Source: a virus | DNA length: 56,295 nucleotides | Direction: 5' to 3' (one strand) | Virus record (IMG/VR): IMGVR_UViG_3300036832_000712 | Location: 1 to 56,295 of that record | Part shown: positions 1 to 56,295 of the stretch, piece by piece | Layout: each line of letters begins with the position of its first letter | Numbering within the stretch: the stretch's first letter is position 1 | Notes under the pieces: generated by a model | Database searches by the model: none | Told to the model about the DNA's origin: nothing | Seen by the model: the letters and a program-made list of their open reading frames with translations, nothing else | Position numbers and translations under genes: made by a program

Positions 1-1
1 T

Positions 2-613
2 GGTGGTTGTAGGGCGGACACGCCCGCGACTACTGGGAAGTTTTATTGGGAGTTTACGTTCGTTTCTGGTAATGTAACTCCGATGCTGGCTGGGTATGGC
101 TTGGCAAGCATTAATTTCTCCAGTTTTGGTTCTGGCAACACAACAGGTGCTACCACTGTTGCCAAAGCTGGCAATATAAATGTCAACAATGCAAATCCCA
201 CTGGAAATCCAAGTTTAGGTGTTCGTGCCAATGGCGACATTATCGGTGTTGCAATTGACATTGCCGCCAAGCTGATCTGGTTTCGTGTTGCTCCGTCTGG
301 AAATTGGAATGGCAGCGGTACAGCCAACCCGGTGACCGGGACAGGTGGGGTTGACATCACGTCCATAGTGACGGGTCCGCTGTATCCTATCGAGGGCATC
401 AATGGTGTAGGTGCGATTACAGCTAATTTCGGTGCTAGCGCCTTTACTGGTGCCGTGCCATCCGGATTTGTATCGGGATTTTCACCGCCACCAGTCAAGC
501 AACTCCTTCAGGTTACTTTCACCCCGCAGGTCGCCGGTCGCCTCCGCGGTCTCGTCAAGCTGGGTAAGCCGTCGATCCCAGTGTGGGTTAATCCGCAGAT
601 TGCGGTGACGTAA
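2..613 (+). CDS. SPRY-domain virion protein, 5' partial
   Basis: The frame is open from the first bases of the window, so the start lies upstream. The visible 203 residues show a SPRY (B30.2-like) fold signature: GKFYWEFTF near the left end, then GDIIGVAIDIAAKLIWFRV, NWNGSGT and ITANFGASAF. SPRY domains are protein-binding beta sandwiches and appear in phage virion proteins, where they probably mediate attachment. The last 45 residues form a separate basic tail. The next gene starts 4 bases after the stop, so the two are likely co-translated. Domain call is from pattern; the adhesion role is inferred. Confidence 0.8.
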   Translation, partial: GGCRADTPATTGKFYWEFTFVSGNVTPMLAGYGLASINFSSFGSGNTTGATTVAKAGNINVNNANPTGNPSLGVRANGDIIGVAIDIAAKLIWFRVAPSGNWNGSGTANPVTGTGGVDITSIVTGPLYPIEGINGVGAITANFGASAFTGAVPSGFVSGFSPPPVKQLLQVTFTPQVAGRLRGLVKLGKPSIPVWVNPQIAVT

Positions 614-617
614 AGCC

Positions 618-2195
618 GTGGCCAAGTCCACCTATGTCATTTCCTCGCAACGCGCTGGTGTTGGTTCGGTAATCATCACCGAAACGACGCAAAAGACTTT
701 TGTCACTCCGGTTTCCATTTCAAAGGAATCTGCGATCGTCGGCGGCGCGGCCGAGATGGATGGCCAGGCGCAGGTGCAATTCGCTGGTGCTCTCGCTCAG
801 CCCGGCGCAGCGTGGATGGACGGGCAGGCTCAGGTAGCCTTCTATAGCGCCGTCGTGGGCGCTGCGCAGATGAATGGCCAGGCTCAGGTGCTGTTCACCG
901 GCGCAAGCCGGGCCTACGGCGTGGCCAGGATGGATGGTGCTGCTTCGATGGCTGCGGTCGGAGACAGCAGCGGGTCAGGTTCGTTCACTACTGGCATGCT
1001 GCAGAATCTTCGTATGCAGGACCTTATAGGCGTCGGGATCGTGCAGACGCTCGATGATGCTATTGTCGCGTCTCACAGCAGCAAGACGCTGACGCAGTAT
1101 CACTGGAATGCCGTCAACCGGATTTTTATTCACTCGTCTCCGACTCCGATTTACAGCTGGATCGCGGTCTCGGTGCAGAATCTGACCGTGAGCCTTGGCG
1201 CATCGGAGAAGTTCACCTGGGGGCGGGAGCTGGTGCAGGCGCTTCGTGTCAGCGCTGCCGCAGGTGTTCAGGGGATATACAAGAAAGCTTTGGCGCAGCT
1301 GTTCAAGCTCAGCGACATTGGCGGCTTGAGCCACACGCTTCCGCTTATTCTGACTCAGAGCATCAATCTGTCGTTGTCGTTGGCTGGCGGAATCAGCCTG
1401 AAGCTGCTGCAAAAGTTCCTGATAGCGTCAACATCATCGCCAGCGTTTACATATCACTTCGCACTCGCTGGTCGAGTGATCATCTCGCCTTTCATTGATA
1501 AGCTGTTCTTCGCGCTGATACAGCAGCTGTTCACCGTGCAGCCTGTCATAGGGCGGAAGTTCATCGCGGGCGGTTCCCTGGCGCAGCTGCTGACCGTTCA
1601 TCTGGCGCTCAACAACAAGTTGGTCCTCCAGCTCACCGGCGACCTCACTCTGAGCCTGGACCAGCTGGTGCACATGCTCTACAAGGGCGACCCGCTTCTT
1701 GACGAAGTGGTGATTACCGCGTTGTACATCAGCCCATCGGGGACGACCACGACCTGGGCGGTGAACACCAGGACCAATGCGGTCACCGAGTATATGAACT
1801 ACAACTTCAACTCTTTCGCCCTCCTGAATGGAAGGTACATCGCCTCCAGCCCAGCCGGGCTCTATGAGCTGGATGGCGACACCGACAATGGCACGTCGAT
1901 CATCTCCGAGCTGATGAGCGGGTACTTCCAGTTCAACGAAAAGAAGATGTTCGGTATCAAGGGCGCGTATGTTGCGATCCGCGGCGGCGGTAGGTTCTAT
2001 CTCAAGCTGATCTCAGGTGATGGACGTGAGTACGTCTACGAGCTCAAGGCACAACCAAACTTCATGACGACCAAGGTCAGAATCGGCAAGGGCATAAAGA
2101 CGACCTACATGGCTTTTGACCTCGTGACCGAGGGCCAGGACTTCGATCTCGACTCGCTTGAGTTCATCCCGATGACGAGCGGAAGGAGAGTATGA
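618..2195 (+). CDS. Repeat-containing tail/virion protein
   Basis: 525 residues from a GTG start. Residues 1-40 are followed by four imperfect repeats of MDGQAQVxFxGA (about residues 45-110), a hydrophobic helical middle rich in Leu/Ile/Gln, and a beta-rich C-terminal domain (about 370-525) beginning TTTTWAVNTRTNAVTEY and ending LDSLEFIPM, a type seen in phage tail proteins. The N-terminus (ISSQRAGVGSVIITETTQK) resembles that of the protein encoded at 49035-50114 (LSAGRAGLGSVVVTDLNSGK), suggesting a shared assembly or docking peptide. Function otherwise unknown. Confidence 0.8.
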   Translation: MAKSTYVISSQRAGVGSVIITETTQKTFVTPVSISKESAIVGGAAEMDGQAQVQFAGALAQPGAAWMDGQAQVAFYSAVVGAAQMNGQAQVLFTGASRAYGVARMDGAASMAAVGDSSGSGSFTTGMLQNLRMQDLIGVGIVQTLDDAIVASHSSKTLTQYHWNAVNRIFIHSSPTPIYSWIAVSVQNLTVSLGASEKFTWGRELVQALRVSAAAGVQGIYKKALAQLFKLSDIGGLSHTLPLILTQSINLSLSLAGGISLKLLQKFLIASTSSPAFTYHFALAGRVIISPFIDKLFFALIQQLFTVQPVIGRKFIAGGSLAQLLTVHLALNNKLVLQLTGDLTLSLDQLVHMLYKGDPLLDEVVITALYISPSGTTTTWAVNTRTNAVTEYMNYNFNSFALLNGRYIASSPAGLYELDGDTDNGTSIISELMSGYFQFNEKKMFGIKGAYVAIRGGGRFYLKLISGDGREYVYELKAQPNFMTTKVRIGKGIKTTYMAFDLVTEGQDFDLDSLEFIPMTSGRRV

Positions 2196-2362
2196 TGCAG
2201 AACCTGGGCTTAGTTCTCTTGGTGTTCGGCTTCGTATGTGCCGTGCTGGCCACGGTGCTTGGTCCACAGATGGGCCGGTTTCATCTTGGCTGGGCGGCGA
2301 TCGCGTTCTGGCTGGCCGCTGAAATTTTTGGCGGGGTCGGACGCCTGTTCAGCTCGCACTAA
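2192..2362 (+). CDS. Small two-helix membrane protein
   Basis: 56 residues, start ATG overlapping the previous stop as ATGATG, with AAGGAG 5 bases upstream. Two hydrophobic segments are visible: LGLVLLVFGFVCAVLATVLG (residues 5-24) and a second one around WAAIAFWLAAEIFGGVG (residues 34-50). A two-span small membrane protein among virion genes could be a holin-like or DNA-entry protein, but no signature decides it. No endolysin lies beside it. Confidence 0.7.
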   Translation: MMQNLGLVLLVFGFVCAVLATVLGPQMGRFHLGWAAIAFWLAAEIFGGVGRLFSSH

Positions 2363-2368
2363 CCCGCT

Positions 2369-2806
2369 ATGGCGCAGAAGCCTCCGGCATGGGCGCGGCC
2401 TGGCCAGGTAGGCCAGGTGCCGTTGATGCTCAGCCGGGACATCGACATGTCCAAGGTTGCCGCTGGAAGCGGCGACGTGCGTACACTCGCCGAGCAGATA
2501 GTCCGATCGCAGCAGACAGCCATCAATCGGTTCGTGGCGGTGCAGCGGCAGCAGATCGAGCTTGGGGAAAGAGACGTTCACAATGCCAGGCTCCCTCTGG
2601 ATGACATGGAGGTTTACTACACGAATGTGCAGGGCCTTGAGCGGATGCACTACCACATCCGGCCGAAGGTTCCGACGCCGGAGCCTGAGCTTGAGCCTGA
2701 GCCTGAGGTACCAGCGAAAGAAGAGCAGGTACACGGCACGCCGGATTTCCTGGAGGTGGATATACCGATCGGCTTGGCTGTCGAGTTCTTCGATGGAGCG
2801 GATTGA
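2369..2806 (+). CDS. Hypothetical virion-region protein
   Basis: 145 residues. Pro/Arg-rich start (MAQKPPAWARPGQVGQVP), a helical middle containing QRQQIELGERDVHNARLP, and an acidic low-complexity stretch of EPEPELEPEPEVP near residue 108. It sits between the membrane protein and the LamG-like protein, with its stop overlapping the next ATG (TGATG), so the genes are translationally coupled. Not recognised; probably a small structural or assembly protein. Confidence 0.7.
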   Translation: MAQKPPAWARPGQVGQVPLMLSRDIDMSKVAAGSGDVRTLAEQIVRSQQTAINRFVAVQRQQIELGERDVHNARLPLDDMEVYYTNVQGLERMHYHIRPKVPTPEPELEPEPEVPAKEEQVHGTPDFLEVDIPIGLAVEFFDGAD

Positions 2807-4413
2807 TGAGCTACCTGATGTTGTCGGATGGCGTCCTCGATTTTTCCAAAGCGGTGATTTCGTTCTGGTTCCGGGTGCCGCAGGAATCCATTGACAAAGT
2901 TAACGCAGCGTGGACCGGCGAGGACGGAGTGTTGCTGAATGGGATCATACCGCTGGTGGTCATGGGCAAACGTGGAACTGGTCAAGTGCCGTATCAGCTC
3001 AACCCGAGTCAGACTGTGCTATATAGTTTTGACTCGGAAGGGTGGATAAATACAACCGGCACTGTATTCAGTTACATATATTTGGGGACTGGTGGAAGAT
3101 GTGTGGTTTATTCGCCAGACAGCCCTGAGGTCGAGGGTCATTGGGATACCAACATTGGCGCGACTATTACCTCTTTCCAGACAAGTTACAGTTATGCGCC
3201 GATCACCAATACGCAGCCTTCCGGGTCTGCACCAGCGCGGAACCCGACTTGTATCGGCATAGATTGTAACGGAATCAATCCCTGCCTGTACGTCAATTTT
3301 GAAACCGCGATGCAGGCGGATATATCCAGTTTTGCCTATGAACTGCAAAGCATCGTGCCTGGGCACGAATTTCAACCCGCTGGGACTATTCAACAAGGCA
3401 CCTTGATCGAGCGATGGTGCGCGCCGCCTATTGGGTTGTTGGTTGACCAAATTCCTGGATCGGTAATTACTATTTCCGATACCACTACGACGGTTGGAGA
3501 TGGTGGTCCATCTGTTGTTACCGATCCAGAATATAATTACGTGGACATCACCGATGTTTCCATCAACGGGACTGGAGCAATCACCAGCAATGTTATTCCG
3601 GTCAGTGCGGATACGTGGCATCACGTGCTGGTTTGTATAGACCTCAAGACAGAGCAGACGCATGGTGTCTCATCTGATTCGGACCCTGTACCGCCTGCAG
3701 TCCCCATTTCGACATATGTCGACAGTGCTTCACAGCTTTACGTGGCGCTGGACGATGTCAACTATACCGGGTGGGACCTTTCTAATAACTGGAACTGGGG
3801 TGGCGATCCCAACGAAGTGCTCACCAATAATGCCTGGAACGTTGCAGGGACACGCCTGAACTATGATCGTGATGGTAACGTGCTCGGTGAGGCAGCAAGC
3901 TATACTCTTACCGATCCAACTGTGCCGAGCGACGGTCAGCCGCTGGGGGTTCCAGGGACCGCAGACACGGTCGATAACATCTACCACGTGGAGATGGCCG
4001 AGTTCGTGATGTTCCCTGGCGTTACGCTCGACACCAGCATCGAGAAAAACCGCCGTTTGTTCATTACTAACAAGGACAAGGAGGGGCGGCAGTTCCCGGT
4101 CAATCCAACACCAACCATGATACCAATCTCCAAGTTGGCGATTGGTGATCCTGCGACCTGGGAGCCTGGTGCTGACACGCCAGCTTTCGTACCGCCGCTG
4201 TCGGCGCTCGACCCCAGCAACATGAGCAGCGGGAACAAGCAGCTGGGCATGCCGGCTGTTGACTTTACGAAATCCAGCATGAACTGGATGGCAGGGCATA
4301 ACCTGGGCAGCGCCAAGGGTAAGGTTGTCAGGACCGGGAAGATCAAGGCATACTCCCCGGACCCCTCACTGAGTAGCGACGCCACCCCTGGTGACGGCAC
4401 TTCTGGAGGCTAG
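2806..4413 (+). CDS. LamG/concanavalin-like virion protein
   Basis: 535 residues. ATG at 2806 overlaps the preceding TGA; an in-frame TTG three bases earlier is less likely. The N-terminus DFSKAVISFWFRVP and the later ADTWHHVLVCIDLKTE plus YVALDDVNYTGW follow the pattern of laminin-G/concanavalin-A-like jelly rolls, in which a WHHV strand is characteristic. Such domains bind sugars or surfaces, so a tail-associated receptor-binding role is plausible. The domain is interrupted by long insertions. Assignment rests on motif pattern only. Confidence 0.65.
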   Translation: MSYLMLSDGVLDFSKAVISFWFRVPQESIDKVNAAWTGEDGVLLNGIIPLVVMGKRGTGQVPYQLNPSQTVLYSFDSEGWINTTGTVFSYIYLGTGGRCVVYSPDSPEVEGHWDTNIGATITSFQTSYSYAPITNTQPSGSAPARNPTCIGIDCNGINPCLYVNFETAMQADISSFAYELQSIVPGHEFQPAGTIQQGTLIERWCAPPIGLLVDQIPGSVITISDTTTTVGDGGPSVVTDPEYNYVDITDVSINGTGAITSNVIPVSADTWHHVLVCIDLKTEQTHGVSSDSDPVPPAVPISTYVDSASQLYVALDDVNYTGWDLSNNWNWGGDPNEVLTNNAWNVAGTRLNYDRDGNVLGEAASYTLTDPTVPSDGQPLGVPGTADTVDNIYHVEMAEFVMFPGVTLDTSIEKNRRLFITNKDKEGRQFPVNPTPTMIPISKLAIGDPATWEPGADTPAFVPPLSALDPSNMSSGNKQLGMPAVDFTKSSMNWMAGHNLGSAKGKVVRTGKIKAYSPDPSLSSDATPGDGTSGG

Positions 4414-4416
4414 GCC

Positions 4417-6372
4417 ATGCCGTACATAGCGCCGATCATATGGGGCGACCCGACATACATGTTCTACGAGTCCCAGAAGCTCGTGGGACTTGCCGAGCAG
4501 TACATTCAGCAGCTTGAAGCGCAGGCTGGCCAGCTCGCGGCCCCTACGATCAACGTAAACTTCCCGACCGTTACCATGCCGCCGGTACCGTCCCAGACAC
4601 CTGAACCCACCCTGCAACAGGTGACCTGGACCGTCCCGGGGCAGCCGCCGCCGTTCTCCGGAACGGTGGATACGTCCGGGCTCATTATCGCGCCTTTCAC
4701 GGGAACACCTCCGACGTTGTCGTTCGGCACTCCGCCGGCACCGTTTGCGGACGCCGCGCCTGCTGCGCCTACTACCAACCTGGACTTCACCTATCCGACC
4801 GTCGCGGTCACATTGCCCGATCCGCCGAGTCTGATGACGCTCGACACGGTGAACTTTCCGACGATCGTGATCCCCGCTTTCAGCGGGGATGTGCCTGCGT
4901 TTTCAGCGCAGGCGCCGGGGCCGTTCAACTATACGCCGGGCGCGCTCTATACGTCGCAACTTCTGACGGACCTGGAGACTGAGCTCGATCTGGCGATCAC
5001 CACCGGCGAGTACACGACGCTCAATAAAGCGGTCCAGCAGGCGCTGTGGGACGCCGGCCGCGAGCGCGAGTACAAGCAGCAGGCCGCGGCGTTAGCCGAG
5101 CTGAATCGGATGGAGGTGCTTGGTTATGCGTTTCCGCCAGGTGTGTTCGTCGACGCCAGGATCAAGATACAGACCGAGACAAACTATACGATTGCTGGCT
5201 TATCGCGCGACATCATGACCAAGCAGGCTGAGCTGCAGCTTGAGAACATCGGCAAAGCCAGGGAAGAGGCTGTCAAGTTGGAGTATAGGTTAATTCAATA
5301 CGCCAACGAGACTGCGCAGCGCACCTTCGAGGCTGCCAAGTACGCGACCGAGTCGGGGATAGCCCTCTACAATGCAGCAGTGCAGGCGTACACCGCGGCG
5401 CTGGAAGCGTACAAGACTCAAGCGTTGGTCTACGACACTCAGATCAAGGGACTCATGGCGCAGGTCCAGGTGATTCAGGCGCAGATCGAGTACGAGAAAA
5501 CCAAGGCAGATATCAACACATCCATTGTCAAGCAGTACGAGACCGAGGTCCAGGCCGCCGAGGCGGTCTTGCAAATCTATAAGACTCAGGTTGAGATCAT
5601 CCAGACTCAGGCCAGCGTCGAGAAGATCAAGGTCGAGATTTACGGTGAGGAAATCAAGGCGTTCGTCGGCCGGATCAATGCCTACACCGCCGAGGTCGAG
5701 GGCTACAAGGCGAGCATAGAGGCGCAGGCGACGATCGAGAGTGCATTCAAGACGTCGGTCGATGCCTACACCGCCGAGGTCAATGCCAACGTGGCGCAGA
5801 TCAACGCCCGGGTCGCTGTATTCCAGGCCCAGGTGCAGAGTTATCAAGCGCAGCTTGCCGGCTACGATGCCGCTATCAAGGGCATGGTCGGGCAGGCCCA
5901 GGCTGCGTCCTTGTTCAATACTGCCACGGCAGAAGTGTTCAAGGCCCAGGTCGCAGCAATAACAAGCTACAATCAGGTGCTGACTTCGCAATGGCAGGCG
6001 GTGCTGAGCGAGCAGGCGCAGATCACGCAGATCGCGGTGTCCGCCGCCAAGGCCAACGGCGATCTCTACATCTCGGCACGTGGCTTGTCGCTTGACGCTT
6101 CCAAGGTGGGCGCGCAAGTCTGTGCGCAGCTTGGTGCAGCAGCCTTGGGAGCGATCAGCTGGCACAACTCATCGCAGTGGTCGTCGAGCATGAGTTCGAG
6201 TGACAGCGATAGTAACAGTTACAGTCAAAGTTTCAGTCATAGCACCAGCGAAAGCACCAGCACCAGCACCAGCACCAGCGACAGCAACACCAACCAGACC
6301 AGCGACATCAACGAGAGCATCAACTCGGTAGCCGACAATACCAACACGAACTACAACTCAAGTGTGGGTTAG
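4417..6372 (+). CDS. Long coiled-coil fibre-like virion protein
   Basis: 651 residues. An N-terminal Pro/Thr-rich region (about 40-150) is followed by a very long Ala/Gln/Glu-rich helical region (about 190-560) with recurrent YTAEVxxY and YKTQV segments, then a short hydrophobic stretch and a Ser/Thr/Asp/Asn low-complexity tail (about 590-650, repeated STST and SDSN). This architecture fits a fibrous tail-needle or fibre-base protein. Spacing of 3 bases from the previous stop supports one late operon. Exact role unknown. Confidence 0.75.
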   Translation: MPYIAPIIWGDPTYMFYESQKLVGLAEQYIQQLEAQAGQLAAPTINVNFPTVTMPPVPSQTPEPTLQQVTWTVPGQPPPFSGTVDTSGLIIAPFTGTPPTLSFGTPPAPFADAAPAAPTTNLDFTYPTVAVTLPDPPSLMTLDTVNFPTIVIPAFSGDVPAFSAQAPGPFNYTPGALYTSQLLTDLETELDLAITTGEYTTLNKAVQQALWDAGREREYKQQAAALAELNRMEVLGYAFPPGVFVDARIKIQTETNYTIAGLSRDIMTKQAELQLENIGKAREEAVKLEYRLIQYANETAQRTFEAAKYATESGIALYNAAVQAYTAALEAYKTQALVYDTQIKGLMAQVQVIQAQIEYEKTKADINTSIVKQYETEVQAAEAVLQIYKTQVEIIQTQASVEKIKVEIYGEEIKAFVGRINAYTAEVEGYKASIEAQATIESAFKTSVDAYTAEVNANVAQINARVAVFQAQVQSYQAQLAGYDAAIKGMVGQAQAASLFNTATAEVFKAQVAAITSYNQVLTSQWQAVLSEQAQITQIAVSAAKANGDLYISARGLSLDASKVGAQVCAQLGAAALGAISWHNSSQWSSSMSSSDSDSNSYSQSFSHSTSESTSTSTSTSDSNTNQTSDINESINSVADNTNTNYNSSVG

Positions 6373-6384
6373 GAGTGACACATC

Positions 6385-7872
6385 ATGCCTTTTGGACCTC
6401 CCCCGGGTTTTCAAGAACTCCTGGCTAAGCAAGTCGAGGGTAAGTATCAGGCCAATACGGCCGAGGCTTATCAAAGAAGGGAAGAAGCCCAGCAGGTTGC
6501 GGCGAACGCCGCGTCAACGCGCGCACTGCAGGGAGCCCAGGGTGGCTATTACGGCGCCGAAGCCTACAAAGCCGGGCAGGAAGGCCAGCAGGTTGCGCCG
6601 AATGCTGCGTCACTACGAGGGCTGCAAGGCGCCGAGACCCAGTTCAGGGGCGCACAAACAGATACTGAAAGAGCCATGCTGCAGTATGGCTATGAACCTG
6701 GCCTCTTGTTGCATGACCAGCTTATGGGCAGGGGGATGTTGTCGCAGGGGCAGCAAGGCTCGCCGACTGCGCCGCAGACGCCGTGGTCGCAATCGCCATC
6801 GCTGCTGAGGCCGCCACCTCCGTCTTCGCCACTGTCTTCGTTTGCACCATTGACCCGGCCGAATCCTCTGGGTTCGAGCTTGAGCCCGGGCTTCCGCAAA
6901 GGCACCGCCAACGTCAAGGGCAAGGGCAAAGGTGCAGGCGGCGGGGGTGGCAAGAATGGCAAGGCTGGTGGCGGAGCGCCACCGCAGGGACTCGAAGCCA
7001 TGCTGCCGGCGCTCATGGCGGCGTCGCAGACCAGCCAGATGGGAGGGGGTGCCGTGGGCCCACAGGCGGCCGACCCTACGCAGCCCATGGCGCCGGGCGC
7101 CGCGGCGCCTCCTGGCTACGTCCGGGGGATGGCAAACGTGCGGGGGTATGCGGAAGGTAACGAGAACATCCCGTTGCCAACCCCTCCCCTAGGCGGCGGG
7201 GGTGACACCCGCATCTACATGCCAGGAGCCATTCATCACGAGCCCACGCATATGGCGGGGTCGGGACTGGTGTCAGGAGCTGGGCCAGTGTCGGGGGAGG
7301 GGCCGGTGTCGGCAGGAGGACCAGTGTCGGCAGGAGGACCAGTGTCGGGAGCTGGGCCAGTGTCGGCAGGAGGACCAGTGTCGGGAGCTGGGCCAGTGTC
7401 GGCTCGGAAGGGCGCCACCGACGTCAAGGCACCTCCAGGGAAAGCCAAGGGCAAGAGCAAGGGCGCCAGCACCAATCTGCCCAGGGGGCTGGCGGCACTT
7501 TTACCTGCGCTCATGGCAGCGGCACAGGGAGGCGGTGGAGGCGGCGCAGGCCCGCAGGCGGGGGCGCCCATGGCACCCGGGGGTGCTCCGCCCATGGCTC
7601 CTGGTCCCCAGCCTCCCGGGCCTCCTGGCTTCGCCCTGGGCGTACCCAGCGTGCAGCCGATGTCTGGTTATCCTTTCGGCGCCGGCTACCTGTTCGGCGC
7701 GACCGCGGTGCCCGGCCAGGGCTCCGGGACGGTCGACAAGGTGCCAGCTATGCTGGCACCGCACGAGGCGGTGCTCAACAGAGCCGCTGCCGACCTCATG
7801 GGCCGCGGCAAGATTGCGGCGCTGAACGCCCAGGGGGCGAGGCAGATGGGGCTGCGGCGTGGAGCTGCCTGA
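6385..7872 (+). CDS. Pro/Gly-rich virion protein with GPVS repeats
   Basis: 495 residues. Residues 1-110 are Ala/Gln-rich with a duplicated QQVAxNAASxRxLQGA element. The middle is Gly/Pro/Lys-rich and carries eight 6-residue units of the GAGPVS/AGGPVS type (DNA 7258-7401). The C-terminus, GSGTVDKVPAMLAPHEAVLN then MGRGKIAALN, matches a short conserved tail often seen at the end of phage tail-tip and tape-measure proteins. A structural role is likely, details unknown. Confidence 0.75.
   Translation: MPFGPPPGFQELLAKQVEGKYQANTAEAYQRREEAQQVAANAASTRALQGAQGGYYGAEAYKAGQEGQQVAPNAASLRGLQGAETQFRGAQTDTERAMLQYGYEPGLLLHDQLMGRGMLSQGQQGSPTAPQTPWSQSPSLLRPPPPSSPLSSFAPLTRPNPLGSSLSPGFRKGTANVKGKGKGAGGGGGKNGKAGGGAPPQGLEAMLPALMAASQTSQMGGGAVGPQAADPTQPMAPGAAAPPGYVRGMANVRGYAEGNENIPLPTPPLGGGGDTRIYMPGAIHHEPTHMAGSGLVSGAGPVSGEGPVSAGGPVSAGGPVSGAGPVSAGGPVSGAGPVSARKGATDVKAPPGKAKGKSKGASTNLPRGLAALLPALMAAAQGGGGGGAGPQAGAPMAPGGAPPMAPGPQPPGPPGFALGVPSVQPMSGYPFGAGYLFGATAVPGQGSGTVDKVPAMLAPHEAVLNRAAADLMGRGKIAALNAQGARQMGLRRGAA
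7258..7401 (+). repeat. Eight 18-bp tandem repeats inside a virion gene
   Basis: Eight in-frame 18-bp units encode GSGLVS, GAGPVS, GEGPVS, AGGPVS, AGGPVS, GAGPVS, AGGPVS, GAGPVS. The near identity of adjacent units at DNA level indicates recent slippage expansion. Confidence 0.9.
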
Positions 7873-7888
7873 TGGTGATAAGCCTCCG

Positions 7889-8017
7889 ATGAGCCGGAGT
7901 GCCGCACGTGATCTTGCCGATCGCCTTGAGGCTGGCGAGCCGGTCATCAGATCGGCGGATGAAAAGCGGCTGATCGTCGCCGCACTCAGATACTACGGGC
8001 GGCGCGACGTGCGCTAG
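7889..8017 (+). CDS. Short ORF, 42 residues, end of virion operon
   Basis: Encodes MSRSAARDLADRLEAGEPVI and 22 further residues, ending RYYGRRDVR. Its composition is protein-like (amphipathic helix, basic end), but no strong ribosome-binding site is visible. It would be the last gene of the plus-strand cluster, and its TAG overlaps the TAG of the opposing primase-helicase gene in one CTAG. Unknown function, moderate certainty that it is translated. Confidence 0.5.
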   Translation: MSRSAARDLADRLEAGEPVIRSADEKRLIVAALRYYGRRDVR

Positions 8018-10914
8018 GACTTCTTCTTGAACTCGACGATCTTCCGAGACTCGTCGTCAGGTGCGTCAGGCGTGCTCGGTACGGCGATCGGCGACGCCGT
8101 CTTTATTGGAATTACAAAGCACAGAATCGGACTGCTCAAGGTCCGGTTCTCTGCCCGCATGCGCTTTTTTACGGACCTGTGTGTGATGCGTCCGGCCGTC
8201 TGGAGGTTGTCGAGTATGCTGCTGTAATCGTGGTGGTGCTGATTGCAGTAGTCTCTGAATGGCCCGGTGCGCACATACACCTCTGCCTTGGATATTTCGT
8301 ACCGTGCCTTGAACTCGACGTGAGGCGGCGCGTATAGCACCTCAGGTTCGTTCCTGGTGTTCTTGTCGACACGACAGATATTCGGATTGATCTCTTCCAG
8401 GTACTCGTTGAGAATCGTCTCCGGCGTCGTATGCTCACGCTCAAGCTTGGCTTTGTTTCTCATAGCCGGTATCTGCACGTCTATGAGCCACTCGCGCATG
8501 AGCTTGTAGCTGAAGGGGAAGTACCCCAGCTTGTTGCCTAGCTTGAGTCCCAGCAATGCAGTGGCGGCGCAGGCGGTCGCGAAGCGCTCTTCTTGACTCG
8601 CGTTTATGTCTGCTTCGAATCGCTGCTGGATTTCGAGGAACTTGCCGCCCACGACTTCGGTGTGGGGCAGACAACGGCATAGAAAATCTTCTCCGATCCA
8701 GCCGTAATTCCTCAGGAGAAGCCGCATGGCAGTGTCGGCTTCTACCTTCGTATGGACAGCATTCCTGCTTACTCTGATCTCGAAGACGCGCATGATGCCG
8801 GCTTGGCCGCCTGAACTGTCGGCGTTGACCATCTGCACCAGCGACTTGTTGCTGGTGCAGAGAGTCAGGTTTGATTTGTACCCGCCACGAGCCTGACGAA
8901 AGTCGCGGTTGGATTTCAGGCTGGTGTACGACCCCGGCTGGCTGGCCGAGAGTGCGATCTCGTGCGCCACGTCGTCTTCGAACCGTGTAATCTCGTCGAC
9001 GATGAATGGCAGGTTACGACAGATCGCGCCGCGCTCCTGGCGGCCTTTGTCTGTGCTGTTCGATCGCAGGCCGCTGATGCAGTAAAGCTCTGGATGCCCC
9101 CACAGGCTGGCGGCGAAATACACACCGGTACTCTTTGATGCGCCGGTATCCCCGGTCAGGCAGACCAGCATGCCGTGCAGATTCGAGTATCTGAAAAATG
9201 GCGTCGCCAGCGAAGCGCAGATGGCGAACTGCTGCGCCATGTACTCCGGGGCATTGTAGAACTCCATGAGCGCGATCTGCTGGCTCAGGCTGCCCATATG
9301 GTTCATGCTGTCAAGCTGAGTATTCTTTGTCATTACACACGGGGTGATCGAGCCGTCTGCGATCGAGATTTTTCGACCGTGCATGACAAAATATTCCGGG
9401 GTCCCAAGTTCTACCGGCTTCTCGGTCTCGGTTAGTTCCTGAGGGGGGACTTCCCATCCGACGTAATCGTATTGACCGAGATCGTTGGTGTATCTTCGCA
9501 GCTCCTTGAGATACGCCTGCATGAACGTGTGCACTGGTTTGAGCTGCTTCGGAAGAATGATGACGTCCTTGTTGCGAAGCGCCGATGCGAGAGTCTTCGG
9601 CTCCAGGTCGGCATTCAGGAGTTCAATCATCTTCCAACCTTCGCGTGGAGTTTTGACGTACCAACGTGAAAGGCAGTTCTCGTTGAAGGTCGCCCTGATC
9701 CACTGTACAGGAAACATCGGGTATTCGTAAATCCAACCATCCTTCTTTGCCTTGACTCCGTAGGTCATGTCCAATGTGTAAGGCGCCGGTGGCGGGCATG
9801 GCGGTGTTACATTTTGTAATACCGCAGACGCAGACGCAGGCGCAGGTTGATGCGCTCGTTCATAGACTAAGTTAGCGATCAGGACAGGATTCTTGGCGAG
9901 GTCCCTGAACGGACATCTATCGCAGATCGCCGGATCACCGCTGTTGTGGTCGATCTTCTCGCACCCCGGCGGGGGAAGTACCCAAGCGTCGAGCTTCTCT
10001 TGGGTCTCTTCCCGGGTGTAACCCGGATGGCCGTTCGACCACTCCTGGGCTTTCACCTCGCCGTCGTCGCAATATTTTACCGTGCCAATGCCGACATGCC
10101 ACTGCGGCTCGCGCACGTTCCCCTGGCTGTCCCTGAATATTCTCATATGCTCGCAGACGTCAGCGACTTCGTCGGCCGGCGGGCGGCGGCCGTCCCAGGC
10201 GACGGAGAGCTCTGGTCTGCGCGCCTTCGCGCTGTGGGCTTCGCCCGGGGCATCGGGCGCCAGGGTGGCAAGCTGGGCCAGCAGCTCTGCTGCTGGCGTC
10301 ACCACACCTTCGGCAAGGATTACCACCTGGCGCGGGTAATCGTGGTCCTTGAAATTGAACGTGCCGGGTACGCGCAGCACGCTGCTCTGGTCCGTGGTGC
10401 GCATGGGGTCGACGTGCAGATCATGTTGCTGAGCCAGCCAGCGCAACCGACCCGCAGGCTCGCGCCAAGCCAGAGATTCGATCGATGTGTCGATCACCCA
10501 GTAGACATGGATACCGTATCCCGAGTCTACGATGAACGGAGATGGCAGGCAGGCACTGAACAAAAATTTCTCTAGTGCATTAAATATATCCTGCTTGGTA
10601 GCGTAGTGATCCTTCGGGCCTCCAGCGTCGATGTCGAAAAAGAAAACACGAGCTTCCCGCATGTTCTCGTGGGTTCGGAAAGTCTGGAGCTTCCCGGTGT
10701 CTGGATTCGCTTCACGCGCGACTCTCAGCGCGTGTGGCGCAAAATATAAATCTTTCGTTTGCTTCTTTGTCAGGACATAAGCTATCGCGTCATCGAGCGT
10801 GTCGCATCCTCGATGCGCCATGACCGTCTTGCCATCAGGCTTCATCCACGGAGTGGCGATGCAGTAGGGACCGCGCTGCGGCCACACTGCACTCAAGAAC
10901 TTGCGCGTGTTCAT
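8014..10914 (-). CDS. Primase-helicase (AEP-type primase plus P-loop helicase)
   Basis: 966 residues. The N-terminal part has primase-polymerase signatures: FFFDIDAG (catalytic D94, D96), SGYGIHVYW (H136) and RVPGTFNFK (181-189). A Cys-containing segment follows (about 318-335, CEKIDHN...CDRC). The C-terminal half has Walker A GDTGASKSTG (588-597) and LPFIVDE (Walker B, D640 E641), as in the DUF927-like helicase half of phage replicative proteins. It should unwind the fork and prime synthesis for the polymerase at 17111-19027. AGGAG lies 9 bases before ATG, overlapping the stop of a short upstream ORF. A degenerate palindrome lies within codons 366-372. Confidence 0.85.
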   Translation of the reverse strand: MNTRKFLSAVWPQRGPYCIATPWMKPDGKTVMAHRGCDTLDDAIAYVLTKKQTKDLYFAPHALRVAREANPDTGKLQTFRTHENMREARVFFFDIDAGGPKDHYATKQDIFNALEKFLFSACLPSPFIVDSGYGIHVYWVIDTSIESLAWREPAGRLRWLAQQHDLHVDPMRTTDQSSVLRVPGTFNFKDHDYPRQVVILAEGVVTPAAELLAQLATLAPDAPGEAHSAKARRPELSVAWDGRRPPADEVADVCEHMRIFRDSQGNVREPQWHVGIGTVKYCDDGEVKAQEWSNGHPGYTREETQEKLDAWVLPPPGCEKIDHNSGDPAICDRCPFRDLAKNPVLIANLVYERAHQPAPASASAVLQNVTPPCPPPAPYTLDMTYGVKAKKDGWIYEYPMFPVQWIRATFNENCLSRWYVKTPREGWKMIELLNADLEPKTLASALRNKDVIILPKQLKPVHTFMQAYLKELRRYTNDLGQYDYVGWEVPPQELTETEKPVELGTPEYFVMHGRKISIADGSITPCVMTKNTQLDSMNHMGSLSQQIALMEFYNAPEYMAQQFAICASLATPFFRYSNLHGMLVCLTGDTGASKSTGVYFAASLWGHPELYCISGLRSNSTDKGRQERGAICRNLPFIVDEITRFEDDVAHEIALSASQPGSYTSLKSNRDFRQARGGYKSNLTLCTSNKSLVQMVNADSSGGQAGIMRVFEIRVSRNAVHTKVEADTAMRLLLRNYGWIGEDFLCRCLPHTEVVGGKFLEIQQRFEADINASQEERFATACAATALLGLKLGNKLGYFPFSYKLMREWLIDVQIPAMRNKAKLEREHTTPETILNEYLEEINPNICRVDKNTRNEPEVLYAPPHVEFKARYEISKAEVYVRTGPFRDYCNQHHHDYSSILDNLQTAGRITHRSVKKRMRAENRTLSSPILCFVIPIKTASPIAVPSTPDAPDDESRKIVEFKKKS
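9804..9822. promoter_or_regulatory. Dispersed palindrome, degenerate copy in primase gene
   Basis: GTGTTACATTTTGTAATAC. One half-site is perfect, the other has one change (TGTAATAC). It lies inside the primase-helicase gene, where it encodes VLQNVTP on the minus strand, the same frame as the copy at 16891-16909. Confidence 0.6.
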
Positions 10915-10925
10915 GAGTCGTGCTC

Positions 10926-10958
10926 CTACAGCTTGTCATAGGTAGTTTGGTCAGTCAT
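10926..10958 (-). CDS. Possible 10-residue leader peptide
   Basis: GAGGTG precedes an ATG that encodes MTDQTTYDKL and a TAG. The TAG forms part of the TAGGAG ribosome-binding site of the primase-helicase, so translation of the leader could regulate that gene by coupling. The N-terminus resembles MTDQAKLKL of the protein encoded at 12305-12742. Could also be a decayed gene start. Confidence 0.35.
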   Translation of the reverse strand: MTDQTTYDKL

Positions 10959-10990
10959 GATAGCACCTCTTCGAGGGGGTAGAGGCTACA

Positions 10991-11023
10991 ACACCCTCGA
11001 CTCTTTGTGCGAGTCGAGGGTGT
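10991..11023 (-). terminator. Strong hairpin after the SSB-like gene
   Basis: A perfect 13-bp stem (10991-11003 with 11011-11023) encloses a 7-base loop between the SSB-like gene and the primase gene. On the minus strand it is followed by only a weak TTGT, so it may attenuate or be a processing site rather than a full intrinsic terminator. Confidence 0.55.
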
Positions 11024-11056
11024 CAAGAGTACGAAGAAACTTAAAGTCAGGAATGC

Positions 11057-12202
11057 TTACTCGTCGTCCCAATCCTTGAGGATGGTATCGAGGGCCGGCG
11101 ATGCAACAGCGGCAGGAGCAGCAGGAGCCCGACCTGCCGCAATAGCAACAGCGGGCTCTTCTTCCTCATCGTCTATCACAGCAGCTTTGCGCGCCGCCGC
11201 GGCAGCGGCAGCCGCTTCGGCTTTCTTGTTAGCTGCTGTCTTGGCCTTTGCGGATGCAGATGCTGGCGTAGTTGCAGCAGCTGCAGGGGCAGGTGCCGGT
11301 GCAGCGGCAGGCGCCGGTGCAGCGGGCCTAACGGGTTGCTGTAGTACCATTTCCCCGTCGTCGTCATCGTCGGTCTCCTGTTCGTCTTCCTCGGTGATGC
11401 CAGGCGGGCGCGTGCCGGCGAAGCCGGTGAAGTCGGTCTTAAGCAGATCGTCGAGATTGCCTGATTCGGCGATTCCCGCACACACCGCCGTTTCCTCTTC
11501 GCTCAACCACCGGCCCGGCGAGAACCACAGCTTCGGGTAGCTCTTGGTATTGTCGAAGCGAATCCTCGTGGTCAGTGAGTAGGTGAACGGCACCGCCTTC
11601 GACTTGAGGAAGTTGAGATAGTTGGTGAACGCGAACATCATCTTGGCCTGGGCCTCCTTGTTCAGGCCATCGAAGTCGGAGGTCTGCGGAATCTTCAGCC
11701 GCAGCACCGGCGCCGCGCTGAGGTCGCGGGCCTTTGGAATCACCGCCAGATTACGATGCACGGCGCAGGCCGCGGCGGCTTTTCCTTGGTCTGTTTGACG
11801 TGAGCCCTTGATGGCTTGCGGGCAGACGTTGCACTTTTCTGATTGCCGATTAGTCGCGTTCGGGCTCGATGTAACTCCGTCATTGGACCAGCAGTCCGGC
11901 GCGCTCTCCTGGCCCGGATCGTAGGCACGTCCACCATAGTAGGCGCGTCCGCGATTCTCGTTGTAGGCAATGATCACGGCCTCGAAGGTCTGGATCAGCT
12001 CTTCCTCGCCATCGGCGTTGACGCGCATCAGCGGCTTCTTGGTGCCGTCGATGATCACGGTCCACACCTTGCCCGGGAAGGTCAGGGCGTTGACCTGACT
12101 GCGGGTCACGATGTTGCTGGTCCCGGCTTCCTGAGCCGCCTTGACGTGTGCCGGCACCTGAGCTGCCGGATCGAAGATAGCCACAGACTTAGTGGTAGCC
12201 AT
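11057..12202 (-). CDS. Single-stranded DNA-binding-like protein
   Basis: 381 residues. The N-terminal 270 residues look globular, with a Cys cluster (CWSNDG, CNVCPQ, ACAVH around 104-150) that may bind zinc. A long Ala/Pro-rich linker (about 285-365) follows, and the protein ends LKDWDDE. An acidic, aromatic C-terminal tip after a flexible linker is the hallmark of phage and bacterial SSBs, which use it to recruit polymerase and helicase. The position between SNF2 helicase and primase fits. No OB-fold motif can be confirmed by eye. Confidence 0.6.
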   Translation of the reverse strand: MATTKSVAIFDPAAQVPAHVKAAQEAGTSNIVTRSQVNALTFPGKVWTVIIDGTKKPLMRVNADGEEELIQTFEAVIIAYNENRGRAYYGGRAYDPGQESAPDCWSNDGVTSSPNATNRQSEKCNVCPQAIKGSRQTDQGKAAAACAVHRNLAVIPKARDLSAAPVLRLKIPQTSDFDGLNKEAQAKMMFAFTNYLNFLKSKAVPFTYSLTTRIRFDNTKSYPKLWFSPGRWLSEEETAVCAGIAESGNLDDLLKTDFTGFAGTRPPGITEEDEQETDDDDDGEMVLQQPVRPAAPAPAAAPAPAPAAAATTPASASAKAKTAANKKAEAAAAAAAARKAAVIDDEEEEPAVAIAAGRAPAAPAAVASPALDTILKDWDDE

Positions 12203-12249
12203 GTTATGTGTCCTTCATTAGTTGGTTGGGTTGTTCCGATGGTGGATCA

Positions 12250-12277
12250 AGCCCTGACTGGAACAGGGTCAGGGGCT
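12250..12277 (-). other. Hairpin abutting the palindrome at 12279
   Basis: AGCCCTGAC (12250-12258) pairs with GTCAGGGGCT (12268-12277) with one bulged base and a 9-base loop. It directly follows the dispersed palindrome on the minus strand, 48 bases before the SSB-like start. Only TTGATCC follows, so an intrinsic terminator is doubtful. Confidence 0.45.
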
Positions 12278-12278
12278 G

Positions 12279-12297
12279 GTGTTACATTATGTAACAC
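12279..12297. promoter_or_regulatory. Dispersed palindrome GTGTTACA-TTA-TGTAACAC
   Basis: Perfect 8+8 half-sites. Lies 7 bases beyond the stop of the gene at 12305-12742 and upstream of the SSB-like gene, flanked symmetrically by G and C. Confidence 0.85.
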
Positions 12298-12304
12298 CAA
12301 TCAG

Positions 12305-12742
12305 CTAACTACGCCGGATCGTGACCGTGTATTCTTTCATCACGGTTATGCCGGGCGGTAGCTCGTCAGAGTTATCCGCCATGTAATCCACGATAAAGGA
12401 TTTCTTGACGCGGCGTTCGAGCGCATCGAACGCTTCGTTCTCGGCGATCCAGGCATAGAACGCGGTCCAGTCCCCGCAGGCAGGTTTGACTGAAACGGAT
12501 TGGTACACTGTGCCGTGCGCTGTTCGCACGCTTTCGACACCCAACTCCTGCAATTTTCCCAGCAGGAAACTATCAAGAGTTTCGAGCTGGTCTTTCAGCT
12601 TGAGGTCGTCAGCCTCATATTGCTTTTTCAGAGTCGATCGTGCGTCACGTATCTTGACATAGGTCTCTGTTATCTTGTCGAGCTTCGGGTCAGTCATCGG
12701 TTTTCCTTTCAGCACCAGTTTCAGTTTTGCTTGGTCAGTCAT
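12305..12742 (-). CDS. Conserved phage hypothetical protein
   Basis: 145 residues. The order ITETYVKIRDARSTLKKQYE, long helix, LQELGVESVRTAHGTVYQSV, DWTAFYAWI, LPPGITVMKEYTVTIRRS matches a family common in phages of many hosts, usually near recombination genes; function not established. The ATG overlaps the upstream stop (ATGA), which favours this start over the internal MTDPKLDK (RBS AAAGGA). The helical N-terminus may dimerise. Confidence 0.75.
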   Translation of the reverse strand: MTDQAKLKLVLKGKPMTDPKLDKITETYVKIRDARSTLKKQYEADDLKLKDQLETLDSFLLGKLQELGVESVRTAHGTVYQSVSVKPACGDWTAFYAWIAENEAFDALERRVKKSFIVDYMADNSDELPPGITVMKEYTVTIRRS

Positions 12743-14292
12743 TGTATGATCCTCTCGTACAGTTTCAGGATGCTGTCCTGGTTCAGTGCCCGGTTATCGA
12801 GCAGGTTGTAGATATCCCATTCAAAGGCATGAGCAGCAATGCGCACCACGGTCATCTTGCGGGTCTGCCCCGCGCGATTAAATCGTTCGATTACTTGCGC
12901 GTACTGATCATGACTATAGATCGGCGCATAGAAGACGGTAGTATCGGCCTCCGTCAGATTGAGCCCATGCGCCATCACCTGCGGATGGCACAGCAGCAGA
13001 TGTGGGTCAGGCCCGGACTTGAACGCGCGAATGATTCGATTGCGTTGCTTGATACTGACATCGCCGTTGAGAACCGCAAGGCTGAAATGCTTTGCCAGCT
13101 CACTCTCAAGTGAGCGGGTGATTCCCTTGAACGGAACGATCACAATCACCTTGGCCGAAGCTTCCTTGATTACCGAGATCAGTTCTTTGAGCCTGATCGA
13201 ATGGTCGATGGTCTCATAGGTATCATCTTTATTTTTTACTGATCCGCAGCAAATCTGCCGGAGCTTGATGAGTGCATCGGCGGCGTTGACCGCGGTGACT
13301 TTGGTGGTCTTATGCTGCAGGATCATATGCTCCCGCATGAGGTCGAATGCTTTCTGCTGATCCACCGTAAGCTGGGTCTGCCGGTTAGTGACAGTCAGCG
13401 GTGGCAGGTCCATGCATTCGGATTTGCGGAAACGTATGGCGGGCTGCAAAGCATCGAAGACGATCTTCTCATGCCCGTTTATGGGGCGCCACTTGTGCTG
13501 GCTCACCTGCTTCATTGTCATGCGCTGGAATGCGCCGAAGAACCTGGGTACCCGCGCCGGGCACACGAGCCGCGCGAGCGCCCAGGCATCGGTCGGCGCA
13601 TTGGGGCACGGCGTGCCGGTCAAGAGCCACACACGTTTTTTGTTTTCGGTGGCCCAGGCAAAGAACTTGTATGTCAGGTTCCGGCTGTTCCGAAAGAAAG
13701 AAGCCTCGTCGAGGACAATGAGATCAATGTCTTTTCTCTTACGTACCAGCGTCGCGACCTCCTTGTGCGCAATCATATCGTGGTTGGCGATGTAGAAATC
13801 TACGTCCATCGACAGCGAGTTCACGCGGTGCTCGCGGTCACCATGCGTGACCACGCACGATCTATGCATCAGCACATCGAAGATATCCTGCTGCCAGATG
13901 GTTTCCAGGGTCGACAATGGAGCGAGGATCAGAGCTTTGCTTACCTCGCCGAGCGACATGAGATAGTCGGCAGCCCACAGCGTTGCGAAGGTCTTGCCCG
14001 TGCCCATCTCCGAGAGGTCGCAGTTCTTGCTATTGCGGATACGGAAGTCCGCCATCGGCCGCTGATGTGCGAACGGCGTGTACTTGCCCGGCCAGCTGTA
14101 CTGATACTCGATCGGCGACGGCACATTGATCCCAAGCTCGTTAAGTGCGAGCGTGGTCTCAAGTGTGTGCCTGATCTGGACGTTGCCCTCGTCGGCGTCG
14201 ATAGAGCGGCTCAGTCCGGGGAAGGTTGTCAGCACGCGCGACGGATCGCGCAGCTTCAGCACAATGCTTTTGGTTGGTTGATGGATCAGCAT
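12739..14292 (-). CDS. SNF2/DEAD-like helicase
   Basis: 517 residues with superfamily 2 motifs in order: Q-like FAHQ (74-77), SEMGTGKT (94-101, Walker A), ILAPLSTLETIW (Ia), IVLDEASFF (DEAx box, about residue 170), LLTGTPCPN (III), and C-terminal GLNLTEADTTVFY and QVIERFNRAGQ (V and VI). SNF2-type phage helicases are usually paired with a VRR-NUC nuclease, as here (14342-14734). Likely role: branch migration or recombination-dependent replication. A sigma70-type promoter lies 24-53 bases upstream. Confidence 0.85.
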   Translation of the reverse strand: MLIHQPTKSIVLKLRDPSRVLTTFPGLSRSIDADEGNVQIRHTLETTLALNELGINVPSPIEYQYSWPGKYTPFAHQRPMADFRIRNSKNCDLSEMGTGKTFATLWAADYLMSLGEVSKALILAPLSTLETIWQQDIFDVLMHRSCVVTHGDREHRVNSLSMDVDFYIANHDMIAHKEVATLVRKRKDIDLIVLDEASFFRNSRNLTYKFFAWATENKKRVWLLTGTPCPNAPTDAWALARLVCPARVPRFFGAFQRMTMKQVSQHKWRPINGHEKIVFDALQPAIRFRKSECMDLPPLTVTNRQTQLTVDQQKAFDLMREHMILQHKTTKVTAVNAADALIKLRQICCGSVKNKDDTYETIDHSIRLKELISVIKEASAKVIVIVPFKGITRSLESELAKHFSLAVLNGDVSIKQRNRIIRAFKSGPDPHLLLCHPQVMAHGLNLTEADTTVFYAPIYSHDQYAQVIERFNRAGQTRKMTVVRIAAHAFEWDIYNLLDNRALNQDSILKLYERIIQ

Positions 14293-14315
14293 GATCAGTC
14301 ACTCTCTGATTTGTA

Positions 14316-14345
14316 AGTATATTAGTTCGCAGGTGTAGCTGTCAA
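14316..14345 (-). promoter_or_regulatory. Sigma70-like promoter for the helicase-to-primase operon
   Basis: Minus strand: TTGACA (14345-14340), 18-base spacer, TATACT (14321-14316). It lies between the VRR-NUC stop and the helicase start. No dispersed palindrome adjoins it. Confidence 0.6.
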
Positions 14346-14734
14346 GTTTTAGACATTCGAATAGGGGAAAATTGCGCCTGCTCTTTCCACTTTGTTAAGT
14401 TCTTGAACAAAGACCCAACTGGGTAACTTGATAAGCGTGTAAGCACCGTTCGCAGTTCCTCAATGTTGGTCTCGTCCACCAGGAAAGCGTAGTGTCCTGC
14501 TTCGTAAACATCAGTAAGAAATTTATGCTGAAGCACGGTCACCACGTCGTCGTACTTGGTTTCGATTGCCATGAACAACTTGGGTCGCTTCATAGCAAGA
14601 AAGTCGCTCACGCCGCCCCGGCCAAACGCGCCTGCATTCGGCATCCAGAAAGTCCACCCAGTATCAGTGAGGATTTCCCGGACCTGTTTCTTGATGAACC
14701 CTTCGGTCCTGTCGCTGGTCATAGGTTTTCTCAT
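14342..14734 (-). CDS. VRR-NUC domain nuclease
   Basis: 130 residues. EGFIKKQVREILTDTGWTFW, GRGGVSDFLAM, FMAIETKY and AGHYAFLVDE reproduce the VRR-NUC signature of the PD-(D/E)XK superfamily, with catalytic D in SDF and ExK in IETK. These stand-alone nucleases process branched DNA. The ATG overlaps the previous stop (ATGA); GTG two codons upstream and ATG four codons downstream are alternatives. The residues after AGHYAFLVDE form a helical tail beyond the usual core. Confidence 0.8.
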   Translation of the reverse strand: MRKPMTSDRTEGFIKKQVREILTDTGWTFWMPNAGAFGRGGVSDFLAMKRPKLFMAIETKYDDVVTVLQHKFLTDVYEAGHYAFLVDETNIEELRTVLTRLSSYPVGSLFKNLTKWKEQAQFSPIRMSKT

Positions 14735-15099
14735 CTCCACGACTCCATGTAACCCTCTTCCTCTTCCCGCCGCTGCTGCTCATCCGAGAGCACGCCCCGA
14801 CTACGAACCGTGCGCAGCTCGAAGAAGCCGGTGAACTCAGGATGATCGTGGATCAGCATACGGACATAGATCGGCGTGAAATTATCGTTGACCTCGAAGA
14901 CATCCCCCTTGGTTCGGAGGTCATAGTGCCAGCGCATGACTTCTATGATCGTGCGAGCACTATAACGCTCTCGCCCAGTAGCCCGCATCTTGTAGGCGAG
15001 CGCCTTAAACTGCTCGTAGATATGCGGGTTCCGATGATGCCACGCTTTGAACCGTGCCAAGATGTTTGAGGGATACCTATCGAATGGATCGCTTATCAT
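14731..15099 (-). CDS. Conserved phage hypothetical protein
   Basis: 122 residues. NPHIYEQFKALAYKMRATGRERYSARTIIEVMRWHYDLRT, FEVNDNFTPIYVRMLIHDHPEFTGFFELR is a pattern shared by a family found beside nuclease genes in many siphoviruses and podoviruses. It has no assigned function. Overlaps both neighbours by ATGA. The C-terminus is highly charged (QQRREEEEGY). Confidence 0.75.
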   Translation of the reverse strand: MISDPFDRYPSNILARFKAWHHRNPHIYEQFKALAYKMRATGRERYSARTIIEVMRWHYDLRTKGDVFEVNDNFTPIYVRMLIHDHPEFTGFFELRTVRSRGVLSDEQQRREEEEGYMESWR

Positions 15100-15254
15100 C
15101 GCTTCGATCCTTTCATTGCTTCAACCAGCCGCCGAAGCAATTCCTGCTTCGACAATCGCCATATCAACTTTGTGTCGGCACCGCGCCACTTGTCTGGATG
15201 CGATCTCGCATGTTCGTACAGAGCTACGCGAATGAGCTTGAGCCGTTTACCCAT
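15096..15254 (-). CDS. Small basic hypothetical protein
   Basis: 52 residues, MGKRLKLIRVALYEHARSHP followed by DKWRGADTKLIWRLSKQELLRRLVEAMKGSKR. AGAGGTG lies just before the ATG, and the stop of the upstream nuclease is one base away. Strongly basic and helical; may bind nucleic acid. Longer in-frame starts overlap the nuclease and lack a binding site. Confidence 0.65.
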   Translation of the reverse strand: MGKRLKLIRVALYEHARSHPDKWRGADTKLIWRLSKQELLRRLVEAMKGSKR

Positions 15255-15255
15255 G

Positions 15256-15930
15256 TCACCTCTTCGGCCTCCAATGTTTGCAGCCAATGACAGGACACCA
15301 TCCAAAGCATAGGCCACCAGGGCGCATCTGCCAGGTGTCCGAACGGAAGGCCTCCTTGTACTGATGCAGCTCGGGCACCAGTTCGTTCCATAGCTCTCGC
15401 ATCTGCGTGCGGCTCCAGGTCTTCTCCGTTGTCGTGCGAGTCTTTGTCCAATAAAACCTGACCCCGATGGTGTCGAAGTAACCGAACTCTTGGAATGCCC
15501 ACAGTGCGTAGATGATCAACTGGTTGAACTTCTTGTGCGGCTTGCCGGTCTTGTAGTCCACGAGCCACGCATGACGGCTCATGGCGTCGACCCGCAGGTA
15601 GTCGATGATCATGCGGCACCACACGTTCTTGTCGCCCCACTCGCAGGAGTCCAGAGTCTTTGCAAGTGCCGCCTTATGCTCGATGAACGCCCAGCCCGGC
15701 TGCAGGGCCAGCTCCTGCATGAACGGCTCGTGCGCCGCTAGCTCCGCTGGCAGCTTTATGTGCGGCGACTTCAGACGCATGGCGAACGCCTCGTGCACCC
15801 ACTCGCCGTAAACCTGCTCCTTGGACTTCTCTTCAGGCGGCAGGTCCTTGAGCACATAGCGGTGGTGATACTGCTCGGGGCAGTTCTTGAACGTATCAAG
15901 CGCGCTCGGTGACCATGGAAGCGGTTTCAT
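15256..15930 (-). CDS. Cas4/RecB-like PD-(D/E)XK exonuclease
   Basis: 224 residues. SPSALDTFKNCPEQYHHRYV, GEWVHEAF, WLVDYKTGK (catalytic DxK), FNQLIIYALWAFQEF and a C-terminal CFGWCPVIGC follow the RecB/Cas4-like order. Cys17 plus the three C-terminal cysteines (208, 212, 217) are placed like the four iron-sulfur ligands of Cas4/AddB-type nucleases. It probably resects DNA ends during phage recombination. The start overlaps the end of the HTH gene by 35 bases. Confidence 0.8.
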   Translation of the reverse strand: MKPLPWSPSALDTFKNCPEQYHHRYVLKDLPPEEKSKEQVYGEWVHEAFAMRLKSPHIKLPAELAAHEPFMQELALQPGWAFIEHKAALAKTLDSCEWGDKNVWCRMIIDYLRVDAMSRHAWLVDYKTGKPHKKFNQLIIYALWAFQEFGYFDTIGVRFYWTKTRTTTEKTWSRTQMRELWNELVPELHQYKEAFRSDTWQMRPGGLCFGWCPVIGCKHWRPKR

Positions 15931-16090
15931 CTGATCCTCTTAAGTGTCTAGGTGCTGCATGTATCAATTGCAAAGCTCTATTTCTACTAATGCCGAGACG
16001 GATACCTATCTCCCGAGTCGTTAACCCCTCACGTCGTAAAAGTAGTACGTGCATCCAACGAGCTTCTCTGTATGGCTGATCGTATTTCAT
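15896..16090 (-). CDS. Small helix-turn-helix protein
   Basis: 64 residues. LLLRREGLTTREIGIRLGIS then RNRALQLIHAA is a clear HTH of the sigma region 4/LuxR-like shape; the rest is too short for another domain. ATG overlaps the preceding stop (ATGA). A candidate DNA-binding partner for the dispersed palindromes, though nothing in sequence proves it. Confidence 0.7.
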   Translation of the reverse strand: MKYDQPYREARWMHVLLLRREGLTTREIGIRLGISRNRALQLIHAAPRHLRGSDETASMVTERA

Positions 16091-16653
16091 GTGAGTTGAA
16101 TCCCGAGCTTACGAACAATCTGATTGGCACGCATTGCCTGGTTCTCGGCGTCGGTTAACGCCGTATGCAATATACCTGGGTACTGAACTTCCTCCAGAGT
16201 CAGCAGATTGCGTAAAGTCCTGAAGCACCGATTGTGCCGGAAGCTCCATGGCGCATCGCGCTTCGCGACCTCGTAAGCCTGGCGCAAGAGCGTGTTGTCG
16301 AAGTCGCTGCCGTTGCCCCAGACACGCACGTCGGTGCATTGAGCACTGGCGGAGTGTGACCGTAGCCAGTCGGTGAAACCATCCAGCGCCTCGTACAGCG
16401 ACAGCTTGGGTTTGCTCAGCCAGAACATTCGTGCCGCGTCACGCTCGGCGTCCATCCACCACAACACGACCTCAGCATCAGCGCGCAGCAGACCTTGCGA
16501 GCTGGCCGGGTCGACCGCGACCTCGAAGCGGTCCTCGATGATACCATCTGACTCGAAGGCGTATGGATCGAACACGCACGCACCGATCATGATGATGGTC
16601 GAGTAGGGAGTGACGCCCCATGTTTCGAGATCGAGCATGATATGTTTAAGCAT
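16087..16653 (-). CDS. DEDD-type 3'-5' exonuclease
   Basis: 188 residues. Exonuclease motifs are visible: MLDLETWG (ExoI, D-x-E), VWGNGSDFDNTLL (ExoII) and HTALTDAENQA (ExoIII, H-x4-D), the DnaQ/Rv2179c-like arrangement. It could act in proofreading, primer removal or RNA trimming. ATG at 16653 follows AAGGAC; the upstream gene stops 2 bases away. Confidence 0.8.
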   Translation of the reverse strand: MLKHIMLDLETWGVTPYSTIIMIGACVFDPYAFESDGIIEDRFEVAVDPASSQGLLRADAEVVLWWMDAERDAARMFWLSKPKLSLYEALDGFTDWLRSHSASAQCTDVRVWGNGSDFDNTLLRQAYEVAKRDAPWSFRHNRCFRTLRNLLTLEEVQYPGILHTALTDAENQAMRANQIVRKLGIQLT

Positions 16654-16654
16654 T

Positions 16655-16936
16655 TCATTTGTCCTTGTGATTGAGATAGAAGCCGACACGGATCGCCATC
16701 GACACGTCCCTGACCATGCGTTCGAGATGGTCGGGGCCAAGAACTACCCTCCCTAGCAGGACGCCGACCGCGGCGACGACCACACCAATGGTCGGGTTCT
16801 GAGTCCTGATCGCCCGGTCGAGGAACTCGACCATCCTGACGATCTTCGGATCGAGCGGCACATCCTGCCCGTTAGGCTTGGGCTGCGAAGGTGTTACACC
16901 TTGTAACACCTTTTGCTGAGCTGGGTTATCAGGCAT
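16655..16936 (-). CDS. Hypothetical protein containing a palindrome copy
   Basis: 93 residues: MPDNPAQQKVLQGVTPSQPK, then a predicted helical region with TIGVVVAAVGVLLGRVVLG, possibly a membrane or buried helix, and a basic end. The start overlaps the previous gene by 8 bases. Codons 10-16 contain the dispersed palindrome, so its N-terminus is dictated partly by the DNA site. Function unknown. Confidence 0.65.
   Translation of the reverse strand: MPDNPAQQKVLQGVTPSQPKPNGQDVPLDPKIVRMVEFLDRAIRTQNPTIGVVVAAVGVLLGRVVLGPDHLERMVRDVSMAIRVGFYLNHKDK
16891..16909. promoter_or_regulatory. Dispersed palindrome GTGTTACA-CCT-TGTAACAC
   Basis: Perfect 8+8 half-sites with centre CCT, wholly inside the gene at 16655-16936, encoding VLQGVTP on the minus strand. 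Confidence 0.8.
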
Positions 16937-17114
16937 CTTGTTGCTCGTCCTTCTGCACGTACTTGTAGCCAAGTTCCTTGAGCCTGGTCTTGTCGTACGG
17001 CTCTTCGAACACCCCGCCAGTCTCCCCCCTGAGGGTCAGCAAGTTCTTGTTGCGATCTATCTTGATGATCTCGAACGCGCGGTTGGTCCTGGTGTTGAGC
17101 AGATAGCTGGTCAT
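16929..17114 (-). CDS. Small hypothetical protein
   Basis: 61 residues, MTSYLLNTRTNRAFEIIKID then RNKNLLTLRGETGGVFEEPYDKTRLKELGYKYVQKDEQQDA. ATG overlaps the DNA polymerase stop (ATGA) with GAGG upstream. It looks like a compact beta-rich domain. Directly downstream of the polymerase, so a replication accessory role is possible but unproven. Confidence 0.65.
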   Translation of the reverse strand: MTSYLLNTRTNRAFEIIKIDRNKNLLTLRGETGGVFEEPYDKTRLKELGYKYVQKDEQQDA

Positions 17115-19027
17115 CGGTTCCATCCTCGATGCAAACTCCCTCGGTCAAACTCGAACGGTTTCAGATCGCCCCAGCTGGGACCGACCTTGCAGTCCCATGG
17201 CATCGGGATCGGCGGCTTGAATTTCCAAACAGCTTCGTAGGGAAGATTGTCCAGCACATCCTTGATGTAGTGCGCGGCATCGCGCACCTTTGGTGTGGGG
17301 ACATAGAAGTAGAGCCCGTCGTGCAGGTCCCACGCAAAGCGCGCGCCGATCTCATTGAGATAATCCCGCACACATCTTAGAGCTAGGTACTTCTGATCGG
17401 CTCCCGTTCCCTGGATGCGGTAGTTGACTGCCGTACCTTCCATCTGCCAAGCCAGGTCGCCGCCCCACTCGCCGGTAATGCGGACACGCCGTCCCGGAAT
17501 AGTCTCCACGTACCCCTGGGCTTGCGCCGACGTGATCTGATCGAACCAGTATCTCTTAACCATCGGGTAAGTGCTCAGGTAAACTCTCTGGATACGCTGC
17601 GCCTCTTCGAGCGACAGCAGGATGCCGTAGTCGACTTCGGCGATCTGCCGAAGTTTCTTATGACCTACGCGGTATTGCGAAGAAAGGTTCACCACCTTGC
17701 CGCACTGACGTGCGTTGGACTCTGGTGACCCAGTAACCTTGGCGTTCTCTCGAATCTGCTGGTAGGAAAGCGTCCGGTCGATCCGCGAACCCATGAAGGC
17801 ATGCGGGTCGTGCCCCGGCTGGCAAAGCTGGAGCATGGTCCTATCGCCGGAGGCGATCGCCATCCAGCGATACTCCTGGCCGGCGGCGTCGAACTCCATC
17901 AACGTGAACCCGGGCGGTGACACCAGGATTCTTCGGAACACCGGATCACGCTTCATTTGATGCAAAGCAAAACCTACCTGTCGCGTGCCCTTGTTCTTGC
18001 CCTGCTTGGAACTGTAGGTCATTCTTCCGGAATAGGTACCAAACACTTTCATCTGTGGATGCGAACGACGATCGCCGTTGTAAGCACAGGACTTCAGCGG
18101 AGCTTGTGCGAACTTGGTATCGTTGTTCAGTGCTTCACGATACTCCTTGATCTCCTTGATGCGCTTATCCCTGAGCACCAGCTTGTGTAGCACCACCTTG
18201 CTGGTCGAGCGCGTACCAGTGGCGGTCCACTCCAGCATAGGAAGCTTCCACTGGTCGTAAAGGACGACGCCCAGTTGCTTGGGCGAACGCACGATCTTCT
18301 CGGTGATGCCATACGGCGCCAGGCTTTGTAGCTTGGCCTCCGCCGTCTGGCGGAGGCACGCGGAGAGATTGCCGGCTTCCACCGTGTCTACGGTGAGCCC
18401 CTCCAGGTTGGCGCGCGCTATCATCTTGAACGAAGCCGCCTCGGTGATAGCTACCGCTTGCTGGGAGTGACTTAGTTTCTCCCAGAACTTCTTAGCTAGT
18501 CTGAGGGTGAAGACGCAGTCTTTTATGTTGTACTCATGGAGTCTCGCAAGCTCCGCAGGATCGGTGCCATGGTAGTCGACCTCGGCTTCGTACCCGGCGT
18601 GCTGCGGGAAGAACCCCGGCACCGCGGCCTTGAGGCTGTAGCTGTGCTGCTGCTTGTGGTCGTAGTCCGGCTCGATATCCAGATGGCGCCAGAGCAGCAT
18701 GGCGTCGAGGAAGCGAACCCGATCGAGCAAGTCAAGAATGACAGGTTCGTCTTCCGCATATGCATAGAGCCACGCGATATCAAAGAGGACGTTCCACCCC
18801 ACTAGAATATGCTCGGTGTCGATCGCCCACTGCAACAGGTCCATGATCATCGCGACACATTCAAGCTCGTCCTTAAGAAGTCCACCGGCATGGAGGGTCT
18901 TGCCGTCCTGGCGCCAGACCCATGCCAGGGAAGTTAACCAAGCTTTGCCCTGGCGAACGCGCCAGGGCTGTAAAGAAAATTCCGGAAGCTCTCCCGAACA
19001 CTCCACATCAAATGCACAAAGTTTCAT
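17111..19027 (-). CDS. Family A DNA polymerase with 3'-5' exonuclease
   Basis: 638 residues. Exonuclease motifs FDVEC (D7, E9), NVLFDIAWL (D83) and YNIKD (Y166, D170) are intact. Polymerase motif A is LMEFDAAGQEYRW (D380); motif B RQCGKVVNLSSQY (R440, K444, Y452); motif C WDLHDGLYF (D570). The catalytic aspartates are present, but motif A reads DAAGQE instead of DYSQIE, and the motif C glutamate is glycine (HDG for HDE). No 5'-3' exonuclease domain, as usual in phages. GAGGAA precedes the ATG by 7 bases. Replicates the phage genome. Confidence 0.9.
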   Translation of the reverse strand: MKLCAFDVECSGELPEFSLQPWRVRQGKAWLTSLAWVWRQDGKTLHAGGLLKDELECVAMIMDLLQWAIDTEHILVGWNVLFDIAWLYAYAEDEPVILDLLDRVRFLDAMLLWRHLDIEPDYDHKQQHSYSLKAAVPGFFPQHAGYEAEVDYHGTDPAELARLHEYNIKDCVFTLRLAKKFWEKLSHSQQAVAITEAASFKMIARANLEGLTVDTVEAGNLSACLRQTAEAKLQSLAPYGITEKIVRSPKQLGVVLYDQWKLPMLEWTATGTRSTSKVVLHKLVLRDKRIKEIKEYREALNNDTKFAQAPLKSCAYNGDRRSHPQMKVFGTYSGRMTYSSKQGKNKGTRQVGFALHQMKRDPVFRRILVSPPGFTLMEFDAAGQEYRWMAIASGDRTMLQLCQPGHDPHAFMGSRIDRTLSYQQIRENAKVTGSPESNARQCGKVVNLSSQYRVGHKKLRQIAEVDYGILLSLEEAQRIQRVYLSTYPMVKRYWFDQITSAQAQGYVETIPGRRVRITGEWGGDLAWQMEGTAVNYRIQGTGADQKYLALRCVRDYLNEIGARFAWDLHDGLYFYVPTPKVRDAAHYIKDVLDNLPYEAVWKFKPPIPMPWDCKVGPSWGDLKPFEFDRGSLHRGWNR

Positions 19028-19037
19028 TTGCGTTTCC

Positions 19038-19757
19038 TCAGCCCAGGAACGGCACAGACTTGTGCTCGATGCAGCCGTACTGACGGTAGATCGCCTGCCG
19101 TATCTCGTGCAGTACCTGGTCAGGATGGCTCCAGGAATATCGGAAGCACGAAACCAGCTCACGCCACTTACGATCACGCAGCATGGTGACGATCGAATTA
19201 TTGTCGTGCCACCCAACCCCGCCATCTAGTGGCGCAGCCATCTGCACGTAGACCAGGAACCAAAGCCGGAACTCTTGGTAACGGGTTTCTTCACGCGCTT
19301 GCTTGGCGCGCTCGCGGTTGACCACTGGGACGGACCATGGCGTGATCTGGTCTGCCTTCCAGGTGTTGTCGCGCTCGCGGAACGTGATCTCGTCCGGCAC
19401 CTTGTAGGTACGCCCGTCGACTGTGACGGCAAAATACCCGGCGCACAGCGACACGTACATGCGGGGTGTGCAGTGATTGGCGAATATGACCGTCGAGCGT
19501 GTCGTGTACGCACGGATGGTCAGCGAGTTGTCCTTGTGCCAGGTCACAACAGGATGATCGTACAGCCGCAGGATGATATCCTCGGCCTCTGTCCGCGCGA
19601 TAGTCATGTGCTTCTTGCGGGTATCGACCAGCCCGCGCGGAGCCACCAGTGAGTTGAGCTTGCGGTCCCTGGGGAAAACCACAGCGGCTCTCCAGGTTTT
19701 GACAGCCTGGGCGTAGGACTCAATGCGAGGGAAGTTGCAACGGATGCCGAAGGGCAT
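19038..19757 (-). CDS. Hypothetical phage protein
   Basis: 239 residues. The segment HPVVTWHKDNSLTIRAYTTR, then MYVSLCAGYFAVTVDGRTYKVPDEITF, resembles a beta-rich phage family of unknown function found in early regions. The C-terminal third is helical and aromatic. The ribosome-binding site is the conserved AGGAGTGACTTACC leader. Confidence 0.6.
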   Translation of the reverse strand: MPFGIRCNFPRIESYAQAVKTWRAAVVFPRDRKLNSLVAPRGLVDTRKKHMTIARTEAEDIILRLYDHPVVTWHKDNSLTIRAYTTRSTVIFANHCTPRMYVSLCAGYFAVTVDGRTYKVPDEITFRERDNTWKADQITPWSVPVVNRERAKQAREETRYQEFRLWFLVYVQMAAPLDGGVGWHDNNSIVTMLRDRKWRELVSCFRYSWSHPDQVLHEIRQAIYRQYGCIEHKSVPFLG

Positions 19758-19804
19758 GGTAAGTCACTCCTGTTCTCTAGGTGATCAATGAGTTGAAGGA
19801 AGCA

Positions 19805-19824
19805 CCCCGCGCGACCGCGCGGGG
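19805..19824 (-). terminator. GC-rich hairpin between early genes
   Basis: CCCCGCGCG (19805-19813) pairs with CGCGCGGGG (19816-19824). It follows the stop at 19836 on the minus strand, and a short TTCC tract follows. Possible weak terminator. TATAAT also occurs on the minus strand next to the stop. Confidence 0.45.
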
Positions 19825-19835
19825 GTAAGCTTATA

Positions 19836-20261
19836 TTATAGCACGATACAGCACAGGACCGTGGGGTTCTGACCCTCCTTGAGAACGACCTGTACCTGAT
19901 TCGGCCAGCCCTCGGGGATGCATTTCAGGACCGCGTCGATGGTGGTCATGGGACTCGGGATCATGACTCTACCATCCATCCACCACGGGCGCTGGATGCC
20001 GGTCTGGATACCCTCGGTCTCCAGGAGCCGGGTCAGTCTCGTTTCGATGCGGCGCGCACGCTGGAGGACCTCCAGCAGATTTGCCCGGTCACCGGATGAG
20101 AACGACGGTCCTCCGGAGAGAACAGACGGCGCAAGTAGTTTTTCTTTCATTGACATAGTCGGTAACTCCTTGTCTCGTTCAACGAACTCGCCGCACAACC
20201 CATAACAAGCACCGTTGTACGAATGCTCCCTACGGGGATAACCACATTTTGCGCAGCACAT
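19836..20261 (-). CDS. Zinc-finger-like hypothetical protein
   Basis: 141 residues. MCCAKCGYPRREHSYNGACY GLC carries CxxC and CxxxC pairs, a likely zinc knuckle. A helical segment with RANLLEVLQRARRIETRLTR follows, and the C-terminus has IPEGWPNQVQVVLKEGQNP. The protein precedes no recognised partner; role unknown. An internal MSMKEKLL start (with a GGAG leader) exists, so the zinc part could be a separate short form. Confidence 0.6.
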   Translation of the reverse strand: MCCAKCGYPRREHSYNGACYGLCGEFVERDKELPTMSMKEKLLAPSVLSGGPSFSSGDRANLLEVLQRARRIETRLTRLLETEGIQTGIQRPWWMDGRVMIPSPMTTIDAVLKCIPEGWPNQVQVVLKEGQNPTVLCCIVL

Positions 20262-20263
20262 GC

Positions 20264-21118
20264 TCAGTCTCTTGTCATGTGTTCATTCATGCTATCCCTT
20301 ATTTCACGTGCCTCTTTTGCCGCAGCCGCTCTGAGATCGCTCCCCTTGCGCAGGTCGTCGGGCTGGTAGGAACCTATGGTTCCCATGATCCGCTGACGTA
20401 TCTCTCTTAGCTTCGGATCACCAGTCACGTTGAGCCCGGGCAAAATGTTCATCAGCTCTACCAGATTGTTGACCGTGCTGTCCCGGAAGATCGCTTCTTC
20501 ATCTCCTACTTTCTCAATGTAGTGTTCGAGAAGCTCCGCGATGCGCAGCCACACGTCCTGCATGGCCTCGCCAAGCCGCCGCTCGATGGAGCGTTCCATG
20601 TCGGCCTTAAGCTTGTTAAGCTCCTTCTCGGGAAGCGCGACTCGGAAATCGTCCGGCTCGGTGATGCCGTCGATGTCCAGATCGACTCGGAACTTTTCCC
20701 GCAGCTGGTCAGGCGTCGGGTAGTCCTCATCGCGGAACAGAGTCCCTAACCGGAACGACGCCTGGTCTCGCGCCTTGGGATACCTGACCTCGATGAACTC
20801 TTTTACGGCTGCGTTGAAGTTCCGCTCCAGGTCACCGTATCCCGACATGAACATCTCGAAGATGTTCCGAGTCATGATGCGCGGGCCTTTGTCCGACCAC
20901 GGAAGAGTGTGATGGTCCCTGTGCGCTTTCAATGCATTGTACGCGGTGACAATATCCGCGAACGCTTCCTTGGGCACGATGCGCTTGGAGACCACGGCCG
21001 AGCCAGCCTGGGCGCTGGCATCCCTGACCAATTGGTTGGAAGCTTTCGAGTCGATCTTGTAGCCACTCCACCTGGATATGTGGAGGTTCACCAGCATGCA
21101 CTTCTGTGAGAGACTCAT
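20264..21118 (-). CDS. DUF3150-family protein
   Basis: 284 residues. MLVNLHISRWSGYKIDSKAS, HRDHHTLPWSDKGPRIM, MFMSGYGDLERNFNAAVKEF and RLGTLFRDEDYPTPDQL match the DUF3150 pattern. In phages DUF3150 proteins travel with a MoxR ATPase and a VWA protein, both present here (24983-26065 and 22024-23178). The triad is thought to act as a chaperone-like remodelling system, substrate unknown. Conserved AGGAGTAACTGAAC leader before ATG. Confidence 0.75.
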   Translation of the reverse strand: MSLSQKCMLVNLHISRWSGYKIDSKASNQLVRDASAQAGSAVVSKRIVPKEAFADIVTAYNALKAHRDHHTLPWSDKGPRIMTRNIFEMFMSGYGDLERNFNAAVKEFIEVRYPKARDQASFRLGTLFRDEDYPTPDQLREKFRVDLDIDGITEPDDFRVALPEKELNKLKADMERSIERRLGEAMQDVWLRIAELLEHYIEKVGDEEAIFRDSTVNNLVELMNILPGLNVTGDPKLREIRQRIMGTIGSYQPDDLRKGSDLRAAAAKEAREIRDSMNEHMTRD

Positions 21119-21141
21119 GTTCAGTTACTCCTTTGTTTGGT

Positions 21142-21369
21142 TCAGTTAGTGCGGAAAAGCTTAGCAGCAATTTCAGTCTCTCGTCCAACACATTCGTTGT
21201 ATTGATCGAAAGTTTGTGACACCCTACGGCAAGCACCGGGTATGCCGTTCACATACTCCTGCGTTATGGGCACCGTTGGAGGGTTGAGAGTGACCTTCAC
21301 TCCCAGAATGATCGCTGGCAATATGATGAATACCAGCAAGTAGGTAGTAAGTAAACGCGGTCCAGTCAT
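21142..21369 (-). CDS. Small single-pass membrane protein
   Basis: 75 residues. A hydrophobic helix (about residues 6-26, LLTTYLLVFIILPAIILGVK) is followed by a soluble domain with two cysteines (C47, C60), suggesting an inner-membrane protein with a periplasmic disulfide. A short lysis or superinfection role is possible but unsupported. AGGAGTGACTGAAC leader. Confidence 0.6.
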   Translation of the reverse strand: MTGPRLLTTYLLVFIILPAIILGVKVTLNPPTVPITQEYVNGIPGACRRVSQTFDQYNECVGRETEIAAKLFRTN

Positions 21370-21390
21370 GTTCAGTCACTCCTTTGTTTG

Positions 21391-21409
21391 GTGTTACATT
21401 ATGTAACAC
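21391..21409. promoter_or_regulatory. Dispersed palindrome GTGTTACA-TTA-TGTAACAC
   Basis: Perfect half-sites. It overlaps the end of the 59-residue gene at 21399-21578: the TAA stop is read from the palindrome itself. It lies 21 bases before the ATG of the next gene. Confidence 0.85.
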
Positions 21410-21578
21410 GTTTCTCCCAGTCGCGCGGCAGGAAGCCGCCGCTGCTGAGCCACTGGTCCAGTGCCTCGAAAGCGGTGACCAGCTTATCGAACGCATCGAG
21501 ATCGTAGTCGCCGCGCTCGCCGTTGGTCCAATGCTCGCAAGCCGCGCGAGCATCGGTAAGAGCTTGATTGGGGTCCAT
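21399..21578 (-). CDS. Small acidic helical protein, 59 residues
   Basis: Encodes MDPNQALTDARAACEHWTNG, then ERGDYDLDAFDKLVTAFEALDQWLSSGGFLPRDWEKRVT. The ERGDYD...LDQWLSSGGFLPRDW core recurs in phage proteins of unknown function. AAGGAGTAACTGAAC leads the ATG. The last codons and the stop (CGT GTT ACA TAA) are supplied by the palindrome. Confidence 0.75.
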   Translation of the reverse strand: MDPNQALTDARAACEHWTNGERGDYDLDAFDKLVTAFEALDQWLSSGGFLPRDWEKRVT

Positions 21579-21593
21579 GTTCAGTTACTCCTT

Positions 21594-22031
21594 TCAGTTG
21601 ATCCGTATCGCGTCAACCACCCCACGCTTTATGCGCTTAAGCAAAGATGACGGGTCGGTACCCATATGTTCGGCCCACTCACTTAGACATTTACGTCGGC
21701 CTTTGATTTCGTAAATGACGTTCTGCCGTGTGTTGCGTGCTTGCTGAAGTGGAGTCACCCAACGACAGTTGGATGGGAAATACCCACGATCATTGTCGCG
21801 CCGATCGATACACATACCGGCCGGCGCTTCACCCATGTCGGCAAGGAAATTGGCAAACAAGTCCCATCGTTTGCAAACTTTTATTCCTCGCGCTCCATAC
21901 TTACGCCACCACGCGGCATTGGTAGTCGATGCACACCGAGCACGCATCCCTTTCCAAATGCGATACGTCCGTGTACCGCAACCACCGTGTCGATAGTTAG
22001 GATTGCGTTTTCCAGGGTAGGTCCTAGGCAT
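21594..22031 (-). CDS. HNH-family homing-type endonuclease
   Basis: 145 residues. [53 protein letters not shown] and QQARN follow the conserved Cys/His/Asn pattern of phage HNH endonucleases; a C-terminal helix-turn-helix-like CLSEWAEHMGTDPSSLLKRI may bind DNA. A paralog lies at 39814-40320 on the same strand. The start overlaps the VWA gene by 8 bases. Likely a mobile gene inserted in the MoxR/VWA cluster. Confidence 0.8.
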   Translation of the reverse strand: MPRTYPGKRNPNYRHGGCGTRTYRIWKGMRARCASTTNAAWWRKYGARGIKVCKRWDLFANFLADMGEAPAGMCIDRRDNDRGYFPSNCRWVTPLQQARNTRQNVIYEIKGRRKCLSEWAEHMGTDPSSLLKRIKRGVVDAIRIN

Positions 22032-23178
22032 CGACAGTGATCCTTACAACTCCAGCCCAATCGGGACACGTCGCGTCAGTCGTGCACCCGATGATGAGAG
22101 GGTAGGGTGTAGGGCTTTCAGGCCAGGGTGTATAAGCATCAGTCAGAAGCAGCACGACCTCAGGACTGTACTGCTCCGCCACATACTGCAGCGGCTTCCG
22201 CATGTCGGTGCCACCACCTCCTTTAGGGTGCAGAATCACCTCGTTGCCGTCCTCGAACACGTCGACGTTCGAGCACTCGGCATCGTCGGCCCAGATCACG
22301 CGCACGGTCATCGGCTTGATGACGGTGACGATGTGGTTCACCGCAACAGCTATCCTTTCGAATATCTCCTTGGTGAACATCGAGCCAGACGAATCAGCCA
22401 CGATGGTCAGCTCGTCCATGCCGTTGCTCCTGCGACTCGGCAAATAGATATTGCTGTACCGGCGATTGCGCCTGTTCCAGCTTTCGTCTTGTGCAAGACA
22501 GGCAGTCATGTAGTCGATCAGTACCTGCTCCCATGGCACCGGGTCCTCGTAGGTCGCGCCGACGATGGCCGCCAGCTCGCCCGGCATGACGCCATGCTGG
22601 CGGGCTATGGCGCTCGCCCGGGCCAGGGTCTTGTTGATGTGGTGCTCGATCGCCGCCGCCTGCTCGGGCGTGGCCGCCGGGACCGGCCGCAGGTCGCCGC
22701 CCAGGCCGCCCTGCCCAGGACCCTGGCCCTGCCCCTGCCCTTGTCCAGGCTGCCCCTGCTTCCCGCCCTGCTGCTCCAGCAGGGGGTAGATTTGCTCCGC
22801 GGTCATGCCGCGGTACTTGGGATCGATGAGCGCATACTGCCAGATTTTGAACTTGAGATCGTACAGCATGATGTTGATGGCGTAGTCGCAAGCCTTGTTC
22901 CAGCGCTCATGATCGCGAGAACCACGCCGTAAACCATGCTTGAGCAGTATGTGCATAAGTTCGTGGATAACTACGAACTTGGCGGTCGGGATGTCCAGCC
23001 CCTCGATGAAGGCCGGGTTGTAGCCGATGACCGTCATGTCGGTCCACGCTGTCGCGCAGGTCGGGTCCTCGACGAACGGAGTCTGCAGCAGGGCTGCTGC
23101 AAAGAACATAAGTTCTTTTACTTTTACGAGACTCGCTCTCGCAGTTTCCATAACAGAGAGTTGCTGTTGTCTTCTCAT
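22024..23178 (-). CDS. Metallopeptidase-like VWA protein (DUF2201-type)
   Basis: 384 residues. The N-terminal domain has VVIHELMHILLKH (HExxH, 72-76) in a putative zinc peptidase fold; a Gln/Gly-rich linker (138-162) follows; the C-terminal part is a von Willebrand A-like domain with ADSSGSM (262-267, MIDAS DxSxS) and GGGGTDMRKPL (MIDAS Thr), ending with VVLLLTDAYTPWP. This layout partners MoxR ATPases. With 24983-26065 and 20264-21118 it forms a phage MoxR-VWA-DUF3150 module. Confidence 0.85.
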   Translation of the reverse strand: MRRQQQLSVMETARASLVKVKELMFFAAALLQTPFVEDPTCATAWTDMTVIGYNPAFIEGLDIPTAKFVVIHELMHILLKHGLRRGSRDHERWNKACDYAINIMLYDLKFKIWQYALIDPKYRGMTAEQIYPLLEQQGGKQGQPGQGQGQGQGPGQGGLGGDLRPVPAATPEQAAAIEHHINKTLARASAIARQHGVMPGELAAIVGATYEDPVPWEQVLIDYMTACLAQDESWNRRNRRYSNIYLPSRRSNGMDELTIVADSSGSMFTKEIFERIAVAVNHIVTVIKPMTVRVIWADDAECSNVDVFEDGNEVILHPKGGGGTDMRKPLQYVAEQYSPEVVLLLTDAYTPWPESPTPYPLIIGCTTDATCPDWAGVVRITVDA

Positions 23179-23184
23179 GGTAAG

Positions 23185-23328
23185 TCAGTCCTTTGGTTTT
23201 CGCTTCATTGCCGCAAGCGCGCGGCGCTGCGCCCGATTGATCGGGTTACTGGGTGGAATACGTGTTCGTGGTTTGATAGGTGCGACGATCAACCTGCTTC
23301 TGAGTACCCGCGGTGGGACGATCTTCAT
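23185..23328 (-). CDS. Small basic protein, 47 residues
   Basis: MKIVPPRVLRSRLIVAPIKP then RTRIPPSNPINRAQRRALAAMKRKPKD. Very basic and proline-rich; GGAGTGACTTACC precedes the ATG and the gene fits exactly between its neighbours. Probably binds nucleic acid or a protein partner; unknown. Confidence 0.65.
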   Translation of the reverse strand: MKIVPPRVLRSRLIVAPIKPRTRIPPSNPINRAQRRALAAMKRKPKD

Positions 23329-23351
23329 GGTAAGTCACTCCGTTGGCAGCC

Positions 23352-23552
23352 TCAATATGGGTTGGTCTGGGTCAGCCCCAGCTGGGTCTCGAAGCGGGCA
23401 GCGACAATATCGCAGACCCGATGGATATCTTCGTGCGACAGCTTGTGTCTGAGGAAGATCATGAGATCGCTCTGGATCGTGCCACAGGCATCCTCCAGGT
23501 TCCTGTCAGGGTTTTCCTTCGGCGTTTTGAATTTCCATTCATCGTAGGTCAT
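23352..23552 (-). CDS. Hypothetical protein, 66 residues
   Basis: MTYDEWKFKTPKENPDRNLE with a helical region DLMIFLRHKLSHEDIHRVCDIVAARFETQLG. Leader AAAGGAGTGACTGACG precedes the ATG. No family recognised. Downstream of the 172-bp structured element at 23587-23758. Confidence 0.65.
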   Translation of the reverse strand: MTYDEWKFKTPKENPDRNLEDACGTIQSDLMIFLRHKLSHEDIHRVCDIVAARFETQLGLTQTNPY

Positions 23553-23586
23553 CGTCAGTCACTCCTTTAGTTGGTGGTTAGTAGTA

Positions 23587-23758
23587 TTGGCGAGGTTAGT
23601 GAGACGGAGCTAGGGAAGCGCTGCTGGGATCGAACCGGCACACCCAGCTTTCGGTTTGGAGCTTTAGAGAAGTTGGCGGCCTTGTCGCCTCTCTGCCGAA
23701 AACGGCTGCTACGAGCTTCCGACTTTCCATCCGTCCTCCGTCCCACCAACCTCGCCAA
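23587..23758 (-). ncRNA. Candidate structured RNA or MITE-like element with T-arm-like motif
   Basis: A 23-bp inverted repeat (23587-23609 with 23736-23758) closes the element; as RNA its two mismatches become G-U pairs. Inside, on the minus strand, GGAAGC pairs with GCTTCC, a ten-pair helix is split by a 3-base bulge, an AGAGAG/CTTCTCT hairpin forms, and GGTTCGATCCC looks like a tRNA T-loop. No standard cloverleaf or encoded CCA can be folded. No convincing ORF is present. It abuts the palindrome at 23759. Alternatives: tRNA relic or a small inverted-repeat element. Confidence 0.55.
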
Positions 23759-23777
23759 GTGTTACATGATGTAACAC
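23759..23777. promoter_or_regulatory. Dispersed palindrome GTGTTACA-TGA-TGTAACAC
   Basis: Perfect half-sites, starting on the base after the 172-bp inverted-repeat element and ending at the stop codon region of the gene at 23778-24047. Confidence 0.85.
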
Positions 23778-24047
23778 CTATGAGTGAGTGTACCCATCTT
23801 CCTCGATGCCCAGCCACATGCCCCATCGGGGCAGCATGATGCAGGGAATGCCGAAGCCCGGCTGCACCGTCTTGCGGAAGAGTCGCCACTGCCAAGACGG
23901 CACCTTGACGATCTCCGGGTTGCTCCACTTGCCGCAATGCCGGCAGTAAGTGCCGTCGTGCCGCGTCGTGGGCGTGATCCAGCTAGGGAAATCCGTCTGG
24001 AAAATTTTGAACAAAGCTTCACGTTGTTTGCGAGTCGTCTTAACCAT
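23778..24047 (-). CDS. Hypothetical protein with CxxC
   Basis: 89 residues. Basic start MVKTTRKQREALFKIFQTDF, one CRHC pair and an aromatic second half (WQWRLF, RWGMWLGIEEDGY). Resembles small phage early proteins; unknown. AGGAGAACTCT precedes the ATG. Confidence 0.6.
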   Translation of the reverse strand: MVKTTRKQREALFKIFQTDFPSWITPTTRHDGTYCRHCGKWSNPEIVKVPSWQWRLFRKTVQPGFGIPCIMLPRWGMWLGIEEDGYTHS

Positions 24048-24264
24048 TAGAGTTCTCCTGTTGGTTGGTTAGTGAGTTGTTATCGACGGGTGGATGCTTG
24101 AACGCCTCGGCAAGGCGCAGATAGACTTCGTGAAGTCCCTCGACAGTTTCGCTGACCAGGCAAGGCTCGGTGTAACCAAGTGGCTTACCACCATCAGCGT
24201 AGTGCATTTCGACAAGGAAGAAAGAGCCATCGCCGTCCTTAACGATACGGTTATTCCAATGCAT
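24040..24264 (-). CDS. Hypothetical protein, 74 residues
   Basis: MHWNNRIVKDGDGSFFLVEM opens a beta-like segment, then VSETVEGLHEVYLRLAEAFK forms a helix; the tail is Asn/Gln/Ser-rich. AGGAGAACTCTG precedes ATG, like the leader of the next gene, so the two leaders are probably duplicated. Unknown function. Confidence 0.6.
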   Translation of the reverse strand: MHWNNRIVKDGDGSFFLVEMHYADGGKPLGYTEPCLVSETVEGLHEVYLRLAEAFKHPPVDNNSLTNQQENSNG

Positions 24265-24493
24265 CAGAGTTCTCCTGTTCAGTCAGTGAATCTTCCTTGG
24301 TGGGCATGCCCATCAAGGTCTCACGAATGTAATCAAGGTCAGACTGGAGAAGCTGACCACGAAACTCTTTACGGTCGATGGCCTTCTTCAACTGGACGAA
24401 CACTGTTAACTGCTCGACGTGAAGAAGAATCTGCCTGTCGATCAATTGCTTGATCTTGGCGACTTTCATGGGGTTGACGATCTGGTTGCTCAT
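24251..24493 (-). CDS. Helical hypothetical protein, 80 residues
   Basis: MSNQIVNPMKVAKIKQLIDR then QILLHVEQLTVFVQLKKAIDRKEFRGQLLQSDLDYIRETL. Predominantly helical, possible dimer. Overlaps the downstream gene by 14 bases. Ribosome-binding site weak (GGAA). Unknown. Confidence 0.55.
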   Translation of the reverse strand: MSNQIVNPMKVAKIKQLIDRQILLHVEQLTVFVQLKKAIDRKEFRGQLLQSDLDYIRETLMGMPTKEDSLTEQENSDALE

Positions 24494-24497
24494 GTTG

Positions 24498-24674
24498 TCA
24501 GTTCCATTCAAAGTGCGGGCGCCACCCACCAATCAGGGTGACGGATGGGTAGCGATAGTTCAGCACCCTGCCATCGTGGCTGTGCCACCACACCACGCCA
24601 TGGATGCAGCGGTTGCCGGCACCGTCGCGGGCGGTGTGGAAGGCCACGCCTATGTTCCTGTTGCCTAGTTTCAT
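24498..24674 (-). CDS. Hypothetical protein, 58 residues
   Basis: MKLGNRNIGVAFHTARDGAG and WWHSHDGRVLNYRYPSVTLIGGWRPHFEW look like a small beta domain. The ATG overlaps the previous stop (ATGA) and GAGGACCGAAC precedes it. Unknown. Confidence 0.55.
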   Translation of the reverse strand: MKLGNRNIGVAFHTARDGAGNRCIHGVVWWHSHDGRVLNYRYPSVTLIGGWRPHFEWN

Positions 24675-24925
24675 GTTCGGTCCTCCACTTCCTCGTTCGT
24701 GACCCACAGCCAAGCCTGGACCCAGCGGCCGTCATCGCCAGCGGAAACGGCCGGCTCGTCGTCGATCTCGATCTCGTCGACGGCGTAGTCCTCACGCGCC
24801 TGCTCGATGTAGCTCGCGCTATCGGCGATCGTGACAATCATTGCTACACATCGCGCATGGAGCGATTGCAGATCGTCGTGCGCCTCGATCAGCGCCAGGT
24901 CTTCGTCGGATAGGTTTATCCACAT
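24671..24925 (-). CDS. Acidic hypothetical protein, 84 residues
   Basis: MWINLSDEDLALIEAHDDLQ begins a helical domain; the C-terminal half is strongly acidic (DEIEIDDEP, NEEVEDRT) with a Trp-rich segment WVQAWLWV. AAGGAGTTACTGAAC leader. Acidic small early proteins can mimic DNA, but nothing proves that here. Confidence 0.6.
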   Translation of the reverse strand: MWINLSDEDLALIEAHDDLQSLHARCVAMIVTIADSASYIEQAREDYAVDEIEIDDEPAVSAGDDGRWVQAWLWVTNEEVEDRT

Positions 24926-24955
24926 GTTCAGTAACTCCTTTCAGGTTGGGGAATG

Positions 24956-24974
24956 GTGTTACACAATGTAACAC
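24956..24974. promoter_or_regulatory. Dispersed palindrome GTGTTACA-CAA-TGTAACAC
   Basis: Perfect half-sites, between the MoxR gene stop (24983) and the start of the acidic protein gene (24925). Confidence 0.85.
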
Positions 24975-24982
24975 CACCTGGT

Positions 24983-26065
24983 TCAGTTCGAGGTATAGAC
25001 CTCGCGGTACTTCTTCACGTAGTCCATGTACGCATCGGCATCAAAGAGAGTGGCGTCCCGCGCGGTGGCGAGCTGCCACGCCATGACGACGAACTCCGCG
25101 GTGAACCGCTTGAGGTACATGTGCAGCTTGTCCACGTTGCCGAGCGTCATCTTCTCGGACACGTGCATGGCGGTCGCGTACTTGATCGAGAGTTCTTCGG
25201 GCACCGGGTACTTGTCGGGCGCCGCGAGAATCTTCTCGATATTGGGGAGGCTCTGCCAGACGTCAACGTGAGCCAGGAACTGCACTGCCGGCCCTTCACC
25301 GATAGCGCCGATCATGGCGGCCTCCTTGATCTCCGGCGTAAGGCGCTTGTCCTGCCACAGCTCGGCCGCGGTGAACCAAGTCCTTGGCGTGGCCACGATG
25401 GCCTGGGTCTTCTTCGGGTCGTAGGTGTTCACCAAGTCCGCGCAGAAATTCCAGAACGAGAGAAACACTTTGGGCACGCCTTGACTCTGCGCATAGATGC
25501 AGAAATCGTCTAGCGAATTGATCGCCTCGACGTGGATCAGCCGGTTGTTCAACGGCATGGGTAGTTTCTTGGCTAATGCCTGATCGTCTAGGAGATTGCC
25601 GGCCAAGAGCATGCGCACGTTGGGCTTCAAGACGTGCTCACCGATGCAGCGATTCAGCACAAGCTGCTGCATCACCGCAAAGACATCGTTCTTCGCATCA
25701 GGCGCTTCGTCGAAGAAAACAACGATGAGCTTGTCATCTGGAAAACTATCATTCCCGATGAACGGCATGGTACCTGGCGGATACCAGACCGTCGTTCCTG
25801 TCTTTTTGTCGGCCTGAGGGGTACCGCGCATATCGACGGAGTCGTACTGAGAGAGCCTGATGTCGATCAGGAGCGTGCCCGTGTAGGGGCAGTCTTTCCC
25901 GAGCAGCGCCTTGAGCGCCTCGGGGCTGTCGAGCTCGTCAACGGCCTGCTCGACACCTTGACTCTTGCCGATACCAAACCGGCCCCTGACGAGGATCGGC
26001 TTGTCGAGACGCACCACTATCTCTTTAACGGTGGTCTTGAGTTGAGAGATAGAAAGCTTCTTCAT
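24983..26065 (-). CDS. MoxR-like AAA+ ATPase
   Basis: 360 residues. Walker A GRFGIGKS (29-36 region), YDSVDMRGTP, LIVVFFDEAPDA (Walker B, D119 E120) and MLLAGN (sensor 1) are in MoxR order, with the short lid typical of this clade. MoxR ATPases remodel proteins together with VWA partners; the partners here are the HELMH/VWA protein (22024-23178) and DUF3150 protein (20264-21118). Palindromes flank the gene on both sides. Confidence 0.85.
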   Translation of the reverse strand: MKKLSISQLKTTVKEIVVRLDKPILVRGRFGIGKSQGVEQAVDELDSPEALKALLGKDCPYTGTLLIDIRLSQYDSVDMRGTPQADKKTGTTVWYPPGTMPFIGNDSFPDDKLIVVFFDEAPDAKNDVFAVMQQLVLNRCIGEHVLKPNVRMLLAGNLLDDQALAKKLPMPLNNRLIHVEAINSLDDFCIYAQSQGVPKVFLSFWNFCADLVNTYDPKKTQAIVATPRTWFTAAELWQDKRLTPEIKEAAMIGAIGEGPAVQFLAHVDVWQSLPNIEKILAAPDKYPVPEELSIKYATAMHVSEKMTLGNVDKLHMYLKRFTAEFVVMAWQLATARDATLFDADAYMDYVKKYREVYTSN

Positions 26066-26092
26066 GGTAGTCAGCCTTTCTTTCAGTGAATG

Positions 26093-26111
26093 GTGTTACA
26101 CTATGTAACAC
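26093..26111. promoter_or_regulatory. Dispersed palindrome GTGTTACA-CTA-TGTAACAC
   Basis: Perfect half-sites, 8 bases after the stop of the gene at 26120-26797 and 28 bases before the MoxR ATG. Confidence 0.85.
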
Positions 26112-26119
26112 CTTGTTGG

Positions 26120-26797
26120 TTAGTCGAATCTCAGCCAGAAGTGTTCCTCCTTGGTGATCATATCGAACCCACGCGCGGCAACAGCCACGCGCTGATCTGT
26201 TGTCAGCGCGCTGAACGGAGTCGCAACAAAATCGAGCACCGGCAGGGGCAGCCGCGTGCCCGTAACAGGTTCGGGCTGCATCTGCAGCCACACCTTGCAC
26301 GCATCGGTGAGTTCACCGATGTGCTTGCGTTGATCGTACGTCAGCGGCTGCGGATAGTGCCGTATGATCGGCTGGCCGACCGGCATGGCACCGGGGCCGG
26401 CGTAGTAGGCGGTGACGTTACGTTGGTTAGTCACCAGAAACCGTTCCGGAATTGGCGACGGCGTGTTCTCCGTAGTCAGCCAAGTATCAAGTGACACCGC
26501 ACGCTTGTGATCGAGATCAAGCAATAGCGTCTGCATCCCCTTGTGATTAAGATGCGACCAGGGAATGGGCTTGTCCTTGCCCGGAACGTACAGTCGCGGG
26601 CAGGCATCGTCGCCGGTGGCGACGATCCGGATGTGCAGGTCGTTGTAGGTCCTGCGCTGATCCGGGCGCCAGTGACGGTAGCATACGACGAACTCGCCGG
26701 TGTCGAACTGGACGAACGTGTTGTACACGTGATCGACGTGGAACGCGCTCCAGGCGTCCCAGTGCATCTTGGAGTAATCGAAAGCAGGTAAGTGCAT
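26120..26797 (-). CDS. Hypothetical protein, first gene after promoter P26.9
   Basis: 225 residues. MHWDAWSAFHVDHVYNTFVQ, FVVCYRHWRPDQRRTYND and LNHKGMQTLLLDLDHKRAVS are its best-ordered segments; aromatic and His-rich. No family recognised. It is the first gene downstream of a near-consensus promoter at 26893-26921 and leads the MoxR cluster, so it is likely co-expressed with MoxR. Confidence 0.65.
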   Translation of the reverse strand: MHLPAFDYSKMHWDAWSAFHVDHVYNTFVQFDTGEFVVCYRHWRPDQRRTYNDLHIRIVATGDDACPRLYVPGKDKPIPWSHLNHKGMQTLLLDLDHKRAVSLDTWLTTENTPSPIPERFLVTNQRNVTAYYAGPGAMPVGQPIIRHYPQPLTYDQRKHIGELTDACKVWLQMQPEPVTGTRLPLPVLDFVATPFSALTTDQRVAVAARGFDMITKEEHFWLRFD

Positions 26798-26835
26798 TTG
26801 GTTGGTCTCCTTTCAGTGATTGGTTGAGTGAGTTG

Positions 26836-26854
26836 GTGTTACATCATGTAACAC
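26836..26854. promoter_or_regulatory. Dispersed palindrome GTGTTACA-TCA-TGTAACAC
   Basis: Perfect half-sites, 39 bases downstream of the -10 of promoter P26.9 and 39 bases before the next ATG: a repressor or roadblock position. Confidence 0.85.
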
Positions 26855-26892
26855 CTTTTCGGTGGCGGATATCTGATCCACCACCAACAAAC

Positions 26893-26921
26893 ATCATAGC
26901 ACAAAACTTGTTGTTTGTCAA
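26893..26921 (-). promoter_or_regulatory. Near-consensus sigma70 promoter (P26.9)
   Basis: Minus strand TTGACA (26921-26916), 17-base spacer, TATGAT (26898-26893). The best promoter in the window; it heads the MoxR cluster and is followed by a dispersed palindrome. Confidence 0.8.
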
Positions 26922-26951
26922 GGGGTTATCGGCGTTTTTTCGACTTATTTT

Positions 26952-27140
26952 CTACCCCTCGTCAGACGGAGGTTTCGCCTGATCGAGCTCGTTCACCGCC
27001 TGCTGCAGGTCCAGCACCACGTGCAACAACAACTCGATGGCGTCGGCCTGCCAGCGGGTGTAGCTGACCATCTGGTTGGCGCTCGTGTTGTGCGCGTCCA
27101 GGTCCTGCTTGCGCAGCAGCATCTGCTGGATCGAGATCAT
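26952..27140 (-). CDS. Helical small protein, 62 residues
   Basis: MISIQQMLLRKQDLDAHNTS then NQMVSYTRWQADAIELLLHVVLDLQQAVNELDQ. Mostly helical; GGAG sits 6 bases before ATG, which overlaps the upstream stop (ATGA). Last gene of the small-gene operon reading 28323 to 26952. Unknown. Confidence 0.6.
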   Translation of the reverse strand: MISIQQMLLRKQDLDAHNTSANQMVSYTRWQADAIELLLHVVLDLQQAVNELDQAKPPSDEG

Positions 27141-27244
27141 TTGATTCTCCAGCTCATGAAGGCGTGCACGGCGACCGCTATGATCCAGATCATCACGCAC
27201 ATGAGCAGGACGGCCGCCAGCACGCTGATGATGTATCCGGTCAT
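27137..27244 (-). CDS. 35-residue membrane peptide
   Basis: MTGYIISVLAAVLLMCVMIW followed by IIAVAVHAFMSWRIK: one long hydrophobic helix with a basic end. GAGGCG precedes the ATG; the stop overlaps the next start as ATGA. Missed by size cut-offs but well placed. Confidence 0.6.
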   Translation of the reverse strand: MTGYIISVLAAVLLMCVMIWIIAVAVHAFMSWRIK

Positions 27245-27256
27245 GGCAGTGACGCC

Positions 27257-27433
27257 TCAGATGAACTCTTTCTGTTCCGCGAGCCATTCCGGCATCGTGA
27301 AGGTGCCGTCCTCGTTGTTCTCGACCTGGGACTTGGGCACCCATGCCGTGCGGGTGCCGTCGAACAGCAAATAAGCGTTATCTGTCTCGTGGCGAATCTC
27401 GGCGGCGATCTCTATCAACGGGCTGTCGCTCAC
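27257..27433 (-). CDS. Conserved small phage protein, GTG start
   Basis: 58 residues: SDSPLIEIAAEIRHETDNAY LLFDGTRTAWVPKSQVENNE then FTMPEWLAEQKEFI. The AWVPKSQxE...FTMPEWLA pattern recurs in small phage proteins of unknown function. GTG overlaps the preceding TGA (GTGA). Confidence 0.65.
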   Translation of the reverse strand: MSDSPLIEIAAEIRHETDNAYLLFDGTRTAWVPKSQVENNEDGTFTMPEWLAEQKEFI

Positions 27434-27651
27434 AGTGTAACATCCACCTGCTTGGCGCCGGCATGGCGTAGGATCAGCCGGGCTAGCTCGATCGCCTGGT
27501 GATCCGGCAGCGCGAACCACGAGACGTCCTTGCCGAAGTTCACGTGCACGTTGCCTCTATTGTCGTGAGTCACGCCGATCCGCAGTTCGCCCTCGTCGTG
27601 CGGCCCGAAAGAACCGTGCGGGAACTTGCCGGTGGCGCCTAGCTTGTTCAT
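27430..27651 (-). CDS. Hypothetical protein, 73 residues
   Basis: MNKLGATGKFPHGSFGPHDE, then GELRIGVTHDNRGNVHVNFGKDVSWFALPDHQAIELARLI. Looks like a compact alpha/beta phage protein: beta strands then a C-terminal helix with conserved-looking FGKDVSWFALPDHQA. CAGGAGTTACG leads the ATG. Similar short proteins accompany anti-defence genes; role unknown. Confidence 0.65.
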   Translation of the reverse strand: MNKLGATGKFPHGSFGPHDEGELRIGVTHDNRGNVHVNFGKDVSWFALPDHQAIELARLILRHAGAKQVDVTL

Positions 27652-27884
27652 CGTAACTCCTGCGAGCGCGCGTACGGAGCGCGCATTAGCTGCGGGGCTT
27701 TTTTCTGGATGATCTGGTGCACGCGCTGGAACGATACGCCGAAGCGATCGGCGCACGCGCGCAATGAATGCCCATCGGCGTAATAGGCGATGACCTGCGC
27801 CGGCTGGTGGTGGCGGCTGCGCAGGCTGCCGCACTTGCGCAGATAGTCAGTCAGCATCTGCTTTGACCGTTTGCGTGCACGCAT
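27648..27884 (-). CDS. Basic HTH protein
   Basis: 78 residues. SLRACADRFGVSFQRVHQII then QKKAPQL is a clear helix-turn-helix; the N-terminus MRARKRSKQMLTDYLRK is strongly basic. Shares shape with sigma region 4/resolvase C-terminal HTHs. Candidate regulator of the cluster or of the dispersed palindromes. Overlaps both neighbours (TGATG and ATGA). Confidence 0.7.
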   Translation of the reverse strand: MRARKRSKQMLTDYLRKCGSLRSRHHQPAQVIAYYADGHSLRACADRFGVSFQRVHQIIQKKAPQLMRAPYARSQELR

Positions 27885-28105
27885 CAGTTAGCCAGTTCCC
27901 AATCGGTCGCCAGCAGGTCGGTCTGCGAGCACAGCCACGGCACCAGATCACCTTGCGCAGTGAACATATAAACGTAAGGCAGCGTCATCTTGGAGTGCTC
28001 ATCAGGGGATTGTAGCTCCAAGTACATGTACTTGCCGTTCCAGCCCGAGCGGCGTACACGTTTGCCGTTTTGTATTGATTTGACCGCCCAGCCGATGCTG
28101 TTCAT
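27884..28105 (-). CDS. tad2: Tad2-family (DUF2829) Thoeris anti-defence protein
   Basis: 73 residues. GWAVKSIQNGKRVRRSGWNG KYMYLELQ, PDEHSKMTLPYVYMF, GDLVPWLCSQTDLLATDWEL reproduce the DUF2829 pattern almost throughout. DUF2829 proteins include Tad2, which binds the signalling nucleotide made by Thoeris TIR proteins and so blocks abortive immunity. Whether this copy binds the same ligand is inferred. It is preceded, ATGA-coupled, by the Acb2/Tad1-like gene at 28102-28323. Confidence 0.85.
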   Translation of the reverse strand: MNSIGWAVKSIQNGKRVRRSGWNGKYMYLELQSPDEHSKMTLPYVYMFTAQGDLVPWLCSQTDLLATDWELAN

Positions 28106-28323
28106 GCTGTAACTCCCTTCACGGCCCACATGGCCGCGTCCTCGAAATGCGTCTGGGCAAGGGAAAACAGGCGGATCGCCTCGCCGCTGGTGGTCTGCTT
28201 CTTGAAGTCCTCGCATAGGTCGATCAGATCAGCGGCGCGCATCTTGATGTTCTCGACGTCTTGATTGGCGCTCGGATTGAACGAAAGCCGCACGCGGGAT
28301 TGTCCTAACGTCTGCTCGGTCAT
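28102..28323 (-). CDS. Acb2/Tad1-hairpin-like anti-defence protein
   Basis: 73 residues. SRVRLSFNPSANQDVENIKM then AADLIDLCEDF and LFSLAQTHFEDAAMWAVKGVT. The two-helix layout with an AQTHxExAAMWAVK helix matches small phage proteins of the Acb2/Tad1 hairpin type, which sequester cyclic di- and trinucleotides of CBASS systems. Family assignment is by pattern memory and less secure than Tad2. Coupled to Tad2 by ATGA, so the pair forms a signal-sponge cassette. Confidence 0.65.
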   Translation of the reverse strand: MTEQTLGQSRVRLSFNPSANQDVENIKMRAADLIDLCEDFKKQTTSGEAIRLFSLAQTHFEDAAMWAVKGVTA

Positions 28324-28350
28324 GGCTCTTTTCCCTTTTGGTTTGTTGTT

Positions 28351-28390
28351 GGGCGAGGCGATTGGAGGGACACTCACAATCACCTCGCCC
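28351..28390. other. Hairpin upstream of the anti-defence operon
   Basis: GGGCGAGG (28351-28358) pairs with CCTCGCCC (28383-28390), extended by GATTG/CAATC after one mismatch. It separates the CTERM gene from the anti-defence gene. No T-run on the minus strand, so it is not a clear terminator. Confidence 0.45.
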
Positions 28391-28417
28391 GCGCCCGTCA
28401 CACAGGGGTCAGCTGCG

Positions 28418-28993
28418 TTACACCTGACGAGCGTTCTTCTCTTGGCGTTTGCGACGACTCAGCCATCCCATCAGCCCGAGACCGCCAGCGAACAGTGGCA
28501 GGGCAGCGGGGAGCGGCGTGGTCTCCAGCTGGAAGTTGGACTGGCCGATCGGGCCATTGACCCCGGATGCCTGGAGCTCGAAGAAGTAGTCCACCCCGGC
28601 CATCAGGGACACCACGTCGGTGTTGTTGTTGGCGGCGAAGTTGCCGGCAACCACCGTGCCGTTGACAGTATCCCGGGTGATCCTGAAGATTTCAGCGACG
28701 AAGCTCGGCAGATCGTTCGCCGGGTTGTTGAGCACGTCGACGTTGACCAGGGTGCCGTTGGCGCCGGATACAGTGAACTCGACGAAGTCGCTGAGGAACG
28801 ACGGCGCCGTGGTCGACTGCAGCGTGCCGGCAAGCTCGGTCGGGCTGACCGCCCCGACCGTTCCCTGCGACGGCGCAGGGCCAGTAAATGACAGCCCGTT
28901 CTGGACCAGATTGATGGTGGCGGCGTTAGCGGCGGTGACCATTAATCCCAGAGTCAGGGCAGCGCCGGCAGCGAGAAGGCTTCTCATAGTCAT
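28418..28993 (-). CDS. Secreted protein with PEP/VPLPA-CTERM-like tail
   Basis: 191 residues. Signal peptide MRSLLAAGAALTLGLMVTAA NA (start at 28993 or, three residues later, 28987), a Ser/Thr/Asn-rich beta ectodomain with many N-glycosylation-like NxT sites, and a C-terminus TPLPAALPLFAGGLGLMGWL then SRRKR: sorting motif, single membrane helix and basic cluster, as in exosortase substrates of Gram-negative bacteria. Such a protein in a phage would need the host exosortase for anchoring. A second one is at 32618-33256. Function at the surface unknown. Confidence 0.8.
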   Translation of the reverse strand: MTMRSLLAAGAALTLGLMVTAANAATINLVQNGLSFTGPAPSQGTVGAVSPTELAGTLQSTTAPSFLSDFVEFTVSGANGTLVNVDVLNNPANDLPSFVAEIFRITRDTVNGTVVAGNFAANNNTDVVSLMAGVDYFFELQASGVNGPIGQSNFQLETTPLPAALPLFAGGLGLMGWLSRRKRQEKNARQV

Positions 28994-29409
28994 AGAGTAT
29001 CCTTTCCGTTGGGTTCAAACTTCTTTTGGAACTCAGCGCATACCGCCCTGATCTCCTTCGAGACCTGGGCGGTGTGCTCGATGTTGGCATAGGCCAGCCT
29101 GCCTTTCTCGCGGATGGCGCTGGCGGCCTCGGCCAAAAGCTTCATGTCCTTGTCGCACTCATTGAGCGAAGTTTCCAGAGCCAGGATGCGCTCCTTGACC
29201 GCCTCACCCATGGCCTCGACGTTCTTGGCTGCCTGCTCGTACTGACTCTGCACAGCCTTGGCAGACAGCCGTCCGATGTCGGCGTCCCGCGCCGCGGGAA
29301 TCTCCGGCAGCGGCTTCGGCTTGGGAGCGAAGTCAGATAGTTGTCCCACGTCGCCGTCGTTGAGGTCGATGCGATTGCCGCGCTCGCCATGCCGTACGAT
29401 GTTGGTCAT
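28990..29409 (-). CDS. Coiled-coil hypothetical protein
   Basis: 139 residues. Pro/charged N-terminus (PKPKPLPEIP) then a long helical, coiled-coil-like segment with ERILALETSLNECDKDMKLL. AAGGAG lies 10 bases before ATG at 29409; an in-frame TTG further upstream is less likely. Stop overlaps the CTERM gene start (ATGA), so both are expressed together. Unknown function. Confidence 0.6.
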   Translation of the reverse strand: MTNIVRHGERGNRIDLNDGDVGQLSDFAPKPKPLPEIPAARDADIGRLSAKAVQSQYEQAAKNVEAMGEAVKERILALETSLNECDKDMKLLAEAASAIREKGRLAYANIEHTAQVSKEIRAVCAEFQKKFEPNGKDTL

Positions 29410-29426
29410 TTTTCGTTTGCTCCTTT

Positions 29427-29726
29427 TCAATCCTGCTCGTTGCTGCTGGTATCGTAGATGCGCAAGCCCGGGTGCTGGCGGAACATCAGCTCGTTGATGT
29501 AGGGCGACAGGGTGTTGGTGAATACGGCGCCGAGCGCGCAGCCGGCGTGCTCGCGCAGATAGTTGTTGCGCCAGCGCCAGTTCTCGTACTTGATCTTGTG
29601 GATGAGGAACATCGCCGCCTGATAGAACAGCTTGGCCAGATGATCGGCGCGGCTGGCGCTGCAGCCGAGCCGCGACTCAAGATGACGATAAATGCCGGCA
29701 GTCGTCATCGTACGCGGATTATGCAT
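29427..29726 (-). CDS. Hypothetical protein, 99 residues
   Basis: MHNPRTMTTAGIYRHLESRL, RADHLAKLFYQAAMFLIHKI and ENWRWRNNYLREHAGCALGAV. Helical with many aromatic and basic residues; start overlaps the regulator stop (TGATG). Not recognised. Confidence 0.6.
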   Translation of the reverse strand: MHNPRTMTTAGIYRHLESRLGCSASRADHLAKLFYQAAMFLIHKIKYENWRWRNNYLREHAGCALGAVFTNTLSPYINELMFRQHPGLRIYDTSSNEQD

Positions 29727-30694
29727 CAGCGCACGCTCACGCTAGCCTTGGCTTTGCCACGCATTGCCCGTTCCCGGTTCGCTGCTCTGACTTTTTCTCG
29801 CGCCGCCATCAGTTCCTCGTAGGTCCTGGGGATGTCGCGTCTGAACGCAGTCGGGCTCTCCTTCTCGTCGAGCACGCGCTTTTCAAGCTCGGTGAACAGC
29901 CGAAAGGCTTCCTCGTAGCGGCGCAGCAGGCGTGGCCGCTCGTCCTCGGTCGAAGCGAGCAGGCCAATGAGCCGGTCGGGATGCAGGCAGGCAAGTATCT
30001 TCTTGTAGGTGACGCCATCCATTACGCCCTTGCGGTTCGCGATCGAGCGTTCGAGGTCCTTCAATTGTTGTAGGTATGAAGGCAGGCTCACGTCATTGAG
30101 GCGGCGGCGGCACTCCAGCATCACCCGCTCTTCGAAGCCGCCCTCCAGCTTGCGCTGCTCTTGCCGCTTCCAGGCATCGACCTTCTGCTGCGCCGTCATC
30201 GACAAGTCGGCACGGGCAACCTGCGGCTCGCGTCGGATATTTTCTTCTGCGACCGCCACCTTGACTGGCTGCACCGATTTAAGGCCGACCTCGTTTTTTG
30301 CTTGTTCGTAGGTCATGCCTCGATCGAGCACGAGCGTCGCAGCGGCTTGTGCCTTCTGCGGTTCGGTCGTGCGGCGCGCCGGCTGCGGCCCACTACGACG
30401 CTGCCCGCTGCCCTTGGGGCGGCCGGCGCTTTTCTTGCGGCCGAGCGTGTCCTTGCCGCGGCCTTTGACATTAACGACAGTCGTTAATGTCTCGCAGTCG
30501 TTACTGATCGTGTCCTGGCTCACGCCAAGCTGCCTGGCAATAGCTTGCTGGCTGTAATCCTGCTTGCGCAGCTGCTCGACTATCGGCCGGCGTCTAGCCG
30601 GTGTTTTCTGGTCATCAGGCAAGCTGTGCCACGATGCCAGCAGGCAATTGTCGGGGCAGGTCCGATCACCACCCATAGGGCATACGCATTTCAT
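29726..30694 (-). CDS. Zinc/HTH regulator with J-domain-like segment
   Basis: 322 residues. N-terminal CVCPMGGDRTCPDNC (C-x-C-x7-C-x3-C) looks zinc-binding; SQQAIARQLGVSQDTISND (about 50-70) is a helix-turn-helix; a basic Arg/Gly/Lys linker follows; the C-terminal part has YKKILACLHPDRLIG (HPD) then YEEAFRLFTELEKRVLDE, resembling a J-domain. Likely a DNA-binding regulator or chaperone adaptor; the combination is unusual. A perfect 25-bp palindrome lies within its own HTH-linker region (30467-30491). Confidence 0.65.
   Translation of the reverse strand: MKCVCPMGGDRTCPDNCLLASWHSLPDDQKTPARRRPIVEQLRKQDYSQQAIARQLGVSQDTISNDCETLTTVVNVKGRGKDTLGRKKSAGRPKGSGQRRSGPQPARRTTEPQKAQAAATLVLDRGMTYEQAKNEVGLKSVQPVKVAVAEENIRREPQVARADLSMTAQQKVDAWKRQEQRKLEGGFEERVMLECRRRLNDVSLPSYLQQLKDLERSIANRKGVMDGVTYKKILACLHPDRLIGLLASTEDERPRLLRRYEEAFRLFTELEKRVLDEKESPTAFRRDIPRTYEELMAAREKVRAANRERAMRGKAKASVSVR
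30467..30491. promoter_or_regulatory. Perfect 25-bp palindrome inside the HTH gene
   Basis: GACATTAACGAC (30467-30478), central A, GTCGTTAATGTC (30480-30491). Lies in the coding sequence just after the HTH. CAGTCGTTA recurs about 19 bases further (30495). Candidate autoregulatory binding site. Confidence 0.7.
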
Positions 30695-30716
30695 GGTAAG
30701 TCACTCCCAAGGAAAG

Positions 30717-30742
30717 AAGGGCCGGGGAAATTCCCGGCCCTT
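30717..30742 (-). terminator. Intrinsic-type terminator after gene 30750-31262
   Basis: AAGGGCCGGG (30717-30726) pairs with CCCGGCCCTT (30733-30742); on the minus strand CTTTCCTT follows. It lies between the stop at 30750 and the HTH regulator start at 30694. Confidence 0.65.
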
Positions 30743-30749
30743 GAATTTT

Positions 30750-31262
30750 CTACGCCGGCTCCTGAAACAGCGGCGGAGTATAGCCGGCTTCGCCGAGAGC
30801 GTCGGTCGCTTCCTCGCGTTGCTGGCGGCCGATGTTGTAGCGCCGTTGCGCAACCCTCATGGCGCGGACGATGGTGGTCAGATTCTCACCGGCCACCAAC
30901 GGGCTGTGATTGTCATCCTTGGCGTATTGACGGATAATGCGCGCGGCCTCGAAGTCGTCGGCCTCCAAGCTGCCTTCAACAGCCTGGGAGTCGTAGAGGG
31001 CATCGAGGTACTTCATGAAGCTCTGCTCGGGCCAGAGCTTCAGCAGAATCTCTTCGACATAGTCGTTGATGTTGCGTTTCCGCTTCAGCCTGTACTGCGC
31101 AACCAAGCTCTCTCGGGTGGCCGGCAGCGGAACCGGCCGTTTGAGAGGTCCAGTGCCTTGAGTCATCTCGTCCTCCTGTCGAGCGCGTGTCAGGCCAGCC
31201 CGCACCCGCCGCTGGCGCTCGGCAACGGTCATCGCACGTCTTCCAATCGGTGGCCGGCCCAT
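30750..31262 (-). CDS. Hypothetical phage protein (GRPPIG motif)
   Basis: 170 residues. MGRPPIGRRAMTVAERQRRV is a short N-terminal motif seen in many phage and prophage proteins. The rest is helical and charged (RKRNINDYVEEILLKLWPEQ, EADDFEAARIIRQYAKDD). An in-frame ATG at 31235 has a better binding site (GGAAG) but lacks the motif. Preceded by a promoter-like element overlapped by an inverted repeat, suggesting local regulation. Function unknown. Confidence 0.65.
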   Translation of the reverse strand: MGRPPIGRRAMTVAERQRRVRAGLTRARQEDEMTQGTGPLKRPVPLPATRESLVAQYRLKRKRNINDYVEEILLKLWPEQSFMKYLDALYDSQAVEGSLEADDFEAARIIRQYAKDDNHSPLVAGENLTTIVRAMRVAQRRYNIGRQQREEATDALGEAGYTPPLFQEPA

Positions 31263-31265
31263 GAA

Positions 31266-31298
31266 TGTCACATTACTCGCAAAAGGAATAGTGTGACA
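31266..31298. promoter_or_regulatory. TGTCACA/TGTGACA operator-like inverted repeat
   Basis: TGTCACA (31266-31272) and TGTGACA (31292-31298) are perfect 7-bp inverted arms. One covers the -10 region, the other abuts the ATG at 31262 on the minus strand. Different from the dispersed palindrome. Confidence 0.55.
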
Positions 31299-31325
31299 AT
31301 AGCCGGCGGAAAATAATTTTGCCAA
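31296..31325 (-). promoter_or_regulatory. Weak sigma70-like promoter for gene 30750-31262
   Basis: Minus strand TTGGCA (31325-31320), 18-base spacer, TATTGT (31301-31296). The -10 overlaps one arm of the TGTCACA inverted repeat. Confidence 0.45.
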
Positions 31326-31345
31326 CTGGCGCATGTGCGCCAGTT
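31324..31345 (-). terminator. Hairpin at the stop of the secreted-protein gene
   Basis: AACTGGCGCA (31324-31333) pairs with TGCGCCAGTT (31336-31345), with the TAA stop at 31344-31346 at its edge. On the minus strand GGCAAAATTATTTT follows, so termination is plausible. Confidence 0.55.
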
Positions 31346-31679
31346 AGCGGAACGCGCAATGCCATGAACGTCCGTTATCGGTCATAACCTTCCACCCATG
31401 GTGGCGGGTGCAGACGTCGGCTGTACGGGTGGCGACCGGCTTCGGGACAGGCTCCAGGACGGGCTGGGGAGGCTCTGGAGCGGCCTGCGCCAAAGGCGCA
31501 GGGTCAGGTACTCTCCAGGGCGCAAACGGCACCGGCGCCTCCGGCGCAGGCCGCAGGCGGTCGCCCTTGTGGGATGGAAGGTCCGGAGCCGGGTGTGGCG
31601 TTGCCGAAGGCAGCGCCAGCAGCGCCGCCACCGCGGCGCCGCTCATGAGGCCAGCCGGTAGCAGGGTGCGCAGGATCAT
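31344..31679 (-). CDS. Proline-rich exported or membrane-anchored protein
   Basis: 111 residues. MILRTLLPAGLMSGAAVAAL then LALPSA is a signal or anchor helix; a Pro/Ala-rich linker (30-85) leads to CTRHHGWKVMTDNGRSWHCA FR, with two cysteines that could form a disulfide. Similar short Pro-rich secreted proteins ending in a Cys/Trp motif occur in phages. Start overlaps the upstream stop (ATGA). Role at the envelope unknown. Confidence 0.6.
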   Translation of the reverse strand: MILRTLLPAGLMSGAAVAALLALPSATPHPAPDLPSHKGDRLRPAPEAPVPFAPWRVPDPAPLAQAAPEPPQPVLEPVPKPVATRTADVCTRHHGWKVMTDNGRSWHCAFR

Positions 31680-32254
31680 TTCGCTTCCCCGTCCCGGTGC
31701 AGCCAGCCGATGCGCGGTGCGCCGGTGTAGTTTTTCTCGAACACCAGCCAAACGAAGTCCTGCGTGCCGCCACTAGGTTTGTTGCCCTTAGCGATCCACG
31801 AGCCGGGCGGCATGGATGGCCGCGGGGTGAGCAGCCAGATACGAGACAACGGCATGTGCTGCAGCCAGTGCGCGGCGTTGAGCCGTCGCAAGAGGCAGAT
31901 CATCGCCACCTTCCTGGCACCGAGTCTCAGCGCGTGCTCGGCGAACTCCTGCACGAGATCAAACGGTGGATTGGTCACCACGTTGCCGACGATCAGTCGG
32001 CGTTGGGTCAGGAAGTCGCACTTATCGAAGGAGCTATACCGGGGTGCGCCGCGATTGACGATGTCGGCGCCGCTCACTGCGTAACCAGCGGTGCGCGCTT
32101 CCTTGAGGATGGTCCCCCAGCCGCAGGCGGGATCGTGGATGCTGTAGCCGGCGAATTTCTCGACCTCGAACAGGCGGCGCGAGACCCAGGCGGGCTCCAC
32201 ATAGTGCCCATTTTTCTCTTTGGCGAAGATGTGCGAGTCACGGGAGCGCTTCAT
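31676..32254 (-). CDS. SAM-dependent N6-type DNA methyltransferase
   Basis: 192 residues. DPACGWGTILKEA (SAM motif I), VTNPPFDLVQEFAEHAL (catalytic NPPF) and ICLLRRL (motif VI-VIII area) match adenine/N4-cytosine DNA methyltransferases without a large recognition domain. Could modify phage DNA against restriction; target unknown. ATG follows GTGAGGGACC. Confidence 0.75.
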   Translation of the reverse strand: MKRSRDSHIFAKEKNGHYVEPAWVSRRLFEVEKFAGYSIHDPACGWGTILKEARTAGYAVSGADIVNRGAPRYSSFDKCDFLTQRRLIVGNVVTNPPFDLVQEFAEHALRLGARKVAMICLLRRLNAAHWLQHMPLSRIWLLTPRPSMPPGSWIAKGNKPSGGTQDFVWLVFEKNYTGAPRIGWLHRDGEAK

Positions 32255-32477
32255 GGTCCCTCACTTCCGCCGCAAAGCGTGAGTGGGGTGAACGAAGCGG
32301 TGCACCAGGATGGGGGAAGGTGAGCGCGCCGGCCAATGACCGGATTTCCGGGGCGGGGGGGCTGGGGGAAGCCGGCTGACCTGTGCCGGCGCGCTCGTCG
32401 CTAGATATCAGCCTGTGCGCCTGCGCGCGCAAGGGTCTTCTGATTTTCATCCACAGGGGTATGCTGGGGTCGGGCAT
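32238..32477 (-). CDS. Possible small gene upstream of methyltransferase
   Basis: 79 residues, MPDPSIPLWMKIRRPLRAQA and a Pro/Arg-rich remainder. AGGAAG stands 6 bases before the ATG and the frame overlaps the methyltransferase start by 17 bases. Composition is not clearly protein-like; may be chance. The remainder of 32478-32583 contains no gene. Confidence 0.3.
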   Translation of the reverse strand: MPDPSIPLWMKIRRPLRAQAHRLISSDERAGTGQPASPSPPAPEIRSLAGALTFPHPGAPLRSPHSRFAAEVRDHEALP

Positions 32478-32583
32478 GGCGACTTCCTGTCAGGATTGCC
32501 GTGTCAAGTCGTGGCGGACTCAGACGCTGGCGCGACCTGAGTCCGTCGCGCATCCATCCTTTTCTCCCTCCCTTAGGAAAAAG

Positions 32584-32603
32584 CGCGGCCCTTGCGAGCC
32601 GCG
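32584..32603 (-). terminator. Intrinsic terminator after CTERM gene 2
   Basis: CGCGGC (32584-32589) pairs with GCCGCG (32598-32603); on the minus strand a CTTTTTCC tract follows. It lies 15 bases beyond the stop at 32618. Confidence 0.7.
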
Positions 32604-32617
32604 AGTCAGGGGAGGAT

Positions 32618-33256
32618 TTAGGCTAGAGCTTTGCGGCGGCGCGTGAGCCAGCCCATGAGGCCCAGTCCGCCGAACATCAGCGGCAGCGATGCCGGCAGCG
32701 GCGTGGCCACCAGCGGTCCGGCCACGTCGATGCGGTAGTGCTCGTAGTCGGTGATCTCGCCAGTGGCATCGACCAGCGTCAAGAGGTTCATGGTCTCGCC
32801 GTTGATAGCGGTGAGGGTGAAGCCTGATTGCGCGTTGGCGGTGATCTGACCGAGGTCGATGTTGAAAGTGCCATCGGTGGCCTGCACGATGGCGTGCACG
32901 TCGCCACTTCCCTTCAAGCTGAACACCTGCGTCGAGGTGGTCAGCACCTGGGTGTCGGAGGTGTTGGAAAACACCTCGATCTGAAGATCAGATGTGTTGG
33001 AGATTTTTATGTCGTTGCCATTGGCGGCGCCGGCGAACAGTGAATTGCCGGAGAGGTCACTGAAGTTCACCACGCCAGTGTGCTGGCCATTGAACTGGCC
33101 GATAGCGAGGCTGCCGGCGAAGCTCTCGAAGGTGACATTGTCGCCGGTGCCCGAGAGCATGGGGCTCATGACGACGTCGGCATGCGCTGTTACGAGCGCC
33201 ACCGGCGCGAGCGCAAAAGCGCAGGCGAGCGTGAGCGCGAGCAGGGTCTTACGCAT
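32618..33256 (-). CDS. Second secreted protein with PEP/VPLPA-CTERM-like tail
   Basis: 212 residues. Signal peptide MRKTLLALTLACAFALAPVA with AHA cleavage area, then a beta-rich ectodomain (VTFESFAGSLAIGQFNGQHT, SDTQVLTTSTQVFSL), and the tail TPLPASLPLMFGGLGLMGWL then TRRRK. The tail nearly repeats that of 28418-28993, although the ectodomains differ. Leader GGGAACC before ATG is preceded by eight TTGG units and a dispersed palindrome at 33314. Host exosortase would be needed to process it. Confidence 0.8.
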   Translation of the reverse strand: MRKTLLALTLACAFALAPVALVTAHADVVMSPMLSGTGDNVTFESFAGSLAIGQFNGQHTGVVNFSDLSGNSLFAGAANGNDIKISNTSDLQIEVFSNTSDTQVLTTSTQVFSLKGSGDVHAIVQATDGTFNIDLGQITANAQSGFTLTAINGETMNLLTLVDATGEITDYEHYRIDVAGPLVATPLPASLPLMFGGLGLMGWLTRRRKALA

Positions 33257-33269
33257 ATGCTTGGTTCCC

Positions 33270-33301
33270 TTGGTTGGTTGGTTGGTTGGTTGGTTGGTTG
33301 G
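33270..33301. repeat. (TTGG)8 tetranucleotide microsatellite
   Basis: Eight exact TTGG units in the untranslated leader of CTERM gene 2, between the palindrome at 33314 and the ribosome-binding site. Prone to slippage, so length may vary between phage particles. Confidence 0.9.
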
Positions 33302-33313
33302 TCGTTGATCAAG

Positions 33314-33332
33314 GTGTTACATGATGTAACAC
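33314..33332. promoter_or_regulatory. Dispersed palindrome GTGTTACA-TGA-TGTAACAC
   Basis: Perfect half-sites, between CTERM gene 2 and the stop of the Pro/Gly-rich gene at 33341. It is the first copy after a 6.5-kb gap spanning the accessory block. Confidence 0.85.
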
Positions 33333-33340
33333 CTGCCTGC

Positions 33341-33892
33341 TTACGTCTTGGGCCCACCCTCCGGCGGCGGCACGGCGATCGGATGCTCGGGATGGGGTGC
33401 CTGTGTCGGTACGTCCACCAGGAACCAGACGCCGCCGATGCCGGGGATGTAGACGAAGACCAGCTGCTTGACGCCGCCGGGACCGGAGACGCCCGGGATG
33501 TAGATCGGATGCGACGGCGTCAGGCCATTTCCCGGCTCCGGAGGCTGCTCGCCGGGAGGGATAGGAATCACGATGGGGTGGGTCGGCCGCGGATCAGTCG
33601 GTCCCCAGATGCCGGGCGGCTGGCCGGGACCAGGACTTCCCCCGGGCGCGATCGGCGGCATCACCCACGGGGGCAGCGAACCAGGGCCGCCCCAGATGCC
33701 CGGAGGCTGGCCTGCGGGTGGAGAGCCTCCTGGCGCGATCGGGTGGGCCGGATGTCCGGGACTCGGCCAAATGCCGGGCGGCGGACCACCCGGAGCGATC
33801 GGGTGCGCGGGCCAGCCGGGCACGCCGAAGCCGGGATCGACCGGGCCAGATGATCCGACCGGCAGGATGTAGGCTAGAAAACCGCTGCTCAT
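33341..33892 (-). CDS. Pro/Gly-rich repeat protein
   Basis: 183 residues. MSSGFLAYILPVGSSGPVDP then repeated PAHPIAPGGPPPGIWP-type units, ending with a beta segment KQLVFVYIPGIGGVWFLVDV. The PIAPGG..GIWG repeat occurs in small phage proteins. GGAGGACTCGAAA precedes the ATG. Function unknown; possibly a flexible adaptor. Confidence 0.6.
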   Translation of the reverse strand: MSSGFLAYILPVGSSGPVDPGFGVPGWPAHPIAPGGPPPGIWPSPGHPAHPIAPGGSPPAGQPPGIWGGPGSLPPWVMPPIAPGGSPGPGQPPGIWGPTDPRPTHPIVIPIPPGEQPPEPGNGLTPSHPIYIPGVSGPGGVKQLVFVYIPGIGGVWFLVDVPTQAPHPEHPIAVPPPEGGPKT

Positions 33893-33926
33893 TTTCGAGT
33901 CCTCCATGTGTTTGTGTGTGTATTTT

Positions 33927-34034
33927 TCAAGGAATAATTCCGACACCGGACCAGCGGTGCAGGATCGCCACCGCCAGCATGATTAGCACGAACGTGCCGA
34001 TTACGAAAACCCATAGTGGCACATGATTGCGCAT
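33927..34034 (-). CDS. 35-residue membrane peptide
   Basis: MRNHVPLWVFVIGTFVLIML then AVAILHRWSGVGIIP: a single hydrophobic helix with a short charged N-terminus. No strong ribosome-binding site; translation may be coupled to the upstream gene ending at 34042. Confidence 0.45.
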   Translation of the reverse strand: MRNHVPLWVFVIGTFVLIMLAVAILHRWSGVGIIP

Positions 34035-34041
34035 CTGACGA

Positions 34042-34302
34042 TCATGTTTCGTGATTCGTTAACGAAGCGGGAAATACGAAGCGGGCACGAATAGCAGCAG
34101 CGAGGTCGATGTCGCGCTCGGCAGCAAAGCGATCGGCCTGGATCACCAGATCAGCAAGAATTTCGCGCAGCGTGTCGAGGCCTTCCACGCGCTCCAGGCC
34201 AAGCAGGTGCATGAAGTCGGCGCGCGTGGGATCGTGTGGGACATCACGACTCAGCATGCTGGCTAATCTCAGTTCCGCGAAGGTTAGAGGTTTATCGTTC
34301 AT
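34042..34302 (-). CDS. Hypothetical helical protein, MazG-like C-terminus
   Basis: 86 residues. The segment EILADLVIQADRFAAERDID then LAAAIRARF resembles the last helices of MazG-like pyrophosphohydrolases, but the usual ExxE catalytic pair is not seen. Overlaps its upstream neighbour by 11 bases. Assignment tentative. Confidence 0.5.
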   Translation of the reverse strand: MNDKPLTFAELRLASMLSRDVPHDPTRADFMHLLGLERVEGLDTLREILADLVIQADRFAAERDIDLAAAIRARFVFPASLTNHET

Positions 34303-34516
34303 GCTGTTGCTCTAATTCCTGGACGCGAGTCCTGAGGATATCCAAGGTGATTCTGACGTAGCCGAGTATCTTGCGGGTAGCGTTCAGACTGGCCTCGGCG
34401 GCTGCCATAGCTTCCATGTCGGCGCGCTCGCGCTGAGTCAGTGTACGAAGGATATCGTTCAAACCAGCGAGTTCCTCGCGGGCTGCTCTGAGCGGGTTGA
34501 AGGTGTTGGCATTCAT
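34292..34516 (-). CDS. Coiled-coil hypothetical protein
   Basis: 74 residues, nearly all helical: AAREELAGLNDILRTLTQRE, RADMEAMAAAEASLN, LDILRTRVQELEQQHER. GAGG is 13 bases before ATG. Palindrome at 34557 lies 41 bases upstream. Unknown. Confidence 0.55.
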   Translation of the reverse strand: MNANTFNPLRAAREELAGLNDILRTLTQRERADMEAMAAAEASLNATRKILGYVRITLDILRTRVQELEQQHER

Positions 34517-34556
34517 TTTGTGCTCGCATCCTCGATGCTCGTCTATGTACTTTTTG

Positions 34557-34575
34557 GTGTTACATCATGTAACAC
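34557..34575. promoter_or_regulatory. Dispersed palindrome GTGTTACA-TCA-TGTAACAC
   Basis: Perfect half-sites, between the coiled-coil gene and the stop of the gene at 34584. Confidence 0.85.
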
Positions 34576-34583
34576 TTTTTAGG

Positions 34584-35198
34584 TTACTTTTTCGCTCTTT
34601 CAAGCACGTTGATGTTTTCCTGGGCACGACTTAGCGCAATGGCGTGAACAGTTTCCATTGCGATGGCGGATTGAAGCTGGTGGTTAAGTTCCCAGGCTTC
34701 GCCGGGGTCGCCGGTCAATGTGAGCATGTGAGTTAGTTTTCGTATGCGGGCTGCCTCGAATGCCTGGTGCTCCTTGTACCTGCCAACGTCTATATGCAGC
34801 TGGTTCAGTCTTTCTTCGTGTGATGAAGGTGCGGATGGCATGCTGTCGTACAGCCACGCCTCTAGCTGCTTGCGTACGCGGGTCGTGCTTGTGCTGATCT
34901 GCTTGGGCACAGGCATTATTTTTTCGAGCGTCTTGAGATCAGGCGCCAGCATTATTTTTTTGAGTGTTTGATGGAAGAACGTTGCAGGGTCCCACTGACG
35001 GGCTTTTTCCTGCAGGATTGCAAGCACTGTATTCCATTCGTGTGCACCCCTAGTTTTTCGCGCAGGCGCGGATTGCACGTTGCCTTCCTGGGCGGCGCTG
35101 AGCGCGCGCCAAGTGCACTGGTACACCGCTTTTTGGAGTGTCCAGTCATTGCAGCCGTGGTGCGCGGCGAAAAAATCAGTTAGAGAGATATCAGCCAT
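34584..35198 (-). CDS. Hypothetical early protein
   Basis: 204 residues. MADISLTDFFAAHHGCNDWT LQKAVYQCTWRALSAAQEGN is Cys/aromatic-rich; the rest is charged helices. First gene downstream of the four-module control region, so possibly a replication initiator or regulator, but no motif supports this. The CxxxxxxQxxxxC and HH spacing is not a known zinc finger. Confidence 0.55.
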   Translation of the reverse strand: MADISLTDFFAAHHGCNDWTLQKAVYQCTWRALSAAQEGNVQSAPARKTRGAHEWNTVLAILQEKARQWDPATFFHQTLKKIMLAPDLKTLEKIMPVPKQISTSTTRVRKQLEAWLYDSMPSAPSSHEERLNQLHIDVGRYKEHQAFEAARIRKLTHMLTLTGDPGEAWELNHQLQSAIAMETVHAIALSRAQENINVLERAKK

Positions 35199-35238
35199 GA
35201 TCTGAGGGTCCTTGGCATAGCAGATTGTGGTCAGCAGG

Positions 35239-35270
35239 GCCGCGCGTTTTCGTGATGGCTAACGCGCGGC
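35239..35270. other. Perfect 10-bp inverted repeat upstream of 34584-35198
   Basis: GCCGCGCGTT (35239-35248) and AACGCGCGGC (35261-35270) with 12-base loop, extendable by CAG/CTG. No T-run on either strand; may be a leader structure or protein-binding site. Confidence 0.5.
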
Positions 35271-35320
35271 TCTGCGCATAATCAGCTAACTACAATCCGC
35301 AGTCAATCCCCTCGAACAAA

Positions 35321-35346
35321 ACAAACAAACAAACAAACAAACAAAC
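35321..35346. repeat. (ACAA)6.5 microsatellite
   Basis: Six and a half exact ACAA units in the control region, near the inverted modules. TCGAACAAAACAA here also occurs at the promoter near 36970. Confidence 0.85.
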
Positions 35347-35409
35347 TCGCGAAAGCCACATACAGTGTGCCAGAACTGCTAAGTGGCTCAAATTACAACA
35401 CTTTTTCGC

Positions 35410-35557
35410 GGTGCCGTAATAAGTAGCTAATACCATTAGGATTTTAGCCCGGTGCACTTTGTGCAGATTTTTCTTTTTTGGTGCCGTTGTAAGTCATTGG
35501 CGGATATCAGCTATTCCATCGGTGCCAGATGTGCACTCAAAAAGTATACCCCCCTAG
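35410..35557 (+). repeat. Left arm of four-module inverted repeat (modules 1 and 2)
   Basis: Two direct 56-bp modules, 35410-35465 and 35480-35535, of the form GGTGCCGT-N2-YAAGY-N26-GGTGC-N3-WTGTGCA, separated by a 14-base T-rich linker and followed by ATACCCCCCTAG. Matched in reverse orientation by the right arm. Candidate replication-origin iterons or master operator. Confidence 0.85.
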
Positions 35558-35677
35558 AAATCTAGGTGTTACTATTTTGTTCTCATTATTCTCTATACTA
35601 TACTATACCTTGTTTTCTGAATAGTTATATATATGAGATGTTGCGGCACCGCGCACCGGACCCATGGTATACAAAAA
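35558..35677. other. AT-rich core between inverted module arrays
   Basis: 120 bp containing TACTATACTATACC, TTATATATATGAG and a half-site GGTGTTAC (35564), plus an inner GGCACCGCGCACC. Low melting stability and central position fit a DNA unwinding element. No gene. Confidence 0.6.
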
Positions 35678-35826
35678 CTAGGGGGGGTATTGTTTTCCAG
35701 TGCACATCTAGCACCTGTGGAATAGCTTATATATTCCAATAACTTAGCACGGCACCAAAAATAAAAAAACTGCACAAAATGCACCAAGCCGAGACTTTAG
35801 TAATATCAATAGCTTGGTACGGCACC
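35678..35826 (-). repeat. Right arm of four-module inverted repeat (modules 3 and 4)
   Basis: Mirror of the left arm: modules at 35701-35756 and 35771-35826 read on the minus strand, with identical 70-base periodicity and T-rich linkers; begins CTAGGGGGGGTAT. The spacer sequences have diverged while spacing has not. Confidence 0.85.
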
Positions 35827-35879
35827 AGCCTAAAACAGCCTCACACACAGAAACATGGTATGCGAGATCACACCAAAAT

Positions 35880-35910
35880 ATTATAAATTCGCTGAGACAT
35901 AAAATATAAA
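35880..35910 (-). promoter_or_regulatory. Candidate promoter into the module region
   Basis: Minus strand -10 TATAAT (35885-35880), poor -35 (TTTATA, 19-base spacer), immediately downstream of the palindrome at 35912. A transcript would cross the whole module region before the gene at 35198. Confidence 0.35.
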
Positions 35911-35911
35911 G

Positions 35912-35930
35912 GTGTTACATCATGTAACAC
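35912..35930. promoter_or_regulatory. Dispersed palindrome GTGTTACA-TCA-TGTAACAC
   Basis: Perfect half-sites in the 1.1-kb non-coding region, 27 bases upstream of a TATAAT on the minus strand. Confidence 0.85.
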
Positions 35931-36191
35931 GTTTTATAGCTTGGTGGATTTCGCGGCTGAGCCGTAAAAAATCCGTGTGTAACCTGTGACATATAACATA
36001 AGTTACATGCGCGCCGCGCGCGCATAGCGGTATGGTAATGCCGCGAGCACATTGTTCATGCAATGCAGACGTGCGTAGGTCGCAGCGTACAAGCGCTGTA
36101 CAGCGCCGTGAGCTCGGAGCGCCACCACCCTAGCGGCCGATCCATGAACGCGCGCCAGCAAGCTCCCTAGTGCGTCCTAGAGGCAAATAAA
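35931..36191. other. Gene-free segment of control region
   Basis: No plausible gene. Contains a 14-bp palindrome GCGCTGTACAGCGC (36093-36106), a GCGGTAT/ATGCCGC hairpin (36027-36044) and GC-rich GCGCGCC blocks. Consistent with non-coding origin or regulatory DNA. Confidence 0.5.
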
Positions 36192-36219
36192 AAAGCCCGT
36201 GCCTTGCGGCACGGGCTTT
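36192..36219 (-). terminator. Intrinsic terminator 1 for gene 36292-36909
   Basis: AAAGCCCGTGCC (36192-36203) pairs with GGCACGGGCTTT (36208-36219), tetraloop between; on the minus strand a TTTTTTATTT tract follows. Confidence 0.85.
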
Positions 36220-36246
36220 GGATAGTTGGATAGCAGGCAACAAAAA

Positions 36247-36270
36247 GGGGCGCGCCGATCGGCGCGCCCC
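36247..36270 (-). terminator. Intrinsic terminator 2 for gene 36292-36909
   Basis: Perfect 24-bp palindrome, GGGGCGCGCC-GATC-GGCGCGCCCC, followed on the minus strand by CTTTTTG. Lies between the stop at 36292 and terminator 1, giving a double stop. Confidence 0.8.
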
Positions 36271-36291
36271 TGGTAGTGTCGTGCGAGTTAG

Positions 36292-36909
36292 TTAGCGTGG
36301 CGCAGCGGCAAGCCAATCGCGCCACGCGGAGCCGCGATCGCCCACAAGCTTCGCTGCATACTTCTTCTGCATTGCGCTCATGGTCGAAACGAGTCGATTG
36401 AATGCGTCGAATACGTCAACGTCATCCTTGGGATTCACGATTTCATCGGCTTTGATAAGCCGTTGTTCGTGATTCTTGCGCTCCGCCTCTGCAGCCGCGC
36501 GTGCTACTTCAGCGTCTTGGTTTTCCGGCTTTGTGATTCCCGCCAATCGCTTGGCGCGCGATACTAGCGTACGCACCGCGCCCATAACACGCTCTTGCTC
36601 GAATGTGCGGTTATCGTCCGAATTGTTTTTCGGATTCATATGATTATACTTTTTCAGGCCGATTACGCGACGAGCTTCGACACGGTCATAGCCCATCTTT
36701 CGGACGTAATAGCCCTCTGTGAGAGCTTGCACCATATCGCCGATTGCCTTGTCATTAGCCTTGAACGTGACAAAGGCCTCTGTGAGCATGCCATCTTGGC
36801 CAGCGTAGTTCTTGCCGGCCTCGAACGCGATCTCACAAGCTTGTGCGACAGTCATCGGCGCAGGCGTCGTGCTCGCGAGCAAAGAAGACTTAACGTTAGA
36901 CTTGGCCAT
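36292..36909 (-). CDS. Monocistronic early protein of unknown function
   Basis: 205 residues. MAKSNVKSSLLASTTPAPMT, FEAGKNYAGQDGMLTEAFVTF, GYYVRKMGYDRVEARRVIGL and a basic RTFEQERVMGAVRTLVSRAK; the C-terminal third is helical with DAFNRLVSTMSAMQKKYAAK. No family recognised. Own promoter with 17-base spacer, adjacent palindrome, and double terminator isolate it as a one-gene transcription unit next to the control region: the arrangement of an immediate-early regulator, which is inference only. Helical basic regions could bind DNA. Confidence 0.6.
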   Translation of the reverse strand: MAKSNVKSSLLASTTPAPMTVAQACEIAFEAGKNYAGQDGMLTEAFVTFKANDKAIGDMVQALTEGYYVRKMGYDRVEARRVIGLKKYNHMNPKNNSDDNRTFEQERVMGAVRTLVSRAKRLAGITKPENQDAEVARAAAEAERKNHEQRLIKADEIVNPKDDVDVFDAFNRLVSTMSAMQKKYAAKLVGDRGSAWRDWLAAAPR

Positions 36910-36980
36910 AGTGTGTGTACCCTTCAGTAAATGCCCGGTATGGGCGTTGCGGCCGATGCACAATGCATCGAACAAAACAA

Positions 36981-37009
36981 GTTATAGCATAATACATAAC
37001 ATAAGTCAA
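36981..37009 (-). promoter_or_regulatory. Sigma70-like promoter for gene 36292-36909
   Basis: Minus strand TTGACT (37009-37004), 17-base spacer, TATAAC (36986-36981). The dispersed palindrome lies 6 bases upstream of the -35, the position of an activator or a steric repressor. Confidence 0.75.
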
Positions 37010-37015
37010 ATCGAC

Positions 37016-37034
37016 GTGTTACATGATGTAACAC
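37016..37034. promoter_or_regulatory. Dispersed palindrome GTGTTACA-TGA-TGTAACAC, rightmost copy
   Basis: Perfect half-sites directly upstream of the -35 of the 36981-37009 promoter. It is the last copy; none is found in the virion operon. Confidence 0.85.
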
Positions 37035-37126
37035 GTTGCGCGCCCTGGAAAGAATTACTTGCACCTCCCCCCGGCCGGTAGAAGGGGGTAGACGCGAGTG
37101 AGGCCGCATGTTTGCCCATCCCCCAC

Positions 37127-37215
37127 ATAATTTTCCTGAAAATCCAACAAATCAAATTATATACTAAAATTTTTTATGTAAAATTTCTCCGTCTAAAAAA
37201 TTTTAAACCAATATC
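37127..37215 (+). promoter_or_regulatory. AT-rich divergent region, possible late promoter
   Basis: About 90 bases of A/T-rich sequence (CATAATTTTCC, ATTATATACT, ATTTTTTATG) just before the terminase small subunit. A TATACT -10-like element has no good -35. Likely regulated by a phage factor; no strong signal identified. Confidence 0.35.
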
Positions 37216-37248
37216 CCCACACGCACAACTCGTGTTAAAAGAGCACAC

Positions 37249-37701
37249 ATGAGCACGATCCCGACCCAATACATGGACCTCACCGCGGACCCCGCTTCCT
37301 TGGGCTGGCCCCCGAGCCTGCCCCTGGAGCTCTGTCTGCGCGCGCAACCCGTCAAAGAGATTTGCGCGGCCTATGGCATCGACCAATTCGAGTACGAGCG
37401 CCTGCGCGCCGATCCCGGCTTCCGCCGGGCCGTGCGCGAAGCGCACGAGACGCTCAAGGAGGATGGCGCCGCATTCAAGCTCAAGGCCCGTGCCCAGAGC
37501 GAAGAGTTGCTTAAAACTTCGTGGGCGCTAATCCATAAACCACTTGACCAAGTGAGCGCATCTGTGAAGGCGCAGCTGATCATGTTCACGGTCCGCTGTG
37601 CCGGGCTTGACGCCAGCGTGGAGCAGAAGGCTAGAGCACAAGCCACTGCCTCCGCGGCCGCGCTCACCGCGCTCACCATCAATCTCCATCTCGGAGATTA
37701 G
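37249..37701 (+). CDS. terS: Terminase small subunit
   Basis: 150 residues. VKEICAAYGIDQFEYERLRA DPGFRRAVREAHETLKEDGA then AAFKLKARAQSEELLKTSWALI and KAQLIMFTVRCAGLD match a small-terminase family of T7/N4-like podophages: N-terminal HTH plus long helices and a short C-terminal beta tail (ALTINLHLGD). It selects DNA for packaging together with the large subunit at 40609-42156, an unusually distant separation because six small genes and a fibre intervene. Confidence 0.75.
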   Translation: MSTIPTQYMDLTADPASLGWPPSLPLELCLRAQPVKEICAAYGIDQFEYERLRADPGFRRAVREAHETLKEDGAAFKLKARAQSEELLKTSWALIHKPLDQVSASVKAQLIMFTVRCAGLDASVEQKARAQATASAAALTALTINLHLGD

Positions 37702-37711
37702 GAAAGTGATC

Positions 37712-37879
37712 ATGCAGACCGCAAGGTCCGCGATCGACGCGCTCAAGAGCGCCCCCATGGTGCTGGCTCTGCTCCTGTTCAATATAGCGTTCATCGCCAT
37801 GCTGGCGTACATTACGGCGAGCGAGCGCACGCAATGGGCCAAGGTCGTCGAGCTGCTGGCCCAGGCCTGCAGGCCCTAG
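37712..37879 (+). CDS. Small membrane protein, holin-like candidate
   Basis: 55 residues. MQTARSAIDALKSAPMVLAL then LLFNIAFIAMLAYITASERT: one hydrophobic helix (about 16-36) and a charged C-terminal part. Small one-helix proteins with this shape occur beside terminase in podophages and are often candidate holins or spanin companions. No endolysin seen nearby. Confidence 0.6.
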   Translation: MQTARSAIDALKSAPMVLALLLFNIAFIAMLAYITASERTQWAKVVELLAQACRP

Positions 37880-37889
37880 GGGAATCAGC

Positions 37890-39479
37890 ATGAGCGACGA
37901 GCCAGAGCCTGAGAACCCGAGCACAGAGCCGGAAAGCGAAGCACCGTCCGCGCCCGAGCAGCCCGAGCCACGCACGCCTACCCCTCGTGCTCCTGTCCAG
38001 TATCATGTGACCGACCAGCCGTGGTCCCCCTCGGACCCTGCCGCCACCGAGGCGATGCTAACCCAGCAAGGCCAGCAGAACTGGCAGCTGGCCTCTGTCT
38101 ATCCGGACCCCCAGCGCGAGAAGACCCGCTGGGTGTTCGCTGCCGCCAGTGCCCCGGTTCAGTACAACGTGGTCGACCAGCCATGGTCCCCCAGCGACCC
38201 ATCCACGACGCAGGCGATGCTGACCCAGCAAGGGCAGGCCGGCTGGCAGCTGAGCGCCGTCTGGCCCGATCCGCAGCGCGAGCGGACCCGCTGGATTTTC
38301 TTCAGCCCTCCCGCAGCCACCGGCGGCGGCTCCGGCACGCCCGGCACCATCGTGCCGAACGTGGACGCCACGCCCGGCGTGGTCGGCACCTCCACGGCGT
38401 GGTCGCACGAGGACCACGTTCACCCGACCGATACGAGCCGTGTGGCCAAGTCCGGCGACAGCATGACCGGGGTGCTGGCGCTGGCGGCCGATCCGACCGC
38501 GGCGCTGCAGGCGGCCACCAAGCAGTACGTCGACGCCGCGGTCTCCCCGGCCTTCAACGACGTCGGCCGCAACAAGCTGCACAACCCGCTGTTCAACATC
38601 CAGCAGCGCGGGGCCGGGCCGTGGTCGGCAAGCGGCAACTATACGTTAGACCGTTGGCGCATGTGGCTCACTAACGATACGTTCGCTATCGCCGCCGTGG
38701 CCTTGAATGACGCTGGCCGGGCGCAGATCGGCGACGAGGCGGCACTCTCGCAGGCACAGGCGCAGTTCAGCGGCAGCGCTACGGCTGGATCGCACTCCGT
38801 CATCATACAGAGTGTCGAGAGCGTGCGACGGCTCGCGGGCAAGACTGTGACGGTTTCGTTCTGGGCCTCGGCGAGTGCCGCCGGATTAAAACTAGGCGCG
38901 GTCCTTGATCAAATTTTCGGCACGGGCGGTTCACCATCGGCGAACGTGAGCGGCACCGGCCAGGCAGTAGCGCTCAGCACGACATGGACACGATATACGT
39001 TGACGTTTGCGCTGCCCTCAGCGGCCGGGAAGGTCATTGGCGCCAATGGCGATGACTCGACGCAATTGTTGTTCTATTTCTCGGCTGCCAGCGATCAGAC
39101 AGCGCACTCCGGCAATGTCGGAGTGCAGTCAGGCACGGTGAATTTCTGGGGCGTGCAGCTTGAGATCGGCTCCGTCGCCACGCCGCTGGAGAAGCCCGAC
39201 CCGCAGCAGGACCTCGCCAAGTGCCAACGGTTCTATCAGGTCGGCGGCTACTCTGTGCTTTACACCGCCATAGCTGCGGCTGGAATGATGAGTTTCTCAT
39301 CACTGTTGCCGGTACCGATGCGCGTTAATCCAGTATGGACTGCCACACCAGGATTTACCTCCAATGTCAGTGCTCCTACAATCAGAGGCGCACTCAGCTA
39401 CGTGCAAGTTTATGGCACCGCGGTTGCAGCTGGAGCATCAGAAATGGATGGCACCTTCACGGCGTCGGCTGATTTGTAA
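37890..39479 (+). CDS. Tail fibre-like protein with duplicated N-terminal domain
   Basis: 529 residues. An acidic Pro/Glu start, then two near-identical repeats (about 35-85 and 88-137): APVQYHVTDQPWSPSDPAAT versus APVQYNVVDQPWSPSDPSTT, both ending QQGQ..WQL..V.PDPQRExTRW. A fibre linker (HVHPTDTSRVAKSGDSMTGV, ALQAATKQYVDAAVSPA) follows, then a beta-sandwich with NKLHNPLFNIQQRG, DRWRMW and FWGVQLEIGSVATPLEKPDP, seen in phage receptor-binding proteins. Tail spike or fibre function is likely. Confidence 0.8.
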   Translation: MSDEPEPENPSTEPESEAPSAPEQPEPRTPTPRAPVQYHVTDQPWSPSDPAATEAMLTQQGQQNWQLASVYPDPQREKTRWVFAAASAPVQYNVVDQPWSPSDPSTTQAMLTQQGQAGWQLSAVWPDPQRERTRWIFFSPPAATGGGSGTPGTIVPNVDATPGVVGTSTAWSHEDHVHPTDTSRVAKSGDSMTGVLALAADPTAALQAATKQYVDAAVSPAFNDVGRNKLHNPLFNIQQRGAGPWSASGNYTLDRWRMWLTNDTFAIAAVALNDAGRAQIGDEAALSQAQAQFSGSATAGSHSVIIQSVESVRRLAGKTVTVSFWASASAAGLKLGAVLDQIFGTGGSPSANVSGTGQAVALSTTWTRYTLTFALPSAAGKVIGANGDDSTQLLFYFSAASDQTAHSGNVGVQSGTVNFWGVQLEIGSVATPLEKPDPQQDLAKCQRFYQVGGYSVLYTAIAAAGMMSFSSLLPVPMRVNPVWTATPGFTSNVSAPTIRGALSYVQVYGTAVAAGASEMDGTFTASADL

Positions 39480-39489
39480 CTCGAAGGAC

Positions 39490-39615
39490 ATGGCTATGAC
39501 CGTAGATTTGAGCGAGCAGGAGTGGAGTCAGGCCATCGCCATCCTGGCGACTGGGCCGTGGAACGTGGCCAACCCGCTGCTGACCCGGATCACGCAGCAG
39601 CTGCAGGCGCACTAG
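39490..39615 (+). CDS. Small phage protein, 41 residues
   Basis: MAMTVDLSEQEWSQAIAILA then TGPWNVANPLLTRITQQLQAH. Similar short helical proteins (LSxxEWxxxLxxL...) sit beside fibres or terminase in podophages. AAGG precedes the first ATG closely; the second ATG (39496) is also possible. Confidence 0.55.
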   Translation: MAMTVDLSEQEWSQAIAILATGPWNVANPLLTRITQQLQAH

Positions 39616-39633
39616 ATGATCCAAGGATATATC

Positions 39634-39807
39634 ATGCCCAGCGAGAGCAAGCAGCAGCGCAAGGCCATGTTCGCCGCCAAAGCAGGTAATAGTACTCTTG
39701 GCATTCCCCAGAAAGTTGGTAAGGACTTCATCAAGGCGGACAAGGGCAGAGACCTTAGCAAACTCCCATTGCGCAAGGGAGCACCTCCCGTACCAACCAA
39801 GAAGTAG
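39634..39807 (+). CDS. DUF3008-like small basic protein
   Basis: 57 residues. [20 protein letters not shown] then [20 protein letters not shown]. The MPSxSxxQ...GIPxxVGKxFxxADKG pattern is a small conserved phage family of unknown function. AAGGATATATC precedes the ATG; an earlier in-frame ATG is less likely. Confidence 0.65.
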
Positions 39808-39813
39808 GAAAGA

Positions 39814-40320
39814 CTAGGGCTGTTTCGCAAATCTACCATTGATCCGAGGTGGGTCGGCACGTTTTCTTCTGTTTCTTGCTTGCTCGCTGCGTGTCGCCCA
39901 TCGACAATTCTCAGGCGAATAAGGACCGTTATTGTCAATACGTTCGATTGTATGTCCTGGCGGGCAGCGCCCCATGTCGGCGAGGAAGTTGGCGTACTCG
40001 CGCCAGCGGTCACAGACCTCGATACCGCGTCCGCCGTAGTGGTGGAAGTCTTTATGATTTGGGTTGGTGCATCTTTTGATCATGCCTTGCCAGCAGCGAT
40101 ATTCCCTGGTGATCTGACCGTGTTTGGCGTCTCCGTGCTTTCTACAGCACCCGCACGATTTGGCATCACCTGCTCGCAGCGAGGAGCCTCGCACGACCGT
40201 TTCCTTGCCGCAATCGCAGCGGCATAGGAACAGGAGAGCTGTGTTTTTTCCTTGGCCTGCAAGCTTTAGAACAGTGTATCGACCGAAACGTTGGCCTGTG
40301 ATATCAATGCGTTTGGACAT
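39814..40320 (-). CDS. HNH-family endonuclease, second copy
   Basis: 168 residues. N-terminal [20 protein letters not shown] with [20 protein letters not shown] and SCGCC (zinc-type module), then [59 protein letters not shown]. Paralog of 21594-22031, sharing the core but with an added zinc N-terminus. It is the only minus-strand gene in the capsid operon; AGGAG precedes the ATG. Typical of a selfish homing gene. Sequence 40321-40414 also holds an 11-bp hairpin. Confidence 0.8.
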
Positions 40321-40353
40321 GGCGACCGCTCCTACGGTTGCTGGTGTCAAGTG

Positions 40354-40381
40354 GCGGCCGAGCGCTCCAACGCTCGACCGC
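40354..40381. other. Hairpin upstream of gene 40415-40600
   Basis: GCGGCCGAGCG (40354-40364) pairs with CGCTCGACCGC (40371-40381) with one mismatch. Between the HNH start and the next plus-strand gene. No T-run. Confidence 0.4.
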
Positions 40382-40414
40382 TGCGCAACGTAGCACAAAT
40401 ACAAGGAGGTAAAC

Positions 40415-40600
40415 ATGGCAGTCAAACAGCCATGGCAAGATTTTTATAATGCGCAAAGCGGTGAGTATGGCGACGGCTACAGTGGCGATCTCAACAAAGG
40501 CGACGAGCAGGAATACCTGGAGGGCGACGCCCGCGCCGAAGCAGCGCGTGCCGAGTTTCATAAAGTCCAGAAGGACATGCCTGATCCAACGGGCAAGTAA
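40415..40600 (+). CDS. Hypothetical protein, 61 residues
   Basis: [20 protein letters not shown] then [34 protein letters not shown]. Acidic and polar, not recognised. Very strong ribosome-binding site (CAAGGAGGTAAAC), better than neighbours. Confidence 0.65.
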
Positions 40601-40608
40601 GCGCGCAT

Positions 40609-42156
40609 ATGAACATCCTCGACTACAAGCCGGCGCCGACGATCAAAGCGTTCATCAAGGACTTCCGCAGTCAGGCTTTATTCTATACCTGGATCGTAGG
40701 ACCCGTTGGCTCTGCCAAGACCACGGCTCTGTTCTTCAAGCTCATCTACATGGCGATGAAACAGTGCCCATCGCCGGATGGAATCCGGCGCACAAAAGCC
40801 GTGATCGTCCGTAACACGCTGCCCATGCTCAAGGACACAACGCTGGCATCCTGGGAGTATTGGTTCAAGGATGGCGTGGCCGGCGCCTGGAGCGCCACCG
40901 ATAAAATTTTCACGTTGCGCTACGGCGACGTGGAATGTCAGGTGCTGTTCCGCCCGCTCGACACGCCCGACGACGTCCGTCGCGTTCTAAGCCTTGAAAT
41001 TAACTTCGCCATTATCGACGAGTTCGTAGAATTGCCGAAGGCAATTGTCGACGCCTTGAGCGCTCGCTTAGGGCGCTACCGCCAGCCTGATGGCACACCG
41101 GTCACCATCTGGGGGATGTGGGGATCATCCAACCCCGGCACCGAGGACGTGTGGTGGTACGACTATCTGCATGGCCCCGCTGTTCGCAGATACAAGCGTC
41201 CAACGGGCATGCCGGTCCCGCAGATCGTTGCCGACTCGGTAGCGCCGACGTCGGACATCGTCGTCCCGACGACAACGTCACTGGAACCAATAGCTAGCTA
41301 TTATCATCAGCCCGGAGGGCTGTCTCCCGACGCAGAGAATTTGGAAAATCTTCCGGGAGGCGTGCAGTATTATCGCGACGCCATTGCAGGCAAGAGCACC
41401 CCTTGGATCAGGCAGTTCGTCGATGCTGAGTGGGGCTTCAGCATAGCTGGCAAAGCTGTCGTCTCCGGCTTCCGTGCCGATCTGCACGTGAGTCTTCCCA
41501 ACACGCTTCAGCCTAATCCCTACTTCCCGCTCATCGTCGGACTTGATCCGGGAATCACAGGATCAGCCATGATCATCGGGCAACAAGATTACGACGGCCG
41601 TATAAGAGTTTTCGCTGAGCTGGTGCAGGAGGGCATGGGGGCCGAGCGTCTCATCCAGGAACGGCTGCAACCTCTCTTGAGAAACAGATTTCCACAGGTG
41701 CCACGAGTTATCGTGGCGGCTGACCCGGCGGCTGCCTCTCGGCAACAGACCGACGAGCGTACAGTCGTCAAGGTCTTCCGCCAGCACTACGAAGTGGACG
41801 TCGAGTCCAACAACCGCCTTCCATTGCGCCTCGACGCCATCGACCACTACACCAACACCCTGGTGGAGGGCCGACCTGCTTTGCAGGTCGACCCGTCATG
41901 TCAAATTCTGATCCGCGCGCTCAAGGGCGGCTGGCGCTACAGCGCCGACTTGAAGCGCGAAACACTCCGCGGGCATGACCCAGAAAAAAACGCCTACTCC
42001 CATCCTGGTGACGCATTCGGCTACCTGTGCAGGTTTTTCCATCGTGACCGCCAGCGCGAGAAAAGATACTCTCTGCCCCAGGGCAGCCTGGCAGCCCGGC
42101 GCCAGGGCGCGCCGTGGCAGCAGCGGGGCGAGCGTAACAGCTATCACGTCAGGTGA
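40609..42156 (+). CDS. terL: Terminase large subunit
   Basis: 515 residues. Walker A GPVGSAKTT (31-39), Walker B FAIIDE (133-138, D137 E138), coupling-type GMWGSSNPG, then the nuclease domain: VGLDPGITGSAM (D313), VAADPAAAS (D372) and HPGDAFGYL near the C-terminus, in RNase H-like order. Packages DNA into proheads with the portal at 42397. The start ATG lies 8 bases after the previous stop. Confidence 0.9.
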   Translation: MNILDYKPAPTIKAFIKDFRSQALFYTWIVGPVGSAKTTALFFKLIYMAMKQCPSPDGIRRTKAVIVRNTLPMLKDTTLASWEYWFKDGVAGAWSATDKIFTLRYGDVECQVLFRPLDTPDDVRRVLSLEINFAIIDEFVELPKAIVDALSARLGRYRQPDGTPVTIWGMWGSSNPGTEDVWWYDYLHGPAVRRYKRPTGMPVPQIVADSVAPTSDIVVPTTTSLEPIASYYHQPGGLSPDAENLENLPGGVQYYRDAIAGKSTPWIRQFVDAEWGFSIAGKAVVSGFRADLHVSLPNTLQPNPYFPLIVGLDPGITGSAMIIGQQDYDGRIRVFAELVQEGMGAERLIQERLQPLLRNRFPQVPRVIVAADPAAASRQQTDERTVVKVFRQHYEVDVESNNRLPLRLDAIDHYTNTLVEGRPALQVDPSCQILIRALKGGWRYSADLKRETLRGHDPEKNAYSHPGDAFGYLCRFFHRDRQREKRYSLPQGSLAARRQGAPWQQRGERNSYHVR

Positions 42157-42159
42157 CGT

Positions 42160-42381
42160 ATGCGTGAAGGCTTCAAGGAAGTTGTCAGCGGATGGACGCT
42201 GATCAAGGACGTCGATGTTCTTGGTGAGTACATCGAGGCTGCTGCAACTTGGGCAAAAGAAAACGGTCCTCTGGAGAATGATGAAGCGGCTACGGTGAAG
42301 TACATGATTGAGTGTCAGATAGCTCAGGGGATCGAGCGTGGTGATTTCGAACCATACTTCAGCGTAGCTGATAGAGCGTGA
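42160..42381 (+). CDS. Hypothetical protein, 73 residues
   Basis: MREGFKEVVSGWTLIKDVDV and LGEYIEAAATWAKENGPLEN DEAATVKYMIECQIAQGIERG. Amphipathic helices; between terminase and portal. Unknown, perhaps a packaging accessory. Confidence 0.6.
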   Translation: MREGFKEVVSGWTLIKDVDVLGEYIEAAATWAKENGPLENDEAATVKYMIECQIAQGIERGDFEPYFSVADRA

Positions 42382-42396
42382 TCGGGGACTATTTGA

Positions 42397-44910
42397 ATGG
42401 CACTCCCGACCTCCGAACCGCCGCTCAACACGGCCAAGGCCTACCCCGATCCGGACCTCACGCCGCCGGGGCTTACTATTCCGACGCCCACTCCTGCCAA
42501 GGATGCGCCTGATCCCGCGTCTAGCCCGCCGGTCAAAAGAATCTCTCCTAGCGCGCTGGTCACGTTAGGTCAGCGCTTCAACACCATGTTCATGCAATAC
42601 GCCGCCGATAGAAGGATCGTCGAGCTAAGATGGTTGGCGAATCAGCGCCAGTATCTCGGGATTTACGATCCCGAGGTGGAGAAATCCTTCAACCCCAACC
42701 GGTCCAAGGCCTATCCCAAGATCACCCGCACCAAGTGCATTTCAGTGCTTGCCCGCATCATGAATCTCATGTTCCAGGGCAACGAACGCAACTGGGAGAT
42801 TCACGCCGCGCCGTGGCCGGACATCACCTCGCAGGAAGTCAGAGACGCGATCAATCTGGCGCAGGAAAAAGATCAAGCGGCAGGTGTGCCGACGCCCGAC
42901 CCGACCGATGCGTTCGCCTTTAACAACTATGTGATGGAGGCACTCGACCGCTACGCTGATCTGCGTGCCGACAAGCTTAGTACTCTCATTGATGACCAGC
43001 TGCAGGAATTAGGCGGGCACCAGGCGCTGGATTACGTGGCGCTCAATCGCGCGGTGATCCGCTCGGGCATCATGTATGGTCTCGGCGTCCTGCGCGGTCC
43101 GTTCGTGCGCAAGTCGGAGACAGTGACATGGAAGGTGCAGAAGCCCCCGGCGAGTCCGCCCGCACTGTCTCAAATGAATGGGGGCGCACCGCCTCAAATG
43201 AATGGAGCCGCGCCTCCGCCAGGGATGATCGGTGGGGCGCCCATGGCAGGTCCACCTGCGGCGCCACAAGCACCCCCGCCACCGGTGATCAAGCCAGTCA
43301 AGCAGACGACCTTCAAGCCCTACTTTGAATTTTTACCTGTGTGGGACTTCTACCCTGATCTGAGCGCCAAGACGCTGCAGGGCATGGATGGCTACTTCGT
43401 ACGTCACGTCATGAGTCGCACGCAGGTCAAGGAGCTGGGCGGCAGACCAGATTTCTTCTCCAATGTCATCGATTCGTATCTCCAGCGCTACCCGATGGGC
43501 AACTATCGCACGCAGGCGTTCGAGATGGAGCTGCGCGCCATGGGCGTCAAGGTCAACGTCAACGAGATGAAAACCGAGACGATGAAGTATGAGCTCATGG
43601 TGTGGCACGGCTCGGTGGACGGCCGGCTGCTGCAGGAGGTCGGTGTGGAGGTTCCCGAGGACAAGCTTTCCGATTATATCGACGCGGAAATCTGGATGCT
43701 TGATGCCAACGTCATCGGGGCGCGGCTCAATCCCTGGGAAGATTTAACTAAGGAGATGCCCTCGATCCCAACTCCCCCTATGATTCACACGTTCTTGTTC
43801 GACGAGGACGACACGAGCCCTGTCGGCTTCGGGCTGCCGCAAGCGATCAGAGACAGCCAGATGATGGTCGCCGCCGCAACGCGCATGCTGCTGGATAACG
43901 CGAGTGTAGTATGTGGCCCGAATATCGAGCTTAACACTGATCTCTTGCGTCTCGATCAGGATTTATCCGCCATTACCGCGTACAAAATCTGGTACCGCGA
44001 AGGCTCCGGACCCGAGGCGCAATGGCCGGCGGTGCGCAATGTGAGCGTCGACGCGCACCTCGACAGCCTGATGAAGATCGTCGAGCTTGGTTTGCGCTTC
44101 GCCGACAGCGAGACGTTCGTCGGCCCGGCAACGGGTGGCGATCAGGACCGGGTTCCGTCCGAGCCCATGCGCACGGCGGCGGGCGCCAGCATGCTGCGCG
44201 GCGACGCAGCTCTTCCTTTCAAGGATATCATCAGGAGCTTCGACACGTTCACTCAGAGCGTGATCAACGCCATGGTGCTTTTTAATCGCGTGTTCAATCC
44301 GAGTCAGGCGCCCGATGGCGACTACGACGTGGTCGCGCGCGGCGCTACATCCCTCATGGCCAAGGAGCTGCGCGGCATGCAGGCTGACAGTCTCGTACAG
44401 ACGCTCAAGCCCGAGCAGATGATCCACGTCGACGAACGCAAGCTCACCGAGGCGCAGGTCAAGGCTAGAGACATGGACGACATCCTGGTGACCGAGGACG
44501 AGGCATCACGTCGTCAGCAGGCGCAGAGTCAGAGTCAGCAGGAGCAGCAGGATCAGCAATCCAAGCTCATGGAGGCCAACCTGCGCAAGATTCTGTCCGA
44601 TGCGTTCAAGAACATCGCCCAGGGCCAGAAGAACACCGCCAATGCGGATGCTCAATTGGTGGATACAGCATTAGGGATACTGGAGAAAGGAATGCAGAAT
44701 GAGCTCGCAGGACCAGCTGCCGCTGCCGCTGCCGCTCAACCCAGCAACGGAAACGGCGGCGCGGGTGTCCCAGGTGCGCCAGCAGGAGGCGGACTTGCTG
44801 CGGCGCTTGGCCTTGGTGCGGTCGGCGCCGGAGCTAACGGTGGTGCGCCAGCTCCTGGCGGTCCGCCTGGCGCTATGCCAGGGCCGGCTGGTCAAGGCCT
44901 CCCTCAATGA
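42397..44910 (+). CDS. Portal protein
   Basis: 837 residues. N-terminal Pro-rich linker, then helical regions with RIVELRWLANQRQYLGIYDP and KAYPKITRTKCISVLARIMN; a Pro-rich insertion (about 245-300); the C-terminal helices RTAAGASMLRGDAALPFKDI IRSFDTF and Gln-rich tail. This order, with NMFQGNERNWEIHA-type early motif, matches large podophage portals. It forms the dodecameric gate for packaging and ejection. The last 70 codons overlap another gene (44699-44995) and are unusually Ala/Gly/Pro-rich. Confidence 0.8.
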   Translation: MALPTSEPPLNTAKAYPDPDLTPPGLTIPTPTPAKDAPDPASSPPVKRISPSALVTLGQRFNTMFMQYAADRRIVELRWLANQRQYLGIYDPEVEKSFNPNRSKAYPKITRTKCISVLARIMNLMFQGNERNWEIHAAPWPDITSQEVRDAINLAQEKDQAAGVPTPDPTDAFAFNNYVMEALDRYADLRADKLSTLIDDQLQELGGHQALDYVALNRAVIRSGIMYGLGVLRGPFVRKSETVTWKVQKPPASPPALSQMNGGAPPQMNGAAPPPGMIGGAPMAGPPAAPQAPPPPVIKPVKQTTFKPYFEFLPVWDFYPDLSAKTLQGMDGYFVRHVMSRTQVKELGGRPDFFSNVIDSYLQRYPMGNYRTQAFEMELRAMGVKVNVNEMKTETMKYELMVWHGSVDGRLLQEVGVEVPEDKLSDYIDAEIWMLDANVIGARLNPWEDLTKEMPSIPTPPMIHTFLFDEDDTSPVGFGLPQAIRDSQMMVAAATRMLLDNASVVCGPNIELNTDLLRLDQDLSAITAYKIWYREGSGPEAQWPAVRNVSVDAHLDSLMKIVELGLRFADSETFVGPATGGDQDRVPSEPMRTAAGASMLRGDAALPFKDIIRSFDTFTQSVINAMVLFNRVFNPSQAPDGDYDVVARGATSLMAKELRGMQADSLVQTLKPEQMIHVDERKLTEAQVKARDMDDILVTEDEASRRQQAQSQSQQEQQDQQSKLMEANLRKILSDAFKNIAQGQKNTANADAQLVDTALGILEKGMQNELAGPAAAAAAAQPSNGNGGAGVPGAPAGGGLAAALGLGAVGAGANGGAPAPGGPPGAMPGPAGQGLPQ

Positions 44911-44995
44911 TGTAGCATTGTTGCAAGGCGAAGCGCGCACATTGGAGAAGCTGCTATCCGAGCTGTCCGGTGATCGCGCGATGCGCGATGAGTAG
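44699..44995 (+). CDS. Protein encoded out of frame over the portal 3' end
   Basis: 98 residues: MSSQDQLPLPLPLNPATETA, then helices QEADLLRRLALVRSAPELTV, LCQGRLVKASLNDVALLQGE ARTLEKLLSELSGD. It overlaps the portal by 212 bases in another frame; AGGA precedes the ATG by 8 bases. Overlap explains the odd low-complexity portal tail. Likely a small capsid-assembly protein. Confidence 0.65.
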   Translation: MSSQDQLPLPLPLNPATETAARVSQVRQQEADLLRRLALVRSAPELTVVRQLLAVRLALCQGRLVKASLNDVALLQGEARTLEKLLSELSGDRAMRDE

Positions 44996-45015
44996 GAAAA
45001 TGTAGGAGATAACTC

Positions 45016-45999
45016 ATGGCACGTGCTCCGCGCGCTGCTGCAGCTCCCGCTGCCGAGCCGGCACCAGCACCGGCACCCGCGCTTTCCGTACCTGTTCCTG
45101 TCGCGCCAGCGCCTGAGCCGCCGGTTGCTGATTCGCCCTCCGAGTCTCCGGTTCCTGATTCGTTCGATGCAGCGTTCGCCGAAGCCGCGGCTGCCGCGAC
45201 TGAGCCGACACCGGCCACGCCAGCCACTGCTGCTTCCCCCGCACCCAAGAAACCTGTACCGCCCGCGCCTAAGCCGGCCGTGCAGGAGCCACCGGCACCT
45301 GCTGAGCCGCCCGCACCTGCTGAGCCACCGGCACCTGCTGAGCCGCCTGCACCTGCTGAGCCGCCGCAGCCGCAGCCTCCACCGCAGCCGCAGCAACCTC
45401 CGCCGCAGCCGCAGGCTCAGCCATACCAGGAGCCGGCGCTCTTCAACGCCGAGGAAGTGGCTCAGCTGCAGACGTTTTATACTGACTGGCCGGATGTCGC
45501 CCGCGCCACCGAAACGATGGTTAAGGGCATCGTGATGCAAACCGCGAGGCGCATGTATCAGGATATGGCGGCGTCGCTGGCGCCCTACTTACAGACTGTC
45601 GACACCCTGGCGGACCGGTCGCAGCTGTCCGAGCTTCAGGGGCATGTGTCTGACTACGACACTGTCGCGTCCCAGTTAACCTCCTGGGCAGCCCGTCAAC
45701 CTGCGTATTTGCGCTCAGCTTATGAGCATGTTATCAAGGCAGGGACGGCGACCGAGGTCGTTGATCTGATCAACCGGTACAAACAAGATCAGGCGTCCAT
45801 GCAGTCCACCACGCCAGCACAAGCAGGTCAGCCGGTACCGGCTACGCCTGCCGCTGCTGCGCCGGCACCTCCACCTGTCAATCCCGCACTCGCTGCAGCC
45901 GCGGCGCGGCTCGCGCCGGTCAGCACCAAGCGGGCCAATGTGGTTGCGCCTCCCGCCGATTTTGACACTGCCTTTGCCGAGTTCGCTCGTGCGTCCTAG
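45016..45999 (+). CDS. Scaffold-like protein
   Basis: 327 residues. Pro/Ala-rich N-terminal half with four 18-bp repeats encoding EPPAPA (45286-45357); helical core QTFYTDWPDVARATETMVKG and AARQPAYLRSAYEHVIKAGT; Ala-rich end with a repeat of DFDTAFAEFARA resembling FDAAFAEAAA at the start. Located between portal and capsid, where scaffolding proteins lie in podophages. Role inferred from position and composition. Confidence 0.65.
   Translation: MARAPRAAAAPAAEPAPAPAPALSVPVPVAPAPEPPVADSPSESPVPDSFDAAFAEAAAAATEPTPATPATAASPAPKKPVPPAPKPAVQEPPAPAEPPAPAEPPAPAEPPAPAEPPQPQPPPQPQQPPPQPQAQPYQEPALFNAEEVAQLQTFYTDWPDVARATETMVKGIVMQTARRMYQDMAASLAPYLQTVDTLADRSQLSELQGHVSDYDTVASQLTSWAARQPAYLRSAYEHVIKAGTATEVVDLINRYKQDQASMQSTTPAQAGQPVPATPAAAAPAPPPVNPALAAAAARLAPVSTKRANVVAPPADFDTAFAEFARAS
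45286..45357 (+). repeat. Four 18-bp repeats in scaffold gene
   Basis: Four in-frame copies of GAGCCACCGGCACCTGCT-type units encode EPPAPA. Confidence 0.9.
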
Positions 46000-46015
46000 C
46001 CTCTAGGAGTTGAAC

Positions 46016-47083
46016 ATGGTTGCTATCACGAGTTATGGCGACATAAGCCCGGCGGTTGCCGCCTATTCCGTGGTCCGCATGCTCAAGCGGGCGATGCCGT
46101 ATCTGCACATCGAGAAGTTCGGCCAGACCTATCCGCTGCCGACCAACTCGACGCAGACCGCCAAGTTCCGGCGCTACTTCCTGCAGGGCGCGACCGGCAC
46201 GGCCGGTCCAAATGCCGGAGGCACCAACGGCGCCGGGCAACCGTTCTACATCCCGCTGGCGCTGACGCCACTGGTCGAGGGCGTGACGCCCGCGGGCAGC
46301 ATGTTGGCGAATCAGGACTACACGGTTCAACTGTATCAGTACGGCGATTACATCACCATCACTGACGTAATCGAGGACACCCACACCGATCCCATTCTCC
46401 AACAGAGCACCGATATTTTAGGAGAACAGGCGGCGGTGACGGTGGAGACGCTGCGGTTCAACGTGCTTAAAGCGGGCACCAACGTCTGGTATCAGAATCT
46501 GGTTGCGGGGCGAGCGAACGTTGCCGGTGTCATCAGTCTGACCGACCAGCGCCGGGTGTCGACCGGGCTCAACCGGCAGAACTCCAGGAAGATTTCCCAG
46601 GTCGTGGCGTCGAATCCCGACTTCCAGACGAAGTCGGTCGAAGCCGCGTACTTCGCTCTTGTCCACCCCGATCTCGAAAGCGACATCCGCAACATGACCG
46701 GCTTCGTGCCGGTGGCGAGCTACGGGCCACATAGCAGCCCGTTCGAAGGCGAGATCGGTACGGTCGAGCAGACCCGGTATCTAAGTTCGACGGTGATCGC
46801 GCCGTTCCCCAGCTCGGGCGCCGCCACCAGCGGCGGGACGACCTACCGTTCGACCAACGGGGTCAACTGGGATGTGTACCCTGTGCTTTTCTTCGGCCGC
46901 GATGCTTTCGGCATCGTTCCCCTCAAGGGGAAATCCTCGATGACGCCGATGGTGGTCAACCCCAAGCCGGCGCCAGGCGATCCGCTGGCGCAGCGTGGGA
47001 CGGTAGGCTGGAAGTTGTACACCAGCACCGTGATCCTACAGGATGCTTTCATGGCCCGTCTGGAGGTCGCCGCCACGGCGTAA
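46016..47083 (+). CDS. Major capsid protein (N4-gp56 type)
   Basis: 355 residues. MVAITSYGDISPAVAAYSVV and RAMPYLHIEKFGQTYPLPTN, FRRYFLQG, LVEGVTPAG, YGDYITITDVIEDTHTDPIL, FALVHPDLESDIRNM and VLFFGRDAFGIVPLKGKSS fit the N4-gp56-type HK97-fold major capsid protein. TAGGAGTTGAAC precedes the ATG. Builds the icosahedral shell. Confidence 0.85.
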   Translation: MVAITSYGDISPAVAAYSVVRMLKRAMPYLHIEKFGQTYPLPTNSTQTAKFRRYFLQGATGTAGPNAGGTNGAGQPFYIPLALTPLVEGVTPAGSMLANQDYTVQLYQYGDYITITDVIEDTHTDPILQQSTDILGEQAAVTVETLRFNVLKAGTNVWYQNLVAGRANVAGVISLTDQRRVSTGLNRQNSRKISQVVASNPDFQTKSVEAAYFALVHPDLESDIRNMTGFVPVASYGPHSSPFEGEIGTVEQTRYLSSTVIAPFPSSGAATSGGTTYRSTNGVNWDVYPVLFFGRDAFGIVPLKGKSSMTPMVVNPKPAPGDPLAQRGTVGWKLYTSTVILQDAFMARLEVAATA

Positions 47084-47125
47084 TTCTCGTTCAGTGAACG
47101 GGACTGAGGTAGAGGGAGATTTCAA

Positions 47126-47581
47126 GTGGCCAATCAGACTCCGCATGAGCAGCCCAAGGCCGATCCGCACAAGGCTGATCCCGCACCTGTGCAGTATGTG
47201 GTCAGTCTTACGCCCGAGCAGAACGAGGCTCGTCTCAAACGGGCGGCTGTAGAGCCGCCGCCACCTCCTCAGCAGATGGAGGTGGGTGGTACTGGAACTG
47301 CAAAGGTAAGCTTCAAGGACGTGCATGGTGCTGACGTCAAGGTCGCGTTTGCCACATGGGAATCCGTAGGTCCTGTGACGGTGATACCAGACGACAAGGA
47401 CCCGACCAGCGCCAAGTTGGAGGCAACTGCCCCTGGCCGTGCACAGATCAAGGCCACCACGACGAGCGAGGCTGGTTCGCCGGCGGAAGCAGCGACCGAG
47501 ATCATGGTGATCCAGACGGGTACGCCCGTCGAAGGTAAGATCGAGCTTTCGCTTCAACCGGCCAAAGCCAAGGCGAAGTAG
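47126..47581 (+). CDS. Decoration-like protein with Ig-like domain
   Basis: 151 residues from GTG. Pro-rich N-terminus, then a beta domain with TGTAKVSFKDVHGADVKVAF, GPVTVIPDDKDPTSAKLEAT, GRAQIKATTT, the look of a bacterial Ig-like fold, and a Lys/Ala tail. Immediately after the capsid gene, the usual place of decoration proteins. AGGGAG precedes the start. Confidence 0.6.
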   Translation: MANQTPHEQPKADPHKADPAPVQYVVSLTPEQNEARLKRAAVEPPPPPQQMEVGGTGTAKVSFKDVHGADVKVAFATWESVGPVTVIPDDKDPTSAKLEATAPGRAQIKATTTSEAGSPAEAATEIMVIQTGTPVEGKIELSLQPAKAKAK

Positions 47582-47613
47582 GCGAAGCCGGCACAGCATC
47601 GCAGGAGTTTTCC

Positions 47614-48003
47614 ATGCCTACCCAGATCATCGACACCTCACTGCATGTTGCCGCGTTCCCGCCGCAGTACACCGGGCCCGGGAACCTGATCGGCAATCCC
47701 GTGAACTCGCGTGGAGCGGATGTCTACGGTTTCTTCACGTCATCCACCGGCAACGCGGTGCAGATCAACGTCGGGTTCCAGCCGCTGCAGGTTGATGTTA
47801 TCGACGTCGCCGGAGTAGTGACGTGGTCCTGGATGCTTGGCATGCCGCCGACCAACAGCATCAAGACAGCAACCGCTGCCATGACGATCGACACCGGTAG
47901 CGCCATCACGGTCGCTACCGACGTGGCCGGTAATGGCACAGTGACCCTCTCGTCCGCGTTGTGCGGTAACGCCAAAACGATCTGCTACCACGTTATGGGC
48001 TGA
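47614..48003 (+). CDS. Hypothetical structural protein
   Basis: 129 residues. MPTQIIDTSLHVAAFPPQYT, GFFTSSTGNAVQINVGFQPL and WSWMLGMPPTNSIKTATAAM suggest a beta-rich small capsid or head-tail protein. Not recognised. Confidence 0.6.
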   Translation: MPTQIIDTSLHVAAFPPQYTGPGNLIGNPVNSRGADVYGFFTSSTGNAVQINVGFQPLQVDVIDVAGVVTWSWMLGMPPTNSIKTATAAMTIDTGSAITVATDVAGNGTVTLSSALCGNAKTICYHVMG

Positions 48004-48006
48004 TCC

Positions 48007-48447
48007 GTGGCTATCGCCGGCGTCACCGAGACTGCGATCCTGCAACTGATCTACACTGCCACCGCATGGGCGAACTATGCGGACAACGCCGCTAATAGCC
48101 CGCAGACCAACATCGCGATCGCGTTGCACACGGCCGATCCGGGCACGAGTGGCAACCAGGCGACCAGCGAGGTCGTCTATACGGGTTACGCGCGTGCGAG
48201 CGTAGCGCGTACGATCGGTGGGTGGACCGTGGTGGGTGTCGGCCCCGCGAACTGCTCGCCGGTTTCCAACATCACGTTCCCGGTCGGCGGCACGGGCGCG
48301 GGTGGAACCGTCACCAACTTTACCACAGGTAAGACCGGCGGCGGCGCGACACCGATCCTGTGGAGCGGCACGGTCACGCCGAATATTGTCGCCGGAGCGG
48401 GAGTCACGCCAGTTCTCACGACTGCAACAACTATCACGTTGTCATGA
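48007..48447 (+). CDS. Phage structural protein, tail-fibre/head-adapter type
   Basis: 146 residues from GTG. AIALHTADPGTSGNQATSEV VYTGYARASVARTIGGWTVV then beta-rich FPVGGTGAGGTVTNFTTGKT. The LHTADPG...ATSEVVYTGYAR pattern is a family seen among phage structural genes. Exact place in the virion unknown. Confidence 0.65.
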   Translation: MAIAGVTETAILQLIYTATAWANYADNAANSPQTNIAIALHTADPGTSGNQATSEVVYTGYARASVARTIGGWTVVGVGPANCSPVSNITFPVGGTGAGGTVTNFTTGKTGGGATPILWSGTVTPNIVAGAGVTPVLTTATTITLS

Positions 48448-48614
48448 GCTATGCCGACGATATTGATTGTCCGCGCTGCGCAGAATTACGTGGCCGTGCT
48501 GTCAAGATGCGTACTGTGACGATCGGACGAACGCTGATTAAAACCTGTTACGAATGTCCAAGCTGTGACTATGTGATTACGCTCAGACCTGAGCACTACA
48601 GTGAACCATGCTGA
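48444..48614 (+). CDS. Zinc-ribbon small protein
   Basis: 56 residues: MSYADDIDCPRCAELRGRAV, then KMRTVTIGRTLIKTCYECPSCDYVITLRPEHYSEPC. Two CxxC pairs (CPRC and CPSC) form a clear zinc ribbon. ATG overlaps the preceding stop. Function unknown. Confidence 0.65.
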   Translation: MSYADDIDCPRCAELRGRAVKMRTVTIGRTLIKTCYECPSCDYVITLRPEHYSEPC

Positions 48615-49038
48615 CGCATTCCGGCGCTGTCTGATCGAGCTCGACGTCGTCGGGATGTGCGATCTATGGTTTCACATCGCGCCGCATCTGCCGCAGCCGA
48701 AGAACAACGATGAAGCGCTGGCGACGTTGCACTATGCGCGCACCGAGGCTAGGTCTATCCCCCTAAAGCTGCGTTGTTATTCGCATGCTTGGCTGTGCGA
48801 GCGCGGACTGCCGTCAGCTTTGCCTGATCATTGGAAGCCGAAGGCGGCGCGGCTCTATCCGCACAGCGTAAACGCTGTGGGCATTGCCGTAAAAGCAATG
48901 TCGGCGGCTAGTGTTCCCCGCGCCAAAGCGATCGAGAAGGCGATGTCAGATGCGGTGCTGGAATGCTACGCGGATGGCGTCACCGATACGGACGCGATCA
49001 AGGCTCGGATGGCTGCGGCCCGCCACGCCATTGAATGA
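48601..49038 (+). CDS. Conserved phage structural-region protein
   Basis: 145 residues from GTG, overlapping the zinc-ribbon gene by 14 bases. LALRHYARTEARS-type ATLHYARTEARSIPLKLRCY SHAWLCERGLPSALPDHWKP and LYPHSVNAVGIAVKAMSAAS match a family widespread beside capsid genes, function unknown. Confidence 0.7.
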   Translation: MNHADAFRRCLIELDVVGMCDLWFHIAPHLPQPKNNDEALATLHYARTEARSIPLKLRCYSHAWLCERGLPSALPDHWKPKAARLYPHSVNAVGIAVKAMSAASVPRAKAIEKAMSDAVLECYADGVTDTDAIKARMAAARHAIE

Positions 49039-50114
49039 TCAGGACACAGACACTCAGCGCAGGCCGGGCCGGTCTGGGATCGGTGGTTGTCACTGATCTA
49101 AATTCCGGCAAGACGCAGCTCGTCTCGAATATCGGAGTCGCCACTTCGCTGCTACCGCCGCTGGCTGCGTTCGCGGCGGTAGGCCGGGCGAGCGGCGCTG
49201 GCGTCGCTTCTTCTTTCAGTACTATCCCGGGCGGTAAGCCAAAGAAGGTCAAGGGTCGTGCGGATGGGGTCGGGGCGGCGCGCGCATCGAGCGTCCGCGG
49301 GTCCGCCGGCTTCGCCACGGCGAGCGGAGCGGGGGGCGCCGAGGGCGCTTCGGCGGTCCTTACGGATGCTGCCGGCGTGGCCTTTGGTGCTGGCACAGGC
49401 CACGCATCCGCGCCATCCATGTCCGGCGTGGCGGCATTCGCGGCCGGCTTTGGCAGCGCGGCCGGAGTAGCCATAGCTGGCGTTGCAGGTTTCGCCGATG
49501 CGTTCGGCGGGGCGCTGGGTGTCGCCGGCACCGGCGTCGTCGGGCTCGCCAGCGGCTACGGGAATGCATTCGCGGAGTATGCCTTTGAGGCCGAGTCGAC
49601 CGGCCTGGCGATCGGCGCCGGGGATGCCACCGCGGCGATGCCTGAGATCGCCGCTGGCGTCGCCGGTGGCATCAGCGGGGCTGTCAGCTCGGGCTCGCTC
49701 GTGGCTGCCGCCGTGGGGGCGGCGCAGGCGAGTGGTAATGCCGTTGGCGCGGCGTTTGGAGCGGTGGTTGCGCGAGCCGGTGGCGTGGGTGCAGCAGCGG
49801 CGGTCGGCGGTGCGATCGCCCAGGCCACTGGCGTAGCTGCGGGTGTTGGCGACCTGAAGGCTGGTGCGGGTTCTCTTGGTCAGGCTCCCGCGACCTCCGA
49901 TGCGGCTGCGGTCAGCTCGACGCTCGGGGTGCGGTTCTCGTTCGGGCAGGCTGATGGCGTCGGGCTCGCATTTGCACCGACGCCGCATATTGGCTTCGCA
50001 TACGGCTTCGCCGCTGGTGTCGGCGCTGCATATGGCAGCGTTCCGTCTCCCAAGCAGCTCATGTCGCTGTACGGGCGCCGGAGCGGCATGAGCCTTCAAG
50101 GGAGTGCCTCATAG
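49035..50114 (+). CDS. Ala/Gly-rich repetitive virion protein
   Basis: 359 residues. After a basic N-terminus homologous in pattern to residues 5-25 of the 618-2195 protein, almost the whole length is Ala/Gly-rich with repeated GFAxAFGGALGVAGxG-like motifs, ending in a short conserved-looking SPKQLMSLYGRRSGM. Probably a fibrous or shell-lining virion protein. Overlaps previous stop by 4 bases. Confidence 0.65.
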   Translation: MIRTQTLSAGRAGLGSVVVTDLNSGKTQLVSNIGVATSLLPPLAAFAAVGRASGAGVASSFSTIPGGKPKKVKGRADGVGAARASSVRGSAGFATASGAGGAEGASAVLTDAAGVAFGAGTGHASAPSMSGVAAFAAGFGSAAGVAIAGVAGFADAFGGALGVAGTGVVGLASGYGNAFAEYAFEAESTGLAIGAGDATAAMPEIAAGVAGGISGAVSSGSLVAAAVGAAQASGNAVGAAFGAVVARAGGVGAAAAVGGAIAQATGVAAGVGDLKAGAGSLGQAPATSDAAAVSSTLGVRFSFGQADGVGLAFAPTPHIGFAYGFAAGVGAAYGSVPSPKQLMSLYGRRSGMSLQGSAS

Positions 50115-50155
50115 CCTGGTGTCTGGTATATTCGCGGCAAATAAGGATTTGCACG

Positions 50156-50437
50156 ATGATGAACAGCATACGCATCGAGCGGGCGCAGAACGGCTTTGTT
50201 GTCTGCATGGATGATCCGGCGATCGTCGCCAAGAATCAGAAATCCGATGGCCCGTACAGGAGCCCGGAGCGTCAATTTGTTTTTGACGATGAGGCTGGCG
50301 TCATCGCGTTCATCACTAAGAATCTCGACAAGATCATCCCGGAGAAAGACGAGTACGCCAGTAGTTTCGACACGGCGGCCAAAGAGGGCGAGGATGAGGA
50401 AGATGAGGATGAGGCAGAAGAGGATGAGGACAAATGA
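50156..50437 (+). CDS. Acidic-tailed small virion-region protein
   Basis: 93 residues. MMNSIRIERAQNGFVVCMDD PAIVAKNQ, RQFVFDDEAGVIAFITKNLD K and an Asp/Glu-only tail. A small family with this pattern is common near adaptor genes of podophages. Unknown. Confidence 0.6.
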   Translation: MMNSIRIERAQNGFVVCMDDPAIVAKNQKSDGPYRSPERQFVFDDEAGVIAFITKNLDKIIPEKDEYASSFDTAAKEGEDEEDEDEAEEDEDK

Positions 50438-50865
50438 GCACAGTGCTTCCTGAGGACAACGAACCGGCGCCGCGCAATGCACGTTCCAAGGTATCCGATG
50501 TGTCGCCTGGTGCGCCAATGGACAAGATGTTGGCGATGAGTGCAGCGTTTCCTGAGGATAACAAGTCAGTGCCACCTGCGCCGCCAACTGGTGCATCTGC
50601 GCCAGTTGCGCCACCCGCGCCAAAGCCGTTGGCGCGGTTCAAGGTCATCCTGGAAGAGGACGCCGCGATCCCGCCGACCGGGCTTTTCATTTCGGCCAAT
50701 GGCAGGCCGTACCTGCTGATGGCCGGCGTCGAGGCACAGGTGCCGCAGGAAGTGCTGAGCGTCTTAAACGACGCGGTGACCTCGGTACCGGTTATCGACC
50801 CGCAGACGCAGCGGGTCACCGGCTATCGTTCACGGCTGCGGTTTCCCTATAGACGGATCGAATAG
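50434..50865 (+). CDS. Hypothetical virion-region protein
   Basis: 143 residues. Pro-rich N-terminus, then KVILEEDAAIPPTGLFISAN GRPYLLMAGVEAQVPQEVLS and QRVTGYRSRLRFPYRRIE. Seen next to adaptor proteins in related phages by pattern; function unknown. Confidence 0.6.
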   Translation: MSTVLPEDNEPAPRNARSKVSDVSPGAPMDKMLAMSAAFPEDNKSVPPAPPTGASAPVAPPAPKPLARFKVILEEDAAIPPTGLFISANGRPYLLMAGVEAQVPQEVLSVLNDAVTSVPVIDPQTQRVTGYRSRLRFPYRRIE

Positions 50866-50872
50866 GTGATCC

Positions 50873-51652
50873 ATGCAAACTGGAGAGCTCCTGGCCGAGC
50901 TGCGGCATCACGTGCTCCGCGATGTTTCCGATCAGGTCGCTGGCGCGTCAGACTATCTGTGGTCCGACAACGGGCTGATCCGATATATCAACGAGGGGCA
51001 GAACCGGTTTGCCCGGCAGACCAAGTGCATCCGTGACGCAAGCACACCTGCGGTGTGCCAGTTTACGACGGTGTCAGATCAGGAGTTCTACACGCTCGAT
51101 CCGCATGTCATCAGCGTGCTGTCGGTGCGGATGACCGGAGACAGGGCCGACATGGCCCGCGCCGGGCATAGTGACCTCGATACCTACCGCCAGCCCGACA
51201 CCTACTTTTTTGATCCAGGTCAACTTTCGAGCATGCCGCCCGGCAAGCCGGTGGCGTGGACGACCGATGAAGGTGTGATCCAGGACACCAACGGCTCCTA
51301 CACGGCGATTCAATTGCGGCTCTACCCGGTGCCGTTGACGCCGTATTCGGGGATTGTCGGTAACATGCGGGTGGCGCGGTTGCCGCTCGTTCCCTTGAGC
51401 ATCAGTCAGCCGGACGGTGTTCCTGAAATTCCAGAAGAGCACCACATGGATATACTGAATTGGGCGGCGTACCTGGCGCTGCGTGGAGTTGACCTCGACG
51501 TCGCCGGTGGTGGTGCCTGGGATCGCGCCAAGGAGTTCCGGGCTGCGTTCGACGACGCGATCAAAGACATGCAGCGAGATGCTCAGTCCAAGATGTTCAA
51601 GCCCCTGCAATGGGGCTTCGGCAGGAACGGATGGTCCTACGAGAGGTACTGA
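50873..51652 (+). CDS. Head-tail adaptor-like protein
   Basis: 259 residues. Residues 1-60 are helical (LLAELRHHVLRDVSDQVAGA SDYLWSDNGLIRYINEGQNR FARQT), a standard adaptor start; then RMTGDRADMARAG, beta strands and LNWAAYLALRGVDLDVAGGG AWDRAKEFRAAFDDA. Matches the adaptor-type (DUF6682-like) proteins that connect portal and tail in podophages. Family name is by pattern. Confidence 0.65.
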   Translation: MQTGELLAELRHHVLRDVSDQVAGASDYLWSDNGLIRYINEGQNRFARQTKCIRDASTPAVCQFTTVSDQEFYTLDPHVISVLSVRMTGDRADMARAGHSDLDTYRQPDTYFFDPGQLSSMPPGKPVAWTTDEGVIQDTNGSYTAIQLRLYPVPLTPYSGIVGNMRVARLPLVPLSISQPDGVPEIPEEHHMDILNWAAYLALRGVDLDVAGGGAWDRAKEFRAAFDDAIKDMQRDAQSKMFKPLQWGFGRNGWSYERY

Positions 51653-51653
51653 T

Positions 51654-53360
51654 ATGCGATGGCAGGACTTACCTACTTCGCAGAACGTCGTGGATCGTCG
51701 TGGGCAACCATCGGCGTCGTACTTGAATCCGATTATGAACGCGGGTGCAAACATAGTTGGTAATTTGGGTAATGCAGGAGGACTGATTTACGACGCAGTG
51801 CGTGGCGGTGCTCCACCGGCAACAGGGTTGGCTGCACAAGCTGGCATGAACTCGATTCCTTACAATCCGAGAGCGCTTCTTGTTAATTCACTTACTCGGC
51901 CATTCGGTTTTGCCGCCGGTGGGATTGTTCCAGCTATGAGGGGTACTGACATGGTAGCGCTCAGACGCGGCGTAGCGCGTTACGCCAACGGCACTCCGGA
52001 TGTGTCGCAGGTGCCTGGGCCAGGCCAGCCAGGGTTTCAAGGATTGACCGGCCTGCCGCTCACGCTGGCAATGGAGCAGCGGGCACGGGCGCGCAATGCT
52101 GCCGGTACACCAGGCACCATAGAGGATACTCTGCGAGACCGAGATGAGCTGCAGCGTTCGCCGGCAGCCATAGCAGCAGATTTTGCCCGGATGTATCCGG
52201 AGAGGATGCCACAGGTACAGGATCAGCAGCGCATATTCGGGCTGCAGGCAGCGGCGGGACAGACCCCCGGTGGTGAGTCATTGGAGAGTGCGCAGAGTAG
52301 ATGGGAGCAGCAGCATCCATCAGCAGCATCACCGGCACCGGCTGGTCCAAGTTTTCGTGAGATGCTTGGTAATGTGATTGGCATGCATGGTCGGGAAGCG
52401 CAGGCGAGTCCACTTGGTACGCCCACTTCAGGAGTGAATATAATTCCACCAGGAACCAAACCCGAAAGCCAGCCAATTACTTCCGGATCGCCGCTCGGTT
52501 CTATCGGGGATTTACTTACTGGTGGGTATGCCAATGTTTTGGCGAATCCGAATGCGTCGGCATTTTCTCAGTATCTTGCTCAGTCAGCTCAGGATCGTAT
52601 AAACGCGCAAATGAATCGCTGGCAAATACAAAATCTTACTACCGGGCCGTCTAATGCTGAGAAACTGGTCAAAGGTCTTTTTGGTACCCAAGCTGACTGG
52701 AAGAATATTCAAGATCGTGATGCCGCAGCGACGGCGTTAGGTCATCCGTTGGCGCAACAGCGTCTTTTGAACGACCCAAATGAGTTGGCGAAGGCTACGC
52801 AGGACCCAGTTGGATATTCTCAGAGTCCTGACTTTACTCAATACATGAAGACAGCGGTAGACAATCACAATGCAGCGCATGACCCGGGCGGGGTCATGCA
52901 CCCTGATGGTTCAGTTAAGATACCAGAGAACCCTTACAAGCTTGCACGAGTAACAACTACGACCGGCGCTACGTTGCCGGAGGCGCTTGCTAGTACTGAG
53001 CCGCATCAATATACGCGCGAAGAATTTGCTAACATCGTGGGCAAGATGCCGGTGAAAATGGTGGAAATGATGTTTGGTCACCAACTCGCGCATGTTGCGA
53101 CTCCGCAAGAAGACGTGACGAAGACGTTGTTTGGTACTTACACGAACGATTTTCTTGCTGAGCATGCCAAGACTAACCAGCTGATGGAAGCAGGTAAGAC
53201 GTTGACTGGAAGTGAGAAGGCAAAGAACATGGCTGCGATTATAGAACAGCAAAAGAGAGAGAAGGAAAAGAGGGACGCCCTCATGAATGCGATGTCTGCA
53301 CCTGCTGGAGTAGGTCAGAAACAGTTCCCACTTCCACCAGGGCAGACGGACGATAGGTAA
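51654..53360 (+). CDS. Internal virion protein, large low-complexity
   Basis: 568 residues. MRWQDLPTSQNVVDRRGQPS and MRGTDMVALRRGVARYANGT, then Gln/Pro/Ala-rich helices with HEPHQYTREEFANIVGKMPV. No catalytic motif. Between the adaptor and a giant protein with HExxH, hence probably a virion-internal or ejected protein. Confidence 0.6.
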   Translation: MRWQDLPTSQNVVDRRGQPSASYLNPIMNAGANIVGNLGNAGGLIYDAVRGGAPPATGLAAQAGMNSIPYNPRALLVNSLTRPFGFAAGGIVPAMRGTDMVALRRGVARYANGTPDVSQVPGPGQPGFQGLTGLPLTLAMEQRARARNAAGTPGTIEDTLRDRDELQRSPAAIAADFARMYPERMPQVQDQQRIFGLQAAAGQTPGGESLESAQSRWEQQHPSAASPAPAGPSFREMLGNVIGMHGREAQASPLGTPTSGVNIIPPGTKPESQPITSGSPLGSIGDLLTGGYANVLANPNASAFSQYLAQSAQDRINAQMNRWQIQNLTTGPSNAEKLVKGLFGTQADWKNIQDRDAAATALGHPLAQQRLLNDPNELAKATQDPVGYSQSPDFTQYMKTAVDNHNAAHDPGGVMHPDGSVKIPENPYKLARVTTTTGATLPEALASTEPHQYTREEFANIVGKMPVKMVEMMFGHQLAHVATPQEDVTKTLFGTYTNDFLAEHAKTNQLMEAGKTLTGSEKAKNMAAIIEQQKREKEKRDALMNAMSAPAGVGQKQFPLPPGQTDDR

Positions 53361-53365
53361 GGACG

Positions 53366-56295
53366 ATGCCTGACAATTTTCCTTCGCTTTCTGACTATAT
53401 GTCGCCGATGGCGCGGTGGCCGTCAATTGACTCGGGGGCGTCGCCGATGGCGCAGTGGCCATCGCTTCCGCCACTGACGCCGAGCCAGTTACCGGCGGAC
53501 GTCCCGGCGACTGGTGAAGGTAATCTATTCAGCGCAGCTTTGATGTCTGCCATACACGAGGGGACAGCTCAGGGCGCGCGAGCACTTCAGGCCGGCGCGC
53601 AACTGACGGGCGCCACGGATACCGCGCAGTCGCTTTCGGACTTTGCCGATGCGGCACACGCCCGCGCGCAAGCATACGCGCGTCCTGATATAGAAGCCGC
53701 GCCCTGGTACTCGCCTTCCGCGCTCGCTTATCGCGCTACGCAGATGGTGCCGATGATAGGGCTTGGGGCTATTGGCGGAGGAATCGGAGCAGCACTAGCG
53801 CCGGAGGCTGTAGCTGGAGCGGGTCTTGCGGGCCTGGCCAGGATGGCCGGGCCTCGCCTGCTCGGCGCCGCGGCGACGATGTATCCTTTTGCTACTGGTG
53901 AGAATGTCCAGCGGCAGATCAGCGAGACAGGCGAGCTCACTTCTCCTGGTGAGGCACTGGCGCTCGGAGTACCGGAAGCATTCGTGCAGGGAGTGTTGCC
54001 AGGGAAACTGGAGAAGCTTTTCGGCAAGGGGATTTTAAGGGGAATTGCTCATTCTGTTGCGACGCAGGGTGGCGCTGCAGGTGCGACCGAGGCGATGACC
54101 CAGATGATGGGCGATCCGAATCGTTCGTTTGCGGATCGGGCGTCTGCTATTACGCAGCAGGCTTTGAGCGGTGGAGTGCTTGGCGGGCTTATTGGCGGCG
54201 CGTTCGGTGGCATGCATGAGCTTGTCGGTACACCGGTGAATAAGGTTAAGACCGGCGACCTTGATAAGGTAACTGCTCAGGCACTTGAACCGGCGCCTGC
54301 GGCGCAGGGGCAGTTCCCGCTGACTGGCGGTGGCGTGCGTCAAGGGCAGCCTCAAGGTGAGTTACCACTTTCAACACCTCGACAATATCCGGCTGAGCGT
54401 CAGTTGAATATGTTTGGCGTGCCTGGGGTGCAGACCGATCTATTCCGACCTGAGGAACCTGCGCCGCCTCCGCCGCCTGTACCTGCACCTGCACCTGCAG
54501 CGCCTGCGGCAGAAGCTCCTACGCACCTATGGCGGTCCAAGGAAGGTGATTTTCCTGTCACACCGACTGGTGTCGTACACACTGATCCAAAGACCGGTGT
54601 TGGATACGCCGTAGTTAGATCACCAGACGGTAGTGAAAGTATTGTTCCGGAGAACGAACTTGTTGCTCGTTCTGGTGTACCTACACCGGAGGCGCCTCCT
54701 GCTTCTTCTGCGGCAGCCGAGCCTGCAGCGCCTGCTGCGCCTGCTGCGCCTGCTGCACCACCTGAAATAGATTTCACTAAGGGTAGAATTAAAGAAGCTA
54801 CAGCACAGTATGCGGCTGCGACGCCTGAGGTGCAGGCGGCAATGCGACTGCCGTTGGTCGATGAGCTTGTTGCTCGTGAGGATGCAAAAATAGACCCGAC
54901 AAAGCTGCAGATAAAATGGGGCAAGGCGCTTGATGTTTTTGATGATGAGGGCAAGGTCAAAAGTGCGTTGCGATCCGAAGTAATGGAGTCACGGTCGAAG
55001 GTCGAAGCGCCGTCTGGCGTGGAGCCTGAGGCACCGGTACCCGAAGCGCCAGCAGCACCTGAGGCGCTAGTGGCACCTGAGGCGCCGGCTGAGCTAGCAG
55101 TTGCACCTGCGAAGGCTGCGCCGTTCGAGATGCCTGACATTCCGGCGTTCCTTCGGCGAGCTCCGCCGCCTGTGGCCAGCGATGCCCCGATCGAGACTGT
55201 GGACGATCGCGCAGCCACGCTGAGCGGGGTTGCACCTCATATTGTTGAGATAGCTAAAACCAATCCAGAGGCTGCACAAGAGTTTGCCGATGAGGCAAAA
55301 TTCATAAATGGGTCTGAGGTAAAGGTTGCGAATAACCCTGGTCTAGCTGCCGTGCTCAATACCCGGGCTGAGAATCTGCGATCCGCAGTTGCAGCGGAGG
55401 CGCAGCTGCCTGGCGATCACGTAGCATCTCCGGACCTGGCGCCGTCACCGCGCGCCGAGACAGTGCCTGCGCCAATGGGCGATCTCGATGCCAAGTTAGG
55501 GGATGCGCAGAGTGAGCTGTCGAAATTAAAAACGATGCTGGGTAGCCAGCCCGGTGCTACAGAGGCGGTTGAGCAGCACGAGAAGTGGTTGGCGGAGGTC
55601 AACAAGGCGGTAGGGCCGGATAAGCTGCGCGCTGCCTTGGCGAAAGACCCAGAAGCCTTGGCAGCTGCTGATGAGACTGGTGAGATGCCCGATCTAGGCG
55701 GTATCCGACAGTTGAGTGAGCCGCAAAAGAAACAGATGGCTGCGTACCTGAGTGCTCAGGAGAAAGTGCTCCAGGAGCTGCGGGCTCAGAGTGACTCACG
55801 CGCTCGGGTCATTAGTTCGCGTGATGGAGCGCCGGTGAACCAGCTCGATGCTGATGTGACGGACATGTCGCAGCGTGGCGTCAAGATGCATGACGCTCTC
55901 GATCATATCGCCGAGCATAGCGTCGATCCGGAGGAAGCTGAGCTTGCGACGTGGATCAAGCAAGGTGTGCCGAAGAATGTAACGCTGGCTTTCAGGGACG
56001 GCGTTACCGACAAAGAGGGCGAGTATTTTCCGAAGCAGCAAACTTCGGTGCTCTACAATGCAGCAAACGCGACAGTAACTACTCTTCATGAGGCGGTACA
56101 TGCAGCATTGTCCCGGGCGCTTGAGGGCACCAGCGCCGCGGCGGACGCTGTCCGTGGCATCTATGATCAGCTCAAGGACAAAGGCGATCATGCCGGGATC
56201 ACCGATGCACATGAAATGGTGGCGGAAGCAGTAGCCAACCCGGTCTATCGCTCTTTCCTGAAGTCACAGTTTGTGCAAGGCACAAGCATGTGGGA
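53366..56295 (+). CDS. Giant internal virion protein with HExxH, 3' partial
   Basis: Open through 976 codons to the window edge without a stop. Residues 11-35 carry a duplicated SPMAxWPS repeat; a hydrophobic Gly/Ala segment (MVPMIGLGAIGGGIGAALAP) suggests membrane insertion; Pro/Ala-rich linkers follow; near the end VTTLHEAVHAALSRA (HExxH at about residues 910-914) plus VAEAVANPVYRSFLK fits the metallopeptidase domain of large phage polyvalent proteins ejected with DNA. Remaining domains lie beyond the window. Confidence 0.8.
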   Translation, partial: MPDNFPSLSDYMSPMARWPSIDSGASPMAQWPSLPPLTPSQLPADVPATGEGNLFSAALMSAIHEGTAQGARALQAGAQLTGATDTAQSLSDFADAAHARAQAYARPDIEAAPWYSPSALAYRATQMVPMIGLGAIGGGIGAALAPEAVAGAGLAGLARMAGPRLLGAAATMYPFATGENVQRQISETGELTSPGEALALGVPEAFVQGVLPGKLEKLFGKGILRGIAHSVATQGGAAGATEAMTQMMGDPNRSFADRASAITQQALSGGVLGGLIGGAFGGMHELVGTPVNKVKTGDLDKVTAQALEPAPAAQGQFPLTGGGVRQGQPQGELPLSTPRQYPAERQLNMFGVPGVQTDLFRPEEPAPPPPPVPAPAPAAPAAEAPTHLWRSKEGDFPVTPTGVVHTDPKTGVGYAVVRSPDGSESIVPENELVARSGVPTPEAPPASSAAAEPAAPAAPAAPAAPPEIDFTKGRIKEATAQYAAATPEVQAAMRLPLVDELVAREDAKIDPTKLQIKWGKALDVFDDEGKVKSALRSEVMESRSKVEAPSGVEPEAPVPEAPAAPEALVAPEAPAELAVAPAKAAPFEMPDIPAFLRRAPPPVASDAPIETVDDRAATLSGVAPHIVEIAKTNPEAAQEFADEAKFINGSEVKVANNPGLAAVLNTRAENLRSAVAAEAQLPGDHVASPDLAPSPRAETVPAPMGDLDAKLGDAQSELSKLKTMLGSQPGATEAVEQHEKWLAEVNKAVGPDKLRAALAKDPEALAAADETGEMPDLGGIRQLSEPQKKQMAAYLSAQEKVLQELRAQSDSRARVISSRDGAPVNQLDADVTDMSQRGVKMHDALDHIAEHSVDPEEAELATWIKQGVPKNVTLAFRDGVTDKEGEYFPKQQTSVLYNAANATVTTLHEAVHAALSRALEGTSAAADAVRGIYDQLKDKGDHAGITDAHEMVAEAVANPVYRSFLKSQFVQGTSMW

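Follow-up and report, generated by a model that had tools for sequence, protein, structure and literature searches.

Known structured RNAs of similar setting or layout

The early mRNA of phage T7 is polycistronic, and between its early genes it has RNase III sites, long duplexes that do not contain a large conserved core. Phages and prophages also encode the structured noncoding RNAs ROOL and GOLLD, the function of which is unknown (PMC12286853), and no protein partner of ROOL has been identified (PMC12286853). The bacterial Y RNAs consist of a stem formed by both ends of the molecule, together with parts resembling the acceptor, D- and T-arms of tRNA (PMC8394870), and RNase P RNAs have an average size of about 374 nt for the A-type and a size of about 195–215 nt for the T-type (PMC7191817).

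The element described here lies in a window of 56,295 nucleotides, the whole stretch of DNA analysed, which is an IMG/VR virus record with a DNA polymerase closest to that of Xanthomonas phage Xp15 (about 30% identity). It occupies positions 23587–23758 on the minus strand, the coordinates already assigned to it by an earlier inspection of the letters (the sequence-only reading), and measures 172 nt, far less than ROOL and GOLLD, which measure from about 660 nt to more than 800 nt and are often found near tRNA islands. Folding, two homologues (in phage records L047 and L048) and covariation indicate that it is very probably a real structured noncoding RNA. It shares with the T7 sites a long duplex between early genes on what appears to be a polycistronic transcript but, unlike these, has a large conserved core. 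No Rfam family is matched at the gathering score and permissive thresholds give nothing significant for the element, so the element is unrelated to ROOL and GOLLD. No description of the RNA was found in the literature (open-licence papers), and it looks like a previously undescribed viral RNA, apparently a working one.

Genomic setting

The element is surrounded by minus-strand genes, with an 89-aa gene upstream (23778–24047), a 66-aa ORF downstream (23352–23552), and then a DUF2201 metallopeptidase/VWA-like gene. The 66-aa ORF, used as a query, has no relative among the viral contigs, and no promoter or terminator was found adjoining the element. Relatives of the phage were located by protein searches. 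In L009–L011 the 89-aa gene is kept together with the palindrome that abuts the element in the window, but here it is directly followed by the ribosome-binding site of a DUF2201-type gene; in the window the same slot is filled by the element and two small ORFs, about 580 bp in all. BLAST and the covariance model built here did not find the element in 21 related phage records, and a 15-base match to one arm of its terminal stem in the relative G013, which is without a partner arm, was set aside as chance. With relatives that keep the neighbouring gene and the palindrome and are without the element, the latter appears to behave as an accessory cassette would.

The palindrome GTGTTACATGATGTAACAC (23759–23777) abuts the element, whose edge had indeed been described as touching a dispersed palindrome, and is one of 12 copies in the window. 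The near-perfect 19-bp palindrome GTGTTACANNNTGTAACAC is distributed over the early region, mostly between genes, with its twelve copies starting at positions 9804, 12279, 16891, 21391, 23759, 24956, 26093, 26836, 33314, 34557, 35912 and 37016; it probably serves as an operator or else forms an RNA hairpin between genes. The DUF2201 metallopeptidase/VWA-like gene lies near a predicted ATPase gene (phrog_1297), at 22024–23178 and 24983–26065 on the minus strand; the two flank the slot of the element, and pairs of an ATPase and a VWA-like gene are noteworthy. Elsewhere in the window, the region 35200–36290 is noncoding and contains long imperfect inverted repeats, possibly as an origin or a structured RNA; in relatives, the repeat arms measure 26–65 bp and are contained in about 300 bases (L036 1083–1388, L038 4438–4696, L039 1573–1805 and L040 4937–5214).

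Homologues in unrelated phages

When 2.9 million viral contigs were scanned twice for exact matches to different 19-base patterns from the core, an approach that detects only members keeping a 17–19-base stretch, both patterns independently gave the same two loci, L047 (3321–3490) and L048 (2824–2976). A third viral scan returned these loci again, plus six chance matches. By blastn, the minus-strand unit 23595–23750 is homologous to L047 with 94% identity over about 157 nt, and 23604–23750 to L048 with 89% identity over about 147 nt, the homology ending in each case inside the terminal stem. The flanking genes are unrelated among the three phages, and no protein common to all three was found, with the proviso that the contigs may be incomplete. 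Judged from these comparisons, which show one unit in unrelated surroundings, the element evidently passes horizontally between unrelated phages.

In all three carriers the sense strand of the element is that of the upstream gene. In the window and in L048, a phage record of 112 kb, the element is placed between co-oriented genes, about 20–35 nt ahead of a start codon; in L048 it follows a gene that is distantly similar to phage DNA polymerase processivity factors. In L047 the genes on its two sides converge, with no sense gene downstream. Near and distant DNA searches of annotated phages and plasmids gave no homologue, and the covariance model, with strict filters, found none in 754 sampled proteobacterial genomes (385 from the class to which a Mesorhizobium belongs, 369 from that of a Xanthomonas), a weak negative, given the filters and given that the hosts may belong to other classes. 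The 48 matches of an 18-base scan of bacterial genomes were all taken as chance.

Some further matches concern the L047 phage. It carries, at 655–745, an Rfam int-alpA RNA match of 38 bits, above gathering. In the window, two minus-strand ORFs (39814–40425 and 21594–22031) both match one L047-phage ORF with about 42% identity and belong to no Pfam family. Two further minus-strand proteins (32618–33256 and 28418–28993) match the PEP-CTERM motif weakly, which is not usual in a phage, and short parts of them resemble an L047-phage protein.

Terminal helix and core architecture

The two ends of the element form a terminal helix, P1, with the 5′ arm at 23736–23758 and the 3′ arm at 23587–23609. The 23-bp terminal inverted repeat of the sequence-only reading, in which G-U compensations had been noted, is recovered here as 23 contiguous pairs on the minus strand, which is also the coding one at this position. 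Two of these are G-U pairs, which on the plus strand are A.C mismatches. P1 is the longest stem of the window among spans of 60–300 bases; in 100 Markov-shuffled genomes the longest stem averages 16.4 pairs and never exceeds 22. Folded as a whole, the element has a z-score of −5.2 as the minus strand and of −4.4 as the plus strand. Without P1, the core has z-scores of 0.15 to 0.44 and is no stabler than shuffled sequence, and folding energy therefore backs P1 only, whereas the inner helices rest on covariation. P1 is not of constant length, as in L048 it comprises only about 14 pairs. A strand assignment from the G-U pairs of P1 was abandoned, because P1 of L047 contains C.A mismatches on the sense strand and the L047 element folds better on the antisense strand; these pairs alone cannot fix the strand.

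The core enclosed by P1 comprises ∼107 nt with several hairpins, all on the minus strand. It is closed by a helix of GGAAGC (23715–23720) and GCUUCC (23614–23619). A predicted hairpin GCCG-UUUU-CGGC (23695–23706) is located at a position like that of a D-arm, followed by a long hairpin (23666–23694) of 5 bp, a 4-nt bulge, 4 bp and a 7-nt loop, and by a second predicted hairpin GCUGGG...CCCAGC (23623–23648). The GCCG/CGGC and GCUGGG/CCCAGC hairpins are invariant in all three members and for this reason have the status of predictions. Inspection further suggests a possible pseudoknot stem between AACCG (23652–23656) and CGGUU (23633–23637), equally invariant. The conserved unpaired core amounts to some 45 identical bases.

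Covariation and selection on the fold

In the alignment of the three sequences, 102 of 102 pair cells contain standard pairs. Both partners have changed in six of the pairs, of which one belongs to P1, three to the core-closing helix and two to the long hairpin. When the partners are slid by 1–3 columns, at most 54% are paired and one double-changed pair is found, a control partly favoured because the structure was derived by folding these same sequences; the observed covariation is equalled by 1 of 500 shuffles. Between the window and L048 there are 17 substitutions, 14 of which fall in paired columns, with six pairs compensated and none broken, and in 20,000 random placements of these substitutions the observed pattern is never equalled. 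The way in which the structure was chosen does not account for the compensated changes. Outside the homologous unit, the outer arms of P1 are unrelated between the window and L047, yet several more base pairs form there. The covariation, although it rests on three members only, shows a fold that is evidently conserved as RNA and kept by selection through compensatory change. The sequence-only reading had offered a new small RNA, a degraded tRNA or a miniature inverted-repeat element, and had proposed covariation as one check; the homologues do covary, with compensatory changes in four helices, and of the three options only the new small RNA has stood, the other two being taken up below.

Proposed mechanism and control in cis

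The element is proposed to be an exchanged phage noncoding RNA that is freed from the early transcript and acts in trans on host machinery, a mechanism which, taken as a whole, has about an even chance of being correct. The RNA would be transcribed from the minus strand within the early operon, with P1 setting it apart as a unit that folds on its own. As a long duplex of the kind cut by RNase III, P1 would also be the probable processing site at which the element is freed from the mRNA. The inner core would then consist of the closing helix and three hairpins, and a pseudoknot may form where the T-loop-like motif lies. Its conserved unpaired sequence would bind a target in trans, for which an RNA-binding protein or RNP of the host is the likeliest candidate. 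A weak hint at tRNA-handling or RNA-decay machinery, toward which the RNA may act as a decoy or scaffold, comes from the tRNA-like layout. We infer transcription, release, action in trans and a host target for the element: action in trans because L047 has no sense gene downstream and the core is conserved, and a host target because the three phages, on contigs that may be incomplete, have no protein in common.

The main rival, though a rather unlikely one, is control in cis, by which an intergenic block would regulate the processing, stability or translation of its early neighbours, in the way of the RNase III sites of the T7 early mRNA. Such a role is in agreement with the position between co-oriented genes near the next start codon in the window and L048, with the long duplex at which the element starts, and with the lack of a promoter or terminator of its own. 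It is difficult to reconcile with L047, where the next gene is convergent, with flanking genes that are unrelated in the three phages, and with the conserved unpaired bases, for which a hairpin that merely directs processing would have no need.

Resemblance to Y RNA and RNase P RNA

Another reading, distinctly unlikely, is that the element mimics a host RNP handling tRNA and so engages the host machinery, either as an RNase P-like RNA in strongly reduced form or as a scaffold of the Y RNA kind that includes a tRNA-like module. In both RNase P RNA and Y RNA, as in the element, a stem joins the two ends. The Y RNA YrlA (RF02553) is similar to the element in size and in this long basal stem, represented here by the 23-bp P1 with its compensatory changes, and likewise contains an acceptor-like stem, a D-like hairpin and a T-loop-like motif in one module (PMC8394870). 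In contrast to YrlA, the element has an extra long hairpin, and pairing of the T-arm is disfavoured. The T-arm-like motif noted earlier is present as GGTTCGATCCC (23626–23636, minus strand), once in the genome. Its loop TTCGATC fits the T-loop consensus TTCRANN, but the T-stem of 5 pairs carries a C.A mismatch in all three members and the T-arm folds at −1.2 kcal/mol, compared to −9.7 kcal/mol for an alternative hairpin. Among tRNA-type models of Rfam, the best match is tRNA-Sec, in L047 only and with an E-value of 3.7, in which acceptor, D-like and T-like parts are aligned. The covariance model RF02553 has no match in the element at E-values up to 10, and the Ro/Rsr (TROVE) domain PF05731 is absent from the three phage records, the control being positive; the hosts may encode an Rsr of their own. 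The Ro/Y RNA lead did not pass the model and gene tests, and the resemblance to tRNA and Y RNA is suggestive, not significant.

The likeness to RNase P RNA (RF00010, and RF02357 for the minimal type T) includes, apart from P1, the sequence GGAAAGUC (23721–23728, minus strand), which lies immediately inside P1 and equals the core of CR-I, and, beside P1, a short bulged AAG/CUU helix recalling P4, the pairing by which CR-I and CR-V are joined. The CR-I core is found in all three members and the AAG/CUU pairing in L047 and L048, with an imperfect version in the window, at a level that does not exceed shuffles. In an unfiltered search with the new model, E. coli rnpB was aligned on CR-I with 9.2 bits and an E-value of 0.26. 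Local alignments to rnpB were rivalled by 59, 4 and 12 of 100 shuffles, two members being no better than shuffled sequence and the third marginal. The likeness is statistically weak. The RNase P models of Rfam have no match at E-values up to 10 in the window, L047 or L048, and CR-IV, a proper CR-V and the remaining conserved regions were not recognised in the element. The RNase P lead failed the statistical test against shuffles, and the CR-I resemblance is suggestive, not significant. Both likenesses may serve as leads for experiments and would not establish membership of either family. That the exchanged RNA mimics the core of host RNase P or of a Ro/PNPase-type complex and diverts the RNP during infection is graded as improbable.

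Protein-coding, mobile DNA and degraded tRNA explanations

The statement that no ORF can be drawn in the element proved wrong, as a Shine-Dalgarno-like GGAGG precedes an ATG at 23730 that opens a 44-codon frame (23596–23730, minus strand). The GGAGG and ATG are retained and the frame is open in the three phages, as expected of a small protein of about 44 aa, but such a gene is very unlikely. The frame has no PHROG match and is shifted close to its end by a one-base insertion in L047, and its codon changes between the window and L048 (9 nonsynonymous, 2 synonymous) track helices rather than codons. Between the window and L047, 1 nonsynonymous and 3 synonymous changes are found, in sequences too close to decide. 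The covariation pattern argues against a protein, and the frame is not under protein selection.

Most improbable, too, is a miniature inverted-repeat mobile DNA element, to which the terminal inverted repeat might point, as might the occurrence in unrelated phages of a single unit with sharp boundaries. Transposon ends keep their sequence, whereas the terminal arms of the element differ between phages and stay complementary. This interpretation of the sequence-only reading is further contradicted by the single copy per record, the absence of an evident target duplication and the covariation of the inner helices. A degraded tRNA gene, suggested by one T-arm-like 11-mer, is scarcely credible, as ARAGORN detects no tRNA or tmRNA in the window, L047 or L048, in line with the remark that no canonical tRNA can be drawn, no tRNA model fits, and the maintained covariation of a selected structure common to three phages rules out decay.

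Implications for phage RNA biology

Few of the small structured RNAs of phages are backed by real comparative evidence. The present element would add a compact, RNA-only cassette that crosses unrelated phages at 89–94% identity with its fold kept. Because no phage protein travels with it, the element directs attention to a component that the hosts of the three different phages have in common and that could be found directly by RNA pull-down. If the mimicry of a host RNP were true, the element would be an RNA-only counterpart of the protein factors used in host takeover.

Follow-up and report, generated by a model that had tools for sequence, protein, structure and literature searches.

A pair of overlapping small genes in a tailed phage

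We asked whether two small overlapping genes of a phage could act together as sponges for the signals of two defence systems, CBASS and Thoeris. The window (the whole stretch of DNA analysed) comprises 56,295 bases and is a virus record from IMG/VR. It belongs to an uncultured tailed phage, with terminase, head-tail adaptor and major head protein genes on the plus strand and DNA polymerase A and helicase genes in a leftward arm. None of 50,697 phage records was a near relative of its 17.0-33.5 kb stretch, and Rfam and tRNA searches returned nothing.

The preliminary description had placed two ATGA-coupled genes at 27884-28323 and called one of them DUF2829 (Tad2) and the other, 28102-28323, an Acb2/Tad1 hairpin-like gene. 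Both genes were found there, on the minus strand, and both family calls were borne out: the downstream protein matched PF11195 (Tad2-like) and the upstream one PF24729 (Acb2_Tad1_hairpin), each above the cut-off of its profile (Table 1), so that the hairpin assignment, on which the idea of a pair hinged, survives. The genes are coupled, as the TGA stop of acb2 and the ATG start of tad2 overlap in the shared ATGA, and a purine-rich stretch, GGGAAAAGAG, lies 5' of the acb2 ATG at 28323. The operon as a whole runs on the minus strand in the leftward arm. Directly after tad2, the sequence TGATG at 27884 joins the end of tad2 to the start of a small helix-turn-helix gene by a one-base overlap. This gene is a putative regulator; any part of it in the sponge function would be conjectural.

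Table 1. Positions of the features discussed in the text, with the evidence for each.
Feature	Position	Strand	Evidence
acb2, 73-aa Acb2-type helical hairpin protein, first of the pair	28102..28323	-	PF24729, 44.5 bits (E 1.8e-11, cut-off 27); helices 6-10, 21-43, 47-72; pLDDT 96.6
tad2, 73-aa compact Tad2-like protein without beta2-beta3 insertion	27884..28105	-	PF11195, 84.5 bits (E 7.5e-24, cut-off 25); pLDDT 96.0; best 24 PDB fold matches all Tad2/AcrIIA7
ATGA stop/start overlap between acb2 and tad2	28102..28105	-	read from sequence
Small helix-turn-helix gene after tad2, one-base overlap	27648..27884	-	HTH_28, 25.6 bits (cut-off 25); overlap from sequence
Conserved genus gene, PHROG 8389-like, one border of the variable slot; start approximate	27257..27433	-	PHROG 8389, E 3.5e-10; 63-75% identity in L484 and L492
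Conserved gene with PEP-CTERM-like tail, other border of the slot in L492	32618..33256	-	51% identity to L492:10093-10773
Copies of the palindrome GGTGTTACATNATGTAACACC	9803, 12278, 16890, 21390, 23758, 24955, 26092, 26835, 33313, 34556, 35911, 37015		mostly intergenic, leftward arm

The window Tad2 lacks the beta2-beta3 insertion

Which signals might the compact Tad2 take? An insertion between beta2 and beta3 marks the cyclic-dinucleotide-binding sub-group of HgmTad2 and SptTad2; it does not define Tad2 overall. A review places the binding of cyclic dinucleotides to Tad2 at an insertion between beta2 and beta5, away from the gcADPR pockets (PMC12043709). SPO1 Tad2 binds gcADPR and not 3'3'-cGAMP, and the phage has a further sponge, Acb4, which is unrelated to Tad2 (PMC11722364). 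His-ADPR is a ligand of Myroides Tad2 (PMC13299392), whose structure, 9eib, is among the fold matches of the window protein. In alignments of five solved Tad2s, the beta2-beta3 site holds between 13 (SPO1) and 30 (HgmTad2/AcrIIA7) additional residues, whereas the window Tad2 has none there. From this absence and the literature on Tad2 ligands, the window Tad2 is therefore predicted to take ADP-ribose signals, not cyclic dinucleotides.

The pairing of compact tad2 with acb2 recurs

We asked whether the same two genes stand together elsewhere. Relatives were fetched from IMG/VR, in a sample built around one long Tad2 and the proteins of the window itself. In this collection acb2 adjoined 35 of 127 compact tad2 genes (nearly 30%) and the next most frequent neighbour family, terminase, only 8; about 70% of compact Tad2s had no adjoining acb2. 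The acb2 genes that occurred in tad2 loci (3-6 kb on each side) were mostly close to tad2, with 43 of 50 positions within 130 nt. The proportion was 41 of 48 without locus L141, whose matches to sub-clade d we judged to be a profile artefact and omitted from the trees and insertion counts. When whole records were searched with the Pfam model, 22 of 50 that carry a compact Tad2 had a hairpin-family match above cut-off, which in 15 lay no more than 112 nt from tad2 and on the same strand; for records with a longer Tad2 the corresponding figures were 5 of 46 and 2. When the search starts from acb2, only a weak association is seen, as loci fetched by the window Acb2 rarely contain tad2.

The partner Acb2s fall into four divergent sub-clades, and both gene orders were seen. 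The Tad2 tree, which is poorly resolved, requires at least 21 switches between the paired and the unpaired state, 12 changes of partner sub-clade and 9 of gene order. Therefore it is unlikely that the pairing goes back to a single inherited event. One locus (L091:4554-5233) has an acb2-tad2-acb2 triplet, in which two different Acb2s flank one Tad2. The pair is also present in bacterial genomes of the Bacillota, Actinomycetota and Alphaproteobacteria, namely in Paenibacillus bouchesdurhonensis, Lysinibacillus boronitolerans, Mycolicibacterium sphagni and a Marinosulfonomonas MAG; in a Flavobacteriaceae MAG the two genes are separated by a gap of about 240 nt. A literature search without most subscription journals found no published report of tad2 and acb2 as neighbours. 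The two families are known, and the recurrent two-sponge arrangement appears to be undescribed.

Sister phages tend to keep acb2 in the same interval and to exchange its sub-clade

The window contains 12 copies of a 21-base palindrome, GGTGTTACATNATGTAACACC, with at most 3 mismatches, where none is expected in shuffles; the palindrome looks like the putative operator of a phage-wide regulator. Scanning the collection for this palindrome returned six viral records that carry many of the window's genes, the palindrome being common to these sister phages. Identity to the window, in one or another of the six, is 92% for the head protein, 85% for the terminase and 74% for the polymerase. None of the six has tad2. 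Four of them have acb2 (L484, L485, L492 and L497). In L492, as in the window, the interval that holds it is bounded by the PHROG 8389 gene and by the conserved gene with the PEP-CTERM-like tail; for L484 and L485, other shared genes point to this interval too. The sister Acb2s belong to sub-clade b (L484, L492, L497) or d (L485), and the window Acb2 to sub-clade a. As different sub-clades occupy one interval in sister phages, the genus tends to keep an Acb2 there and to exchange it, and tad2 is an addition in the window's phage.

Tad2s without the insertion are more often paired

Can the missing insertion be linked to the presence of a partner? Total Tad2 length was dropped as a classifier because some longer Tad2s (L225, L419, L426 and L427) owe their extra residues to the beta3-beta4 loop rather than to the beta2-beta3 site; insertions were counted per site instead. 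By this count, 41 of 180 Tad2s without the insertion were paired, as against 1 of 93 with it (p 2e-7), and the direction was the same in the viral sample (37/143 versus 1/53) and in the genome sample (4/37 versus 0/40). With one row per 70% cluster the figures were 12 of 54 and 1 of 69 (p 2e-4), and after thinning at 60% they were 3 of 15 and 1 of 42 (p 0.05). An independent-pairs test of insertion against pairing found 1-2 supported pairs and had no power, because the insertion changes only 4-8 times on the tree. The link is thus suggestive, inseparable from shared ancestry and, at this tree-aware power, too weak a basis for causality.

These data also bear on the main competing explanation, namely that the two sponges are independent and lie together only since accessory phage genes gather in variable slots, without any division of labour, the link with the insertion being due to shared phage ancestry. 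The tree-aware test, which lacks power, leaves room for this explanation; the sister phages with acb2 and no tad2 fit it, and co-location of anti-defence genes has been reported as a general pattern in phages (PMC12259885). However, among the accessory genes beside compact tad2 acb2 is far more frequent than any other family, and the pairings involve four Acb2 sub-clades in two orders. We therefore regard mere co-location as unlikely, and favour two sponges that complement each other.

The window Tad2 resembles signal-binding Tad2s

The window Tad2 was modelled with high confidence (Table 1). Its PDB fold matches with E values up to 1.0e-5, 24 in number, are without exception Tad2 or AcrIIA7, the next match having an E value of 0.22; at the top stands gcADPR-bound SPO1 Tad2. 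The ligand-loop motifs GWNG and SQTD are conserved, and the family profile matches all seven solved Tad2 sequences. The window protein thus shares its family, predicted fold and both motifs with SPO1 gp34.65, HgmTad2/AcrIIA7, SptTad2 and Myroides ModTad2, and differs from the solved proteins in its length of 73 aa, in the missing insertion (about 13 to 30 residues in those solved and aligned) and in adjoining acb2. In another locus (L387:2422-3187) three Tad2 domains stand in tandem on the same strand, possibly as a multi-domain or triplicated Tad2.

Solved members of the family have been deposited as AcrIIA7, 'Inhibitor of Type II CRISPR-Cas system'. The window Tad2 could accordingly be an AcrIIA7-like Cas9 inhibitor, or have another role other than sequestration, which would leave Acb2 as the sole signal sponge. 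However, those same AcrIIA7/HgmTad2 structures have 1',2'-cADPR and cGG as ligands. As the top fold matches, together with the two motifs kept, also point to gcADPR-binding Tad2, we consider this role very improbable. A signal-sequestering Tad2 remains our preferred reading.

The window Acb2 is a stand-alone hairpin

The upstream protein is assigned to Acb2 by sequence, the profile match being found again when the whole record was searched; its helical fold is consistent with this and not diagnostic. The model, one short helix followed by two long ones, follows the plan given for Acb2 in a review (PMC12043709). Foldseek yielded no significant match to it, only generic helical proteins, and in VIA-align T4 Vs.4 came up at Z 6.0 together with unrelated proteins that are likewise helical. 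A profile built from 63 relatives detected T4 Vs.4, whose structure was solved with cGAMP, at E 0.0023, and Tad1 with a marginal score. A designed repeat protein that outscored T4 Vs.4 in the same search was taken as a chance match of four weak repeats and set aside. When window Acb2 and T4-type Acb2 were aligned jointly, invariant K27 of the former fell on K23 of the latter; the column of T4 Y8 holds R12, and the invariant F15-N-P is a possible counterpart of Y8-K-P after a shift of 3 residues. K23 and Y8 of T4 Acb2 are presumably ligand-contact residues. A C-terminal signature, T..E.A.MWA.K, is common to both proteins.

Compared with T4 Vs.4 and the Acb2 of a Pseudomonas phage, the window protein belongs to a distinct sub-clade in which an FNPS motif replaces the GYKP stretch, and it differs from T4 Acb2 in having Arg in the tyrosine column and tad2 as a partner. 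The hairpin is also common to Tad1. In Tad1, however, an N-terminal beta domain is fused to the hairpin in one protein (123-138 aa in the solved chains), whereas the window has two separate 73-aa proteins, of which Acb2, all helical in the model, lacks that beta domain. That the upstream protein is a generic small helical hairpin and no nucleotide sponge, as the generic fold matches and the T4 tyrosine, which is not clearly kept, might suggest, is the least probable of the alternatives, given the PF24729 score well above cut-off, the family profile that reaches T4 Vs.4 and, marginally, Tad1, the invariant lysine and signature common to T4-type Acb2, and the recognised Acb2s of other sub-clades in the same slot of sister phages.

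Genes around the pair

The small genes at 26952-27651 had been put forward as natural candidates for further anti-defence functions. The small ORFs do exist, but that account left out the helix-turn-helix gene directly after tad2, and we rejected the proposed function as it has no family support; one of the genes is the conserved genus gene of PHROG 8389. Searches of Pfam and PHROG gave no informative family match for the 73-aa ORF at 27648..27430, the 35-aa peptide at 27244..27137 or the 62-aa C-terminal ORF that ends at 26952. Just past the end of the operon there is a strong sigma-70-like promoter (26921-26893, minus strand; 11/12 matches, extended TG), which lies upstream of a palindrome copy and of the gene 26797..26120.

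Two minus-strand genes, 28418-28993 directly upstream of acb2 and 32618-33256, which has a homologue in L492, encode proteins that begin with what resembles a signal peptide and end in a PEP-CTERM-like tail (PLPAxLPLxxGGLGLMGWLxRRxK). The first of them scored only 11.6 bits against TIGR02595, under the cut-off of 16. Phage proteins apparently built for the host's exosortase would, if so, be unusual. Further along the minus strand, the genes 22024-23178 and 24983-26065 encode a DUF2201 metallopeptidase/VWA-like protein and, nearby, a protein without a Pfam match that looks, by eye, like a MoxR-type AAA ATPase.

Two proposed complementary sponges in one operon

What might the pair do for the phage? 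We propose, with a probability of roughly two in three, that one operon encodes two complementary signal sponges, Acb2 for the cyclic oligonucleotides of CBASS and the compact Tad2 for the ADP-ribose signals of Thoeris. Sequestration of both kinds of signal by the pair would follow from family membership, which is directly supported, as are the Tad2 fold, the coupling of the genes, the recurrent pairing and the missing insertion. Both sponges would be made together during infection from the leftward-arm operon, their expression being coupled. Acb2 would assemble into an oligomer of helical hairpins and sequester the cyclic oligonucleotides of CBASS; the compact Tad2 would likewise oligomerise, in the Tad2 fold, and take up gcADPR or His-ADPR. 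With both signals lowered, the effectors of CBASS and Thoeris would stay off. The sponge pair in one operon that the preliminary description had suggested has thus gained support from the profiles, the Tad2 structure match, conservation and the recurrent pairing in other phages.

Jointly the pair would cover the range of a Tad1 or a long Tad2 alone, and its predicted joint ligand range resembles that of Tad1 (PMC12043709). SPO1, too, carries two sponges in one phage, one for Thoeris that fails to bind 3'3'-cGAMP and a separate one for CBASS (PMC11722364), but its Acb4 has a fold unrelated to that of Acb2. More tentatively, and at somewhat less than even odds in our judgement, compact Tad2 and Acb2 may form a recurrent two-gene unit with a division of labour, in which Tad2s without the insertion rely on the partner Acb2 for CBASS signals. 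Such a unit would do in two proteins what Tad1 or a long Tad2 does in one, and would have been put together repeatedly among phages of several bacterial phyla. The list of single sponges would then become a testable rule: the signals that a Tad2 cannot bind would predict the kind of sponge that adjoins it. The named isolates with the pair (P. bouchesdurhonensis, L. boronitolerans and M. sphagni) give experimental access to it. Moreover, a slot that exchanges Acb2 sub-clades, with or without tad2, can serve as a search key, as it marks where these phages may carry further signal-blocking genes.

Follow-up and report, generated by a model that had tools for sequence, protein, structure and literature searches.

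The window analysed here, a 56,295-bp virus record in IMG/VR, comes from a soil-type tailed phage known solely from metagenomes. Its structural genes are podophage-like, with TerL at 40609, a head-tail adaptor at 42397 and a major head protein at 46010, and a set of replication genes runs leftward from a locus made up of an array of repeated modules. These genes encode a family-A DNA polymerase, an SNF2-type helicase, a PD-(D/E)XK nuclease and a PrimPol-DUF927 helicase. End repeats in three relatives (G008, G009 and G011) suggest closed genomes of 61–64 kb, and the window therefore represents most of a genome.

The array lies in a gap (35199–36291), called gene-free in the sequence-only reading, that holds no ORF of 80 aa or more. 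Its placement between divergent transcription units was mistaken, as both immediate neighbours are on the minus strand: the first leftward gene to the left (34584–35198), whose related N-termini adjoin the array in relatives, and a leftward gene to the right (36292–36975), which is kept beside the array in relatives. The divergence of early and late genes consequently sits at ~37.0–37.25 kb. Two strong terminator-like hairpins on the minus strand (36192–36271), which would halt leftward transcription ahead of the array, insulate the array and the gap on the right-hand side. A (CAAA)n / AAAC microsatellite (35318–35345) is found immediately left of the array.

A palindrome, GTGTTACATNATGTAACAC, occurs in 12 copies between 9804 and 37034 (expected 0.00), for example at 12279, 26093, 26836, 33314, 34557, 35912 and 37016, and several copies are located 28–77 bp upstream of leftward gene starts. 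It is probably the operator of an early-gene regulon; the copy adjoining the array (GTGTTACATCATGTAACAC, 35912–35930) is likewise a probable operator. Other palindromes take the same role in G011 (TTTGCGACATCTGTCGCAAAT), in G012 (CCAGATGAGACTGTCTCATCTGG) and in Pseudomonas phage Rollin (AAAAGGTAGYAAGTTACTACCTTTT).

Several further features of the window were recorded. A second AT-rich stretch (37120–37240), about as unstable as the array core, lies directly ahead of the putative small-terminase gene (terS); similar stretches exist in relatives, and it is perhaps a late promoter. The product of 27887–28216 is a Tad2-like protein of the Thoeris anti-defence family (Pfam E 2.6e-23). A conserved gene pair (22024–23178 and 24983–26065) encodes an ATPase (phrog_1297) and a DUF2201 metallopeptidase/VWA-like protein and looks like a MoxR-VWA type pair; in Rhizobium RHph_TM phages, genes annotated alike sit near each other. 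Weak PEP-CTERM / VPLPA-CTERM-like sorting tails, unusual for a phage, are present on two proteins (28421–28993 and 32621–33256) and may point to the host group.

Could the gap serve transcription rather than replication? A regulator bound to the modules might govern early and late promoters from here, as the location between the early (leftward) and late (rightward) blocks, the adjoining palindromic operators and one promoter-like site directed leftward out of the core (35572–35543) would allow. We consider such a control hub improbable. Promoter-like matches are at background level (4 against 3.0 ± 1.6 expected), and since the right neighbour is leftward and terminated ahead of the array, no rightward transcription unit begins in the gap. 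Moreover, the regulator's site seems rather to be the separate palindrome found at gene starts, and a hub would require neither a melting core nor mirror symmetry. The sequence-only reading had offered "candidate origin or master control region"; with promoters at background and terminators insulating the locus, the second term is unsupported, while the first is the best-supported reading.

Anatomy of the array

The array is built from four modules that match the proposed pattern GGTGCCGT-N2-YAAGY-N26-GGTGC-N3-WTGTGCA with 0 mismatches, at 35410(+), 35480(+), 35701(-) and 35771(-), whereas the runner-up site in the 56-kb window has 7 mismatches over the 25 specified positions. The 70-bp period and the 14-bp linkers, T-rich when read outside-in, were reproduced, as was the arrangement of modules 1 and 2 as direct copies and 3 and 4 as their mirror image (strands +,+,-,-). 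Module 1 (outer left, 35410–35465, +) runs from GGTGCCGT through a central IHF-type region, degenerate in this module, to GGTGC-N3-WTGTGCA. Module 2 (inner left, 35480–35535, +) holds the IHF core CAATGACTTA on the minus strand at 35490, module 3 (inner right, 35701–35756, -) the IHF core CAATAACTTA at 35737, and module 4 (outer right, 35771–35826, -) the full IHF consensus TATCAATAGCTTG.

Together, the modules form a left arm (35410–35554, +) and a right arm (35682–35826, -) of an inverted repeat. The arms are 145 nt long, 75% complementary without indels and 127 nt apart. This is the best ungapped inverted repeat of the window, with a score of 59 against 18 for the next and 12.5–15 under a Markov null (five simulated windows); a BLAST self-comparison had missed most of the inverted repeats. 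None of the 36 mismatches between the arms falls on the 24 positions of the GTGC elements, and all occur among the other 121 (Fisher p = 0.0006), a test that is partly circular inside the window, with the spacing confirmed independently in relatives. In all four modules the GTGC elements stand at 0/41/50, so that a short word recurs at fixed spacing at a single locus, as in iteron-type theta origins.

Between the arms lies the core (35555–35681). An AT-rich core had been described as 120 bp long; it is indeed present, but measures 127 bp and is merely 65% A+T. Its composition is asymmetric, with 76% A+T in the left 80 bp and 45% in the right part, and a putative duplex-unwinding element lies in the left half. 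The segment 35573–35632 ties for the least stable 60 bp of the window with the AT-rich stretch before terS, and in seven relatives (G001, G002, G003, G004, G007, G008 and G014) the core contains the contig's least stable 60-bp stretch. An easily melted A+T-rich region thus adjoins the repeats, a further attribute of iteron-type theta origins. The G+C-rich right part contains an extra inverted GTGCCG (35644–35649, -), present in some relatives too. A C-run (C6, 35549–35554, +; C8–C9 in close relatives) faces the core and a G-run (G7, 35681–35687, +) stands at its closing edge; both runs are kept in close relatives.

The centre of the module is an IHF-type site that the sequence-only reading overlooked, the YAAGY element being one end of WATCAANNNNTTR on the opposite strand. 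The full consensus WATCAANNNNTTR at 35804–35816 (+) is one of just two in the 56-kb window. The earlier suggestion that GGTGC pairs 41 bases apart indicate same-face binding by one protein takes no account of this site between the two iteron positions. Across eight contigs, a set that includes the near-identical G003/G004 and the close G007, 10 of 16 full-consensus sites fall in arrays, where ~0.1 would be expected. In a set of 30 deduplicated, largely independent loci, 24 sites (in 16 loci) are no more than 300 bp away from the AT minimum, and the rest of the 304 kb holds 11. Among 300 permuted motifs of the same letters, the mean near the AT minimum was 1.2 and the maximum 13 (a near-copy of the motif), and none reached 24. 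As regards the window itself the test is conservative, its subwindow minimum being the AT-rich stretch ahead of terS. As a consensus match, a site for a bending protein is therefore present, a feature common, not universal, in iteron-type theta origins. The letters between the half-sites are frequently TGGG, TGAC or TAAC, and a phage protein with a related site, rather than IHF, could conceivably occupy them.

An IHF-type site with short repeats on its flanks is also the design of P1 parS. A partition centromere of this type, in which IHF bends the DNA between ParB boxes, would share this layout, but no ParA/ParB family match above cut-off was found among the scanned phage proteins (a subset of ORFs), and the two mirror arms and the AT minimum are foreign to parS. 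We regard it as very unlikely.

Conservation and lineage-specific words

The exact module pattern, searched in all viral contigs, gave no match. The 56-bp module as written is therefore specific to the phage of the window, and relatives were sought through TerL and the putative TerS, yielding more than 100 loci. A looser pattern retrieved just already-known relatives and one chance match (L086), and a protein search with the right-hand neighbour gene produced no matches.

Many uncultured relatives have this layout as well, likewise placed between their early and late blocks and with words swapped by lineage; in most loci the array lies ~1.3–3.5 kb upstream of the putative terS gene. Among close relatives, giant inverted repeats occupy the array position in G008 (109 nt, 89%), G007 (49 nt, 86%), G001 (98 nt, 94%), G002 (26 nt, 96%) and L106 (100-nt arms, score 70). 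Genomes of the GTGCC type place their words at 0, (32/33), 41 and 50 bp, followed by C8–C9 and the core. The prediction that spacing would be conserved in relatives held, with GTGC at 0/41/49–50 in nearly all GTGCC-type arms (G008, G007, the right arm of G004 and the single available arm of G014; 0/40/48 in the left arm of G004). The doubled 70-bp module is peculiar to the window; in relatives a single complete module is accompanied by outer words. G001 and G006 have in common the inner box GTGCCACTAAAAATAACAACCC alone, and the two arms of G001 agree mutually at 91–94%.

Arms are more alike within than between genomes in the window (80 against at most 69), in G008 (90 against 82) and in G001 (91 against 64). 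G004 and G007 depart from this, their right arms agreeing at 94% across the two genomes. The pattern suggests that the two arms are occasionally homogenised within a genome. The length of the inverted repeat and this likeness in three genomes might also be expected if the hairpin itself, as a cruciform or as RNA, were the functional form. That explanation seems highly improbable to us: complementarity drops to 70–75% in the window and in G004 while the short sites persist, so pairing is not what is kept, and no Rfam match was found.

The core lies in the same orientation in 25 of 28 pairwise comparisons, including every clearly scored pair. This bears on whether the array, close to the small terminase, might serve packaging (pac) or recombination, or act as an invertible switch, possibilities for which the proximity to terS in most loci and the potential of inverted arms to recombine might speak. 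Yet pac sites are directional and the array is symmetric, no inversion was seen, and no integrase family match turned up among the scanned proteins, so we give this group of functions a very small chance. Inversion of the core was rejected on the conserved orientation across relatives.

More distant loci retain the layout with other words, namely AACAATCT in six copies (L169), AAGTATAC in ten (L154), AACTTGAC in seven (L153), CTTTACAC in five (L168) and ATCTGATG in five (L126). Lineage-specific repeated 8-mers surround the AT minimum in 16 of 30 loci at p < 0.05. In L153 and L126 the words are present and the full IHF consensus near the AT minimum is absent. At the equivalent place in Rollin (OR577172), TTTGCATAC repeats adjoin a TATATACAAAATAATAATAATAATAAGG stretch, with TTTGCATA repeats and an AT core at ~530–590, where the origin of this phage is accordingly predicted. 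The closest Rhizobium isolate phages (RHph_TM), in whose matching protein relatedness is confined to the N-terminal part, have nothing array-like at their divergent gap, which speaks against the origin reading.

Two side observations concern these genomes. Rollin (OR577172.1) is the nearest isolate by TerL and PrimPol-helicase, and its gene 32945–35917 is annotated as hypothetical only. Long tandem runs of CAGCCCG / CTGGGCGCTGCAGC-like units stand beside the array position in L028 (5350–5540) and L011 (1–120).

A candidate initiator and a putative origin

The leftward gene at 8014–10914 (-) encodes a 966-aa PrimPol-DUF927 helicase resembling SCCmec Cch and SaPIbov1 Rep. The protein matches DUF927 (E 2.6e-10), and a profile of 11 orthologues finds Cch (5dgk, 7.8e-12) and SaPIbov1 Rep (8tch, 1e-7) in the PDB. 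Overall confidence in the model of the whole helicase is low (pTM 0.43), and therefore fold-level matches alone were used; the best Foldseek matches are Cch and SaPIbov1 Rep, followed by PrimPol domains. The C-terminal 167 residues give a winged-helix-like model (pTM 0.63), for which Cch and SaPIbov1 Rep again come out on top as weak, marginal matches (E 0.04, prob 0.97–0.98). The replicon thus encodes a self-loading helicase of the DUF927 type, like those of SaPIbov1 and Cch.

SaPI Rep helicases use their C-terminal domain to recognise iteron origins, Cch, a DUF927 protein, is a relative of SaPIbov1 Rep, and Cch2 depends on its 5-nt iterons both to bind and to act as a helicase (PMC7581432). 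Given this likeness and mode of recognition, we infer that the helicase is the leading candidate for the initiator, and put the chance that it binds the iterons at about even. Its C-terminal domain shows no clear co-variation with iteron type, and the G001 and G002 helicases are closer to that of the window than the G008 helicase is, yet their arrays are the least similar. The gene is ~25 kb from the array, and the ~140 bp that lie downstream of it do not provide the adjacent origin seen in SaPIbov1/Cch-type replicons. The gene at 11057–12202 (-) encodes a conserved protein with an Ala/Pro-rich linker and an acidic C-terminus (DWDD), possibly a single-stranded-DNA-binding protein, judged from the tail alone.

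Taken on its sequence features, the array is very probably the replication origin of the phage, best read as a variant of the iteron/IHF/AT-rich kind. The proposed skew check did not point to it: the cumulative GC-skew minimum of the window is at 48140, ~12 kb from the array, and in relatives where it is measurable it lies 11–13 kb to the right. In a phage of 60 kb whose genes are strand-biased, GC skew says little in either direction, and a TA-skew switch is uninformative because it coincides with the change of gene direction. DnaA boxes, present in many plasmid origins, are absent from most arrays (one box, in G002 only) and are not required by self-loading helicase initiators.

A mechanism can be proposed on this basis. 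Each arm would carry iterons (GTGCC/TTGTGC words) in two modules bound by the initiator, with an IHF-type site parting one iteron from the iteron pair 41 and 50 bp away. IHF, assumed to exist in the host, or a similar bending protein would occupy this site and fold the module, so that the iterons at 0 and 41/50 meet. Two mirror-image initiator assemblies, one per arm, would then strain the core that the C/G runs border and open its A+T-rich left part. The initiator would be the PrimPol-DUF927 helicase, self-loading in the manner of SaPIbov1 Rep and Cch and ending in a C-terminal winged-helix-like domain. Two opposed hexamers would depart both ways, giving bidirectional theta replication, the PrimPol domain priming and the phage family-A polymerase continuing synthesis. 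More speculatively, and on balance doubtful, this may be a family-wide origin type in which mirror-image iteron-IHF-iteron modules load two opposed PrimPol-helicase hexamers on one core, words are replaced by lineage, and conversion keeps the arms alike, so that specificity shifts on both sides together.

For most uncultured phages the origins are unknown. Here three independent signs (repeat words, IHF-type sites and an AT minimum) converge and sit similarly upstream of the late genes, in phages with a likely initiator matching staphylococcal self-loading helicases. If the reading is correct, one protein and ~420 bp of DNA would make a compact, testable two-component system, and the three signs would allow origins to be located by a simple rule throughout this phage group. 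Arms alike within a genome, alongside words that differ between genomes, also raise the question of how an initiator might shift its specificity in step with a two-sided origin.

Comparison with known origins

In the herpesvirus oriL and the SV40 origin, mirror-image initiator sites flank an A+T-rich core that is opened by two helicase assemblies. The array shares the mirrored sites around such a core, whereas the proteins are unrelated and those origins have no IHF. The SaPIbov1 origin and Rep resemble the phage system in short iterons and in the helicase, which shares its fold and Pfam family with the likely initiator of the phage, and the SaPIbov1 iterons reportedly lie, in the account of Ubeda et al., on both sides of an A+T-rich stretch. 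In contrast, the phage helicase is joined to PrimPol in one protein, the iterons are grouped into IHF-centred modules inside long inverted arms, and the replicon is a whole tailed phage; the putative origin is ~25 kb from the initiator gene, whereas the SaPI origin sits just downstream of rep (PMC7581432). The putative SCCmec origins of Cch and Cch2 likewise combine a related helicase (Cch, 5dgk) with a short-repeat origin, but that of Cch2 consists of three direct iterons, with inverted repeats dispensable for binding and no IHF module.

Initiator repeats with an adjacent A+T-rich region are the common theme of origins, and IHF helps to open pSC101 and R6K (PMC5043065). The origins of pSC101 and R6K gamma thus share initiator repeats, an IHF site and an A+T-rich opening region with the array (PMC5043065), although their iterons are direct and not mirror-image, DnaA is needed and the initiator is no helicase. 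Lambda ori lies inside the O gene, with a one-sided AT region and no inverted arms, but has in common with the array a phage-encoded initiator, here the predicted helicase, and iterons that adjoin an A+T-rich region (PMC5043065).
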